From Liolophura sinensis (taxonomy: Eukaryota > Mollusca > Polyplacophora > Chitonida > Chitonidae): a stretch of 64,000 nt of DNA. The position numbers were made by a program, and so were the translations under genes. The stretch spans positions 5,080,373 through 5,144,372 of the forward strand of contig NC_088306.1 of the NCBI RefSeq assembly GCF_032854445.1. Reading direction: 5' to 3'. The notes below the pieces were generated by a model. It did no database searches. It saw nothing but the letters and a program-made list of their open reading frames with translations, and was not told where the DNA came from. Below are positions 1 to 64,000 of this stretch, piece by piece (the stretch's first letter is position 1; each line of letters begins with the position of its first letter).

Positions 1-3000
1 GTGATCCGTAAAAAGGAAAACAAATATCCAGAAAACAACGAAAATGTGCACAAAGAAGAGGAGGACGTGCAGCCAAGAGACGTTGTCACCGGTGACTTGG
101 AAATACCCGTGCCTGAACAAGCCGAGGCTCCTGAACCCCAGGCTGAAACACAAAGAAACGGTGGTGAAGAACTAGCGAGTCAAGAAAATGAAGAAACAAA
201 GGAGGGGGACAGCTACGTCTGTGAGGCGATGGTCACACAATCTTCTGGTTTCTCCACGGTCCGGAACAAAACAAGACGAAAATTCAAGCCTCAGCCAAAT
301 TTGGCCCAAGCGAAATGCACAGTTCCATACACAAAGAAAAATGTTGATAATGACTCACTATAACCTGTATTGTAGTATCAAACTACCCAGTAACCAAGTG
401 CAAGACCAGTATCTTAATTGTTATTTTTTCTCTAGAAATGGCCTTCTTGGGATCACTTAATTGCAATGGATTGCGCAATGTACAGAAGCTTTAAAATGTA
501 AGTACCTTATTCTCTACTTCAGCGTCAAACATAATATGCCTCTAGGAAACATTTTGGGGCAATAACATTATTGACCAATTGAAACATCTATTTCCCGGCA
601 AATTGTACTTCAGCAATGCCGACGGGAGAAGCCGGGGGTGGCCATTGCAGTAAGTCAGAAATTGCAACATTGTGTTACTGAATGGAAACGTGACGCATCA
701 GGTAAAATTATTTGCGTATGTGTCGAAATTAATGCTGTGAAATATGATATTATGAATTGTTATGCCCCTAACAATGTATCGAACAGATGTGATTTTTTCC
801 AATCTCTTTCAAACTATTTATACGTCCAAAGGCATGTTGTATTTTGGTTGGGGACTTGAATGTGGTGTTTTCAACTTGCGATAGGGCAGCTCAGGTCTCA
901 TGATAGGTCACATCAGGTGTTTTTTGACTTTGTCAAATAAACATGAAGTCAGAGATATGTGGAGGTATCGCCACCCTGACAAGATTAGTTTTTCTTGGAG
1001 ACGATGTGCTAACGATGTATTACAATAAAGCCGCATTGATCATATGTTTATGAGCAGGGCGTTAAAGGCTGAAGTACAATCAGTACACTACAGGAGAAAT
1101 TCGTTTATTGCCCATAGCATCGTTTTCCTCAGACTCGATCTTTGTACTGTTGAGCGAGGCCCTGGGTTATTTTTTATTTTTAGCAACCTGTTATTGCAAG
1201 ACAACGATTTCGTTAATCGTGTACGGGAACTCATCGTTAGAGAGAAACAAAACGAGCTGTATACAACAGAAATTACTGTCTGGTGGGATAACCTAAGTAC
1301 CATATTAAAAGGTTAGCCCTGTTATTTGGCAAGGATGAAAGATGTAATTAGATGTTCAGCATTCAATACAAGTTGGATAATGAATATAGGAGGGCTGCGA
1401 ATATACCCAACTGTGACAGAACATCAATTTGTCAGTTAGAATCGGAACTCAAGAGGATTGAACTGGATAAATGTAACGGCGCTATTCTATGGTGTAAGGC
1501 CCAATGGGCACTCGAGGGTGACAGAAGTACCTCTTTTTTTCTCAATTTAGAGAAATGCAATCAGGAAAACAAAATTATCAGTGAATTAAAGACTGCTACC
1601 GATGATATTGTGACTTCTACAGATGACATTCTAAATGAGATATATAATTATTATGAGCACCTATATACTAAGGATGAAGCTGATTTGAATGATGTTAAAA
1701 ACTTATTGGCCTATGTTACAGTACGATTAGATGATGGTAATAGAACTTTTGTAACACGGAGTGGACAAAGGATGAATCGTGGGTGGCTCTGAAAGGTATG
1801 GCGAAAAACAAAAGTCCCGGCATTGACGGGCTCGCGGCTGAATTTTATTGTTTGTTCTGGCCTGAGTTTTTTGTTTGATGTTTACACCCAGGCTTTTGCC
1901 TGTATTAATCTGCATCGCTTAATGCATTCTGGTGTGATCACTCTTATACATAAGCAGAAAGGTGATCGTAACAAATGGAGCCCCTATTACTTTGCTCAAT
2001 GTAGATTATAAAATATTGTCTAGATGTCTGTCGAACCGACTAAAGTGTGTCAAGGAAGGTCTCATATCGCCATTCCAAAGCTGTTGTGTGCCTGGTCAAG
2101 GTATAGCGGACACCGTAGCGAGTATTAGAGATGTTATCGATTGTTTAGCGGAGGACAATCTCGAAATGTATGTACTAAAGTTTGATCAAGAGAAAGACTT
2201 TGACAGGGTGTCGCACGCCTTTTTGTTAGGAGTGCTGGATAAGTTGGGCTTTAGCACGATGTTTATCAAATTGATTAGTTTTGCTTTATAATGACATTAG
2301 AAGTGCTGTAAAAGTTAACGGTTTTGTCACGCCTTTTTTTTAGAGTGGGAAAATCGGTCCGACAAAACTGTCCTATCTCAGCCATGTTATATGTGTTAAC
2401 TGCTGAACCACTGGGCGCCCTAATGAGAAACTGTAGTTCTTTAAAAGGCATTGACATTCCATTTTCCTCGTGCACGTCGCTCTGCTTTCAGCATGCAGAC
2501 GATACTACCTTGACACTAAGGGACAAAGAATCTGTAACGAAGACATTCTCAATTATTGATGTATATTGTAAAGCATCTAATGCTAAAGTAAACATGAGTA
2601 AAAATGAATTGTTGCCTGTGGAAAATAATGAACATGAAAGCAATGTTTTAGGCATACAAGTGAAAAAGTGAAACGAGACTGTATAAAAGTAGTGGGTGTA
2701 TGTCTTGGGCCAGACGCAAAGTTATGTAGTGAGCTCAATTGGCAAGAGGTGACTAATGATACCCATCGCCTGCTAAATAAACTGGCGACAGCGTCTTTTG
2801 ACTCTACATGGTAGGGTAACGGTTATCAACTCATTGGCTGTGTCACGAGTGTGGTGTAACTTAGCAGTTATTTCAATGCCTGAAGTATACATAAAAGGGA
2901 TAAAAAACAGGTGTGTAGATTTTTGTGGAATGCGGGTGCCCATTTAGTAGCTTATGGCACTGTTGCTAAAACTACAACAGAAGGCGGTTTAAACCTCCAA

Positions 3001-3584
3001 GATGTAGCTTTAAAGCAGGAGGCGTTTAGACTGAGATCATTGGCGAAACTTTTAAATCCGCTGTCGTGCACTGTAGAAGAAATAATTTCGGGGTTTTCTA
3101 CTGAAATATTGTAAACTCAATGTAACAATTGAGTTACTGTTTTTATCAAATGTTCATCGTGCTTTTCACAGTCTTCCTCATTACTATAAGGAAGTTTTTG
3201 CCAGTTGGTGTAATTTTCTGAAGCATGCAGAACTAATTGTGGAAACAAAGTCCCAGAAATTGTGGTAACCTTTGTTTTCGAATCCGAGCAAAACTGTTAA
3301 CGGGAGGTTGCTCAGCTCAGACACATTTACTAGCAGTGGTATTGTTCTGGTAAAACACTTATTGTACGAGGTAATTCCTGGCTATTTGCCAGTTTAGGCG
3401 GTGATAGAGATTGTATCCGAGCGGTTTCCTAACGCCGATACAGGAAAACTAAAAGCCAAGTTTACTGTTTTCAACAAAATGGACAAATAACTTTGGGGAT
3501 AAAAAACTGTACTGTGTATATTGTCTCAATGTTATATTGTACATTTCAGCATTTCTCATCAATAAACACAATCAGAAAAAAAAA
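1..3584 (+). mobile_element. Tx1/L1-like non-LTR retrotransposon, decayed, 5' end outside window
   Basis: Positions 1-363 look like the tail of a charged ORF1. A second ORF appears to start at 438 with MAFLGSLNCNGLR, typical of the start of an L1/Tx1 apurinic-like endonuclease. Endonuclease remnants follow (GDLNVVFSTCDRA near 850; ISFSWRRC and the IDHMF block near 985-1050). Reverse transcriptase blocks are scattered over frames: KFDQEKDFDRVSHAF near 2180-2220, VRQNCPISAMLYVLTAEPL near 2357-2415, and the catalytic block FQHADDTTL near 2485-2515. Many frameshifts and stops make the copy inactive. It ends with AATAAA and a short A-run at 3575-3584. The Tx1 assignment rests on the LY-LTAEPL pattern and is by recognition, not alignment. 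Confidence 0.8.
438..2671 (+). pseudogene. LINE ORF2 remnant (endonuclease plus reverse transcriptase)
   Basis: Broken ORF2 of the element at 1-3584. Longest open pieces are 1352-1792 (linker between endonuclease and RT), 1962-2291 (RT fingers and palm, with the DxxxDFDRV motif) and 2324-2671 (RT palm with ADD, then the KVNMSKNELL segment). The pieces fall in different frames. The region 2672-3540 continues the C-terminal part (for example CRFLWNAG at 2914, typical of the post-RT region). Not translatable as one protein. Confidence 0.75.
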
Positions 3585-3663
3585 GCGCGCCGTACTTAAA
3601 GACAATACCTTCACCAAGGTTTAAGGAATGCGTAGGTCGAGAGTTCGATCCTCAACTGGAGCA
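3585..3663 (+). pseudogene. tRNA-Ile(UAU) copy, 5' part replaced by LINE
   Basis: Begins GCGCGCCGTACTT directly after the LINE A-run and continues through intron, variable loop, TTCGATC loop and 3' acceptor half (CTGGAGCA). The acceptor 5' strand and most of the D arm are missing, so it cannot fold as a tRNA. The junction falls just after the position of GGTTA in intact copies. Confidence 0.8.
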
Positions 3664-4375
3664 ACATACTTTTGTTTTAGTCATGGTCAATCTGTTTCAG
3701 AGCATGTATGGCCGAACAAAATTATGGCTCCCAATAACGGGAGGATGTCCACTAGCCGTTCACTAATGGTATCACGTTTGAAATGATCTCGAACTGGTTA
3801 CCCACCAGATGTCGCTAGATATCAAGTGCCGATTTTAGGAACCCGTTTTTAATTAGGTCCAAGTTTTGACAAATGTCACAAAATTTCAACTTTAGAATAC
3901 CAAACACCGTTACAGTGCTAAAGGTTACACAATCCACAGTGTTAATCCACAAAATTACACAGTCCACAACGACACACACTTTACAATATTACATAGCCTG
4001 AGACGCTTCAAGGACGCTACACAATCCACAACGTTTCAAAATGCACAAGTTCACAGCCTTACAGTCCACAATGATACAAGTCCCCAACAATGCATAACGT
4101 TACATTTCAAAAATAAGTTTTGGTGCCGTACTGGTTAAGATGGTTAGAGGACACTGGTTCGTTGTCATTAGGGGATCGGTAATAGATGAAGTCACATGTT
4201 CCAATCCAGCTCTCCCCGTTTCGACTACGGCTTTTAATCGAGAGGATAATTGTGTACTGGGTGAAGTTTGAAAGTTTAATCCCAGCACTCCCATTTCGTT
4301 CACCACAGAGAACAAAGGGCACCAAACAATAGTGTCAAATTGATGAAAAAAATCCTGGTTTCACATTTTCCATTT

Positions 4376-4485
4376 GCTCCAGTGGCTCAGTCGTTTAGCG
4401 CCCCGAACTTATAGACAGTACCTTTACATTGTGTATCAAGGTTTGAGGAATGCGGAGGTCGTGAGTTCGATCCTCACATGGAGCA
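4376..4485 (+). pseudogene. tRNA-Ile(UAU)-like copy, mutated
   Basis: 110-nt block with the same layout as the intact copy at 5529. Changes in the D arm (TCGTTTAGC) and anticodon stem (CCCCGAAC instead of GCCGTAC), plus an acceptor mismatch (CATGGAGC), weaken the stems. Probably inactive. Confidence 0.7.
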
Positions 4486-4727
4486 ACATACTTTTGTTTC
4501 AGTCTTGGCCAGTCTGTTTGAGAGCATCTATGGTAATATATGATGTCACATGTTCCAATCCAGCTCTCCCCGTTTCGCCTGCGGTTTTAAATGGAGAGGT
4601 TTAGTGTGTAGCTGTTGAAGTTCGACAGTTTAATCCCAGCACTCCCGTTTCCTTCACAACAGAGAACAAAGGGCACTAAACCATGGTGTCAAATTGATAT
4701 GAAATTCTGGTTTTACATTTTCCAGTT

Positions 4728-4837
4728 GCTCCAGTGGCTCAGTTGGTTAGCGCGCCGTATTTATAGACAGTACCTTTACCTTGTGTCCAAAGGTTGGAAG
4801 AAAGCGGAGGTCGTGAGTTTGATCCTCACTTGGAGAA
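4728..4837 (+). pseudogene. tRNA-Ile(UAU)-like copy, mutated
   Basis: Same 110-nt layout. The anticodon stem and loop are changed (GTATTTATAG), the T loop reads TTTGATC, and the 3' acceptor strand ends TGGAGAA, which breaks pairing with GCTCCAG. Probably inactive. Confidence 0.7.
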
Positions 4838-5074
4838 ACATACTTGTTTTAGTCATGGTCAGTCCGTTTGAGAGCATCTATGGCTGAACAAAATTATGGC
4901 TCCCATTAACGGGAGGATGTCTGCCAACCATTAACCAATGGTTACAGGTTCGAAATGATCTCGAACTGGTTACGCACCAGATGTGGATATCAAGTGCCGA
5001 TTCTAGGAACCCGTTTTTAAGTAGGTTCAAGTCTCGATAAATATTACAAAATTCTGCTTTCACATTTTCCAGTT

Positions 5075-5112
5075 GCTCCAGTGGCTCAGTCGATTAGCGC
5101 ACCGTACAAATA
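5075..5112 (+). pseudogene. tRNA-Ile(UAU) copy, 5' fragment
   Basis: Only the acceptor 5' strand, D arm and start of the anticodon stem remain (GCTCCAGTGGCTCAGTCG onward). The sequence then passes directly into the spacer repeats (AATAGCGTTACAG). A deletion has joined the tRNA to a downstream part of the unit. Confidence 0.7.
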
Positions 5113-5528
5113 GCGTTACAGTTCTGAAGATTACACAATCCACAGTGTTACACAATCCACAACGTTTTACAGTTCAGAACGATACACACTTCACAATGAT
5201 ACGCAGTCTAAGACTTTACACAGTCCACGACGATACACAATCCCCAACAATGCTTAACGTTATATTTCGTAAGTATCTTGCTCCCTTACTGGTTAAGATA
5301 GTTAGAGGACACTGGTTCGTTGCCAGTAGGGAGTCGTTGATGGATGAAGTCACATGTTCTAATCCAGCTCTCCCCTTTTCGTCTACTTTTCTTAGTCGAG
5401 ACGTTTATTGTATAGCTGGTGAAGTTTAACAGTTTAATCCCAACACTTCCATTTCCTTCACCACAGAGAAAAGACCCTAAACATTGGTGTCAAGTTCATA
5501 ACGAATTCCGGTTATACCTTTCCCAGTT

Positions 5529-5638
5529 GCTCCAGTGGCTCAGTCGGTTAGCGCGCCGTACTTATAGACAGTACCTTCACCTTGTGTATCAAGGTTTGAG
5601 GAATGCGGAGGTCGTGAGTTCGATCCTCACCTGGAGCA
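5529..5638 (+). tRNA. tRNA-Ile(UAU) with 36-nt intron
   Basis: Acceptor strands GCTCCAG (5529-5535) and CTGGAGC (5631-5637) pair fully. The D arm has the GGCTCAGTCGGTTAGC A-box pattern. The anticodon stem CCGTA pairs with TGCGG (5604-5608), with one U-G pair. The loop is C-T-TAT-A, giving anticodon UAU at 5563-5565. The intron is 5567-5602, at the standard site between nucleotides 37 and 38; tRNA-Ile(UAU) is one of the intron-bearing tRNAs in animals. The T arm GTGAG/CTCAC carries a TTCGATC loop. A run of four T follows at about 5644, a possible pol III terminator. Best-preserved copy in the array. Confidence 0.88.
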
Positions 5639-5880
5639 ACATAATTTTGTTTTAGCCCTGGCCAGTCTGTTTGAGAGCACCTATGGTTGAACACAATTAT
5701 GGCTCCCGCTAACGGGAGGATGTCTGCCAGCCGTTGACCAGTGGTTACAGGTTCGAACTGATTACGCACCAGATCTAGATGGATTTCTAGTGCCGATTTT
5801 AGGAACCCGTTTTTAAGTAGCTCCAAGTTTTGACAAATGTCACAAAATTGGAACTCTAGAATACCAAAAAGCGTTACAGT

Positions 5881-6125
5881 GTCTAAAGTTCCACAATCCA
5901 CAGTGTTACACGATCCACAACATTACACAGTCCACAACGACACACACTTCACAATGATACACAGTCAAGGACGCTACACAGTCCACGACGATACACAATC
6001 CACAACGTTACAAAATCCACCAATTCACAGCCTTACAGGCCACAACGATACAAATCCACAACACTGGAAATCCACAACGTTACACAATCCACAGCAATCC
6101 ACTACGATACAAAATACTCAAATTT
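5881..6125 (+). repeat. 17-bp sub-repeats inside tRNA array unit
   Basis: Consecutive 17-mers follow the pattern ACACARTCCACRACGNT. The same kind of run recurs after most tRNA copies (about 3930-4090, 5130-5255, 6800-6940, 7090-7250, 7890-8010, 8180-8335, 8960-9100, 9650-9710). Open frames across these runs (for example rich in TVHNDT) are repeat artefacts. Confidence 0.75.
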
Positions 6126-6185
6126 AAACACTCAACAGCGTTGAACAATTCACAACGTTACACTCTGCTTAACGTTACAGTTCGA

Positions 6186-6300
6186 AAATCTCTTGGTGGT
6201 CTAGCGGTTAAGATGGTGAAAGGGCACTGCTTTGTTGCCACCAAGGTATCGTTGATAAATGAAGTCGCGTGTTCCCATCTAGCTCTCCCTGATTCATCTG
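6186..6300 (+). other. Second tRNA-like block of the array unit
   Basis: TGGTGGTCTAGCGGTTAAGA resembles a tRNA A-box region, and GTGTTCCCATC about 60 nt later is at B-box distance. Related blocks lie at about 4120, 5280, 7275 and 8360. No cloverleaf with an identifiable anticodon could be drawn, so this may be a decayed tRNA or a SINE head. Confidence 0.35.
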
Positions 6301-6446
6301 CTGTTTTAAGTCGAGAGGTTTATTATGTAGCTGGTGAAGTTCGACAATTAAATCCCAACACTCCCAATCCCGTCACCACAGAGAACAAAGGGCACTAAAC
6401 CTTGCTGTCATATTGATATGAAATTCTGCTTTCACATTTTCCACTT

Positions 6447-6556
6447 GCTCCAGTGGCTCAGTCGGTTAGCGCACCATACATATAGACAGTAACTTGACAT
6501 TGTAAATCAAATTTTGAGGAATGCGTAGGTCGTGAGTTCGTTCCTCACCTGGAGCA
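6447..6556 (+). pseudogene. tRNA-Ile(UAU)-like copy, mutated
   Basis: Same layout with intact acceptor stem and T stem. The anticodon stem is altered (ACCATACATATAG against ATGCGTAGG) and the T loop reads TTCGTTC. Function doubtful. Confidence 0.65.
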
Positions 6557-7532
6557 ACATAATTTTGTTGTAGTCATCGCCAGTCTTTCTGAGAGCATCT
6601 ATGGCTGAACAGAATTATGGTTCCCGCTAACGGGAGGATGTCCACTAGCCGTTGACCAATGATTACAGGTTCGAACTGATTACGCACCAGATCTAAATAG
6701 ATATCTAGTGCCGATTTTAGGAACCCGTTTTTAAGTAGCTCCAAGTTTTGACAAATGTCACAAAATTTGAACTCTAGAATACCAAAAACCGATACAGTTC
6801 TGACAATTACACAATCCACAACGTTTCACAGTCAACAACAATACACACTTCACAATAATACACAGTCTTTGACGCTACACACTCCCTGACGATACACAAT
6901 CCATAACATTACGAAACTAACAAGTTAACAGCGTTCCCACTAACGGGAGGATGTTCAGTAGACAAGGACCAGTGGCTACAGGTTCAAAAAGATTTGGAAA
7001 TGGATACGCACTACCTTTACCTGTGGATATATATCTAGTGCCGATTCCAAGAACTTGTTTAAATTAAGTCCAAGTTTTCACAAAAGTTTTTTACACAATT
7101 CACAAAGTTACACAATCCACAACGATACACACATCACACGGATGCACAGTCTAGAGCGCTTCACAGTCCACGACGCTACACAATCCATAACGTTACAAAA
7201 TCCACAAGTTCACAGCCTTACAGTCCACAACGATACAAATCTCCAACAATGCTTAACGTTACATTTCAAGAAAATGCTTTTGTCCCGTATTGGTTCAGAT
7301 GGTTAGAGGGCACTGGTTCGTTGTCACTAGGAGATTGCTGATAGATGAAGTCACATGTTCCAACCCAGTTCTCCCCGTTTCACCTGCGGTTTTAAATCGA
7401 GAGGTTTAGTGCGCAGCTGGTGAAGTTCGACTATTTAATCCCAGCACTCCCATTTCCTTCACCACAGAGAACAAAGGGCACTAAACCATGATGTTAATTT
7501 TACAAGAAATTCTGGTTTCACATTTTCCACTT

Positions 7533-7642
7533 GCTCCAGTGGCTCAGTCGGTTAGCGCGCCTTACTTATAGACAGTACCTTCACCTTGTGTAACAAGGTT
7601 TGAGGAAAGGGGAGGTCGTTGGTTTGATCCTCACTTGGAGAA
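7533..7642 (+). pseudogene. tRNA-Ile(UAU)-like copy, mutated
   Basis: The 5' half is well kept, but the 3' anticodon stem reads AGGGGAGG, the T stem is broken (GTTGGTTTGATCC) and the 3' acceptor strand ends TGGAGAA. Probably inactive. Confidence 0.7.
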
Positions 7643-8608
7643 AAACACTTTTGTTTCAGTCGTGGTCAGTCCGTTTGAGAGCATCTATGGCTGAACAAAA
7701 TTATGGCTCCCATTAACGGGAGGATGTCTACCAGCCGTTGACAACTGGTTACAGGTTCGTAATGATCTCGAACTGGTTACGCACCAGATGTGGATATCAA
7801 GTTTTGGAACCCGTTTTTAAGTAGGCCCAACTCTCGATAAATATTACAAAATGTCAGCTTTAGATTAACAAATAGCGTTACAGTTCTGAAGATTACACAA
7901 TCCATAATGTTACACAATCCAAAACGTTTTACAGTCCACAACGATACACAGTCTAGGACGCTGCACAGTCGACGATAATACACAGTCCCCAACGTTACAA
8001 AACCCACAAGTTTGCAGCGTTCCCACTAACGGGAGGATGTTCACTAGGCGACGACCAGTGGTTACAGGTTGGAAATGATCTCGAACTGGTTAGGCATCAC
8101 CTCTACGTGTGGACAGATATCTAGTGCCGATTCTGGGAACCCGTTGGGAATTAAGCCCAAGTTTTGACAAAAGTAATTTTTACACAATCCACAAAGTTAC
8201 ACAATCCAAAACGATACACACAGTGTTACACAATCCACAACGTTTTACAGTTCAGAACGATACACACTTCACAATGATACGCAGTCTAAGACGTTACACA
8301 GTCCACGACGATACACAATCCCCAACAATGCTTAACGTAATATTTCGAAAATATTTTGTTCTCTTACTGGTTAAGATAGTTAGAGGACACTGGTTCGTTG
8401 CCAGTAGGGAATCGTTGATGGATGAAGTCACATGTTCCAATCCAGCTCTCCCCGTTTTGTCTACTCTTCTTAGCCGAGACGTTTATTGTATAGCTGGTAA
8501 AGTTTAACAGTTTAATCCCAACACTCCCATTTCTTTCACCACAGAGAAAAAAAACCCTAAACATTGGTGTCAAGTTCATAACGAATTCCGGTTTTACATG
8601 TTCCAGTT

Positions 8609-8717
8609 GCGCCAGAGGCTCAGTCGGTTAGCGCGCCGTACTTATAGACAGTACCTTCACCTTGTTTATCAAGGTTTGAGGATGCGGAGGTCGTGAGTTC
8701 GATCCTCACCTGAAGCA
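8609..8717 (+). pseudogene. tRNA-Ile(UAU)-like copy, lightly mutated
   Basis: Close to the intact copy but with GCGCCAGAGG at the 5' end, CTGAAGCA at the 3' end, and one nucleotide lost before the 3' anticodon stem (GAGGATGCGG). The two acceptor changes create mismatches. Borderline pseudogene. Confidence 0.65.
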
Positions 8718-9290
8718 ACATACTTTTGTTTTAGTCCTGGTCAGTCTGTTTGAGAGCACCTATGGCTGAACACAATTATGGCTCACGCTTACGGGAGGAT
8801 GTCCACTAGCCGTTGACCAATGGTTACAGGTTCGAACTAATTACGCACCAGATCTAGATAGATATCTAGTGCCGATTTTAGGAACCCGTTTTTAAGTAGC
8901 TCCAAGTTTTGACAAATGTTACAAAACTGGAACTCTAGAATACCAAATAGCGTTACAGTGCTAAAGGTTCCACAATCCACAGTGTTACACGATCCACAAC
9001 ATTACACAGTCCACAACGACACACACATCACAATGATACACAGTCAAGGAAACTTCACAGTCCACGACGATACACAATCCACAACGTTACAAAATCAACA
9101 AGTTCATAACCTAATAGTCTAGAGGAATACAAGTCCCCAACAATGCTTAACGTTACATTAAAAAAAATGTTTGGTCTCTCACTGGTTAAACAGTTTAATC
9201 CCAACACTCCCATTTCCCTCACCACAGAGAAAAAACCCTTAAACATTGGTGTCAAGTTCATAACGAATTCCGGTTTTACCTTTCCCAGTT

Positions 9291-9400
9291 GCTCCAGTGG
9301 CTCAGTCGGTTAGCGCGCCGTACTTATAGACAGTACCTTCACCTTGTGTATCAAGGTTTGAGGAATGCGGAGGACGTGAGTTCGATCCTCACCTGGAGCA
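9291..9400 (+). tRNA. tRNA-Ile(UAU) with intron, near-intact copy
   Basis: Nearly identical to the copy at 5529-5638, with acceptor, D, anticodon and T stems intact, anticodon UAU and the same 36-nt intron. The only change noticed is in the variable loop (AGGAC instead of AGGTC). A T-rich stretch (ACTTTTG) follows as a possible pol III terminator. Likely functional on sequence grounds. Confidence 0.82.
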
Positions 9401-9819
9401 ACATACTTTTGTTTTATCATGGTCAATCTATTTCAGAGCATCAATGGCTGAACAGAATTATGGCTCCCGCTAACGGGAGGATGTCCACTAGCCGTTGACC
9501 AGTGTTTACAGGTTCGAACTGATTACGCACCAGATGTAGATAGATATCTAGTGCCGATTTTAGGAACCCGTTTTTAAGTAGGTCCACGTTTGACAAATGT
9601 CACAAAATTTGAACTCTAGAATACCAAATAGCGTTATAGTGCTAAGGGTTCCACAATCCACAGTGTTACACAGTCCAGAGTGATACACACTTTACAATGA
9701 TACAGATTCTAGGACGCCAGAGGATATGGCGGACATTTTGCTGACGCGCGGTTAGTCCATGATAATGACTATGTTCACTGTGGTTATCTCACTCCGTTCT
9801 CTTGCAGGAGCTGGGAACT

Positions 9820-10047
9820 GTGGCCTCCATGGTCAGCGTTCCAGCGCAGCAGAATGACCCAGAATCCTCTAACCAATGCTCATGCTTCCGTCCTCTCCGG
9901 CCGTGCTTGGAAAGGTCTTTCAGGAAACCTGCGGATGGTTGTGGGTTTCCCCTGGGTTCTGCCCGGAATCCTCTCACCGTAATACCGGCTGCCGTCCTCT
10001 TAGTGAAATATTGTTGGGTACAGCCCAAAACACCAATCAAATAAATG
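9820..10047 (+). mobile_element. SINE family A, near full length
   Basis: Starts TGGCCTCCATGGTCAGCG (tRNA-type head) and runs through the conserved block around AACCTGCGGATGG. It ends with a decayed core, GTGAAATATTGTTGGGTACAG, and CCAATCAAATAAATGA. At least fifteen other copies or fragments occur in this window, in both orientations. Confidence 0.85.
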
Positions 10048-10522
10048 ACTACATGAAAATCGATGAGAAGATCACTCATTAGTCTGCTTTCGACGGTTGT
10101 TGGTACGTACAAAGGAAATCAAGAAAAACACAGGCAAAATTAATGTGGATCAAACGAATGGCGAACTTAGGAAAGGAGAAAACCATAAAATATATTGGGT
10201 AGGACCTTAGAGTAAGTTTTGGGCGTAATTTCGAAGCCACGTTGTAGAAGGATATTGTCTTGAACGCAGTGCACGCTGCGATTGATGCTAGAAGCCTATA
10301 CATCGAGTCATATACACGTAGGTGAACAGTTCTATTCATACACGTATGACGTAAACACAAGCCAAATATATAAATAAATTAACGAAGAGACACCACGTGT
10401 TGTAAAACGACAACAATTTATTCATTAACAACTGGAATTGCATAATTACATATGTCCATATATATATATATATATAAAATACAAAGTGGATCACCAAAAC
10501 AATATAAAGTGGGAATTTGTTA

Positions 10523-10925
10523 GGAAACGTGTAAGGCAGGCCTGGGAGAAGCAATGTGTTTGACAGACCTGGGGAAAAGTGTGTGCCAGGCCTGGAAAGA
10601 CAACGTGTACGCCAGGCCTGGGAAAAACAAAGTGAATGCAAGACGTGGGAAAAACAATGTGTAAGCCAGACCTGGGAAAGAAACGTGTACGCCAAGATAC
10701 AGTTTCACACAGATGTCGTACATGTACGACAATCGCACATATAGGGCAATGATGCGCTAATAGTGACGTACAAAATATCGTACGACAAACGTACGATAAT
10801 AAATGTCGTATGCCGCTTTGTTAAACTGTGCCCAGGTCCGGAAAAGCCAATGTATAAGCCAGGCTTGGAAAAAACAATGTGTAAGCCAGGCCTGAGACAA
10901 ACAAATTGTTTAATCCAGGTCTGTG
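10523..10925. repeat. GC-rich minisatellite split by a palindromic insert
   Basis: About six units of 30-32 bp (GCCAGGCCTGGGAAAAACAA type) at 10523-10692 and about three more at 10823-10925. The sequence between them is unrelated and rich in GTACGAC/GTCGTAC inversions, including a perfect 16-bp palindrome (GTCGTACATGTACGAC) at 10715-10730. Confidence 0.75.
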
Positions 10926-12123
10926 CCTTAAGCCCCGTCCCGACCATCCAAAATTGTTCATTTTTTGTTGACTCAACAGCAAGCTGAATGCTGTTTGGTA
11001 TGTTGAGCCGTCCACACTACAAATCAGATAGTTCAACATTGTCTAACACTGTTGTCGTGTGTTGAGCTTTCAATAAATTGGAGGGAAATGTCCATCTTTC
11101 TCACAAGTTCATGAGACATAATGATTTTCTTTTGTCCCTGTCTTTGTAATCTTTAGAGAGAGTGTCATACGGCAAGCATATTTTTCATACTCCTGTGTCA
11201 ACGAAACTGTCTCATTGTGAGATCAGTTTCACTCTTTCCCCTTTGATGCCGCCATTTTGCCCAGGACTTACGGACAATGAAACGCACAATCATTTATTAT
11301 CGACCTGAGTGTCTCGCATGGAAGGATAGCCATAACACAAAACAAAGAGTTGTTTCCAATGTGCCAAAATGATTTTTACTAATCTTACTTCAATTTTTTT
11401 TCTTGACAATGAAAGCATTTTACCTGCCAAAAATCGTTTCAAACAATGTCTTCAAGTTTTTCATGACCGAAAAATGGGGCATTTTACTGGCTTTCCATTT
11501 ACATGTAGACGAATCACATTTCATAAATTCATCGAAATGTTCCAAAAATGGGTACAATTTTGAACGGAAACAACTGTTGCCAATAAAGCTTGGAGTACTA
11601 CATAAGTGTGTATGTTACTAGAAAATTAGCCAGGGTATGTTTGGCGGATATGATTTTATAGTTCTAAAATAAATAATGAACATTTCAAAACCTACAAATT
11701 TCAGACATATTGGACCGCTATGATTGGTTCGACAGAATTATCTCACTGGAAGTGACAATAATTGTTTACAATCAATACAACCCAGATACACAACTTATGT
11801 TCACATTTGGCCGTGTCGTAAGAAAAAAGGTTTTAAGTTAAAGCTTGTAGGTAGAAAATAAACAGGCTACATCAAATCTAGGCTTAAATTGAAAGACCTC
11901 CGTCTGAAAAAAAACCTGCTCCCTCGCCAGCATAAAAATTTGGTCTACTGTAATTCTTCAGTCTTTTCGCGTGTTTGTAAGGTGTTTATTCAAGCATATT
12001 CTGAAGGCATTTTTTCTGTGTTGACTGATTCTAACTGAATTAACTCCATTAATACTGAATGGATTCTAAGCTAGGTTTCATGAACTACATTTATGCCAAG
12101 GCTGTGACAAGCTTTTTCCTGCA

Positions 12124-12129
12124 TTTATT
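12124..12129 (-). terminator. Candidate poly(A) signal for PIX gene
   Basis: AATAAA on the minus strand about 540 nt after the PIX stop codon. Another AATAAA at 12230-12235 lies in the A-rich tail of the SINE fragment. Neither can be confirmed without transcript data. Confidence 0.3.
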
Positions 12130-12225
12130 TTAACTTTGTATCAAACTTTCGACATTAAATAGCAGGTCTGATGATGAAACAGAAACTTAAAAATGTGTGG
12201 CGTCAGTGACACCAAATGTAGTCCA

Positions 12226-12365
12226 TAGATTTATTTATTTGATTGGTGTTTCATGCCATCGTACTCAAGAATATTTCACTTATACGACAGCAACCAGCAT
12301 TATGGTGGGAGGAAACCAGACAGAAGCCGGGCTATGCTGGTTGGCCTGGGTTTGCTGGTAGACAG
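12226..12365 (-). mobile_element. SINE family A fragment
   Basis: Reads TTTATTTATTTGATTGGTG, then the ACTCAAGAATATTTCACTTA core and ATTATGGTGGGAGGAAACC on the plus strand, so the element is inverted. The head is missing. It probably lies in the 3'UTR or just beyond the PIX gene. Confidence 0.8.
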
Positions 12366-12667
12366 TCCCATGTGCGACGAAAGAGAAATATTTTCATTGG
12401 TTTTTCTCACCATAACTCACTAACTTGGACAGAATGCACTACATGTCATGCCTTGGGGACACTTACAGCAGACTGACATGTATCACAACTGAAAAATTAG
12501 CACACTCCATCGATATCTCTTCATTATTCTAACAACTAATGTCTAAATTCCGTACTCTGAACACAACAGGGCCCTGAACAAGAAAAGCACATAGGGGATC
12601 ATGAGACAGTGGCTGGCTCAGCAGAGACCAGCTTGATCTGCAGAATGAATGTTTCTGAACCAACAGC

Positions 12668-12787
12668 TCAGCTAACCTCCTGTTCCACTTTTGGAAGAGG
12701 AGTATTCTTCAGCGATTTGATCAATGCCTCCAGTTTTCTTCTGGCCTTCTGCTCATCTTCTAAGTCTTTTCTAATCTTTCGCTGCTC
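12668..12787 (-). CDS. ARHGEF7: PIX exon 18 (coiled coil and stop)
   Basis: 120 nt with stop TGA at 12668-12670. Encodes [20 protein letters not shown] then [19 protein letters not shown], a charged heptad-type helix matching the trimerising coiled coil of beta-PIX (EEEQRARKDLEKLVRKVLKN). The chain ends QEVS; the vertebrate PDZ ligand ending ETNL is not present in this exon. Acceptor TTTTCAAG. Confidence 0.92.
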   Translation of the reverse strand, partial: EQRKIRKDLEDEQKARRKLEALIKSLKNTPLPKVEQEVS

Positions 12788-15700
12788 CTTGAAAATGAAA
12801 GACAATAATAAGTAATAACTGTTATCTTTGCTATCAGCAATTTCTCACGCTTTGTTTCAAACTATGTGCTACATGTACACCGCTTCGTTGTCCTAATGGC
12901 TAGAGCACCGCCTTAGAGTCGGGAGACTCCGGGATCAAGCCCTGATAGGGTAATACCAAAGATTCTAAAATTGGTACTTAGTTAGTGCAAGAAAACATAA
13001 CTGGTTGGCCTGCTGTCAGTATCTTGTTACTGGGTGGGATGTCATGTCTGGTGTCTTCGACATGATACTTCAGTGGCACTTTGGCGGCATGAATCTTCCC
13101 ACTTACGTACATACACGTGTATGAACTATAATTGTGACATCACATTATATTAGGGTAAGGCTTTTACATCTTCAGCTTATCTTTCTTCCAGTGATGTCAT
13201 ATTTCAGTGCTGCATCACTGAAGAATCACATCAATGACACCAGATACAACGCACATGTCCGGTAACTCTACTGAGTAACAGTACACAAACTGTTGTCTTC
13301 AGATGTGATTCCTTACATAAACTGTCTCTACTATAACTTTTAAATGTAAAATCCATATAGAATCCATTTTCAGAAGACAACAGAACACTCTAATCAAACA
13401 GCTTTTTGGGGGGCTTTTTGGACTCTGGTTATCTTCAAGCCCCAGCCCCCCTCTTAAAGGGTAACAGGATTTCCTCGTTAAACACCCCTATCCCTACCCT
13501 CTCTGTCTAAGTCTTACCTGTAGAATCTCCTTCACCTGATCTCGCAGTGTATACACAGTGTCCACCAGCGTTCTGTAACAAACAACCTTTTAGTAGGACT
13601 TGATATAAGATGACATGAATTGTGTGTTGACCAAGTGACTTTGACTAATAAGTTCAATTCATTAACGTGATCAGGATTAAATCCTGTATACTGTCATTCT
13701 TCTGCCTTTTCACATGTTTCCAAGACATTTATTCTACAATATTCTGAGGGCCTTATTCTCAAAACTGATATAACTGTACTTTTTGTGAGGTACTAACGCT
13801 GACCAACACAACCAATGTAGTATTTGTCTCCAATATCTGTATAACTTGCACTCAAAGTTGCCGTTTCACATGACAAAAGGCTGAGGAATAATGGTACATA
13901 AGAATACCCCATTGAAAAGTCACAACAGTCAGACTAATGTGAGGAGGAATCTGATGCTTTGTAATCCAGGGGTCTTTGGGAAGAAACCAATAAACTTATT
14001 GCTGACCGAGGAGATTGAGGCAGAGAGTGGGCTAGACATGAATGCGATATTATGCAGTTAATAAGGTGGGGAAATATGAAGTATTCTCTATCCCAGGCTG
14101 GGAATGAACCAACGCCTTAATTGTTTGTTCTACTTATTGAAAGACAAGCACCTTAGTGTCTCACAAGCACCTTAGTGTCTCACAAGCCCGTCTTCCCACT
14201 CAAGACCACAGAGGAAGCCGGCACGAGTTGGACTTGAACTCATAGCGACTGCATTGGTGAGAGTCTCCTTAGCACACTAATCATTAGGCCATGAAGGCCC
14301 CATCTAGCAGCGGAAATAACACACTATCCATGCACCTCCAATATGGAAAGCCAATAGAGTCACCATCCAAATTTGATAAACTTTAATTTTCAGTAGATTA
14401 AAATGGTTAAAACAACCTTCCTCCCATGTGTATTAACATTTTGAATTTCTACCTTAATGCCAATGTGAAAGCATTCTTCCCCAGCTGTACTGAATGTACA
14501 AAGTCAAAACTATATTTTTATGAACTGATCTTTAGGATTAAAAGCCACACTGACAGTATGTCAGCCATATGGTAGTAAGGATCATGTAAGCAGTAGGAAA
14601 GACTATTATGAAAAAATTCCAATAAACCTATGGGGATCTTCAGAACTCATCCTCCCTTTCCCCCCTCCCCTCCCCCCGCCCCGCTTCCTCAAATGCAGTA
14701 TACCATACTTACTTTTCCTCCACCATAGGGTACTCCCCTCCCTCGTCCATCTCAATGATGATTTTTTCTTCTTCGGGAAGCAGCACTTGGGGGCTTTCAT
14801 GAATGACTGTTGTCGTTGGTGTTGAGAGGAGAGAAACCAAGGACACAGAGAAACCAAAAAATCAAAATGGAAGCCAAGCCAGTGACGCAGCAAAAACATC
14901 ATGACAGTGAGAAGTGAAATGTGCATGCAGAAATAAAACCAATGCCACACATACAAAACCAAAACCTAAACCTTCAACAGTTCCAAAACATTCGCGAGTG
15001 ATGCTTTGCAAATTTTGAGAATTCTTCCTTTTCTATAGGTCAGAAAAATGTTTCTCTTGCCTGGACTAGAGTCGTTACACATGTCAATAAAATACAGTCC
15101 TACCCCCCCCACCCTCCCAAATCATGTTTTCATCTTAAAACAATTTTATGTGGATATACATGCACACTGGACTTACTTGTGCATTCAATGCCAGTAAATA
15201 ATGATTCAATGAAATCTCCATAATTTATATTTCAAAAGTTGAGTAAAATGTACAAAGGAATTTCCAACCTGACTAAATCATCCCGTTTTTTGGCTTACAC
15301 TATATTCATTTCCTATGGTATTTTGTTTCCATTACTTTTGAGGTACCTAATTCACTGGATTAATTATCTAATTGGTAAGTTAGATAATTTACCAAATTGC
15401 ACTTGTAAAAATAAAGTTTTTCAACGCTTTGACAAATATTAAATAAACATTGAACTTTTTTAAGGGGCATCAAGAAGCAGTAGGGGGTCTGTGAAAATTT
15501 GTATGTGTAAATGAGGAAGAGAAAAGAACTGATGAATAATCCTAAAAACAACAAAAGATTAATTCTCTTATAAACTATAAAATAAATCTTTAATATATGC
15601 ATGTACTATACCAAAATAACTGAATCAGGTCTATTGTTATTGTTATTTAGACAGAATGTAGCTTTTGGCAGAAATGAATAACACAAGAATGAGGCAAATA

Positions 15701-18700
15701 AGTTAAAAAGTGAATACCACATCAATGCAATCAATAGCGACAGTAAGAACTAGAGACACTACACAAACACAAGTCTGACAGCAGTCCAGTGCACAGACAA
15801 CCAAACAGAAACAGGGAACAAACCAACGACATCCTCACAGTTTTGACCATTCCTTATGTGTTCTTACATGAAGTGTATGCTGCATACGTCCTCATCTATC
15901 TATCTATTTAGTTTTTTTTGTTTGTCTTTTACTCTGCACTCAAGAATATTTCACTTATATGACGGCAGCCAGCATTGTGGTGGAAGGAAACCAGACAGAG
16001 CCCAGGGGAAACTCACGACTATCCGCCAGACCTTCGCATGTACGGCCGGAGAGGAAGCCAGCCTGAGCTGGACTTAAACTCACAGGGACAGGTTTGTTGG
16101 GAGACTCCTGGATCATTGTACCATACTGACGTGCTAAACCCTCAGTCACGGAGGCCCCCCCCCTCCATTGTGCTAATTCATAAAATTAATGTGCCCTCAA
16201 AGTGAAAGGGTAGTTTAAATATATCTAGTCCGTATTAGACACAGGCTTGGTGCAGTTGTGAAACCGCTGCATTTTATAGCTGTACCCTAATTTTTCAACA
16301 TTGTGAAGTTTCTGCAAACAGTATTCTGAAACACTGAGAGAACCAACAGGTGTAGAAAAATAATTTAGACAGTTTTATGAAGCTGACACAAATAATTCAT
16401 TTTCAGCATTGTTTCATAACAACTGTTTGCATAAATTACACTGAAAAAGTACTTCAGAGGTCGGCAAGGTTAACGGTTAACTGTATACATCAGTTCCAAA
16501 GACTTTCTGTTTTAAAAACGGTTTAAATGATAAAATATCGATCATGACAATACAGATTCTTATTTCCTTTCACTATTTTACATTTACAAGGCATCAATGT
16601 ATATTTGCTTTTCTTGGGTAATCATACACAAGCAAAACTTTTTTGTCAATATTTTCCATTTTTGCTTTAGATTTTGTGACATACATGTATCAGACCAAGT
16701 GTTGATACGCATCATAGCAATCCCTTTAATACAGAACATGAGGTTCGCCAACTCTGTGTGAGGTATAGATGAGGTGTACTGTACCTCAAGTACACCTCAG
16801 CCACATACCTATATATGTACCTGACATACACATAATCAAATTAAAAAGAATCAACATGAGATGAAATACCTCAGAAAACTTCTTGAACATGAGATAATGT
16901 ACAACACCTCAACACAAAAAATAAACCTGAAAATAATATACAGCTCAGAAACATTGAATGAGATAAAAAATAAATGATATACTTCAGGCACACCTTATAA
17001 CCTTTTCAGAGGTTTTAATAATTAAGTGACACTGTGCCTCAGGTACACCTAGATCACCTTTGACTGTTTTAAAATGCTTCAAACAAAACAGTGACCACAA
17101 AATTACAAATCCTTTTGCACACACAAAAAAGGAAAAGTTAACTACATGTAAGTAAGTACATACAAGCATTTCATTTACCCTGTATGTATTTATACCAGTG
17201 AATTCTGGCTTGTCAGGTATGATTTATGGATGTAGGAACTGTACACCTGAGGGTAACAGTAAATCTTCCATATGTACACCTGAGGGTAACAATAAATCTT
17301 CCATATGTACACCTGAGGGTAACAATAAATCTTCCATGTGTATGTGTTCTGTTCAAAAACCATGATGAGTGAGGCATAAAATCTGCTCAAAACATGAGAT
17401 TTGGTTATGGGGAAACTCATAAGCATGGGCTCTTTTAATGCCTCTGCCACTGCAGCATTATTTACAAACTAAAAAAATGACTTCTTCAGCTGCCCTGTTC
17501 ACTGGGTATTCCCAATACCCCGTAACTGAACAAGACTGATGATGAAATAGTGAAATGTACTTTGCGAGGCAGTAAATATGTCTTGGCTATAAGCACACCT
17601 TCAAGAGATTGTAGGTTTTACAAGGTATTAAATGAAGGCACAGGCCAAATGACAAATGGACTGGTCCGTTTCAATGCTTCACGAGAACATAATGTTACCA
17701 GTCTACACAGCATAGTGTCTTCAGAATATGCTTGAGTAAACACCTTGTAAATATGCGAAAAGGTTGAAGAATTCCAGTACACAAGAAATTTTCACTTATG
17801 TACAACCTCTACCAGGTTTATGCAGGGTGGACGAAACTGGGGAGTGCTAGATAGCGGGGCGTGAGTGCATAGGGTTTTAACCTCGTACTTAACAATTTTT
17901 CAGTCACACGGCCACGATGGAATCCTTGCGTGTAATGTGCCTGCTTGTTGCAGGGCGGATTTCCACCGCTCTTTTATCTAGTGCTAGACAGGAGTAAACT
18001 ACGATCCTCTGCCTACATGGTATCATCTATAGTCAGGTCACTGCCTGTATTATATAAAGTGGATCTACAATTTATTGTCTGGTGATCTCACTGAAGCTTT
18101 TTTTCATTCTAATGAAAGACGTTTTAATGAACGTTTAGGTGCTCAAAATAACAGGAAAAAACTTTGGATAATATGTTCTCAAACATCCACCTTAGAAAAT
18201 AACTGATTTTGTTGAATTTCTTGAAGAAATAATTTGAGGTGTTTCTGGTGTACGTTGTTACCTTTCATTTGAGGCACATTATTTTGGACTTGGTGCACAC
18301 TTCAATGATGCCCTCAAAACCTTGCAGCCCCTTCTGCTCACAGCCTTACATGTACCTTGTATCTCACTTATTCTCAAGGAAAGCAGTCATGAAAAATAAT
18401 GAATGAATGCTTGGGGTTTAAGGTCGTACTTAACAAATTTGCAGTCTTATGATGACGAGGATTCACTAAGTGAGTCCATGCTGCCAAAGTGCTGCCTTCA
18501 CCGAAGCATCATGCCGACGACACCAGACATGACACCCCACGCGGTCACATTACACTGACGCCGGGCTAATCAGTCATGTTTCCTTGCTCTAACCTCTTTA
18601 CGCTAAGCGCAAAGCGAAGGAGCAGCAAATACCATTTTTAAACTTTTCGGTATGACTCGTTCTGGGTTTAGTCCTGGGTCTCCCGACTTCGAAGCGGATG

Positions 18701-21700
18701 CTCCCACCATTAGGCCACCAAAGGGGTTACATGTACAGCCATCGAAAAGAAACCAGAAGCTACAATGCACATGTATGTGAATCATGTTTGGCACATTGGA
18801 CCAACCAAATCGACAGGTGTAACTGGTCCAATCCTACATACTACAAGGTAATCTAAACTGGCTGTACTGGTGGACAACAGACACTCTTGTCTGATGTACC
18901 CTTAGCACATATCATTTCGTGATCTACAAACTGCACCTCTTAACACTCCTATTAAAACCTTCATCACTGGAGGACATTTCTTTATGATGTGGATGCAAAA
19001 AGCATGAACAGAAATAGAGAACAAATAATACATGTATGTGAGGCACAGTGTGCACAAGGAAGTCAAAAATCAGGAGGCATAATGTGAACTGAGTGAAAAT
19101 AAGGCACAATGTGAACCGAGTGAAAATAAGGAACAATGTGGAGAACCAAGTGAAAATAAGGCACAATGTGGAGAACCAAGTGAAAATAAGGCACAATGTG
19201 AACTGAGTGAAAATAAGGCACAATGTGGAGAACCCAGTGAAAATGAGGCACAATGTGGAGAACCCAGTAAAAATAAGGCACAATGTAGAGAACCCAGTGA
19301 AAATGAGGCACGCTGTGAAGAACTCAGTGAAAGTGAGGCACGCTGTGAAACAAGTGAAAATAAGGTTATAGTTGAACCGTAATGGCCATTCCAACAGGGG
19401 ACATTTTGTCTGCATACAGAGCTGTATCTCTGACACATATCTTCAAAAGTGACTGGTGTATTTATTTACATCATACAAACGCATGATGTATGAAAAATCA
19501 CGTGTTCACAAACAGATGCAGGAATGAAACCCCAACTACAGTGTATACAGTTCTATAAAAAGAAAAAAAAAATCAAAACAAAAACACCAACAAAAACTCC
19601 ATTCTCATGCTGTTAGTGGTATAGATATGTGTTTCTTTTCGTACCAGCAAAGAAAACAAAAAAGACAACAAAAAGAGCTTTTAGCAGGGTGCAAAATAAA
19701 AGGCACAATCCTATCTACATCAGAAATCAAAGGATATATAATGTTCACACACCAAAAAAAAATCAGTCTCACATACCAACATGACCAAGGTGCAATACTC
19801 TGAAATGAAATCTCTCCTGTTGACAATTATAAAAGTATATTTATACACAGTGAAACAGTATGCTAATCAAGCCTGAATGAATATTTTGACCAGTGCTTGA
19901 CATTTGAAGCCTTATATGCTATTCATATGCCTTACATCTGGTTCTGCTTGACACTTGAAGCCATATGCCTTACATCTGGTTCTGCATGACATTTGAAGCC
20001 ATATGCCATACATCTGGTTCTGCTTGACATTTGAAGCCATATGCCTCACATCTGGTTCTGCAGTGTTGTAAATACATGCATTGTGCTAAATGTTAGACTT
20101 CAGTCAAATGGTACCTGGATACCCTCGTCTGTAAAATTTGATTCATAACCAATCAGATACATGTTTTAGCAAAGTTTTCACAATACTTGTACTTCATAAT
20201 ATTTACAAGAGAGTATACATTCCTTGTTACAATACTTCACAATTATCTCTGTACTTAAAATAAATACCAAACAACTGAAACGGCTACAAATGATGCAGAA
20301 AATAACCTCTCACATTATTTGTTGACTGCAACTTTTTTTCCTTTACATGTATATTATCTACCAAAATTAAATATTATAAAATCATTATTGAAAATAAAGA
20401 CTGTTCAAGACAAACCTGTAATGAGTTTCTTGTTACCTGAAAAATTAGAAATCTGAATCATACATTAATCCAGATCTTTCACTTTAAATGAAGGTATCTG
20501 CTTTCACAAGACTTAAAAGCCTTCATTTTCAGTACCTTCGTGCAGCTTAAAGCTTCTCATGAGCAGATCAATAGCACACTATTAGCACACTATTAGCACA
20601 CTCTGACCAGATTCTAGCACACCACAATCTGATTCTGCCACTCAATTTCTTCCACCTTATTGCATGTTGAATGCAATTTATTCACCTAAATGGTTTGATT
20701 ATGGCAATGATTTAAGTTTGGTATAAACTAATCTAAACTGAAGCTACACGTATAGGCTTCAGCACCATGCTCCAATATGATTTTATTCAGTACAGGAAGA
20801 GAAATGCCCCAAAAGTATACTAAAATCAAAACCAGGTGAACATGTGAAAGTTTGAAAAAGTAGGGTGGCTGTTCATCAGCTGATGGTCTAAAATTATTGT
20901 TGTGTTCTGTGGATACAATGAGCGCTCAAATGTCACTTTCTACAATCAAAACCACTGGCAAAAAAAAGCACCGCAGCATCAGTGGAATGCTACAGTGGTT
21001 CTTTAAGGAGCTTTCAGCCATTCTGTGCCTTCACTTAGCAGGCACCCAGTGTCTTATCAAGAAAGCATAATATAATATTTGTATTTACACAAACTGCCAC
21101 AAAACCAGGTCTTACACCAATCTTTATCACTGGAGCTAGGGAAAGTAATAACAGATATGCAAAATCATTGCCAGGGGAACCAAGTCCTTGTCCTATTAAA
21201 AAAAAGGACATTTGTTAGTTTAAAATGTGTATCAATAAAACAGGTCTGAAATTGCACTAGACCACCAAGTTTATGCTAGTTGATATGGTCTGTAAAAACA
21301 ATGAGCAGACATGAAATAAAACTGATGTTCTTGTAACCCAAGACGACATCACAAGAACCAAAACTACAGGGGGGGTTCAATGTGAATTCATTGTTTATTA
21401 AGATCAGAGTTATTTAAATTAAGACATGAGATGTAACAAATAAATATACACAATCTGTACATACTATAAAGATACAGACACTCAGAATTGTAAAATAAAA
21501 CAGTGAATAGTCATGGCTGTGGCTAATCTTCATTAACATAGATTAATTTCAAAACTGTTGCCAGCATGTTCCTGCGTATATGTGTTATGGAGACACCCTG
21601 GGTCTGATCTAGGCTTATCAATATGAATAAGGTTTGGGCATCACTATTTTTGGTCGCCTTAACAAGGTCAGATAATTAAAATCACAAGATAAAGAAAAAA

Positions 21701-24700
21701 TAAATCAAAAATAATTGGTCTGTTTGTCTGAAATCGTTCCAGTAAGGCTTCGTGGGATTATGTATGTCACAGTTGTTTTATTAAAAAAGAGAGAACCGAC
21801 AACTGTGGAACTATCTCTTCTACTCATCAAGGGGTAACAGAAATTCTTGTAGGAGTGCCCAAAATTTTATTCTAGGTCATGCTCTGGCATCATACCTGTA
21901 CTTTGTACAAAAGTGATCAGCTATATATGGTATGTATAGCTGTTGCAGTACTTCCTAAAACTACAAATATTTTTTAAGTTTGGTGAGAATTTTGGACCAT
22001 CCCAAATTAACACCATTAACCATCTTAAATCCCCATTATAATTAACAGTCATACATCTATGGTCAATAACATATATATCCCTATAATGCAGATAAATTAT
22101 TCAGAATTAAGCAAAATGTGTCCCTTGAGAAAAAAAAAGCCAAATTTTATGTAAACTACAGTATTATTATGCTGTATGTTGGCAATCATGATGGGAAATG
22201 TTACTGCCCAACTAACTTCACATTGCAAATACTTTATTTTTGCCACTGGTGCCATAGAGCTGCCTGTCTGATTGAGTATGCAACAATTTTGGAAAATACA
22301 AGCCAGTAACACCTTCAGAATTATGTGGAAAAGATGTGTTTCTTCTGTTTATGTATAGGCAGGTCCAATCAATAATCCACAACACTTTTGGGACGTACCG
22401 GTAGTGGAAGTTTCTATGATGTAAGTCTGATGATGCTGTCATATATCACGCAAGGAAATCAGCAGCTGTACAGAGAAAATATGCTGCGCCTGTTAGAATT
22501 CTGACAACGACCAACTGTTCGGTTAAAGACTGAAAATTTCACCTTCATATCCTGCACGGGATATTTACCATTATTTCCTGGTTTGTATCGGCATGGTACA
22601 TTTATACACAATTCATGACGCAAGATTGTTGGACTACATGTACAGAGTACCGTAATTATTCAACCTTTTCAACTGCCCGTGCAACCAACATTTGAAAACC
22701 TTTTCAGAGGACTATTGGATGTAGAGACATAATTTGCACAGTTTTATGAAGCTGGTATCTTAAGTGAAACAAACAAATCATTTCAGCCTTATTTCCACGA
22801 TAATTGTACGCATAAATTTCACGGGAAAAAAAACTGCTTTCGACGTTGAAAAGGTTGAAGATTTACAGTGGTTCAGAGTAAGAACAATTTCAGAACAATT
22901 CTCTGCTGAATGATAAGAACTCGTGGGATTGCAATGTTTACATTTTGTCAGGTTTCATGTGAGGACTAGAACATAAAAGAAAGGGGAAGGCCGATCACTG
23001 TAGGATGAAGCCATTACAACAAACAGCAACACATCTCAGCACAGAAACTGAAGAGCTCCAAAGGCAAGGGAGATAATAAGTCACACATCTACTATAAAGA
23101 AGCATAAAAAATGCATAGCAAAGTGCAATTTTCAGTTGTTTTTTTTCTGAAACAGGTTTACGATATTGGTATAAATGTAAAGTATAAAAGATACATGTTA
23201 AGATACATGTATTGCACAACTTTGAGACTAAAACTACAAGAACATATTCAAATGCATACAGCACTCTAAAAACAAAATAATATAGAGTCTACTTGTAAAA
23301 ATAAAAAAAATCAATAAAAAAAATATATACACATAGGTAAATACAAATAACTTTATATACCAATACAAACAAGATTTAAAATGGGGCATAATAAAAAAAC
23401 CATGCCAATGCCAGGTATACTATAAATGCACTCTTACGATCAATTCTATGACTTAATACTTTTATACAAAGGACTACATATTATCCTACGTAAAAAATTT
23501 ATTCACACAGAAGACTGACCATAACAAGTCCAAAAAGGAGGGAGTTCAACTTAATTGGGTAGAATTTGCTAGCTGCAAGCTGATAATCGCAGAAGCAGTA
23601 AGGTTAGGTGCTTCGCAGCTGTGTCTGAAACCACCTTCTGCCTTTGCAATATTTCTGTGGGATGTACACCAATTAATCAATTTGTCACGTGACTGTCAGA
23701 CAAGATAAAAATAATTCTACTCATTAAACGTTACAACACAATGACAATTACACCTGTCAAATATGGTCCTAATGCTTTTCCTCAGTGGCAAATGTATGCA
23801 CCATGGAGTCAAAATAATATACCGGTACACCTTTCCCTCATTACAGCATGTCATTTAATACATCATGGTTACACATGTGTCCTCAAAATTTTTCAAAAAC
23901 TTGTTGCAGCACACATCTGCACAAACTTTCAAAAGTTTCTGCCCGGAAAACCTTCCGATTTTGTTAATTCTTTGTACTCAGAAGCTTTATAGTTATCATG
24001 TGATTATTATCTGAAAACTATTATATCATGCTGATTTGGCTTAATGCTGTGTCTCTTTCTGTTTTTTTCTTTATTTATTTGCATGGTGTTTTACACTGTA
24101 ATTATGAATATTTAACTAATACGATGATGATCAGCATTATGGTGGGAGGAAACTGAGCAAAGCCCTCGAGAAAAATCATGACCCTCTGCCGGAGAGGATG
24201 CCAGCATGAGGTGGACGTGAACTCACAGTGACTGTATTGGTGAGAGGCCCCTGGGTCATCATGCTGCACTAGCAGGCTCATCACTAGTCGACAGAGACCC
24301 CCAAGCTTCATACACTATGCTTCACTTGTCCCACGATAGACAGATGTGTACTCAACAACAGCGTTGTAACCAGGGAGAGGCGTGCATATGTGTACAGACC
24401 CATGTGAAAAGAAAGCTTAGGATCGCCACCTTAACAAGGAAATCAGCTGGAACCTATAATGCGGACCCAGTACTTAAATTCTCACCTGTATATTATAAGT
24501 CAGAATCAATGACGTTAGCCCTTGTTTGATCAGAAATGATGAACCTAATGTATTTAATTTGTCCAATTGTCAGCCATGCAACTTGCAAAGTTACACGTTC
24601 TCAACACCAAGATGACTAGCTTTACCATATTGCACTTTTAAGACATGATGAGGAGGCGCGCAGGGTTCCAAATCCAGTCAGTGGAGAATAATTTAATTTT

Positions 24701-27700
24701 AATCAATTGAAATGGCCAAAAAATAATAATAATATACAAAAAAGAAAAAAATAACAGCACTTAACACAAACAATAACAATTATTTACACCAAACAATTCA
24801 GAGACGGAAAGGAATCCAACATGACATGGGGGCTATTGTACTGAAGAAGAAACAAATAAAATAAATAATTTGATAACAGGTAAATGAGAAGAAAATTAAA
24901 AGTACTGTCTGGTCAGGTAATACTTGAGCAAAGGCGAAGTGCTCTAAACCCGCTTTATACATTTGTGGTAGGAGAAAGTTGTTTCCTGTGTTTTCCACAT
25001 GTGCGTGGTTATGCCCATAATATGCGAGTATGTCACTAGCCTAGGTTATATCAGAACTGAAACCCACTCGCAATATAAAGTATGTGTATGTAAAACTAGC
25101 ATGCAGTACATGTGGGTGGTAGGAGTATTACTGAAGTCAGAGTGTTGTGTCTCTGGCACATGCGACACGATCCGCTTTCGACAGCAAAACGTGCGTATTT
25201 TAACGCACACAGTCTTCTCACAGGAATACATGGGTCTGATTTCAGTAATCCAAAAGATATCCTCACGAAACTGCCAAAGGATAACACAAAACGGTGATGC
25301 GCAGTGGTAAATTAAGAGTAATACGGCCAATTTACCATAAAATAAAGTCAGAATTTGTCTCTCACACAGTTTGAGCCAATGAGATCAGAAGCCAGTCCAG
25401 TTCAAATTCTTTCATGTACATTTACATACAGTCATGACATTGAAGAAACCAGTGATTCTCTGCAGCTGTATTTGCTGATTGAAAGCTTCCAATAGCCAAT
25501 CAGACAATCTGGGACTTTTAAAGTCTGTGAGGTAATCAGCCAATGATGAGAAAGGACAGATGACGTCTTTGGGGTGGGGATGGGACACCTGTGTTCTGAG
25601 CACTGATTGGCCTAGAGTCTCTTGATAGTTCTGGCTAATCCTTTGGCCAATGGGAAGCTTGCGCAGCAGAATCCCCTCATGACTTGTCCGCGCACGAGAG
25701 CGTAGTCTTCCTGGTCCGGGGAAATGAGTGGATCCGTCAAAGACCCGCCGTCAGAATCTGCCGAGTCATTCAGCCTCAACTTGGTCAGATCCACTTCAAG
25801 GTCACAAGCAGCATTAACAAAATGGAGGGCAGAGATGCGATTTAATACAAACATCAACAGGATGTTCCTAAAAGCCTAGTATAGCTGTCTCCACTAAAAT
25901 TCAACAATCGACTACTAAAGAGCATCCATTTCATTATGACCATAAGCTATGTAAAAATTAAGGTCAAGACATGTATATAAACGTGTACAGACAATTCTAG
26001 TTTACTCCAGATAACTCAGAACAGTCATGCTTTCACAACAACCAACTATGGTGCTTGTAAATTCCATCATGCATTGGACACAAAACTATATGCAGCACAA
26101 GTATGAGAAAAGACTCCTAGTTTAACATTTACCACAATAAGTGAACAACATACAGTTTACAGTGTATATATGACAACAAGGCCTGGGTAGGTCATTTCCT
26201 AGTTTTGAAAAAAATGCTTATAAATATTTTGTGTTTCGCCTGATGTCTGGTACGTACAATGCACCTTCGGAAGCTTGAGAAGATCTTAAAATGATTCTTT
26301 TGGAATAATGGAACTCCACACAAAACTTTTACGTGGCCTAGAAGGTGGATGGTGCAATCAATAAAGCAAATTGTGCGAGTTAAAAAATGCTAACCCTTAG
26401 GGAAACTATGTATATATTTTCATGAAGCCTACACCTTGATAATCATCAATTAAAGACCTTTGTTAACATCTAAAAATGGCTGTTACTGCCACATACAGGG
26501 TGTCTGAGAAATCGTGCACCACCCTGATTTTCACTTTTTTTCCTCTGTGTTTCAGATTTAATATTGATTTTAAATTTGTTTCTCTCTCTCAGAGTTAATT
26601 AGGGCTAGTAAACTAACATACAAGAAAGAAATGAATTGGTTTTTTATATTTGGAATAGATGGGGCAACACACCGCTCTGTAGCTCAAGTATTCAACCTCA
26701 ACCTGGATGGTGCTTGACTTCTGGGACACCCTGTATAATACTTTGTAAGAAACAACTTTGCCTGTTGTTTTCACAGAAGATCGCTAAACATTTTTTTTTT
26801 TCGCATTTTCAACCAGCATGGTTAGAACAAAACTTAATAGCAACAACTTTTTGCTTCATGTTGCTATAAGGAAACTGTACGGCAAACAAAACGTCCATTG
26901 CAGCATATCTTTGATCAACATAAAAAAAGAAAAAGAAAAAGAAAAAAGCTGTAACTGCAAATTGCGCAACATTTATCTCAATGCTGGGAAAAAGGTTACT
27001 ATGATTATTGGTCCATATATAAAGGTCATCCAAACATTAATGCCTCCCAGTTGGACACAGAGCTGGATATAATTAATTAGGTTATGTATGAAAGTGAAGT
27101 CAAGATGATACAGAGGTTGACGGACTGTGTGTTCTATGACATGCTACAGGCATGACAGGTGACTGAATGTTAATACACTAAAACCAGGTATCAAGGTGTC
27201 TGATATTTTGAGCTCTTCAGACTGATCACCTCACCAAAAATTGAGGTCACCCACTGTGATCTGAAGCGGTGGAATGTATTTAATCATATAAATATCATTG
27301 TAAAACAAGAAAGTGGATAATAAAGTGGAGGAAACAATCACAAATAGTTCTGAAATTATGAATATTTACACGATGGAAAGTTAGCTTTGAGATGACCTCG
27401 GCTCAATTTGAGGTCGTTATTTTTATTTCGAGGTCTTGAAATGACCAAACATTTACAAGTACTCCAGATGATGGTATAACAAAAAGCTGAAATATTAAGT
27501 CAAAACGAAGCTTTCATTTTCGGAGTTACACTACTTGTATATTACATGAATCTTATCAATGGATACACTGGATACAAGCTCTGGGGGGTCAAATTTCACA
27601 AATTTATAAGGAAGCACACAGCAAATTTGGGACGAAAAGCAAGTCTATTACTCTTACTTACTACATTTGCTCTAAAAATTTTCACATAAACGTAAAAGTG

Positions 27701-30700
27701 GGTCTGCACAAGTCAAATGTAAAAAAAATACTGAATTTGGTTGTGTTGAAATTGATATTTTTCTAGTACATGTACATTATCATTCTACCTTCCCAGGAAA
27801 CCCCAAAAGTTCACAGAACTCTAACAATCCAGCAAAATGAATCCATGGAAGAAAGTTTACATGAAATACAGTAAGTCATTGGCCACTGTACATGTATTTG
27901 TCAGAGCAAATTGCTGAGTGTAGTTGGTTGTATTTGGTTGTATCTGCTTGGAATTGGTTGTATCTGGTTGGAATTGGTTGTATCTGCTTGGAATTGGTTG
28001 TATCTGGTTGTAATTGGTTGTATTATGGCGTTCTTTTGGAATGTCTTCCAGGAATACTTCTACTGTGGAAGTTTTGAATGAAAATCATGAATTCTAAAAC
28101 CAACATATTTCCCTGATACAGGTATCTCTGTTTCAAATTTTCAATGCAAATCCTGAATGCAAATACTGGACATCAGTCTCTAGATGTTCCTTATCGTCAC
28201 TCTGACATATTTGGGGCTGTTTTCTCTACATACATGTAGCTCTCGCAACTCCGTTGTTTGATTTCAGAGTAACTAGATGTGCACATCCAAAAACTAGGGT
28301 GGTAGTCAGTAACTACCTGTCCCTCATGGAAACCTTAGCTTTAATATAAAAAGCACATACAGTAGTTGAGTTCATGGCGCCAACAGATGAATATTTTGCA
28401 TGGCTAACAAAATATTTTCTACGATTTGGAGAAAGAATTTGCAGAATATTTCATTCAGGACAAAACTTTGATAGTGTCAGGAGACCTGAACTTCATGAAA
28501 AGATTATTTTTTTTTTATATACACAACACTAGAATATGTCATATTTTTATGAAGGATGAAGAGGACAAGGAACTGGCACAGAAATGCATGGTATGAACAC
28601 AGATACAGACGGAAAGGTACAGGTTCTACAGCCTAACCGCGCGATTTGAAAAACTGTAATATCCTGTCTCTCACGTTTTGTATTCCACCTAAAGTTCGGT
28701 ACATATATATATATCTAAAAACGCACATTTACAGGCACAAAAGGCCATGAAATAATATGGTTTTTTTTTCTGATAAGAAATTACTCGTACTTCATGAAAT
28801 ATGTCTTATGTGGCCTTATAACAGTCAAGACCAAATCCTGAAGTCCTTGACCAAATCCAAGACCAAATCCTGAAATCTTCGACAAAATCCTAGACCAAAT
28901 CCTGAAATCTTTGACCAAATCCTGAAATCCTTGACCAAATCCTGAAATCCTTGACCAAATCCAAGACCAAATACTGACCATGTATAAGGTGAATGAATCA
29001 GTCAAGCAAATTTGTCACCTGAAAAATGCTGAACTTAGGTCACTATAAATCACTTGAAAATTGCTAAACTTTAGGTCACTAAAAATCACTTGAAAATTGC
29101 TAAACATAGGTGAATTTCAGAAACTGGAGTTTCTCATCCGTGACCAAGCATGGTCTTGATTAAATATACAGGCAGTCTGACCATATTTCTCTTGTCTTTG
29201 TTGATACAGCAGTTTGACTGGTATTTCCCTGTCTCCAATGAGGAAGGTTGCAGCAAGAAACACTCTGATATTCTACATGTAAAGTCAACTATTAAAGATG
29301 CGCCAAAAACCAGGCTACAAAATGTGGTTGCATAGCCTATGTATAAGCATCTAGAAATTGCTGCGTGCGAATAACCAATGTATGTGCGAATAACCAATGT
29401 ATGTGCAAATAACCAATGTATGTGCAAATAACCAATGTATGTGCGAATAACCAATGTATGTGCGAATAACCAATGTGCGTGCAAATAACCAATGTATGTG
29501 CGAATAACCAATGTATGTGCGAATAACCAATGTAAGTAAGTCTAACTTCAACACCATGTACAGTGCATACTAAAGAAATCAATCTGAATATACAAAATAT
29601 GATAATAATATCTTCGTACTGATATCGTGACATCTTAACAAAATGGCTAAGCCCTACGGAACTGTGGTCTGGTATTTACCACAATGCACTATGGGAGAAA
29701 ATATGGATCTTCAGGTTAGCAGACTAAAGGAACACACTCCTTTATACAAGACACATCAAAATAGAAAGATTTACATAGCAAGACAAATAATCTTTCCCAT
29801 AGTCAGTAAGGATTATATCTGGAAACCAGGGGTTAATATGTGCTCAACTTTAAGAGCACTCTAGGTGCCATTCTGTTGCACTCTAACCATCGCAGGTCTT
29901 TCTCCCAGTCTTTGCACTATATACAATAGACTGTGCGATATTCTGATAAGTGAATACATAACATCTTTAAGAGGCATTTAGAAGCTGAATTGGATAACAT
30001 AACGAGATATATGAATAACATATAGAATAACATCAGAACTCAGTAAGATTTCTTGATTCCAAATCCGCCTTCTCTGACCACATCAAATCTAATCCCCAAC
30101 ACAAAATTGAGAGGTCAAATGTCTGGACACTGGAAACGAACATCACCATTACCCCAACAAGGAAGCCAGTGAAAGACTATTGACATTCGAAGCTTAAATC
30201 CACAGATCGACCGTGACCATGGCCTACTAATCTCCACCACCTACTGTGAACTGATCTCAGAAGTGACAGATCGATCCTGTTCTACTTTGTCTTCAGCTCA
30301 CATCTCCCGTTCTTCTTTTTTCTGACTGTAATCCCTTAATCCTTTGCCTCCATGTGTCCACACTAATCACTTTGTGTGCTTATATAAACAGATTTGCCAG
30401 GGCTGTTCATAATGCTTGATAATGGTATTAGTGTCTATACCGAAACATCGCTTCCAAATAAACAGAAGCTGTTATCCATCTATCTCGTTATGTTATAATG
30501 AATACATGCATAATGTTTTCTATGTACCAGTGTTTACGACATATCCATGCATATCTGAAAATGACACAGCAGATAAAAACAAACTGTTTAAATGTATTCC
30601 TTGTCCTTCCTTTCCGTGAGGCTGCATGTTTGAATCCAGTTCAAACTGATCTGGCTGCGGCTTTAAGTTTGTGAGATACTTGGTGAAAGGCCTTTGTTGG

Positions 30701-33700
30701 ATATGCCCGTTTTCTATCATTCTTAAAAAATGACATCAGTCACAAGAGTGATCTATGCTTTCAAACTGCTCAATGCTCCTAGCCAATTAAATAAATACTA
30801 GATAAATTTCTCGCTTAAACTACAAAAGGATCCTCGGCAAAGAGAGCCTGAAAAAAACACACAAAAAAAGGCTTTGTCCATTTCATGCATTCTGGCATGA
30901 AGGAGCGGTTGGTGACAGACTAACAGCAGGCAGCTGGTGAACAGTGCAGTACAGACACACAGACACAAACACTACCTCTGTGAAACACAACACAAATTAC
31001 ATGGGTGAGTATTAAGCCCAGCCCACACGCACAACATTTGTCGACAAAAAAAAAACAAACAAAAAAGGAGGATATTCAGGACCAGAAGTCACATGTTCCA
31101 CAATATCAATTTGCCACACAAAGGCAACATTTGTTGTCCTTTTTGAAAATTCCCCCAAAGAAACAAGGTCATAGTTTCAAGGCCTACCATTTTATCAGAC
31201 CGTTTTGTCTATACTCACCTAGCATTACCATTGACAGACTCTGATATTGCTTGATGAAGGCAACACAATCTCCCCAAACCAAATTGTCAGCACAAAGGCC
31301 AAATCTATTTCCTGATCATTTCTTTCTGGACTTTCTGTCACCGAAAATTAATCAATCTTTGGATCCAGTTCTCCAGAGTCAGGAATTCTTATTTAGGTTT
31401 AAAGCCTGCACATGTTGAGGGTTTTTTTTTTTCTTGCTGGGGTTCTGTTTTCTAAAATAAATGTTGTCTGTATGCGCTGGGATTTAGTCAAGACAGAGAG
31501 GGGTGTATACTCACATGATCCCACTGTATGCCTCGTTTTGGCACTGTTACAGTATGCCTCTATCACACCCAGTATGGCAGCATCCTCTTCAAATGTTCGG
31601 GGGTCATCTGCAATTCACACAGGATTAAAATAACCAGTGATTATTATATCAGCCCGTTACAGAATTAATTCTTAATTCATATAAGTGTCAAAAACATTCA
31701 CCAGATGTCATGTTACATAAATATCTGATTTATTTTATTTATTTGTTTGTTCTAAAGTGTTTAATGCAGAGCTAACTTCAGAAGAATTGTTAACTTTAAA
31801 TTTTACAGCGGTAAGTTGTTCATGCATGTTACGAGCGGAGGAAATGTGCCTGATGTCCATTTCACAAAATGTAACATGTACGTAAAGTCTCATGGCAACC
31901 AGTACTGGTGGTATTTTACCAGGGCCACATCTAGTCCCAGTTCAGTTCCCAAAAGAGCATTAGGCACACAAACTAATCAAGCTGTAACAAAACCAACAAC
32001 AACAACAACAACAGAAATATGATGGTTTACCCATAAAGAGCTGAAATACAAATTTCTTTCACTCCCACTTAGAAGCTCCCAGAAAGCATATGTTTTGAGT
32101 TGTATTTTATAAAAGTTCTTTCAATATCACCTTTAAAGTCTGGGATCAGAACCTTCAATTTCTTTCTAGAACTGTTTCCTGATGACGGCAATATGTTAGC
32201 TACATGTACATGTATGTACAATACATTCACTCTGTGAATCAGGCCTGACAAATCACTCTGTGGTGAAGGGGGCCAGTGCTCTACTGAAGGAGCCTGTTTC
32301 ACAAAGTGATTTGTCAGGCTTGTGGTGAAGGGGACCAGTGCTTTACTGCAGGAGCTTGCCTCACAATGTGATTTGTCAGGCTTGTGATGAAGGGGGCGAG
32401 TGCTCTACTGCAGGAGCCCGATTCACACAGTGCAGGAATTTCTCTACTGCTCTACTGAAGGAGCCTACTGTACTTTCTGTTTGAAACAGGCTCCTGCAGT
32501 AAAGCACTGGCCCCCTTCACCACAAGCCTGACAAATCACTTTGTGAAACAGCCTCCTGCAGTAAAGCACTGGTCCCCTTCACCACAAGCCTGACAAGTCA
32601 CTTTGTGAAACAGCCTCCTGCAGTAAAGCACTGGTCCCTTTCACTACAAGCTTGACAAATCACTTTGTGAAACAGGCTCCTGCAGTAAAGCACTGGTCCC
32701 CTTCACCACAAGCCTGACAAATCACTTTGTGAAACAGCCTCCTGCAGTAAAGCACTGGTCCGCTTCACCACAAGCCTGACAAATCACTTTGTGAAACAGC
32801 CTCCTGCAGTAAAGCACTGGTCCCCTTCACCACAAGCCTGACAAATCACTTTGTGAAACAGCCTCCTGCAGTAAAGCACTGGTCCCCTTCACCACAAGCC
32901 TGACAAACCACTTTGTGAAACAACCTCCTGCAGTAAAGCACTGGCCCCCTTCACCACAAGCCTGACAAATCACTTTGTGAAACAGGCTTCTGCAGTAGAG
33001 CACTGGCCCCCTTCACCACAAGCCTGATAAGTCACTTTGTGAAACAGGCTTCTGCAGTAAAGCACTGGCCCCCTTCACTACAAGCCTGATAAGTCACTTT
33101 GTGAAACAGGCTCCTGCAGTACAGCACTGGCCCCCTTCACCACAAGCCTGATAAGTCACTTTGTGAAACAGGCTCCTGCAGTAAAGCACAATGAAAACCA
33201 TTCAATTTCTGCTTAGAGACCATCCCCAAACTGCATTGCTCACAATTGCATCACAGTAATTCTCAATATTTATGTTTATTTATAGTCAACATAAACGAGT
33301 GTTTCTGAACACTGTATATAAGGCCTTTACCATTGCCAGTGTAGAACAGCTATACTACCACACTATGATTCAGATATGCATAGATGGATTTTCATTTGAT
33401 TTACTGGTTTATTTTTTTGATTGGTGTATTACGCCGTATTCAAGAGTATTTCACTTATACGACAACGGCCAGCATTATGGTGGGTGGTAACCGGGCAGAG
33501 CCCGGGGGAAACCCACAGCCATCCATCTGCTGACAGACCTTTCCACGTACAGCCGAAGAGGATACTTCACTTGAAAAAAACATTTTAACTGTTTGCAAGC
33601 AAACGAATACTGAGAAACAACACCTCAATGCAAGACAAATAAAATACATGGGTATTAAACCACAATATCACAATATGAAAATATATAAATAAAACACAAA

Positions 33701-36700
33701 GACTACTTCTTTCCATGATAACAAATTATACAAAAAACATGAAATGCAAATATAATGTATAATGTAGCATGATCCTTTTGTACCCTTTTCAACTGCGATT
33801 TCTTAAAAATTTATTAGTGAGATCTAACAGTCTTGGTGTGTGCAGTTGCAGTTTTATTTATTTATTTATTTAATTGGTGTTAAATACGCTGTACTCAAGA
33901 ATCAGTTACCATTTTGAAGCTGTGACTATCTTTGTTATTTACATATGAAAGCTTTCCTGTGTACAGCTGTATGTTTTACCGCTTCCTGTCAATGGGTGTT
34001 GTGGTAACGTTACTGTTACAACATGAAGCAATAAATGACACGGTTTGGCGTTAAGGCAAATTTTTGTGGATTTTTCTGAGCACAAGAAAAAAAAAAATGG
34101 AATATCAAGAGACAACTGAAAAAATAGAGATCCACTGTGGGCCACACATGTACAATATCAATTTCAAACAAGGAAGGGCCTCTGTGGCCGACGTGGTTTG
34201 CGTGCCAGAGCGGTGCAATGACCCAGGAGCCTTTCACCAATGTGGTCACTGTGAGTTTCAAGCCCAGCTCATGCTGGTTTCCTCTCCAGCCGCATGTAGG
34301 TCGGCCAGCTATCTGCGGATAGTTGTGGAGTTCACCCCAGACTTTGCCTGGTTTCCTCCCATCATAATGCTGGCCAACGCTGTACAAGAGAAATATTCTT
34401 GAGTACGGTGTAAAACATCAATCAAATAAATAAACAAATAAATCAAACAGGAAAATGTATATACAAGTACGTGTACCTGCTTGAATGGGCTCTTATGCAA
34501 GGAAATCAAACCTTAGGAAAATGGTAAAATTCCACACCATTCCATCACAGTTTTGCATGTTTATGTTTTTTTCTTGATACATGTAAGTCCCCCTGAAGGA
34601 CACAACAAAACCTTCTGTGCTTACACAGATGTACTTCACTTCACAGAATGTGAGCAATTGCCACCAAATAAACACAATAGCACATGGTGGAAACAAAAAT
34701 AGCAAAACGACAACCAAAAAAAAAGGATGAATGCAAGATGAGAGAAGAGATGGATTCTGGGTAAACTCTTACAGCGTCTCCAGATATAGTCATACTCAGC
34801 CTCCCCGTCCTTATCTGACAGCAGGTAAGAGATCACAGATAAGAAACACAGGTAAAATGTAATTAAGGTAGCACAGGTAAGAAATCACAGGCTGGTTACA
34901 ATCATCCTTTAGTGGCAGTTCAACAAAGCAGCATCAATACCAAACGATTCAAACTTGCCGTGATTTAAAAGACAACACTACAATACAAAATGCTAATATA
35001 GGTACTGTATGTGTTTATATAAGTACAAGATTTCACACAAACTTTAAAAAACATACATTTTTATTTCTGAGACTTTGCCAAACCACCCACACGGAGAAAG
35101 TCTAGTTTGCCACCATGGTATATAAGATTTAATCACTCAGGTGCACATTAATTCTACATCCCGAATATGGAGCTGTTTAGGTTTTTAATACATACCCTAA
35201 ATGACCACAAACTTTCTCCATCACTACAAACTTGCCCATTTTTCCAGATTCTGAGAGTGCTATTGATCTCAAAATGGTGTTTTGAGGTTTCCAACCCTCA
35301 TCCGAAATAAAGGAGGTTAGATTATTTGTTGTCTTTTCTTTCAAAACAAATAAACATCAGCTTGGGTGCAACTTGGTTAGCCAAACATCTATATTTCAGA
35401 ACTAACGTCACCTTGCACTCTCAAACTAATTAAAAACATACAGCACATCAACTGAAAATTAGGTTGAAATCAGTTAGTAAGGTAAAAGCTAAAAAAAAAA
35501 ATGACAAGCTGCAGAATAGGTTTCTGACAGTCATTCTTACTATCATCACTCAACAGCAAGGCCACATCCTAATTAGTTTATTAGTAATATGATACCCAAT
35601 ACTAACTAAACATGGTATAATCACCGCATGATTACCGCTCCAAGAGCTACCCTGATTCCTCAACCTTTTCGCATATAAAAGTGCAATTTTCAGAGGAATT
35701 TTCGCACCTTTTTAACATGATACTGAAGACAAAACTGCATTCACTGGGTTGGTCAATCTCAGGGCTTTGCAAAAGGTATAGTTATGCGAGTCTGCACAGA
35801 AAAATGCCTTCAGAGTATGCTTAAATCGATACCTTACAAACAAGAGAAAGGGCTGCAGAATTATGGTGTACCTTTTTAATTTTCTTACAGCACACGTAAG
35901 TTTTTAGCTTCTCTTACTCACCCATTTTACGCCGCATGTTGCAGTTCTTGCGGTGCAGGTCGTCTCTGTTCACTGTGGGCCTGAGGGGAGGGGCGGGTCT
36001 TAGGCAGGACATGCTCCATGTGTTGAAGATCTTATGGTGAAATGACGCTGGCAGCGTGTGGGAGATGTGGGTGTTATGAGGGGCAGGGTGTGGGGAGAGG
36101 GTTGGGTGGGACGTGTGGGTGTGGGGTGTCTGGTGGGTGGGAGGTGGTGGGTGGGAAGACGGGGGAGGGGGCACTTGTCCAATCACTTTGGCTGTCTGGC
36201 TAGGGGCTGGCATCACCTGGCTTATACTGGGCTGACATGAAGTTATCTGGGAACAAAGATCAGTTTTCAACTTTTGAAAGAAATTTATTTTTTTCCTGTA
36301 AATTTTCAGGCTTTGTGGCCAAGACATGTACATGTAAGAGCTCACTTGTAAAAGTTTTCAGGTTTTGTGACCAATGAGTAAAAACTCACCTGTAAGTTTT
36401 CAGGTTTTGTGACCAATGTGTAAGAACTCACTTGTAAAAGTTTTCAGGTTTTGTGACCAATGTGTAAGAACTCACTTGTAAAAGTTTTCAGGTTTTGTGA
36501 CCAATGTGTAAGAACTCACCTGTAAGTTTTCAGGTTTTGGGGACAACATTGTATGCAAGCGCGTTATGGATTCCTTCAATATTTCCAGCCAATCAGTGGC
36601 TTCCTTCTGGGTACCACAGGTCACTGTCATTTTGTCCACCTGATCACCTGCAGATTAAGAAACAGTTGGGCGACCCATAAGGTGAGTGAAACAGGGGCCG

Positions 36701-39700
36701 GTTTCTAGGCTAAGCCCTTAGCTAAGTGCACTTTATATCTTTCCAACATACTTTCTCATGGTAGTAAAGAGCTTACTTAGGTTAGTGAGCTTCATGAAGC
36801 CGGGCCCAGAAATCATAACTGAAATTGGTTAATACCAAATCTATCACCCCATTACACATATACATAAAAACGAATACTGTACATGTATTTTTACCTAAAA
36901 GTTGGAACTGGTAAGTAAAAATGAACTTTCAGAAGTACATAAAGGCCTTAAAAATTAACCATTTTTTGTGCTAAAACTTAAGTTTTTCTTATAAGAAACT
37001 AATCATACTTCACAGAAAAATCATAAATTGCTCTATAAAATTGATGAATTCATAAGATTCAAACAAAATGTATCATTTGAAAAATGCAAAATTTTTAGGT
37101 GAACTACAGCAGATGCACAGATGTACAGGCTTGAAATAAGACTTAAAAGACATTACCTGCTACCAGTGTATACACAATAGATATGAAATGTAAAATATTA
37201 ACTTTGTGGATTTGATTTTTTCCAGATTTACAGGAAATGGCTTTTAATTAATTGCTCCTGTGATTAATTACAAAGATGGTGGCTTCTTCATTGGTAAAAT
37301 TCAAAGAATGTGTTTATCTATCTGACTAGCGTTTATTGCCACACTCAAGAATGTGTTTATCTATCTAGCATTTATTGCCACACTCAAGAATGTGTTTATC
37401 TATCTGACTAGCATTTATTGCCACACTCAAGAATGTGTTTATCCATCTGACTAGCGTTTATTGCCACACTCAAGAATGTGTTTATCTATCTGACTAGCAT
37501 TTATTGCCACACTCAAGAATGTGTTTATCTATCTGACTAGCATTTATTGCCACACTCAAGAATGTGTTTATCTATCTGACTAGCATTTATTGCCACACTC
37601 AAGAATGTGTTTATCTATCTGACTAGCATTTATTGCCACACTCAAGAATGTATTTATCTATCTGACTAGCCTTTATTGCCATACTCATGTGACAGTGAAC
37701 TGGTTTATGGGCGGAGGAAATCTGAACGCCCATCACCAGGGTCAGGTTCCATAAAAACATTTCTGGCTTACATTGTAAGTCCATATTTGAAAGACAATCT
37801 TAAAGCTTATTTTTCAGTTTTAGATATCAAAATTCTGTCCACGTTATCACTACTATTTGACTTGTCCAAAATTAAACTTCTAGAACCATAACGTAAGCAC
37901 TGTGGAGAGGTTTTTAAGTTTGACTGGAGTCAGAATTGGTGGAATTGGCCCCTGGTACCTGGCAAATCTCCTGGCTTAATGATGCAAATCTCCTGACTTA
38001 ATGATGCAAATCTCCTGACTTAATGACATAGTCAAACAAGAGGAAGCTAGGTTCAAACCATCTCACTGGTCATGGTCCTGACAGTCACAGAGAGTTTGAA
38101 CTTTGACCCCTTGAGAACTAATGTCACCTTGCACTCTCACACGAATTAAAAACGTACAGCACATCGACTGAAAACTAGGCTGAAATATTAGATCAGTTAG
38201 TAAAGTAAAAACTAAAAAAAATGGCAAGCTGCAGAATAATTTTCTTTCTTTTTAGTCTGACCCTTTAAGACAGTTATCTGTCTACAAAGATAGTGACTGG
38301 AATGGCATATGGATGACAAATGTTGTCCAAGGACATGAGAGCTAGGTTATATAAACACCTGAGTACTGACCTGCTGGCTCCTGGAGGATCCTGGCCCCAC
38401 AAGGCGACATTAGACTTCAGTCACAATTTCAAATATCTAACTTGTTCCCTTCCATATATAGCCGAAATTTTGTTTTACAATAACTTTCCCAGAATTTATG
38501 TTGTCAAATTACGTAAGAAATAACAATTCTAAAGTGACTGAAATTTTGACTTAAGCCTATGAAAGATTGTTTTTTGACCCCAGGGGCTGGATTTTATCAA
38601 GTTCTAATAGTTAGACTGACGGGTGAAACAAACCTGAAATCTCCAGAGAATGTGGAAATGCCTCTGTGTCTTCACACGCTGACACAGTCATTCCACTCAG
38701 TGGGATTTTACCCTACAAACACATAAAGTCAATCAATCCATTTATTTATTTATTTATTTTTTGACCCATTTTTATGCTCTACTGTATAATATTTGTCTTG
38801 TATGACTGCTGTCAAGTTTATGTGAGGAGCGAAACAAGATGAATCTCAAAGAAATAAACAAATTGATAAAAAAATAAGAAATATAATAATTAATATAATA
38901 ATTTAAAATAAAACCAAACCACTTTATTGACACAAGCTGCAACTCTGGATTCTAATCCAAAATCGCTTTGCTTTTACTGGGTCACATTGTATCACAAACT
39001 AACCATGCATTAACTCTCCGGCTGGATGTGGGAAGGTCTGCCAGCAACCTGCGGATGGTCGTGGGTTTCCCCCGGACTCTGCCCGGTTTCCACCCACCAT
39101 AATGCGGGTCGCCATCGTATAAGAGAAATATTCTTGAGAACGGCGTAAAACATCAATCAAATAAATAAATAAATCAAACATGCATTAATTAGAGTAGGAT
39201 TCACTTGGAGTCACTTGTAACACAAAAACAAATACCCCTACAGTTGTAAGAGAGAGATTGTGTTTCTACAGGAATTGACACACAGGCCCACAGGTTCACC
39301 AACCTTGAAAATAAAGTAGGTCAAGGTCAGTGAAAAACAACAGGGTTCTTCTCCATAACTAGATGCACATAAGGTACAAATCTGATGAAAATTCCTCAGA
39401 GTTAAAGAGATGTTGTGTTTACAACACCTGTCACGAGGTAGAACTTCAATGACCCAAATGACCTTGATCTTTTTACCACTTTTAATACTACGGCCATAGA
39501 AACAGAAAAGCTTCGTCTCAATACCTATCCAAAAAGTTTGGTAAACCTGACAACAAATGATCAAGAGAAGGGGTGGTAATAAATCAACGGCCAGACTGAA
39601 AAACATTTGAACACCAGCACTCTGTTGACCAATTTGTTGTTACCATGGTAACATTACCTCATAATGGTAGCCACTAAGCCGAGGACTTATAGATAACATG

Positions 39701-42700
39701 ACCAGCAGGTTAGGGAACAAGACGAGGATTCTCTCAAACTTCTCCCCCATCTGGGTCAGCACTTTGACTTTGGATATATGTACAACCTCCCCAAGTGTGG
39801 AGATCTCCTAGGGGAAGAAAATTAAGAAATCAGCATTATACTGTTACAATTACATAGAGTCGAAGAATGGATGAATGATGTGGGTTTCATTAAAGCCACA
39901 TCAGCAGTATTTAAGCCAGATTCTGGAGAAACATAAAGGAATGTGTTTATACATCTGCTTATGTGCTTGTTTTCCTCCACCGTGACCTTTTGACTTAAGT
40001 TACGTGTATTTATATGGGGCAATAATTAGATTTACGTGTGGAGGATATTTACTTGTGACCATTTGACTTAAGTTACGTGTATTTATATGGGGGCAGTAAT
40101 TGGATTTACGTGTGGAGGATATTTACTTGTGACCATTTGACTGAAGTTACGTGTATTTATATGGGGCAGTAATTGGATTTACGTGTGGAGAATATTTACT
40201 TGTGACCATTTGACTTAAGTTACGTGTATTTATATGGGGCAGTAACTGGATTTACTTGTGAAGGATATTTACTTGTGACCATTTGACTTAAGTTACGTGT
40301 ATTTATATGGGGCAGTAATTGGATTTACGTGTGGAGGATATTTACTTGTAAACCACATTATCCCGCATCAGACAGAAATCCAGCAAGTCCAGACAGAAAT
40401 AAACTAACTGAACTCATAACAAATGCGGCATTGATCGATACCAAACTTGTTCGTTCTCTCAATTTAAGAGCTAAACATAGCATACAGTTAAAACAGAACT
40501 TTTACACGATACTTTCAGCACCACGAATGGCTAATTCACACTTTTAGTACAGCTTTTGGTGAGAACTTACATCATCTCCAGTTGTCCAGGAATGCGGTTA
40601 CGATTTTACATTTTCAATGACACTGATAAACTTTGTCGAGAACAGGAAACTAGCTCACCTTTTTACTGGCTTGAAAGATGCGAATGATAGGACCATTCTC
40701 TACTACTTTCCTCGTCACCACACCTGCCTTATCAGGTAAGCCAACTGAAGATACGTCGCGTCATGTTTATAGCTAGAGTGTAGGCACAGGCTACAGTCAT
40801 GTAAAACTGTCTATACGAGACTACATGTACCAGGCGATCAAGATCTACGTAAGATGTGATCAGGATGGTGCCAACATCCGCACATGGGCCGCCCATCCGT
40901 GTTGGATCCACCCCACATCCGATCAAGATGTGTGTACATGTAGGTTGATGATACACAGAGTATATCATTAGGATTGGGCAGTACTGTACACTGACATCTG
41001 TCTTTACAAGTCTGAACTAACATCAACTTCATTGCTTCTAAACAAGAAACGGAAGTTGACACTGACACTGGTCTTTTACAAGGTTGAATTTATATCAACT
41101 TTAACGCTCCAAGACAAGAAAAAAAAAAAGATGATTAGTTTATACTTACTTCTCCCTCCCAGTTTATTATAGGACTATTTATTATCTCATATTCCATTTC
41201 TTTCAGTTTTCTTATTTCAACACAGGAATTCTGCAAACAAAATAACACATAACACACATATAACAATTTCACAGGTTAGTCAGTGTATTTGTGACAGCAA
41301 GGGTTGTTGCCATGGAGACCATGATCACAAATTATCATGGTCATATGAACAGAACTCTTCAATTTTTGGAAACATGCAAACTCACCATAGAAAACGATGA
41401 AAGTGTTGCCCTTAGACAGGTCTTCCACAATTCCCTGAATGCACATATGGTTTACATGGACATCACACATTTGAAATTGCTGACTGCTAAAAAGGAGTAA
41501 CTCGACATGTTTCCAACAATTCCCAACATACATGTATTAAAGCGTATAGACAAACTTGGCCTGAACAACTCACAGCAATTCACATTTAGATAGTTCTATA
41601 GATAGCTGTAGAGTACAATGTACACGTAAACCTGACAAACTTGGCCTGAGCTACTCACAGAAATTTGTCTGTAGATAGTTCAACAGATAGCTGTAGAGTA
41701 CAATGTACACGTAGGCCTGAAAAACTTGGCCTGAACAACTCACAGCAATTCACGTTTAGGTAGTTATATTAACAGCTGTAGAGTACAATGTGCACGTAAG
41801 CCTGACAAACTTGGCCTGAGCTACTCACAGCAATTTGCCTGTAGATAGTTCAACAGATAGCTGTAGAGTACAATGTACACGTAAGCCTGACAAACTTGGC
41901 CTTAGCTACTCAGCAATTTGCCCTTAGATAGTTCAACAGATAGCTGAAGAGTACAATGTACACGTAAGCCTGACAAACTTGGCCTGAGCTACTCACAACA
42001 ATTTGCCTGTAGATAGTTCTATAGATAGCTGTAGAGTACAATGTGCACGTAAGCCTGACAAACTTGGCCTGAGCTACTCACAGCAATTTGCCTGTAGATA
42101 GTTCTATAGATAGCTATAGAGTACAATGTACACGTAAGCCTGAAAAACTTGGCCCAAACTACTGACACCAATTTGCCTGTAGATAGTTTTATTGATAGTT
42201 GTAGAGTACAATGTACACATAAGCCTGAACTACTCACAGCAATTTGCCTGTAGATAGTGATAGCTCGTTGTGTGTCCCCCCTGTCAATGTGACTCTCCTG
42301 CAACATAACAAAGAAAACAAAGTATTATTTATTCATACGATTGTTGTTCAGCCCGTATTTTTCACCTATACAATGGGAAGTTACTGACACTGACAAGTAC
42401 TTTGGCACTTGTGACAATGACCACACTGGCAACCAAGGGTCAGTTTTAGTGCTCCGATTCGGCTCTCCTCCCCAAACATTGTTGTTTTGACAGCTATCTC
42501 TGTTTACATTAAAGATGCAGCATGCAACAATACTTAATTTCCAGACTGATTATTGGGGCTTTAAGGAAACTGTGTTTTGGAGCCATTGTAACACCCCAAG
42601 AAGAGAATTTTTGTTTATTTATTTATTTGATTGGTGTTTTACGCCGTACTCAAGAATATTTCACTTGTATGACGGCGGCCAGCGTTATGGTGGGAGGAAA

Positions 42701-45700
42701 CCGGGCAGAACCCGGAGGAAACCCACGACCACCCGCAGGTTGCCGACAGACCTTCCCACGCACGGCGGGAGAGGAAGCCTTCATGGAGAAACTTTGTTGT
42801 ACTTCTATATGTTACATCACATCACATACTTCACCTTAAGAAATAAAAACCACACTTTTTCATGTATGCTTTAACCACTTAGCTACAGCCTGCTGTGTAC
42901 AAACGAACAAGCAATTCTGACTTCCCAACAAAGCTGGATGAGCTGGACAAACTGGTCAGCACTGGTCACTGATAGTGACCGATACCTACATGTATACTGT
43001 TAGGTGAAATGATTGGTTGTCTCCACTCACCTCTATGTGTCTCTCTAGCTCCTTCAGTAAGCTGGGGTACTTTTCCAGGCGTGTGAGGGGTCTGGACAAA
43101 CTTGTTGTCAAAGTCATAGACCCTGGGGCAGGGGCCCCCAAATTTTCCATAGCACTGTTGAGTTCCTCACTGTAAACATTTCCAAAAGGTGAAATTCAGC
43201 CAGTGGGACAATTTAACTCCCAAGTCACAAGCAAGCTCAGCTCTGCCTGTACTTTTACATTTTTTTTTAGGTTAGAGTAAATTACACACTTTTCAAGTGA
43301 CAACATTTGGATTGACTCCCACTGATTTGTCCACTATTAGAAAGCCACACAGAAGGATTTCTGGAAAACTTAATCAACTTCTTTGCCCCAAAATTTCAGT
43401 GTTGACATCAAAACTGCCCTTTTAAGACCTTTACATTGTCATGGATGTGTCGTGCATCTGTAGGTGTACTTTTACACACCAAACTTTTGGTGAAATACAT
43501 TATTTTAAAAAAGGAAAAAATGCATGAATAATATTATAATTCTCTTCAATATTTTACCTGTACAAATTTTTTTTTAATTTTTCACCTTTATAACACAAAA
43601 ACAGTTTGCTGAGGTGTGGTGCATGGTGCATGTCCTGTGTCCCGTCTACCTACACCACTGTGTGAACACTTACCATTTCCTCTGGAGCCCAGCCATGGCC
43701 CTGGGGTGGTTAGCACAGTATTCCTCATACAGCTCTATAAGGTGAGGTGCATGTCCTGTGTACCGTCTACCTACACCACTGTGTGAACACTTACCATTTC
43801 CTCTGGAGCACAGCCACGGCCCTGGGGTGGTTAGCACAGTATTCCTCATACAGCTCTACAAGGTGAGGTGCTTGTCCTGTGTACCGTCTACCTACACCAC
43901 TGTGTGAACACTTACCATTTCCTCTGGAGCACAGCCACGGCCCTGGGGTGGATAGCACAGTATTCCTCATACAGATCTATTAGGTGAGGTGCATGTGCTG
44001 TGTACCCTCTACCTACACCACTGTGTGAACACTTACCATTTCCTCTGGAGCACAGCCACGGCCCTGGGGTGGTTAGCACAGTATTCCTCATACAGATCTA
44101 TAAGGTGAGGTGCATGTCCTGTGTACCGTCTACCTACACCACAGTGTGAACACTTACCATTTCCTCTGGAGCACAGCCACGGCCCTGGGGTGGTTAGCAC
44201 AGTATTCCTCATACAGATCTATAAGGCGAGGTGCATGTCCTGTGTACCGTCTACCTACACCACAGTGTGAACACTTACCATTTCCTCTGGAGCACAGCCA
44301 CGGCCCTGGGGTGGATAGCACAGTATTCCTCATACAGATCTATTAGGCGAGGTGCATGTGCTGTGTACCCTCTACCTACACCACTGTGTGAACACTTACC
44401 ATTTCCTCTGGAGCACAGCCACGGCCCTGGGGTGGATAGCACAGTATTCCTCATACAGATCTATTAGGCGAGGTGCATGTGCTGTGTACCCTCTACCTAC
44501 ACCACTGTGTGAACACTTACCATTTCCTCTGGAGCACAGCCACAGCCCTGGGGTGGTTAGCACAGTATTCCTCATACAGCTCTATAAGGTGAGGTGCATG
44601 TCCTGTGTACCGTCTACCTACACCACTGTGTGAACACTTACCATTTCCTCTGGAGCACAGCCACAGCCCTGGGGTGGATAGCACAGTATTCCTCATACAG
44701 CTCTATAAGGCGAGGCGCATGCCCTGTGTACCGTCTACCTACACCACTGTGTGAACACTTACCATTTCCTCTGGAGCACAGCCACGGCCCTGGGGTGGTT
44801 AGTACAGTATTCCTCATACAGCTCTATAAGGCGAGGTGCATGTGCTGTGTACCCCTTACCTACAGCACTGTGTGAACACTTACCATTTCCTCTGGAGCAC
44901 AGCCACAGCCCTGGGGTGGATAGCACAGTATTCCTCATACAGATCTATAAGGCAAGGTGCATATCCTGTGTACCCCTTACCTACACCACTGTGTGAACAC
45001 TTACCATTTCCTCTGGAGCACAGCACAGCCCTGGGGTGGATAGCACAGTATTCCTCACACAGATCTATAAGGCAAGGTGCATATCCTGTGTACCCCTTAC
45101 CTACACCACTGTGTGAACACTTACCATTTCCTCTGGAGCACAGCCACGTACCTGGGGTGGTTAGCACAGTATTCCTCATACAGCTCTATAAGGTGAGGTG
45201 CATGTGCTGTGTACCCCTTACCTACACCACTGTGTGAACACTTACCATTTCCTCTGGAGCACAGCCATGGCCCTGGGGTGGTTAGCACAGTATTCCTCAT
45301 ACAGCTCTATAAGGCAAGGTGCATATCCTGTGTACCCCTTACCTACACCACTGTGTGAACACTTACCATTTCCTCTGGAGCACAGCCATGGCCCTGGGGT
45401 GGACAGCACAGTATTCCTCATACAGCTCTATAAGGCGAGGTGCATGTCCTGTGTACCGTCTACCTACACCACTGTGTGAACACTTACCATTTCCTCTGGA
45501 GCACAGCCACGGCCCTGGGGTGGTTAGCACAGTATTCCTCATACAGCTCTTTAAGGCGTGGTGCGTGTCTCATGAACACCTCCCCCACTCGTCGCTGATG
45601 ATGAGGGGACCTGACAGAAATAGTTGATAAAGCAGCAAAATGTCAGAGGGTAGTACCACTTTTGTAGGGAAATGCAGAAAAACTTGCATTCATTGATTTC

Positions 45701-45707
45701 TACATTA

Positions 45708-45750
<43 letters not shown>

Positions 45751-48700
45751 TTTCCAACTTCACAATGAATCAAACAAACCAACTGTGTCAAGTACATGTA
45801 TCCTATTGCTTTCCAACTTTATCCAAAGTCTTGCCTTATTTTGTGTTGAAATGTCACCTAATAAATGAAAAGGTCTGTTAAATTTTTAAGACCTAGTCTT
45901 TTCTTTCGATGATTACATGGATCACACTCATGGATTTGTTCATTTCGTCAGGTTTTGGTACAGAGGACAATCCAGTTTAAGACAAGAGAATTAATAATGT
46001 CGTCATGTCAACCATGACATTTTTTTTATAAACAATTCATCACGGCATCAGTTTTCTTTTCCCTCTGTCACACAAAGCAACCATGGCACTTCCCTAACAT
46101 TAGTTACTGCCATCTCACTCCCAGGCTACATGCTTTAGGGCTATTAGCCTCCGTTCTTGGGTGAAACTTACCGTGGCATTCCTTCAAAGACATCAGGAAG
46201 CTTCCTTGGAAAGTCACTATGTCTTCCAAATTTCCGACCAGCTGATTAAACTCAGATGGATCAAGTCTGCAGAAAGAAATCAGAAGTTGGATTATTGATG
46301 TGTTTGATTGCAACTTTCACAACAGTCTACTCAGAGGAATATTTCACTCATTACATTATGTGATGGCCTTAAGATTCCACGGAAGGTGAAACTGGGTAGA
46401 GCCGTGGAGCAAATCACCGACCTTCATCAACCTCTTGACCACAGATAACATACATTCAAACCATCTGGAATCAATAACAAAAGAATTTTATGATCTTTCC
46501 TGGAGTTTGCCTTTCAGAACGGGCACTGGGACATAGCGAACATCGCATAAATAGAGATTACAGCATTACTGTGAGTGCATGTCGTCTATATAAAAAAACA
46601 AAATAAATAAAATACAAGGTTCCATCAGCCAATCATGAACATGTACATTGTTACTACTCATAGTTCTAATGGATGGATTTATTTATTTATTTCACTGGTG
46701 TTTTACGCCGTACTCAAGAATATTTCTCTTACACAACGGCAGCCAGCATCACACTCTGCTGTATTGGAACATCACTATGCAACATTTTTAGGATGTACTA
46801 GAATTTAGAGGTAGCCACATGATGAGTTCCCAGAAGCAGAAATTTGCTTAAAACTTTTAAGCAAGGTGATCAAGGTGAATAAAATCTGGTATCTGAAAAG
46901 GTCTACCAGGCAAAATATACCAGCGGAAAAGGCAGAGGCACAAGATTACATTAATCACACCAGGCCTCGGCATCACAAAGCTATCTCAGACTTCAAAAAT
47001 TAAAAAAAGTTATTTCTGATGTACCCAAGTCAAAATATTGCCTGACAACAAAAATTCTGGGTAAGTTATTGTACAATAAATTTCAGCTAAAACAACGGAA
47101 AGGAACATACCAAATTTAATGATTTAAATTTCGGTTCAAGTCTAAGATTGTTTGGTGACCCCGAGGCCAGGTCCTTGTTATTGTACAGAAAAACTGTCAG
47201 GCTATCGTAAAAATATAACTGTGTGGGAAAACCAAACCTCCAAAACAGTGCCCTAGTTTTAAGTTTTTATTGAGATTTCTCTTGTTTTTTTGTTTGTTTC
47301 TTCTTTCTGACAATGTTTAATAATTTCTTTAAAAACCTAATCTCTTTCATTATACAACAAAAAAAAAGGGGGGAGAATTCCCATCTGATCAACCTTATTT
47401 ATTTATTTGCATGTATTTGATTCATGTTTTACACCGTACTCAAGAATATTTCACTAATACGAACACGGCCAACATTATGGTGGGAGGAAACCGAACAGAG
47501 CCCAGAGGGAACGAAACCCACGACCGTCACATTGCTGGCAGAAGTTCCCATGTATTGCTGGACAGGAAGTCAGCATGAGTTGGACTTGACTCACAGGGAC
47601 CTTATTTTCTTTGGGCATGTTCAAGTTATGCTCAGAAAAAGATTATGAAAGATGGCCTTAGGGAACAAGTGAAAAAATACACTGCATTAGACAGAAGATG
47701 TCCTCTATCTGCTACCAAAATATCATACCTAAACATTTGTCAATGCCATGCTGGTAAGGTCATATATATGTAGAGAACTTTTCAAACCTACTGGATAGCC
47801 TTGGATATAATATTACATCGGTCTTCATACTTACACTCCAGAGGCTTTGATTGGCCGTATATATTTTTGTAACAAAGTTTTCATTTCATTGACATGAGTT
47901 CCTTCTGTCTCTATCACACTTTGTAAAACCTGGAAATAGGAAAACAACTATACATGAGCAGGTATTAGACTGACTGATATGAATGGCATGTTTCTGAATA
48001 TTTCATCCACAGGTCTGTGACAACCAGTTACTCTTCTTTGGACAACTCCTTAGATAATTACTGCATAATAATTATTTCTGTAAGAAAATCTGCTGCACAA
48101 TTCACATATTCAAGAAAGGCAGATTTTTCTCATAAGAAAACATAGGTTCATTTCTGACAGTGCTATTGTATACTGTTTACTTCACTATGCTGTACGTGCA
48201 CTCGTAGAAGTGAAATACGCTGTATTCTTGAGAATGGCATAAAACACCAATCGAACAAATAAATAAATAAACTATTCCGTATGTGCAAGCCTGAGACAGC
48301 ATTTAATGTGAATATAAAACTCTTTACAATGCAGTCTAAACCAGCCCGTGTACTGTTAAAATCTATCACTAACTGCTCCCGATATATGCATATATAATTG
48401 TCCAATGAACTAGTTACCTTTAGGGACATTGAATGCTCCCTGCCTTGCACAATCTAGGTATCTGGAGCATGTCTGTTTAGTGTGTGTTTACCGGTGTGGG
48501 AGAGATAATAAGCCACACAGATTCTGTAGAATTCTCAGGCTTTAGAACAACTGCACAGAGAGCCACTCTTCAGGTATTGTTCATCTTTGGTTTATATTAC
48601 ATTTGACACAGTTCAAATATATACTTTTTTGACACGTTTATTGGTTTTCAAGTATGTTTTCAAGTGTCTATTTCTGTGTAGTTTTCACACCGCTGTCTTT

Positions 48701-49913
48701 ATCTAATGAAGATAATACAGTGTTAAAGAACTCTCTATGCTCGAATCATAGTGTCCCCAAATTGACAATTATTTAACTCGGCACTCTGATTTGATTTGAT
48801 TTGATTGGTGTTTTACGCCGTACTCAAGAATATTTCACTTATACAATGGTGGCCAGCATTATGGTGGGAGGAAACTGGGCGGAGCCCGGGGGAAACCCAC
48901 GACCATCCGCAGGTTGCTGGAAGACCTTCCCACGTACGGCCGGAGAGGAAGCCAGCATGAATTGGACTTGAATTCACAGCGACCGCATTGGTGAGAGACT
49001 CCTGGGTCATCACGCTGCGCTAGCACGCTAACCGACTGAGCCACGGAGCCCCCCCCCCCACCCCAGGCAATTTGATATCAAGAATTTTAACACTTGAAAG
49101 CATGCATGACTGCAGTCAGAATTATTGGTGGAGCTTAAAAGCTTAAAATTTCCCTCTGAACTGCTTTTGTTAGTTTTTATCAACATGTACTGTAATTCAT
49201 TTTAACTTTGGTACGTAAAACTGCAATTTCGGAAGGCCTTAAAGTGATACTTTTCATGGAACTACTCAAGGTTTTCTGATATGAAATTAATCAAACTTCA
49301 CTCATAAATTGGACCAATCAATCAGAATCAAGCAAAATGATAAGCTTCCCCAGGCGAAATACTGTAATCTATGTAACAAATGAAGCCACTAAAAAGCGCT
49401 CACCACATTATGGTATTTTTGCATACTCTTCCTCTTGAGCACAGCCAATTCAGTGGGCCTTCCTGGACTTTTTGGTCCCCCAGGGGACTCTAAAGAGACA
49501 GAGAAACATACAAATGAGGTACAACTTGATACATATATGCGGTCTTACTGTTTTAAACAGATGTTATTTCAGAAAGATATTTGGCTTACAAATGGCTTAG
49601 AGTGAGTAGTAAAACCCAGTACAGTGCTGAAAGTAACACGTAAGGCCATTAACTGCATTAATATTTTCATCAAGGCCCTACTAACACCAAAATTTGAAAA
49701 ATGTACATATTCTCTGTCAAAGGCCGGGATTGAACCCGTAACTTATGTGCCTCATGCTTAAGAGTTGTATAATATACATGATACACAGACAGTCTACATG
49801 GTTTTGGATGGGATATCAGATATCATCTCAAGAGAAGTTATGTTCAAAGAGTGCAATGAACAACACAAAAGATGTCATCCCTTTATCGTCACCAAAGCTT
49901 CACAGCCAGTTAC

Positions 49914-49953
<40 letters not shown>

Positions 49954-52689
49954 GTAAAACTTCATTTTCTGAGGGATATCAATTAGTTACAAAACCAATC
50001 TTCACACAAAAATTTACATGCATGTATAGCATATGTAAAATACAGATGAACCTGATATAAGATGATCACTGACTTTATGCAAAGTAATGCATCATAGACA
50101 ATTTCACACTTAATCAACAGAGGCACTGACAAAAAAAAAACTTTTGATATTGACTTTCTGTTATTTCTTATGTATAACGAGTTGATTAAACAGTGTCACC
50201 CCAGAATATTTAAAAGAATGAGCGGGTGAAATCTACAAATTTGCTGTCCAAGCCCAGGTTTGAACCAGAAAGTCAGCTCGATGACAGACTACTCATGCTT
50301 CTCCATTGTGGATATCATCACAATGAAACTTAAACCCTATCCTGCTCCACATTTCACATCTTGTGGTCTACATGGGCATGCATATGTCAATCACCTCTTA
50401 TTCTATCTGTATTTATGGTAATCAAACAGAGCAATTTACATTGGTTAGATTGGCTATTTTCAGGCCTTGACAAAAAGTATAATTTTATGAATCCACTCAG
50501 AATGATGCCTTCAGAATACGCTTGAATTACAGTTATACATGTAGATGAAATAAACCATCAAGATAAATCACTGTATTTTTACAAAAAGTTTTGGTTCTGA
50601 AACATACACAATTAGAAGAACATTAAGACCCCAGAATGATAATTTTGATGCCAACACTTAAAGTTTTTCTGATCGGAAATTAGTCAAACTTCATAACTTC
50701 ATGAATCTCCGGCGATACGTGGGAAGGTCTGCCAGCAACCTGCAGACGGGCGTGGGTTTCCCCCGGGCTCTGCTAAATTTCCTCCCACCAAAATGCTGGC
50801 CGCTGTCGTATAAGTGAAATATTCTTGAGTACGGCTTAAAACACCAATCAAATAAATAAATAAATAAATCTTAAATGACGAATCAGTTAGAATTATATGT
50901 ACAGTGTATATGTATATATTGGGTACATAAACTGAGTTCACCTTCTTTGATCTCCTTCACATAGTTGCTGGGGAACCATCCCGTCTTGCCGTTGAGCGTG
51001 CCTTCCCACCATCCCCCCTCTATACACTGTGTCACCGTAACTGTATCACCCTTGTTGAAGCAGAGCTGAGGAAAAGAACAGTATGAAACCTGATCATACA
51101 TATCCACAAGGTTTTCATAGCCTTAGGTTCTTAAAATTATCAAATGACAGAAGAAGCGAAGACAGAAGTGTAGTAATATGGATGGATATTCACTGGGGTT
51201 CTCTAAATTTAGCAGAAGTACTTTGAAAGAATTATTGCTAAACAGTTCAGCTACTTGTCCAGGGCTAGACATTTTGGTTATTTGCTACAATATCTGGTAA
51301 AACAGCCTTCACCCTTCATTCTCTTTCCAAAACTTCAAAATCTGGACTATGAAAACATAGACTTCATGCTTAATATTTGTTTGCCTCAAGATTTCAGGTC
51401 TATAAAGAACTTTCAATATACAGATGTGTTTCCTATAATAAACAAATGCTTTCTTATAGCTAACTTCTCCATAAATAGGGCAACCTTTCAATTACAAGCA
51501 TGTATTTCTTAGTAATGGCAAAGATACAGAGTGACAGAAATACAATCAAAACTTTCCTCTGAATACTGTCACTTCTTCCATACAAAAGTCTATCTTAAAC
51601 TTTTTGTACCTATATTTATTTATTAGATTGGATTTTTAAACCGTATACAAGAATATATCACTAGGACATGGGGTCCTCTTTGCTACCTACACAGCCAAAA
51701 TTAAAATATCATATGTTTTATGTTCAGCGACCGACCCTTTAAAAAGGCCCCGACTGAAATTCTTTTTTCATGTTTTTAAAGATGCCAAATTATTTTATTT
51801 TATTATTTTTTTTTTTTTTTTCGCCGATCATATGAAATATGATCACTCTGTTTATACAGGTGACGGGTGCTCTTTCGAGATATACAACTTCCAACAATTC
51901 GGTCTAAGGATGGCTTATATTTACTGATACACGGAGACCGCTCCCATCCTCAGTCCAGGCAACATTGTTTCTGTATTCAGTTACCCCATCGGCAAATCTC
52001 ACTAAATATGCAACACTTAACATCCTAATCCACTTAATTTATGCACCCTTTGCAACAACTGACTTGGGTGCTTACACTTTTCATACTGTTAGACAAGCAT
52101 GTACATCGAATGCTGTATTGAAGACAGAAAAAATATTTCATCCTTCACATGAACCCCCATTAAGAATCCCCTAAATCTCACAAAATTTAATTAAAATTAG
52201 GAAATTTAGGAAAATGGAAGCAGATTTCATCCCCCTCCACCACCCCCCCCCCCCTCACCCCCCATACAGGGCCTGAAAATGCTAGCACACACTGTTGACC
52301 TAAATTGTGCTGTAATACTCATAAAATTGCTTAACAGATGTTAACCTGTTAACTTTATTAAAAGATCTAAAAATATTAATTTAGAAAAATCGCAAATAAT
52401 GGGTGATATAATTTAGTACTGTGTTCTTATCAATGTTGAGAAAGTTTAATTGTGATCAATCGTTTGAATAGAATTCTATGATTGTTCTTCCCTTCTGGAA
52501 AAAAAAAACAACAAAAAAAAAAAAACACCTACCTACATTATTCAAGGGCTTATAAAATCAAATGATCAATATTTTAGTTTTGGCCCAAAGGTATACATGT
52601 ATTGCACTGGTACTTCATACCTCATCATTGTTGGTACCCTTAAAGGTGTGCAGAGCTCGGACCCGCTTGACCTGGCTATTATCTGTCAT
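12668..52689 (-). CDS. ARHGEF7: PIX-family Rho guanine nucleotide exchange factor (beta-PIX/ARHGEF7-like), 18 coding exons
   Basis: Exons run from 52689 down to 12668; their lengths sum to 1962 nt, giving 653 aa plus stop, against 646 aa for vertebrate beta1-PIX. Order: SH3 (about residues 9-65, with [20 protein letters not shown]), DH (about 92-270, with GNLEDI and [14 protein letters not shown]), PH (about 285-410, ending in [11 protein letters not shown]), a Pro/His-rich linker (about 412-495), [15 protein letters not shown], the GIT-binding region ([34 protein letters not shown]) and a C-terminal coiled coil (residues 615-645). By family knowledge PIX proteins activate Rac1/Cdc42, bind PAK through the SH3 domain and GIT1/2 near the C terminus, and act at focal adhesions and synapses. 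There is no N-terminal CH domain in the predicted protein, as in short beta-PIX isoforms. All phases match under the exon model given. Confidence 0.93.
12788..13517 (-). other. PIX intron 17 with SINE B copy
   Basis: Holds a SINE family B copy at 12880-13120 and an inverted fragment of similar sequence near 13190-13265. Otherwise nothing recognised. Confidence 0.7.
12880..13120 (+). mobile_element. SINE family B copy
   Basis: Begins CGCTTCGTTGTCCTAATGGC (A-box-like) with GGGATCAAGCCC at B-box distance. It continues through GTCATGTCTGGTGTCTTCGA and a GGCACTTTGGCGGCATGAAT block shared with the copy at 18400-18728. The 3' tail is missing. Confidence 0.7.
13518..13572 (-). CDS. ARHGEF7: PIX exon 17 (GIT-binding helix)
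   Basis: 55 nt encoding [18 protein letters not shown], aligned with SLVDTVYALKDEVQELRQ of beta-PIX. Acceptor TTTGTTACAG, donor GTAAGA, 3' phase 0. Confidence 0.94.
13573..14712 (-). other. PIX intron 16
   Basis: Contains a SINE A head fragment (14199-14313) and a C-rich tract on the plus strand just inside the exon 16 donor (about 14650-14690). No coding signal seen. Confidence 0.6.
14199..14313 (-). mobile_element. SINE family A head fragment
   Basis: Plus strand reads AGAGGAAGCCGGCACGAGTT, GGACTTGAACTCATAGCGAC and ends in AGGCCATGAAGGCCCC: the tRNA-type head of family A in inverted orientation, without the core and tail. Confidence 0.7.
14713..14806 (-). CDS. ARHGEF7: PIX exon 16 (GIT-binding region)
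   Basis: 94 nt encoding [20 protein letters not shown] then [22 protein letters not shown] is identical to vertebrate beta-PIX. Acceptor ACGACAACAG with its pyrimidine tract somewhat upstream; donor GTAAGT; 3' phase 2. Confidence 0.95.
15893..16166 (-). mobile_element. SINE family A, near full length
   Basis: Tail ATCTATCTATCTATTTAG, core CACTCAAGAATATTTCACTT, body GTACGGCCGGAGAGGAAGCC and head ending TCACGGAGGCCCCCCCCC on the plus strand, so inverted. Confidence 0.85.
17231..17336. repeat. 31-bp minisatellite, about three units
   Basis: Units of GTACACCTGAGGGTAACA plus ATAAATCTTCCAT repeat three times with few differences. Confidence 0.85.
17855..18000 (-). mobile_element. SINE tail fragment (family B type tail)
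   Basis: Plus strand reads GGTTTTAACCTCGTACTTAA then CAATTTTTCAGTCACACGGC, matching the 3' tail of the family B copy at 18400-18728. The body differs (GCAGGGCGGATTTCCACCGC), suggesting a related SINE sharing the tail. Confidence 0.6.
18400..18728 (-). mobile_element. SINE family B, near full length
   Basis: On the minus strand: head CCCCTTTGGTGGCCTAATGG, GGGAGACCCAGGACTAAACC (B-box region), GTCATGTCTGGTGTCGTCGG, GCACTTTGGCAGCATGG, then tail TTAAGTACGACCTTAAACCC and an ATTCATTC end. tRNA-derived by its head. Confidence 0.8.
19082..19370. repeat. Minisatellite, units of about 24-31 bp
   Basis: Repeats of GTGAAAATAAGGCACAATGT with or without GGAGAACCCA, about ten units. Long open frames across it on the minus strand (rich in [10 protein letters not shown]) are repeat artefacts. 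Confidence 0.85.
19905..20065. repeat. 38-bp minisatellite, about four units
   Basis: Units of CTTGACATTTGAAGCCATAT plus GCCTTACATCTGGTTCTG. Confidence 0.8.
22659..22859. mobile_element. MITE with 15-bp terminal inverted repeats
   Basis: TTCAACCTTTTCAAC at 22659-22673 and its exact reverse complement at 22845-22859 bound a 201-bp non-coding element. Related sequence at about 16270-16470, 17700-17770, 35651-35868 and 54175-54330 suggests a family. Confidence 0.7.
24066..24306 (-). mobile_element. SINE family A, diverged
   Basis: Plus strand: TTTATTTATTTGCATGGTGT tail, CAGCATTATGGTGGGAGGAA, GCCGGAGAGGATGCCAGCAT and a head ending CGACAGAGACCCCC; inverted. The central core is diverged (ATTATGAATATTTAACTAAT). 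Confidence 0.8.
25612..25802 (-). CDS. Candidate alternative 3' exon of PIX
   Basis: Open segment encoding [20 protein letters not shown] then [16 protein letters not shown] and a stop at 25612. Composition is coding-like and acidic. An acceptor-like CCTTGAAG before TGGATC would join exon 15 in phase (phase 1), making a form that ends without the GIT-binding leucine-rich segment and coiled coil. No donor in the right phase for joining exon 16 was seen, so if real it is terminal. No homology recognised; beta-PIX is known to have alternative C termini in vertebrates. Confidence 0.35.
26496..26733. mobile_element. Mariner-type MITE flanked by TA
   Basis: Ends CAGGGTGTCTGAGAAATCGT and, inverted, CAGGGTGTCCCAGAAGTCAA, imperfect terminal inverted repeats of about 27 bp. 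Both ends abut TA, the target duplication used by Tc1/mariner elements. 238 bp, non-coding. Confidence 0.75.
27910..28025. repeat. Short minisatellite (GGTTGTATCTGGTTGGAATT type)
   Basis: Five or six units of 18-20 bp alternating CTGCTTGGAATT and CTGGTTGGAATT. Confidence 0.8.
28815..28978. repeat. 20-bp minisatellite
   Basis: About seven units of CCTTGACCAAATCCTGAAAT with one or two changes each. Confidence 0.85.
29030..29110. repeat. About 35-bp repeat, two to three units
   Basis: Units of TTAGGTCACTATAAATCACT plus TGAAAATTGCTAAAC. Confidence 0.7.
29358..29533. repeat. 19-bp minisatellite, about nine units
   Basis: AATAACCAATGTATGTGCG repeats with C/A changes. Open in several minus-strand frames ([18 protein letters not shown]), which is a consequence of the period and not a gene. 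Confidence 0.9.
31515..31607 (-). CDS. ARHGEF7: PIX exon 15 (GIT-binding region start)
   Basis: 93 nt, phase 1-1, encoding [20 protein letters not shown] then [14 protein letters not shown]-ILxVIEAYC-SAKTR is near-identical to vertebrate beta-PIX and marks the region that leads into the GIT-binding domain. Acceptor ATTGCAG, donor GTGAGT. Confidence 0.95.
32270..33190. repeat. 60-bp minisatellite with internal orientation switch
   Basis: About twelve direct units (CTCCTGCAGTAAAGCACTGG plus CACCACAAGCCTGACAAATC) lie at 32480-33190. About three to four units at 32270-32465 have the reverse orientation (AGTGCTTTACTGCAGGAGC). The two blocks face each other around 32470, so the transcript could fold into a long hairpin. 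Confidence 0.85.
33405..33562 (-). mobile_element. SINE family A, 3' two-thirds
   Basis: Plus strand TTGATTGGTGTATTACGCCG, TTCAAGAGTATTTCACTTAT, GGGCAGAGCCCGGGGGAAAC, ending in ACAGCCGAAGAGGA; inverted, head missing. Confidence 0.85.
33853..33903 (-). mobile_element. SINE family A tail fragment
   Basis: (TTTA)n followed by TTAATTGGTGTTAAATACGC and TGTACTCAAGAATCA; only the last 50 bp of the element. Confidence 0.65.
34174..34447 (+). mobile_element. SINE family A, near full length
   Basis: Head GGCCTCTGTGGCCGACGTGG, GAATGACCCAGGAGCC-type block, GTGAGTTTCAAGCCCAGCTC, core AGAAATATTCTTGAGTACGG and tail AATCAAATAAATAAAC. Confidence 0.85.
34773..34814 (-). CDS. ARHGEF7: PIX microexon 14 (42 nt)
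   Basis: Encodes [14 protein letters not shown] in phase 1-1, with acceptor CTGCTGTCAG and donor GTAAGA. No equivalent segment recalled in vertebrate beta-PIX at this place. Its symmetric phase means it can be skipped without a frame change (639-aa form). The phase fit on both sides supports it being real. Confidence 0.7.
34815..35921 (-). other. PIX intron 13
   Basis: AT-rich, with a MITE-like element at 35651-35868. Nothing coding seen. Confidence 0.6.
35651..35868. mobile_element. MITE-like element, related to 54175-54330
   Basis: Starts CCTCAACCTTTTCGCATATA and includes GCATTCACTGGGTTGGTCAA and CCTTCAGAGTATGCTTAAAT, both shared with other intronic copies in this window (near 17.7, 50.5 and 54.2 kb). 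Terminal repeats are decayed. Confidence 0.5.
35922..36246 (-). CDS. ARHGEF7: PIX exon 13 (Pro/His-rich linker and [11 protein letters not shown] motif)
   Basis: 325 nt. It starts [20 protein letters not shown], passes a low-complexity stretch rich in Pro, His, Thr and Ser (about 412-495), then has [17 protein letters not shown], nearly identical to [16 protein letters not shown] of beta-PIX, and ends NCNMRRKM. The Pro-rich motif is a likely SH3 ligand. Acceptor GTTCCCAG, donor GTGAGT, 3' phase 1. Confidence 0.94.
36296..36540 (-). repeat. Splice-donor minisatellite 3 (42-44 bp, at exon 12 donor)
   Basis: Each unit on the minus strand contains CACAAAACCTGAAAACTT, the exon 12 end (PKPENLQ codons), followed by TACAGGTGAGT or TACAAGTGAGT. 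Donor motifs fall at about 36341, 36385, 36427, 36471 and, for the true exon, 36515. A more decayed unit without donor lies at about 36296-36325. Confidence 0.85.
36520..36647 (-). CDS. ARHGEF7: PIX exon 12 (PH C-terminal helix), founder of 43-bp array
   Basis: 128 nt encoding [20 protein letters not shown] then [20 protein letters not shown] and [11 protein letters not shown] is the conserved Trp-containing C-terminal helix of the PH domain. Acceptor ATCTGCAG, donor GTGAGT, 3' phase 0. The last 17-20 nt and donor recur in the next intron at 36.3-36.5 kb. Confidence 0.93.
37304..37680. repeat. 43-bp minisatellite, about nine units
   Basis: Units of AAGAATGTGTTTATCTATCT plus GACTAGCATTTATTGCCACACTC in head-to-tail order, very uniform; one unit has a small deletion. 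The CACTCAAGAAT part resembles the SINE A core, so it may derive from a SINE. Confidence 0.9.
37965..38030. repeat. 22-bp repeat, three units
   Basis: CTCCTGACTTAATGATGCAA plus AT repeated three times. Confidence 0.8.
38634..38712 (-). CDS. ARHGEF7: PIX exon 11 (PH domain)
   Basis: 79 nt encoding [20 protein letters not shown] then HSLEIS, aligned with GKLPTTGMTITKLEDSENHR. Acceptor TTTGTAG; donor GTTTGT, weaker than consensus; 3' phase 1. Confidence 0.92.
38713..39657 (-). other. PIX intron 10
   Basis: Contains a (TTTA)n run at 38740-38760 and a SINE A copy at 39013-39178. Otherwise no recognised content. Confidence 0.65.
39013..39178 (+). mobile_element. SINE family A, 3' two-thirds
   Basis: GGAAGGTCTGCCAGCAACCT, GTGGGTTTCCCCCGGACTCT, AAATATTCTTGAGAACGGCG and an AATCAAATAAATAAATAAAT tail; head missing. 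Confidence 0.85.
39658..39807 (-). CDS. ARHGEF7: PIX exon 10 (PH domain, first half)
   Basis: 150 nt, phase 0-0, encoding [20 protein letters not shown] then [20 protein letters not shown] and [10 protein letters not shown]. It covers strands 1-4 of the PH domain; [10 protein letters not shown] matches LFPNVLLMLS of beta-PIX. Acceptor CCCCTAG, donor GTAATG. Confidence 0.95.
39965..40350. repeat. About 73-bp minisatellite, five units
   Basis: Units of GTGACCATTTGACTTAAGTT, ACGTGTATTTATATGGGGCA and GTAATTGGATTTACGTGTGG plus AGGATATTTACTT. No exon sequence in the unit. Confidence 0.9.
40659..40727 (-). CDS. Candidate cassette exon between DH and PH of PIX
   Basis: Open segment [20 protein letters not shown] then SKK with a good donor (GTGAGC after 40659). 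If the acceptor is ATAAG before GCAGGT the exon is 69 nt and in frame (phase 0-0). The stronger-looking GGCAG acceptor gives 65 nt and an immediate stop, which would act as a poison exon. Vertebrate beta-PIX has no matching insert. It is not part of the 653-aa model. Confidence 0.35.
41150..41230 (-). CDS. ARHGEF7: PIX exon 9 (DH-PH junction)
   Basis: 81 nt, phase 0-0, encoding [20 protein letters not shown] then IINWEGE. INWEG corresponds to IRNWEG at the DH-PH junction of beta-PIX. Acceptor GTTTGCAG, donor GTAAGT. Confidence 0.93.
41231..42237 (-). other. PIX intron 8, mostly a donor-bearing array
   Basis: Apart from about 300 bp next to exon 9, the intron consists of the 85-bp array at 41548-42240. 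Confidence 0.75.
41548..42240 (-). repeat. Splice-donor minisatellite 2 (about 85 bp, at exon 8 donor)
   Basis: Eight extra units precede the true exon 8 end (in plus coordinates). On the minus strand each carries ACTATCTACAGGCAAATTGC followed by TGTGAGT, the exon 8 end encoding IYRQIA and its donor. Donor motifs end at about 41573, 41658, 41743, 41828, 41996 and 42081; one unit (about 41910) has lost part of the donor and one (about 42161) reads GTCAGT. Units also contain a CTCTACAG acceptor-like site. Confidence 0.9.
42238..42297 (-). CDS. ARHGEF7: PIX exon 8 (end of DH domain), founder of 85-bp array
   Basis: 60 nt, phase 0-0, encoding [20 protein letters not shown], aligned with EDYHTDRQDIQKSMAAFKNL of beta-PIX. 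Acceptor ATGTTGCAG, donor GTGAGT. The exon 3' end and its donor recur eight times in the next intron. Confidence 0.9.
42298..43030 (-). other. PIX intron 7
   Basis: Holds one SINE A copy at 42606-42777. No other feature seen. Confidence 0.7.
42606..42777 (-). mobile_element. SINE family A, 3' two-thirds
   Basis: Plus strand TTTATTTATTTGATTGGTGT, ACGCCGTACTCAAGAATATT, GGGCAGAACCCGGAGGAAAC and GGCGGGAGAGGAAGCC; inverted, head missing. Confidence 0.88.
43031..43169 (-). CDS. ARHGEF7: PIX exon 7 (DH domain)
   Basis: 139 nt encoding [40 protein letters not shown] and LERHIE. The [16 protein letters not shown] segment is conserved region 3 of the DH domain, which contacts the GTPase. Acceptor TTTACAG, donor GTGAGT, 3' phase 0. 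Confidence 0.95.
43170..45487 (-). other. PIX intron 6, mostly a donor-bearing array
   Basis: The first 450 bp next to exon 7 are ordinary AT-rich DNA. The remaining 1.85 kb is the 121-bp array described separately. Confidence 0.8.
43628..45570 (-). repeat. Splice-donor minisatellite 1 (121 bp x 16, at exon 6 donor)
   Basis: Sixteen units counted by ACTTACCATTTCCTCTGGAG on the plus strand, from about 43672 to the true exon end at 45488. Each unit on the minus strand has the last 70 or so nt of exon 6 (encoding [19 protein letters not shown]), the donor GTAAGT and about 40 nt of intron. Units differ by only a few bases, and the exon part generally keeps the same open frame. Plus-strand open frames here ([12 protein letters not shown] type) are antisense artefacts. 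Confidence 0.95.
45488..45610 (-). CDS. ARHGEF7: PIX exon 6 (DH domain), founder of 121-bp array
   Basis: 123 nt encoding [20 protein letters not shown] then [20 protein letters not shown]. The YCANHP motif is diagnostic of PIX DH domains. Acceptor TTTCTGTCAG, donor GTAAGT, 3' phase 2. Its last 70 or so nucleotides plus the donor are repeated 15 more times in the following intron; only this copy has a good acceptor and the complete 5' part. Confidence 0.93.
45611..46167 (-). other. PIX intron 5
   Basis: Contains a (TA)n microsatellite at about 45713-45747; otherwise nothing recognised. Confidence 0.7.
45713..45747. repeat. (TA)n microsatellite
   Basis: About 17 perfect TA dinucleotides. Confidence 0.95.
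46168..46266 (-). CDS. ARHGEF7: PIX exon 5 (DH domain), tandem donor
   Basis: Encodes [20 protein letters not shown] and then [12 protein letters not shown] plus part of a Lys codon. A consensus donor GTAAGT follows 46172, but using it puts exon 6 in a frame with an early stop. Ending the exon 4 nt later at 46168, with weak donor GTTTCA, gives [13 protein letters not shown], which matches beta-PIX CTKLPEAQQRVG. The 99-nt form is therefore annotated. A sequencing or assembly indel is the alternative. Confidence 0.85.
46673..46748 (-). mobile_element. SINE family A tail fragment
   Basis: Plus strand TTTATTTATTTATTTCACTG, GTTTTACGCCGTACTCAAGA, ATATTTCTCTTACACAACGG, CAGCCAGCATCA; inverted. Confidence 0.8.
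47396..47605 (-). mobile_element. SINE family A, head missing
   Basis: Plus strand tail TTATTTATTTATTTGCATGT, core GTACTCAAGAATATTTCACT, ATTATGGTGGGAGGAAACCG, CAGGAAGTCAGCATGAGTTG; inverted. Confidence 0.83.
47835..47929 (-). CDS. ARHGEF7: PIX exon 4 (DH domain start)
   Basis: 95 nt encoding [20 protein letters not shown] and then [11 protein letters not shown]. The IETE and the Leu-rich helix correspond to conserved region 1 of DH domains. Acceptor TTTCCAG, donor GTAAGT, 3' phase 2. Confidence 0.93.
48213..48274 (+). mobile_element. SINE family A tail fragment
   Basis: GAAATACGCTGTATTCTTGA, GAATGGCATAAAACACCAAT, CGAACAAATAAATAAATAAA. Confidence 0.75.
48787..49058 (-). mobile_element. SINE family A, full length
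   Basis: One of the cleanest copies: tail TTTGATTTGATTTGATTGGT, core TACTCAAGAATATTTCACTT, ACCCACGACCATCCGCAGGT, ACTTGAATTCACAGCGACCG, head CTAACCGACTGAGCCACGGA then GCCCCCCCC on the plus strand; inverted. The head reads as a tRNA 5' region on the minus strand (TCCGTGGCTCAGTCGGTTAG). Confidence 0.9.
49404..49489 (-). CDS. ARHGEF7: PIX exon 3 (SH3-DH linker)
   Basis: 86 nt, about residues 65-93, encoding [17 protein letters not shown] and ending in KYHNV, which lines up with the Ser/Pro/Lys-rich linker and SYYNV of beta-PIX. Acceptor CTCTTTAG, donor GTGAGC, phase 1 to phase 0. Confidence 0.9.
49913..49953. repeat. (AAT)n microsatellite
   Basis: About 13 perfect AAT/ATA units. Confidence 0.95.
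50703..50872 (+). mobile_element. SINE family A, 3' two-thirds
   Basis: GAAGGTCTGCCAGCAACCTG, GTGGGTTTCCCCCGGGCTCT, AAATATTCTTGAGTACGGCT, AATCAAATAAATAAATAAAT; head missing. Confidence 0.88.
50942..51065 (-). CDS. ARHGEF7: PIX exon 2 (SH3 core)
   Basis: 124 nt, residues 24-65, beginning LCFNKGD and including [20 protein letters not shown]. The double Trp and the ProSerAsnTyr motif are the ligand-binding surface of SH3 domains; in PIX this pocket binds the PAK PxxxPR motif. Acceptor TTCCTCAG, donor GTGAAC (weaker than consensus), 3' phase 1. A SINE tail ends only about 70 bp past the donor. Confidence 0.95.
51066..52620 (-). other. PIX intron 1
   Basis: Contains a decayed SINE A tail (51611-51665), a long T-run (about 51808-51821), a C-rich tract (about 52229-52262) and A-rich runs near 52499-52525. 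No coding signal. Confidence 0.6.
51611..51665 (-). mobile_element. SINE family A tail fragment, decayed
   Basis: Plus strand ATTTATTTATTAGATTGGAT, TTTTAAACCGTATACAAGAA, TATATCACTAGG resembles the inverted family A tail and core with several changes. Confidence 0.55.
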
Positions 52690-52761
52690 CTTCTCACCCA
52701 CAGTTAACCTTTGACATCACAATGCGGCCTTAGAGTCCATCACATACACCTTTTACCTCAC
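52621..52761 (-). CDS. ARHGEF7: PIX exon 1 (start codon; CDS 52621-52689, 5'UTR 52690-52761)
   Basis: ATG at 52689 in AAGATGA context encodes [20 protein letters not shown] and three more residues, the first strand of the SH3 domain. An in-frame TGA at 52717-52719 lies upstream in the same exon, so this is the first usable start; a 7-codon in-frame upstream ORF precedes it. Acceptor CTGTTACAG ends at 52762; donor GTATGA is after 52621. Phase 0 at the 3' end. Confidence 0.88.
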
Positions 52762-54900
52762 CTGTAACAGCAACAACAACAACAGCTATGTCACCTCCAA
52801 CCATGAGTACTTACAAAACCAGAGAAGTGATATTAATGACCAATAACCTAGAATTTCACCCACAAAAGGGAAATAAATGCCCTAATTTAATCCTTTTTGG
52901 TGCTAAGGCTTACAGTTTCCAGTAGGATATGATACAGCCTTCAAAACAAACCTAACAAAACCTCTCTAAGATCAACAGAACTCTCAGAATGTGGCAAAAA
53001 CTACCATTTTATCTAGGGTGAAATGTTGAGTCATTCTGTAGTGCTGGCCTGTAGGAAACATTTGAAAGCAAAACAGCTCAGTAAATAACGTAATGAAATC
53101 GTGAATTTGGCAATTTTACGGTAATTAATACGCAAACAGAGCATCAGTGATAGAATATCCCCTGTGTGTCATTGTGCTTTATATGCCTGTTAAACTTCCA
53201 GAGAACACATGCTGTGCTGTATGAGATACTACTCCTAGCACTTTGTTTAACATTGCTTTCCCTGCTATTAGACGCCAGCGCCAATGCTCATGGTGCAACA
53301 TACGCTATGCTAAAATGGGTCCTCTCACACAGATAAAGTGTTGGCTGGCTTCTTCAACTACAGCCTTTATTAAATCAAGATGTTTGTATAAAGTATTCTT
53401 TCCAATTTCCTTCGCCTATACATGTAGTTTTGCCATACTATAAGTGAAACATTTGTATGCATTACACTGAACATCAATCAAATAAATAAATAATGGAATG
53501 TACAATGTACAATTAAGGTTTCTCTATTTTCTTCTGATTGCATATGAGCACCACCTTAAAATTAAAACATTGTGTTATTAACATTTCTCTTTCCGTTTAA
53601 TGTGTATTTTTTTAAATAGTTCACTATTTCCGCTATTTTGGTCATGGTTGAAGCAGTCGAGAAAACATCCCTTGATCGGGCTTTACACGTTTTGTTCAGT
53701 GATTCTCCTTGGGAAGATCCAAATCAAAAATATTTGTTTGTTTATTTATTTGATCGTTGCTTTAAGACACTGCCCAGAGTAAACCACCGACTGTTGGCAA
53801 ATTGCTGACAAACTTCCCCTTGTGTGACACATATACATATGCACACATATGTATATATGAAAGAAAAGTGGCCTTCAACGAATGACTGTGTAAATGGCCA
53901 CACAAGTGTTGTTGATCTCTTATTATGACCGATGTCCCCATGAACAGCAAAAGCAGGGGAATGTGCAAATTTCATGTCCAAGGCGCATTGGAAGGGATAG
54001 ATAATCCGATTAGCTAGTGTGAGGTTATGCCTGGCCTAAGCTGAATTTTAGGTTTGGTGCATTTATTCACGCGTGACCATGACTGCAAGATTTGACCAAT
54101 GAAATCCTATCTCCACTAGCCTGTCAGCCAACCAGTGTTGATTCTATATCAATTTTTGTGCAAATCAGAAATATTTCCTCAACCTTTTTGCATATGAAAG
54201 AGAAACTTTCAGCACCATTTATGCACATTTTTATAAATTTCACTTTGGGGATAAAACTACACTGGTTGGGTTGGCCAATTTCAGCTATACACATGTACTG
54301 CTATGAGGGCTTCGTATAAGTGAGCTCAGAAGTTTAATTTATAAGCAGAAGACACTATGGAAAGAATTCCACTATCACAGAAAATAAAATCGGATTTTGA
54401 AACTGATAGTGTGAAATACAAAAACAAAAAAAACATTGTCCAGCATTCAAATTCAATTCATTCATCCTAGCATACACATGTACATCACTTTTCATTTGCT
54501 CGACTGATTTGCGGAAATAAGGATTTGAAGTTACAACGCACTGAACAGGATCTTGAGGATGTGCAATGTGCAGAAACGAGCAGTTTTATTTTCTGCCTTA
54601 TAGGAAAGTCTATTCCTTCAGCTCCTTTCCCCTCGTGAATATGTTACTTAAGACAACCTCCAGCACACACAAACTCAGCAGAACGTGATACACCGACACG
54701 CAAATGTCGAATTCCGCCTCGGACTGTCAAACATGTCAAACCGTCTAATGGAACACAACAACAACAACGTCTAAATGACTAAACCATTCGTCTGTCGAAA
54801 CTGTTCCGTTATTTTTGGCTGCGCCTGTCATTTGATAGCACTGCTCGAACAATGCAAGCTACAGAAGCCTACAGGGCGTTGAGAAGTCTACATAACTGAC
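52762..54900 (-). other. 5' intron of PIX (if first exon is at 54.9 kb)
   Basis: Contains SINE A tail remnants at 53465-53492 (plus) and 53731-53790 (minus) and a MITE-like element at about 54175-54330. No coding exon supported; a CH-domain exon was looked for by eye and not found. Confidence 0.5.
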
Positions 54901-55020
54901 CTCAGTAGAGCAAATCTTTCGTTCATCTGCCTTCCCTTCGGCGATCATCTGCAGTTGACATTTTCCTGCGGCTTTGTTGACAATCTTTGCGCATGTGAAT
55001 AGCGGAAAAATGGCGACAAG
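54901..55020 (-). other. Candidate 5'UTR exon of PIX
   Basis: CpG-bearing segment on the minus strand ending CTCTACTGAG before donor GTCAGT (after 54901). It contains a short upstream ORF starting ATGCGCAAAGATTG and ending before the donor. Transcription start not determinable; assigned by position, donor and the upstream E-box. Confidence 0.35.
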
Positions 55021-55030
55021 TTTACCTCCT

Positions 55031-55040
55031 GTCACGTGAC
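55031..55040. promoter_or_regulatory. Palindromic E-box GTCACGTGAC
   Basis: Perfect 10-bp palindrome with CACGTG core, the type bound by bHLH-zip factors such as USF, MITF/TFEB and Myc/Max. It lies just upstream of the candidate PIX first exon. Confidence 0.45.
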
Positions 55041-55049
55041 GTGATGAGT

Positions 55050-58000
55050 GATGAGTGTACTAGGGGGAGACAAGTGTAATATTTCTCTAACAGGACAGCA
55101 GCTGGTTCGATTGTCTCCCTTGGATAAGTTAATTCGGTAGAAAGTGTTAAGTTCTCTTCAGTCTTGCTTCGTGGTTTACATAGATGGTTACACCAGACTG
55201 GCTTTATTTCCGTGCGACTGCGATGCAACAGCTTATTTCTATGACTGTATACATGCCTACTTGTACCCGTACTATGCACTCGTGCTGACTCACTGGACAT
55301 TAGGCATGCCAAAAACACCAAACATGACACCCTAACTAATCAAAGCATATTGGACCAATGTCTCGTTCTTAATAAATATTAAAACTCATGATGTGTGCAT
55401 GCATACGCAGTTGCACACATAAACGACTTAAAGAGTGAGTAAGACCAGAGCCCATTGAAGGTTAGGTCTAAGCTGTAAAAAAAAACAAAAAACAGAGAAA
55501 TGTTAATCTCTTAATTTTAACAGAAAGTCTATTGTCTGAGTGATGCTAGACTGTATTCTGCTATTGCAACATATTATCGTTAAATATAACACCTATATTC
55601 CATTAAATTAAATTCATAATAAAGATCATATTAGATTAACAGAATATTATGTTGAATATGACACAGTATTATGTCACAATAACAGAATGCATTCTAGCAT
55701 CACGAAGATAACAAACTTTCTGTTAAAATTAACAGATTTATAATTTAAGAGAGAGATTATTATACTTCTCCTATACTGATAATTCTTCTACATGAAGGAC
55801 CCCCCGGCTTTCACGTAGACCGACAGGTATTAACGCGACGCCACATTTACTACAATTCGACAAAACATTTGCCATCAGCATGACAATATATTCGCCATCG
55901 ACACGGCATCACACTTCTCATCAGAACAACATATCCCACGTCATCAACACAATATCACCTTGACCATTAACACGGTATACCACTTGCTATCAACACAATT
56001 CCACGCTTCGCTAACATGCACTTGTCGTCTACACACCACTCCATTCTCACCATTATAACGACACCACATTCCAAATCAACACAACTACATAACATCAACA
56101 TGACATCACGTACGCCCTAAACACTGCTCCTCACTGATCCTCAATACGACATCACATTCTACATCGAGACATCATCACATTCGACACCAACTCAATACTA
56201 CACTCGCCATCAACATGACACATTACATTTGCCATCGGCACAACACTGCATTCGCTCTCAACCTGACACATTACTCGTCATCATCACAACTCCAAAAAAA
56301 TTGAATTTTTGAATTTGTTTTATTCCTTTTCAACTACCATATAATTCATTATGTCTCCAACGGCGAACAGCCTTTTCCCGCAAACACAGGACGAATAGGC
56401 CTTTACACGCTACTTTTCAGCTCAACTTATAGGTGCCTTAGCTGCACATTGATTACTGTCTTCTCGCAGTGGACGACCTCTTTCACATTAATCCTGATAT
56501 CTTTTGGATGCAAACCTGTGTGAAAACATTCAATCCAGTTTTTATTTGTTTTCAGCTCATAGTCTTTCCGTAAACCTCAATCAAATATATATTTCCCTCT
56601 TCATATCGACAGCGTTTCGCTCGTCACTCTCTTTATTCATAACAGAAACATCCCCTAAATTGCATTTTAAAAACACACTTCCTTGCTCAATCCCACAGGT
56701 CTTATCAAATTCTGCAGAAAGCTATTTCGCCGTATGAAAACGCCACAGTCGAATTGAATTCTAGTCTTTCGGGGTTTTATTTCATTTCTTTCCATTTTTT
56801 CAAATCTCTTTGCAGCGACTTTGAAATTCCCACAGAGTATTATAACGGCTTGGCTCGTCTCTGAGTATTGATAATCAAACATTTAAATATCAAACTGGTT
56901 TTGCAGCCTTAATACTTATGCTTTCTCCGCTCTCATTTATTGCAATATTAATTTTGTTCTATATTTAGCAGAATATTCCGTTACAACATCAGAATGCATT
57001 GTTGCATAACTTAATCAATAGACATTCTGTTATTTTTAACAGGTAATTTTTGAGGGTTCTTCTACAGTGCTCCACTGTATGGGGCAATGGTGACAATGTA
57101 TTGTTACCTAGCAAAGCGTTAGCAATCAAAACAACGCCACACTTTCCATCAACACGACACCGCACTTGACATAAATACGACACCGCCAATCAACACGACA
57201 ACACACTTGCCACCAACACGAGAGCACACTCGACAGCAATCACCCGTAACCCGGACACCATGCTCATCACGATTCCTCATATAGCCATGCATTTATAATA
57301 TCAGTGTAATACTGGCTTTGCCTTTTCCCGTGCATTTGGACGCATAGGCCTTACATGCTCCTTCTCAGTTCAACTTTATGTGCTTCACCTGCACATTGAT
57401 TACTTTCTTTATGCAGTAGGCTACTTTTGTCACATTATTCCACATTGTTTTAGATGCAAACCTGTGTGGAAAAATTCGATCGGATTTCTGTTTGTTTTTT
57501 GCTGATCGTCCTGCTGTAAAGGTTCATCAAATAGATATTTCCCCTATCAAATCAGCAGCGTTCCGCTCGTAAGTCTCTTTATTCATGACAGAAACATCTC
57601 CGAAATTGCATTTTAAGAACGCGTTTCCTTGGTTAATCCCACAGGTCTTGTCAAATTCAGCAAAAAGCTATTTCCTGGTATGGAAATTCGACAGATGTCG
57701 AATTGAATTCGGGTTTCATTTGATTTCTTTCCATTTTCTCAAATCTCTTCGCAGCTACTTTGAAATACCCACAGTATTATAACGGACTGGCTTGTCTCTG
57801 GGTATTGATAAACCGACATATAAATATCAGACATGTTTGCATCCTTAATACTTTGCTTTTAGCCGTTCTTACAGTCTGAGATGTCATATCGTACACTAGG
57901 GTGTTACACTGGAATTTTGATCGATGTTATCCACTTGGCCACGACTCCTCTTTGGCATCAGTAAGATGTTCAGAACGAGAAAGGTATCCTGCTTTTCTGA

Positions 58001-61000
58001 GAAAGTCAAGACAGAATCTCGAACCGACAAAAGTTAAGCGATATATACAGTTTGTGTGACAGAATAATTTAATTTAATTAATTTGCCCAGCGTCTCACAA
58101 AATCTCGACGTGGTTTGAGCTTCACAACTCAGACAGTAAACAGTCGTGGTGTACAAACGTAACCGAGCGTTGTCAACAACAAAGGGACACGACACAAGGA
58201 GTTTCTGGTTAGGCCTACTCCAGACCTAATAGCAAAAACCTCCTTAGCCAGTTTTACAACAGGTGATATAGACATCATTCACTTCGAGGGCGAAACCTTT
58301 GCTCACTTTGCCTATTTGCTTTTCCTCAGGCACAAGTTCCCTTTGAGTCAAGTCAGTCGACATCGATATCTGACGATTGCCAAATTTAAACACACTGATC
58401 GAGTCCACACTCTCATTGTCTTTAATCTCGAATTGTCTTTTGATTCTATTTGTTCGCCTCTTTTGATCAGTTCATATCAAATACTTTTTGTTTATTTCGA
58501 CGCCTTCTAGACATAGTTTCACCGGAAACGGCATTGAGACGGAGTTTTTAGTTCTTCGTTATGTTTCATCATGCGGGCTACAAGAAGGCTTTTGCGTGTG
58601 TACTTCAGGTATGCGATGTGGTATTTACTTGGCACTAGACGTTGCTTTGTTGTGATAACCTGACCGGGCATTTCTCTAGTCGGAGATTGTTCTGACGTTA
58701 GGTTTGGCGAAATTTTTTTCGACCAAGGATGGTCTTAAATCAACGTCAGACAGAGTTGTATTTAAAAATGTGATATGGTTAGACGATTTTCTTAGTCAGC
58801 TATGTTGAGGCTGTTACCAAGGCGGGTGGCATTGCCTATCACCCAGAAATCTCCGGCCAAGGTGGCCTAGGGAATAGCTGATCGACGCTATGCTTGCTAT
58901 AAAGCGACAGACAAAAATGAAAGGAACATAAGTGTATGCATACCTAATGCTCTAGAGACGTATTTGAAGGGAAAGTTTTGTTGGAGTCTAACAGGGTAAC
59001 TGCGTCAAGATTTTGAATGTATCTCGCTCTGACGTTGGATTGTGGCCATCCTTGGCATAAAAATTTTTTGTAAAAACCTAACGTTAGGGCAACTGACGTT
59101 AGTGCCTGCATACTTAAGGCTATGGAGACGTGTCACAATCGTCGAGACACACTGTCATAGCATCTACACAAGCTATTAAACAGAGAGTGTTCTAACGTTG
59201 GTTTTGGGCCATCCTTGATCGAAGGAAATTTTTGCTCCACCTAACATCAGAGCAACAGACTGGGGTTCTCCGGGCATCCTGACTTCACTCTGATTAACCA
59301 CCCAAGGGAAGGGGCCTGGGGAGGGCTCCTAAGACGATCTTTAGACTAAGAAGAGCAACGTCAGATCAACGTCATCAAAGGCTGATATCGACTTTGCAGA
59401 TATCAGTCATCGACGAAGAATGCATCTTTATACACACTTCCGGTTTGCTTTACTCAGATAGAATATTCTCTCTCAGCTTCTCCCCAAATCGGTTATCGAT
59501 TTCACCCAATCTTAACACCATATGATCTCTGTGTCTGGGCGTCTTTCATCTTGAGATCATTTACCATTCTTCAGTGTTTTATGTTGCTTTCAGTGATGGA
59601 GAATTTATAGCCACATAGAGTCTGTTCTTTGATCTCCAAAGCTTTCTAGCTTTTACGCAGAATTTCGCAGAAATGTTGTATTCTTGGTGATAATTATGCA
59701 CTAGACATCACTAACATACCTAATTTTGTGGGAGAGAAGCCAATAAACACGCATCTTCGCCCTTATTGCCCACAGTCACCGACACTGCAGTTCAGGAGTT
59801 CCAGCTCAGAATTGGTTGATTTTCAGAAGATAGTGTGATGAAATGTAGGCTGTGATACACGTAAATTAATGTCTTAATTTGAACGCAGATTTAATTTGTT
59901 AGTGACGCTAGATCACAGTCTCTTATTACAGCATAATACTGCGTCATATTCAGCATACTGTCCTGGAAGTCCTGACACAGTCATTATGTTAATATAATGG
60001 AGTATTTGTGCTGTATTTAACAGAATAATTCAATACAACATCAGAGTGTATTCTAGCATAACTTAACGAACAGACGTTCACGAGCAGATTGGATTCAGTG
60101 TAATTAACCACCTTGAGGACGGGACCCGAGGGAGGGATCCTCAAACGAGCTTCAGACTTAATAAGAAAAACTTCAGAGCAATGTCATCAAAGACTGAAAT
60201 CGACTTTGCGGATATCAGTCAAAGACGAAGAAGGCACCTTTGTATACACTTCCGGTTCGCTTTACCCAGACAGGAGATGCTTTCTCAGCCATTCTCCAGA
60301 TCGTTTATTGATTTCACCAAATCTTAACACTATATGATCTCTGTGTCTGGCCGTTTTTCATCTCGCGATTCTTTATCATTCGTCAGTATTTTATGTTGCC
60401 ATTACCAATGGCGAATTTATAATGATGTGTGATTTCTTCTTTGATCTCCAAAGCTTTCTAGATTATAAGCAGAATTCCGCTGAAATTCTGTATTCTTGGC
60501 GATAATTCTGTTGAAGCGAAGGCAATGAATACCTCTCTCCACTCTCATTGCCCTCAGCCAACGACACAGCAGCTCAGGAGTCCCAAGCTAGGATTGGTTG
60601 AGTTTCGAACGCTAATCTGATGAAATATAAGCCGGGATACACTCCAATTAAACTGTTCATTTTAACACAGATTGATAAAGACTGTATAGTCTGATACAAT
60701 ATATAATAAATATATATTTATCTGTTAAATACAGCAATATTGTATATGCAAGATATAGAATATGCTATATTTAACAGAATAACCCGCTACAAGATCAGAA
60801 TCCATTCTAGCATAACTTAACCTATAGAGGTTCCGTTATCTTTAGCAGATAATTTTTTAGAGTATTTCTGCAATACTCCACTGTATGGGGTATCTCTTCC
60901 CGCGCCATGGCGACAACCCACTGTTAGATAGCAGCCCATGAGTAATTAATTCAACGCCAAACTTTCCAGCAACAGGACAGCGCCATCAACACGGCAACGC

Positions 61001-61508
61001 ACTCGCCACCTACACGGCAGCACACTCCGACAGCAATTCGACCCCATCATCACCGTAGCCCGACGACATAGTCACGATTCCTCATATAGCCATGCTTTCT
61101 TAATATCAGTGTAACACAGGTTTTATACATTATTCATCACAGTTATTATTACGAAAGAATTGGCATGTCCCGAGTATTGAACAGCCTTTTCCTGCGCATC
61201 TGGACGCATACACCTTTACATGTTCCCTCTCAGCTCAACTTGATGTGTTTCACCTGCACATTGATTACTTTCTTCTCGCAGTAGGCGAGTTTTATCGAAT
61301 TAATCAGGAAGTTCTTTCAAACCCGATTGAAGAAATTCAACTAAATTTCTTTTTGTTTTGTGCTGATCGTCTTCCTGTAAACCTAAATCAATTATATATC
61401 TCCCCAATCAAATCGACAGCGTTCCGCTCGTAAATCCCTTTATTAAAAAAAAATATCTCAGAAATCGCATTTTAAAATTGCGTTTCCTTGCTTAATCCCA
61501 CAGGTCTT
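55050..61508. repeat. Modular non-coding repeat region
   Basis: No gene supported. Recurring modules: (a) GCACATTGATTACT to CCCACAGGTCTT at about 56370-56740, 57320-57850 and 61190-61508; (b) AACATCAGAATGCATT to ACTCCACTGTATGGGG at about 56950-57085 and 60760-60900, with partial copies near 55500-55745 and 59860-60085; (c) CACTTCCGGTT to GATCTCTGTGTCTGG at about 59340-59700 and 60150-60500; (d) CAACACGACACC-type runs at about 55850-56290, 57120-57260 and 60940-61080; (e) CTAACGTTGG/GGCCATCCTTG blocks at about 58680-59270. Copies are diverged. Confidence 0.7.
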
Positions 61509-61515
61509 ATTATTA

Positions 61516-61557
<42 letters not shown>

Positions 61558-61558
61558 C
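61509..61558. repeat. (TTA)n(TTTA)n microsatellite at LINE 3' end
   Basis: Eight or so TTA units followed by about seven TTTA units. On the minus strand this is the A-rich tail of the LINE that follows. Confidence 0.9.
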
Positions 61559-64000
61559 ACCAGAAATGCGGCAGAGTACAACAAAACACATTGCATCAGA
61601 TGCATACATAAAATTAGAGAACATTGGTAAAGAAAGCGTGGATGTTATGCCGATATGAGGCTCCCTGGCAGGAACAGAAACCCCAGATGGCTTATTTTAT
61701 CCCGTTTAGGAGTTGACGTGAGAGGTACAGTTTATCAAAATAGGAGCTGAGGGTAATATATGGGTATTTGATAAATATCGGACTAGAGAAAATTGTAAAC
61801 AGAGCAATCGGAATTCATGACACAACATGTTAGTAAGGCGAGGTTGAAGCAAAAATTGCATGCGTATTTATACGTTTATATAATGAAAGATATGCGTCAT
61901 TTAACTGAGGATACAGGTAGTGGTAATTAAGATACTGGACCTAAGAGTGACAATACTTACCATGTGAATCTACATTAACGTATTTACATTTGAATGGAAG
62001 CGACTGAAGGACACTTAGTCTGGCTGACGGTAAGTAATGAAATAGCACTTTAACCTGGATTTAAAAAGAGAAACAGAATCACGGTATTTTAAGTCAGAGG
62101 GCAACTTATTCCATTCTATGGGACCTTTTATCTTACAAGTCTAGAAAATCATTGGTTTTATGGAAAGGCCTCTGTAAGTTGACTGACGAAGTCGTATGGG
62201 GTAAAAATGAACTGATGATTGTTTGATAAAATAAGAACTGAAGCTGAAGGGGACAAGATCAGGACTGTGTAAGCACTTAAAAATTAACTGGGTTGTTTGA
62301 AATACGTTAACAGATTCAATCGACAATGTTTTGTTTTGCTTAAAGAATGGGCCAGTATGATCATGATTGTGGGAAAAATTTGTCAGTGGAACAGCACGTT
62401 TTGAAGGTGTATCAGGGGGAGGAGGTGGGTGGTGTAAGTATTACCTCACACTACGTTGCAATATGTTTGTATGGGATAAATAAGGGCATAATAAAGAATA
62501 TATAATGTTTTCTTCTTCAGAAAATATCTAATATGAGAGAGAGCACCTAGATTACGTGAAATTTTCTTGCAAATTTCGCTGATATGTGTCGTCCATGTCA
62601 ATTTATGGTTAATAGTTACTCCAAGAAGATTGAAAGATGTTAGATATTCGATTTCCTGTTGCTTTACATTAATATGAGGTTGGAAATGTGTGTTATTTTT
62701 TCTGTTTGGTGTGATAAACATAGATTTGGTTTTCTTAATATTCAAAGAAAATTTGTTACCACACAACCATCAATAAAGCTTATCGAATTCTTAGTTTATT
62801 TTTTTATTTTATAGTACAGGATCGGAGTCAGATAGAAAGGCACTCGTGTCATCGGCAAACAGGGTAATTTCAAGGTTAGATGCATAGACGATATCGTTAA
62901 TATAAATTAAAACAAAGCAGAGGATCAAGAATAGAACGTTGTGGAACTCCAGTGTTTTTGGCGTTTGAATGAAGATTCGATGTTGTTATAAAGTAAACAG
63001 TGTCTCCGGTTAAAGAGGCAACATTTATTGAATAGGCCAGTAACACCATAATGTTTTAGTTTTTCTAAGATGATAATATGACCGAATGTGTCGAATGCTT
63101 TGACTAGGTCAAGAAAAAGAGAAATGCTAAATTTATTTGATTCTTTGGCTTTTACGAGTTTATCATAGACGCAAATCAAAGCATGCATCGTAGAATGGTT
63201 GCTCCTGACGCCATACTGATTTTCGAAAAGCACTTTGTTCGTTTCAAATAAATATATTTTAATACTTTAAATATATTTTTAGTTTATCGGCTACTAATGA
63301 TTCAAATATCTTACTGAAAAAAAGGCAATAGGAAAAGAGGTCTGTAATTACTATGTCATCCATGCCCCCTGCTTTAAAAAATGGGCAGATTTTGGCGACT
63401 TTTGACTTATCTGGAAAAATTCCAGTTAGAAACAACAAGTTAACCATATGGGTCAATGGATGAGCCAAGGAATCAGCTGCCATTTTAATAACAGAGGGAT
63501 GAAAGCCATCTAATCCAAGGGAACTTTTTTTGAATCTCCTAACTAATTCACGAACTTCTTCATATGTACAAAGGCCTAGTGAAAAACTTGGGGGATTGAT
63601 CGGTGGAAGGGAGCTTCTACAGCAATTTGAGGCAAGCGGTATTTCGGATCCTACTTTACTAGGGATGTCATTAAATATGTGTTAAAACCATCCGCAATTT
63701 TTTTCCGGATCAGTTACTCTATCACCATCAATGGTGAACGACTTCGGCAGTTTCTCATTATTTTGTTTTTATTAAATTATTTATTAATTTCCACGTTCCC
63801 TTTATGCTGTTATTTACAGAATTAAATTTCTGGTCGAAATAATACTTTTTCGCTGAGCGTAATATGTGGTCCAGTTTATTTCTATATTTCCGGTATAAAT
63901 CTTTTATTTCTTTGCTGCTATTCTCTCTAAATGAGCTACGTACGGCTGGAGTAATTTTGACCTACTAGAATTTCTGTCAATATTTTAGAGGGGAACGTTT
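61559..64000 (-). mobile_element. Jockey/CR1-like non-LTR retrotransposon, decayed, 5' part outside window
   Basis: Minus-strand RT pieces in order: 63483-63259 (upstream RT, GIFPDKSKVAKICPFFK), 63233-62925 (NQYGVRSNHSTMHAL and LFLDLVKAFDTFGH, RT domains 2-3), the catalytic FADDTSAFLSD at about 62859-62825, then 62766-62446 (LNIKKTKSMF, LGVTINHKLTW, LYYALIYPIQTYCN, domains 6-9). Frameshifts and stops between pieces make it inactive. It ends at a TAAA/TAA tail. The family call rests on the FADDT and KAFDT motifs and the thumb segment. Confidence 0.8.
62446..63483 (-). pseudogene. Reverse transcriptase remnant
   Basis: RT core of the LINE at 61559-64000, broken into at least four frames. It keeps the first catalytic Asp (LDLVKAFD) and the FADD pair. 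The product would not be translatable as one chain. Confidence 0.75.

Follow-up and report, generated by a model that had tools for sequence, protein, structure and literature searches.

Why should three minisatellites in a single gene each contain the 3' end of a coding exon together with its 5' splice site (donor)? The gene, PIX (ARHGEF6/7-type), lies on the minus strand of a 64-kb stretch of Liolophura sinensis DNA, here called the window. The original prediction was of three independent arrays, each repeating a coding-exon end and donor into the following intron, and TRF, reading of the minus strand and homology to PIX bore this out. The copy numbers (16, 9 and 5–6) and periods (121, 85 and 42–44 bp) first proposed were also recovered by TRF and from the sequence, with exon 12 having 6 copies and 5 donors.

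The array on the exon 6 donor (43625..45569, minus strand, as are all features below) was defined by TRF, donor spacing and exon identity. TRF placed it at 43625–45569 with a period of 121, 16.1 copies and 95% matches. The exon ends in AAATG|gtaagt, and 16 such ends, spaced 121 or 120 bp, run into the next intron, ATG|GTAAGT being identical in 16/16. For exon 8, TRF gave 41549–42228 (period 85, 8.0 copies, 87% matches), and adding the exon part from the sequence extended the array to 41549..42260. This exon ends in AATTGCT|gtgagt, and eight donor matches (seven GTGAGT and one GTCAGT) follow at spacings of 71, 85, 85, 168, 85, 85 and 85 bp; the 168-bp step hides one more copy whose donor has been lost, making nine copies in total. 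The 42–44-bp array on exon 12 (36296..36541) combines the TRF call (36333–36539, period 44, 4.8 copies, 91% matches) with a last degenerate copy and the exon part taken from the sequence. The end of this exon, AACTTACAG|gtgagt, is present in six copies spaced 42–52 bp, five of which keep the donor. Array copies resemble the exon upstream of the donor for ∼80 bp in exon 6, 20–25 bp in exon 8 and ∼20 bp in exon 12, the last judged by eye because a 2-base indel breaks the identity profile there.

The three units were said to have no sequence in common. Their unit-against-unit alignment scores were equalled by 2, 19 and 109 of 200 shuffles, and on these alignments the units appear essentially unrelated, the 121/85 pair being marginal. 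The further claim, that other minisatellites in the gene lack exon sequence, agrees with the finding of GTRAGT on the gene strand in 0/12 other PIX-gene arrays, exons at 12.5–36 kb being only partly mapped.

Exon 5 (46172..46266), exon 6 (45488..45610, part of the DH domain, with acceptor tttctgtcag and donor gtaagt, first donor at 45487), exon 7 (43031..43169), exon 8 (42238..42297, first donor 42237), exon 9 (41150..41230) and exon 12 (36520..36647, first donor 36519, 43-residue translation) were read from the sequence. Homology to the PIX DH-domain structure 1by1 was used for exons 5, 6, 8 and 9, Pfam homology also for exon 6, and frame tests for exon 7 (against exon 6) and exon 9. Exons 5–9 together matched 1by1 with E=1.6e-45, gap-free across 155 residues, and Pfam RhoGEF with E=7.2e-28. 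In both queries X stands for the single codon where exons 5 and 6 join, because exon 5, cut at its consensus donor, is out of frame with exon 6. On this homology, exons 5–9 are genuine.

When exons 6–9 are spliced via their first donors they form a single open frame which is gap-free against 1by1; exon sequence has therefore been neither gained nor lost. Among the donors tested, exon 7 is in frame with exon 6 solely via the first. A stop codon follows 25/26 of the later donors in the exon 6, 8 and 12 arrays, the exception being donor 3 of exon 8, whose use would lengthen the exon by 156 nt with the frame kept and no stop. For exon 12 the support for the first donor is the open frame into exon 13 only, and its translation gave no Pfam match at E<=0.01. 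The reading frame thus favours the first donor as the one used.

The original prediction held that no class of repeat like this had been described, and here it fails. Two reports on amphioxus (PMC3087553, PMC3902484) describe 'mirages', tandem repeats over exon–intron boundaries in Adh3, BflGb6, BflGb9, troponin C and PGBD5, on the donor side in BflGb9 and the acceptor side in BflGb6. As there described, mirages and the chiton arrays have in common a minisatellite-like tandem unit of 10–160 bp across an exon–intron boundary, on the donor or the acceptor side, in several genes per genome and with the authentic boundary at the edge of the cluster. In PIX the unit lies over a genuine boundary, several copies are joined head to tail (16.1, 8.0 and 4.8 by TRF) and the authentic boundary is at the cluster edge (for exon 12 by the exon 13 frame only). 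Donors are affected in the window, and acceptors at two loci elsewhere, L021 and L031. By sequence, therefore, the PIX arrays are mirage-type minisatellites, a class already published. What is new is their occurrence in a mollusc, across many genes. Compared with the amphioxus cases as reported, the chiton has three independent arrays within one gene, with up to 16 copies in PIX and at least 33 donor copies at locus L039. Regular splicing was demonstrated by RT-PCR in amphioxus (PMC3087553), whereas in the chiton it is deduced from the reading frame.

Two other known systems are similar. In segmentally duplicated human genes, variable tandem repeats at exon–intron boundaries are reported to alter splicing (PMC2812944), so that the harmlessness of such arrays is not guaranteed. 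Both are minisatellites at exon–intron boundaries, but the human repeats, as reported, are associated with recent paralogs and with new introns or alternative splicing, whereas the chiton arrays involve neither paralogs nor a known splicing change. Intron gain by tandem duplication also involves duplication across an intron–exon boundary. There, however, one duplication gives a new intron, while the chiton copies are contained in an intron already present, and a new intron is not indicated.

The explanation preferred, with a probability of roughly 70%, is ordinary minisatellite growth which happened to span a boundary and is tolerated with the first donor in use. A short direct duplication would by chance span an exon–intron boundary and would then grow by ordinary minisatellite turnover, presumably slippage or unequal exchange, in the minisatellite-rich chiton genome. 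The position of the surviving arrays, on the intron side, would follow from a presumed need to preserve the exon and its first donor. By exon definition, the spliceosome would be expected to pick the first donor, the one nearest the exon, and the other copies would be removed within the intron; use of the first donor would be why the arrays are tolerated. The first-donor frame and the stops after later donors support tolerance, as does the regular splicing of the published amphioxus mirages. Random seeding is supported by arrays at donors of unrelated genes, at two acceptors and from control motifs.

A tentative alternative is that exon 3' ends, through a GC step, a nucleosome edge or co-transcriptional structure, favour the start of tandem duplication. 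Within PIX, 15 arrays, an assumed 15–22 donors and 39 kb lead one to expect 0.28–0.41 donor-covering units, so that three in one gene count against random placement (P(>=3)=0.003–0.008, post hoc); counting donors and acceptors together gives P(>=3)=0.02–0.05, also post hoc. Triple-copy arrays of the donor 9-mer CAGGTAAGT were then counted on C1, or on C1 and C2 together. On C1 there were 20 arrays for 9,807 genome-wide occurrences, against 15 for 14,692 for two control motifs of the same composition without splice function (ratio 2.0, interval 1.02–3.9, one-sided p=0.03). This twofold excess is evidence against purely random seeding, as is its concentration at periods of 74–104 (10 donor against 2 control arrays, p=0.003); at periods of 29–59 on C1 it was absent (10 against 13, p=0.44), and this split was post hoc. 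The control motifs form such arrays too, 7 and 8 on C1. Against the reversed motif alone, on C1 and C2, the comparison (25 against 8) was not significant (one-sided p=0.19). The reading that there is no enrichment whatever, which rests on this control, is weakened by the second. Composition may drive the excess because exons are GC-richer than the gene background (46.8% against 37.6%) and control array units have 40–53% GC.

By eye, 15 of the 25 arrays on C1 and C2 looked like coding-exon donors, five of them Pfam-backed. On C1 the figure was 13/20, or 12 with the near-copies L035/L036 merged, where 4.6 would be expected if 46% of sites were real donors (P(>=12)=0.003; the calls were not blind). 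Pfam-backed donor arrays were found in exons for GH31 (L007), MH2 (L014), DNA-PKcs (L030), M2 peptidase (L034), EGF_2 (L037) and DAGK_acc (L039), with a unit/exon overlap of about 6 to 77 bp. At the curated cut-off, Pfam-backed exons occurred at 6/28 array sites and 0/39 isolated sites (p=0.004), again unlike random seeding; at E<=0.01 the counts were 6/28 and 3/39 (p=0.10), frames having been trimmed by eye at array sites and left untrimmed at isolated ones. Pfam is insensitive for short exons: a PDB match (CNOT6L, E=5.8e-21) shows the isolated site L062 to be a real exon, yet it has no Pfam match. Weak matches were obtained for L003 (Polycystin-2, E=0.041) and L032 (kinase TTK, E=0.02). Three further loci, which we take to be aldolase DERA (L008), Sec7/BIG-type (L009) and SelO (L033), gave no Pfam match at E<=0.01 and no PDB match at E<=0.1.

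Arrays also occur at acceptors, at an AhpC-TSA_2 exon (L021; Pfam, 2e-6) and a photolyase FAD domain exon (L031; Pfam, 1.5e-12), and because of these two a donor-only rule is rejected. The acceptor motif TTTTACAGG had 12,205 single matches and its reverse 12,293; given such near-equal counts, it marks few real acceptors. It formed 14 arrays on C1 and C2, of which ten (L020–L029) were inspected, the four left out being of one 27-bp-type family on C2. One of the ten (L021) had a Pfam-backed acceptor and in the other nine no exon was seen by eye. The proposal that arrays nucleate at donors is thus weakly supported, by the excess over two controls on C1 and not against the reversed motif or as a rule for donors alone. 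It is doubtful that exon 3' ends are hot spots of minisatellite birth, with ∼1–3% of CAGGTAAGT donors bearing an array and the first of many identical donors routinely spliced.

It is improbable that the arrays are a selected splicing device, their donors acting as U1 decoys or controlling intron retention or isoform choice. The invariant exon 6 donors and the in-frame extension from donor 3 of exon 8 would suit such a role, but young copies are identical without selection, donors are altered or lost among the exon 8 and exon 12 copies, nearly all later donors lead to a stop, and the arrays lie in unrelated genes with unrelated units. An assembly artefact is very improbable: the available assembly details give a HiFi depth of just 14x, but also a mean read of 8,347 bp, longer than any array (the largest is 1.95 kb), and the copies differ among themselves and similar arrays occur at many other loci. 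Least probable of all are tandem duplicated exons spliced in series, since although TAG precedes the repeated exon piece in 12 exon 6 copies, the three copies measured would be 61-nt exons and therefore shift the frame, which rules out cassette exons, and PIX of other animals has a single copy at exon 6 by the 1by1 comparison.

Boundary arrays in this mollusc give naturally occurring genes in which many copies of a single splice site compete, and the sixteen donors identical over nine bases after one acceptor offer a natural experiment on the spliceosome's choice between equivalent 5' splice sites. Such arrays can mislead gene annotation, as they fill introns with repeated exon fragments and donors. 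They might also supply sequence from which introns are lengthened or newly formed. As they are present in both lancelets and a chiton, boundary minisatellites may be a recurrent feature of minisatellite-rich invertebrate genomes.

Three tandem arrays covering splice donors were confirmed as real in the PIX (ARHGEF6/7-type) gene, with 16, 9 and 6 copies after exons 6, 8 and 12; the exon numbers are provisional and follow the original prediction. The 16 copies of the exon 6 array are spaced 121 or 120 bp apart and ATG/GTAAGT is found at 16/16 donors. They resemble the exon for ∼80 bp upstream of the donor and more weakly to ∼110 bp, and in the 71 bp adjacent to the donor no position distinguishes the exon from every copy. 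The exon 8 array has eight donor matches (seven GTGAGT and one GTCAGT), each unit carrying 20–25 bp of exon, with steps of 71, 85 and one of 168 bp, the last containing an extra copy without a donor. In the exon 12 array there are six copies of the exon end and five donors, CAG/GTGAGT twice, CAA/GTGAGT twice and CAA/GTGAGC once. The window lies at C12:5080373–5144372 in an assembly that has 609,464,459 bases in 632 contigs, of which C1 has 96,433,062. The chiton genome paper gives 632 scaffolds, 609,495,693 bases and PacBio HiFi reads at 14x with a mean of 8,347 bp (PMC11068029); the species name Liolophura japonica was later corrected to L. sinensis (PMC12441733).

The gene is read on the minus strand from an SH3 frame (51122–50886, Pfam SH3_2, 2e-13) through the DH exons (46266 to 41150) to two pieces of the betaPIX coiled coil, one near 14.8 kb (E = 0.0082) and one near 12.8 kb (E = 1.5e-5), neither of which reaches the Pfam curated cut-off. 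Exons 6–9 joined at their first donors give a single open frame, and exons 5–9 align with the PIX DH domain 1by1 without gaps over 155 residues (E = 1.6e-45). In this query an X stood for the codon where exons 5 and 6 meet, because exon 5 (46172–46266), at its consensus donor, lies one frame off exon 6 (45488–45610); the offset could stem from a weaker donor 4 bases on, from use of another acceptor or from an error in the assembly. When the lengthened exon was joined to the following exon for 26 later donors (15, 7 and 4 in the three arrays), a stop was met with 25 of them, a TAA being in frame immediately past the first donor of exon 6. The sole exception was donor 3 of exon 8 (42082), whose use would extend the exon by 156 nt, in frame and free of stops. 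Exon 6 copies were also considered as cassette exons and rejected, since the three measured of 12 would be 61 nt long and cause a frameshift. Given these stops and frameshifts, the PIX protein fits use of the first donor, as judged by reading frame.

Other features were noted in the window. Two arrays of one 62-bp unit within the PIX gene (32259–32432 and 32482–33189) lie in opposite orientation 49 bp apart, with 158/174 bases matching the reverse complement, and could possibly form a long hairpin. An element at 42620–42800, which we take to be SINE-like, has a AAATAAATAAAT tail, and similar sequence occurs elsewhere in the window and at loci L011, L020 and L039. At 5132–9689, outside the known PIX exons, there are numerous short arrays whose 17-bp units are related (the consensus resembles TACACAATCCACAACGA). 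Minus-strand frames at 62449–63961 resemble, by eye, pieces of reverse transcriptase.

Chance would place 0.28–0.41 donor-covering units in the PIX gene, giving P(≥3) = 0.003–0.008, or 0.02–0.05 with acceptors included, in a post hoc estimate for a single reader-chosen gene using 15 arrays, an assumed 15–22 donors and 39 kb. Genome-wide, the donor motif CAGGTAAGT occurs 9,807 times, its reversed form TGAATGGAC 4,854 times and a shuffle of the same composition, AGTGACATG, 9,838 times. Distinct loci with three exact copies were counted as arrays among the matches listed, which run past contig C2 for the donor and reversed motifs and cover C1 only, to 95.36 Mb, for the shuffle; in the class of periods 74–104, any row whose period was a multiple of a shorter one was removed. 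For the donor motif, C1 had 10 arrays at periods 29–59 and 10 more at 74–104, and C2 had 4 and 1. In the same two period classes the reversed motif had 6 and 1 on C1 and 0 and 1 on C2, and the shuffle had 7 and 1 among the matches listed on C1 to 95.36 Mb. The proposal that repeats nucleate at donors drew weak support on C1 against both controls, the shuffle to 95.36 Mb (20 v 15, p = 0.03, ratio 2.0 (1.02–3.9)), but not on C1 and C2 against the reversed motif (25 v 8, one-sided p = 0.19, ratio 1.55 (0.70–3.4)). Under a post hoc split by period, the same C1 comparison gave 10 v 13 (p = 0.44) for the short class and 10 v 2 (p = 0.003) for the long class, or 9 v 2 (p = 0.006) with the near-copies L035 and L036 taken as one. 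There is a hint here that arrays prefer donors. Control array units (GC 40–53%) and the six listed exons (46.8% together) are GC-richer than the gene background (37.6%), so base composition may be the source of the donor excess.

Arrays are also formed by the acceptor motif TTTTACAGG, 14 being counted on C1 and C2 and 10 fetched. Among these 10, L021 is a clear case, its unit spanning the acceptor and start of an AhpC-TSA_2 exon (Pfam, 2e-6). A second acceptor array is L031, one of the donor-motif loci, in a photolyase gene (Pfam, 1.5e-12) on the opposite strand to that motif. As TTTTACAGG shows no excess over its reverse (12,205 vs 12,293), donor and acceptor array frequencies are not comparable.

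The donor-array loci read for exons numbered 28, namely the 25 of C1 and C2, L039 on C3 (L015 falls inside its array), and two loci drawn from the list of single sites, L018 and L019, the latter having two copies only. Pfam was run on 20 of the 28 (all except L001, L002, L004, L011, L012, L018, L036 and L038). The exon at the first donor exceeded the curated cut-off at six of the 28: L007 (GH31, 7e-13), L014 (MH2, 8.9e-11), L030 (DNA-PKcs CC5, 1.3e-15), L034 (Peptidase_M2, 4.7e-25), L037 (EGF_2, 1.6e-4) and L039 (DAGK_acc, 3.6e-9). Weak PDB matches were obtained at L003 and L032, and the first-donor exons of L008, L009 and L033 we take to be those of aldolase DERA, a Sec7/BIG-type protein and SelO. 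An open frame with an acceptor was seen by eye, without database match, at L005, L013, L016 and L035, alongside which L036, a near-copy of L035 ∼68 kb away, was counted. A clear exon was not found at 11/28 (L001, L002, L004, L006, L010, L011, L012, L017, L018, L019 and L038). L035 (C1:91519000–91521000) and L036 (C1:91586700–91588600) are near-identical and share a donor array, which was therefore copied with, or predates, a duplication. The 44-bp array at the diacylglycerol-kinase exon donor of L039 (C3:23274200–23276700) has at least 33 CAGGTAAGT copies and continues past the fetched stretch.

For comparison, none of 39 isolated CAGGTAAGT sites from C1 reached the Pfam cut-off (35 searched, mostly with the longest frame alone; the other four had no 20-residue frame), and three (L061, L052 and L053) gave weak matches. 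The comparison of arrays with isolated sites gave p = 0.004 at the curated cut-off (6 of 28 v 0 of 39) and p = 0.10 when every match with E ≤ 0.01 was included (6 of 28 v 3 of 39). Isolated donor-motif sites number 40 in 3.8 Mb and those of the reversed motif 50 in 8.8 Mb, from which ∼46% of the isolated donor-motif sites were estimated to be real donors. The exon arrays on C1, from 4 backed by Pfam to 13 judged by eye, would then put the share of such donors with an array at roughly 0.85–2.7%, if the reversed motif represents background.

The original prediction knew of no described class of such repeats, a view that has to be withdrawn. Minisatellite-like repeats spanning exon–intron boundaries, called 'mirages', are published from amphioxus Adh and globin genes (PMC3087553), and troponin C and PGBD5 are added to this known class (PMC3902484). 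Tandem repeats at exon–intron boundaries are also described in human segmental duplications, where they can create new introns (PMC2812944). The PIX arrays are a real, well-formed example of this known, little-studied kind. No mollusc report of such arrays was found in the literature searched, which omits most subscription journals; boundary arrays recur in the chiton genome, apparently the first mollusc from which they are described.
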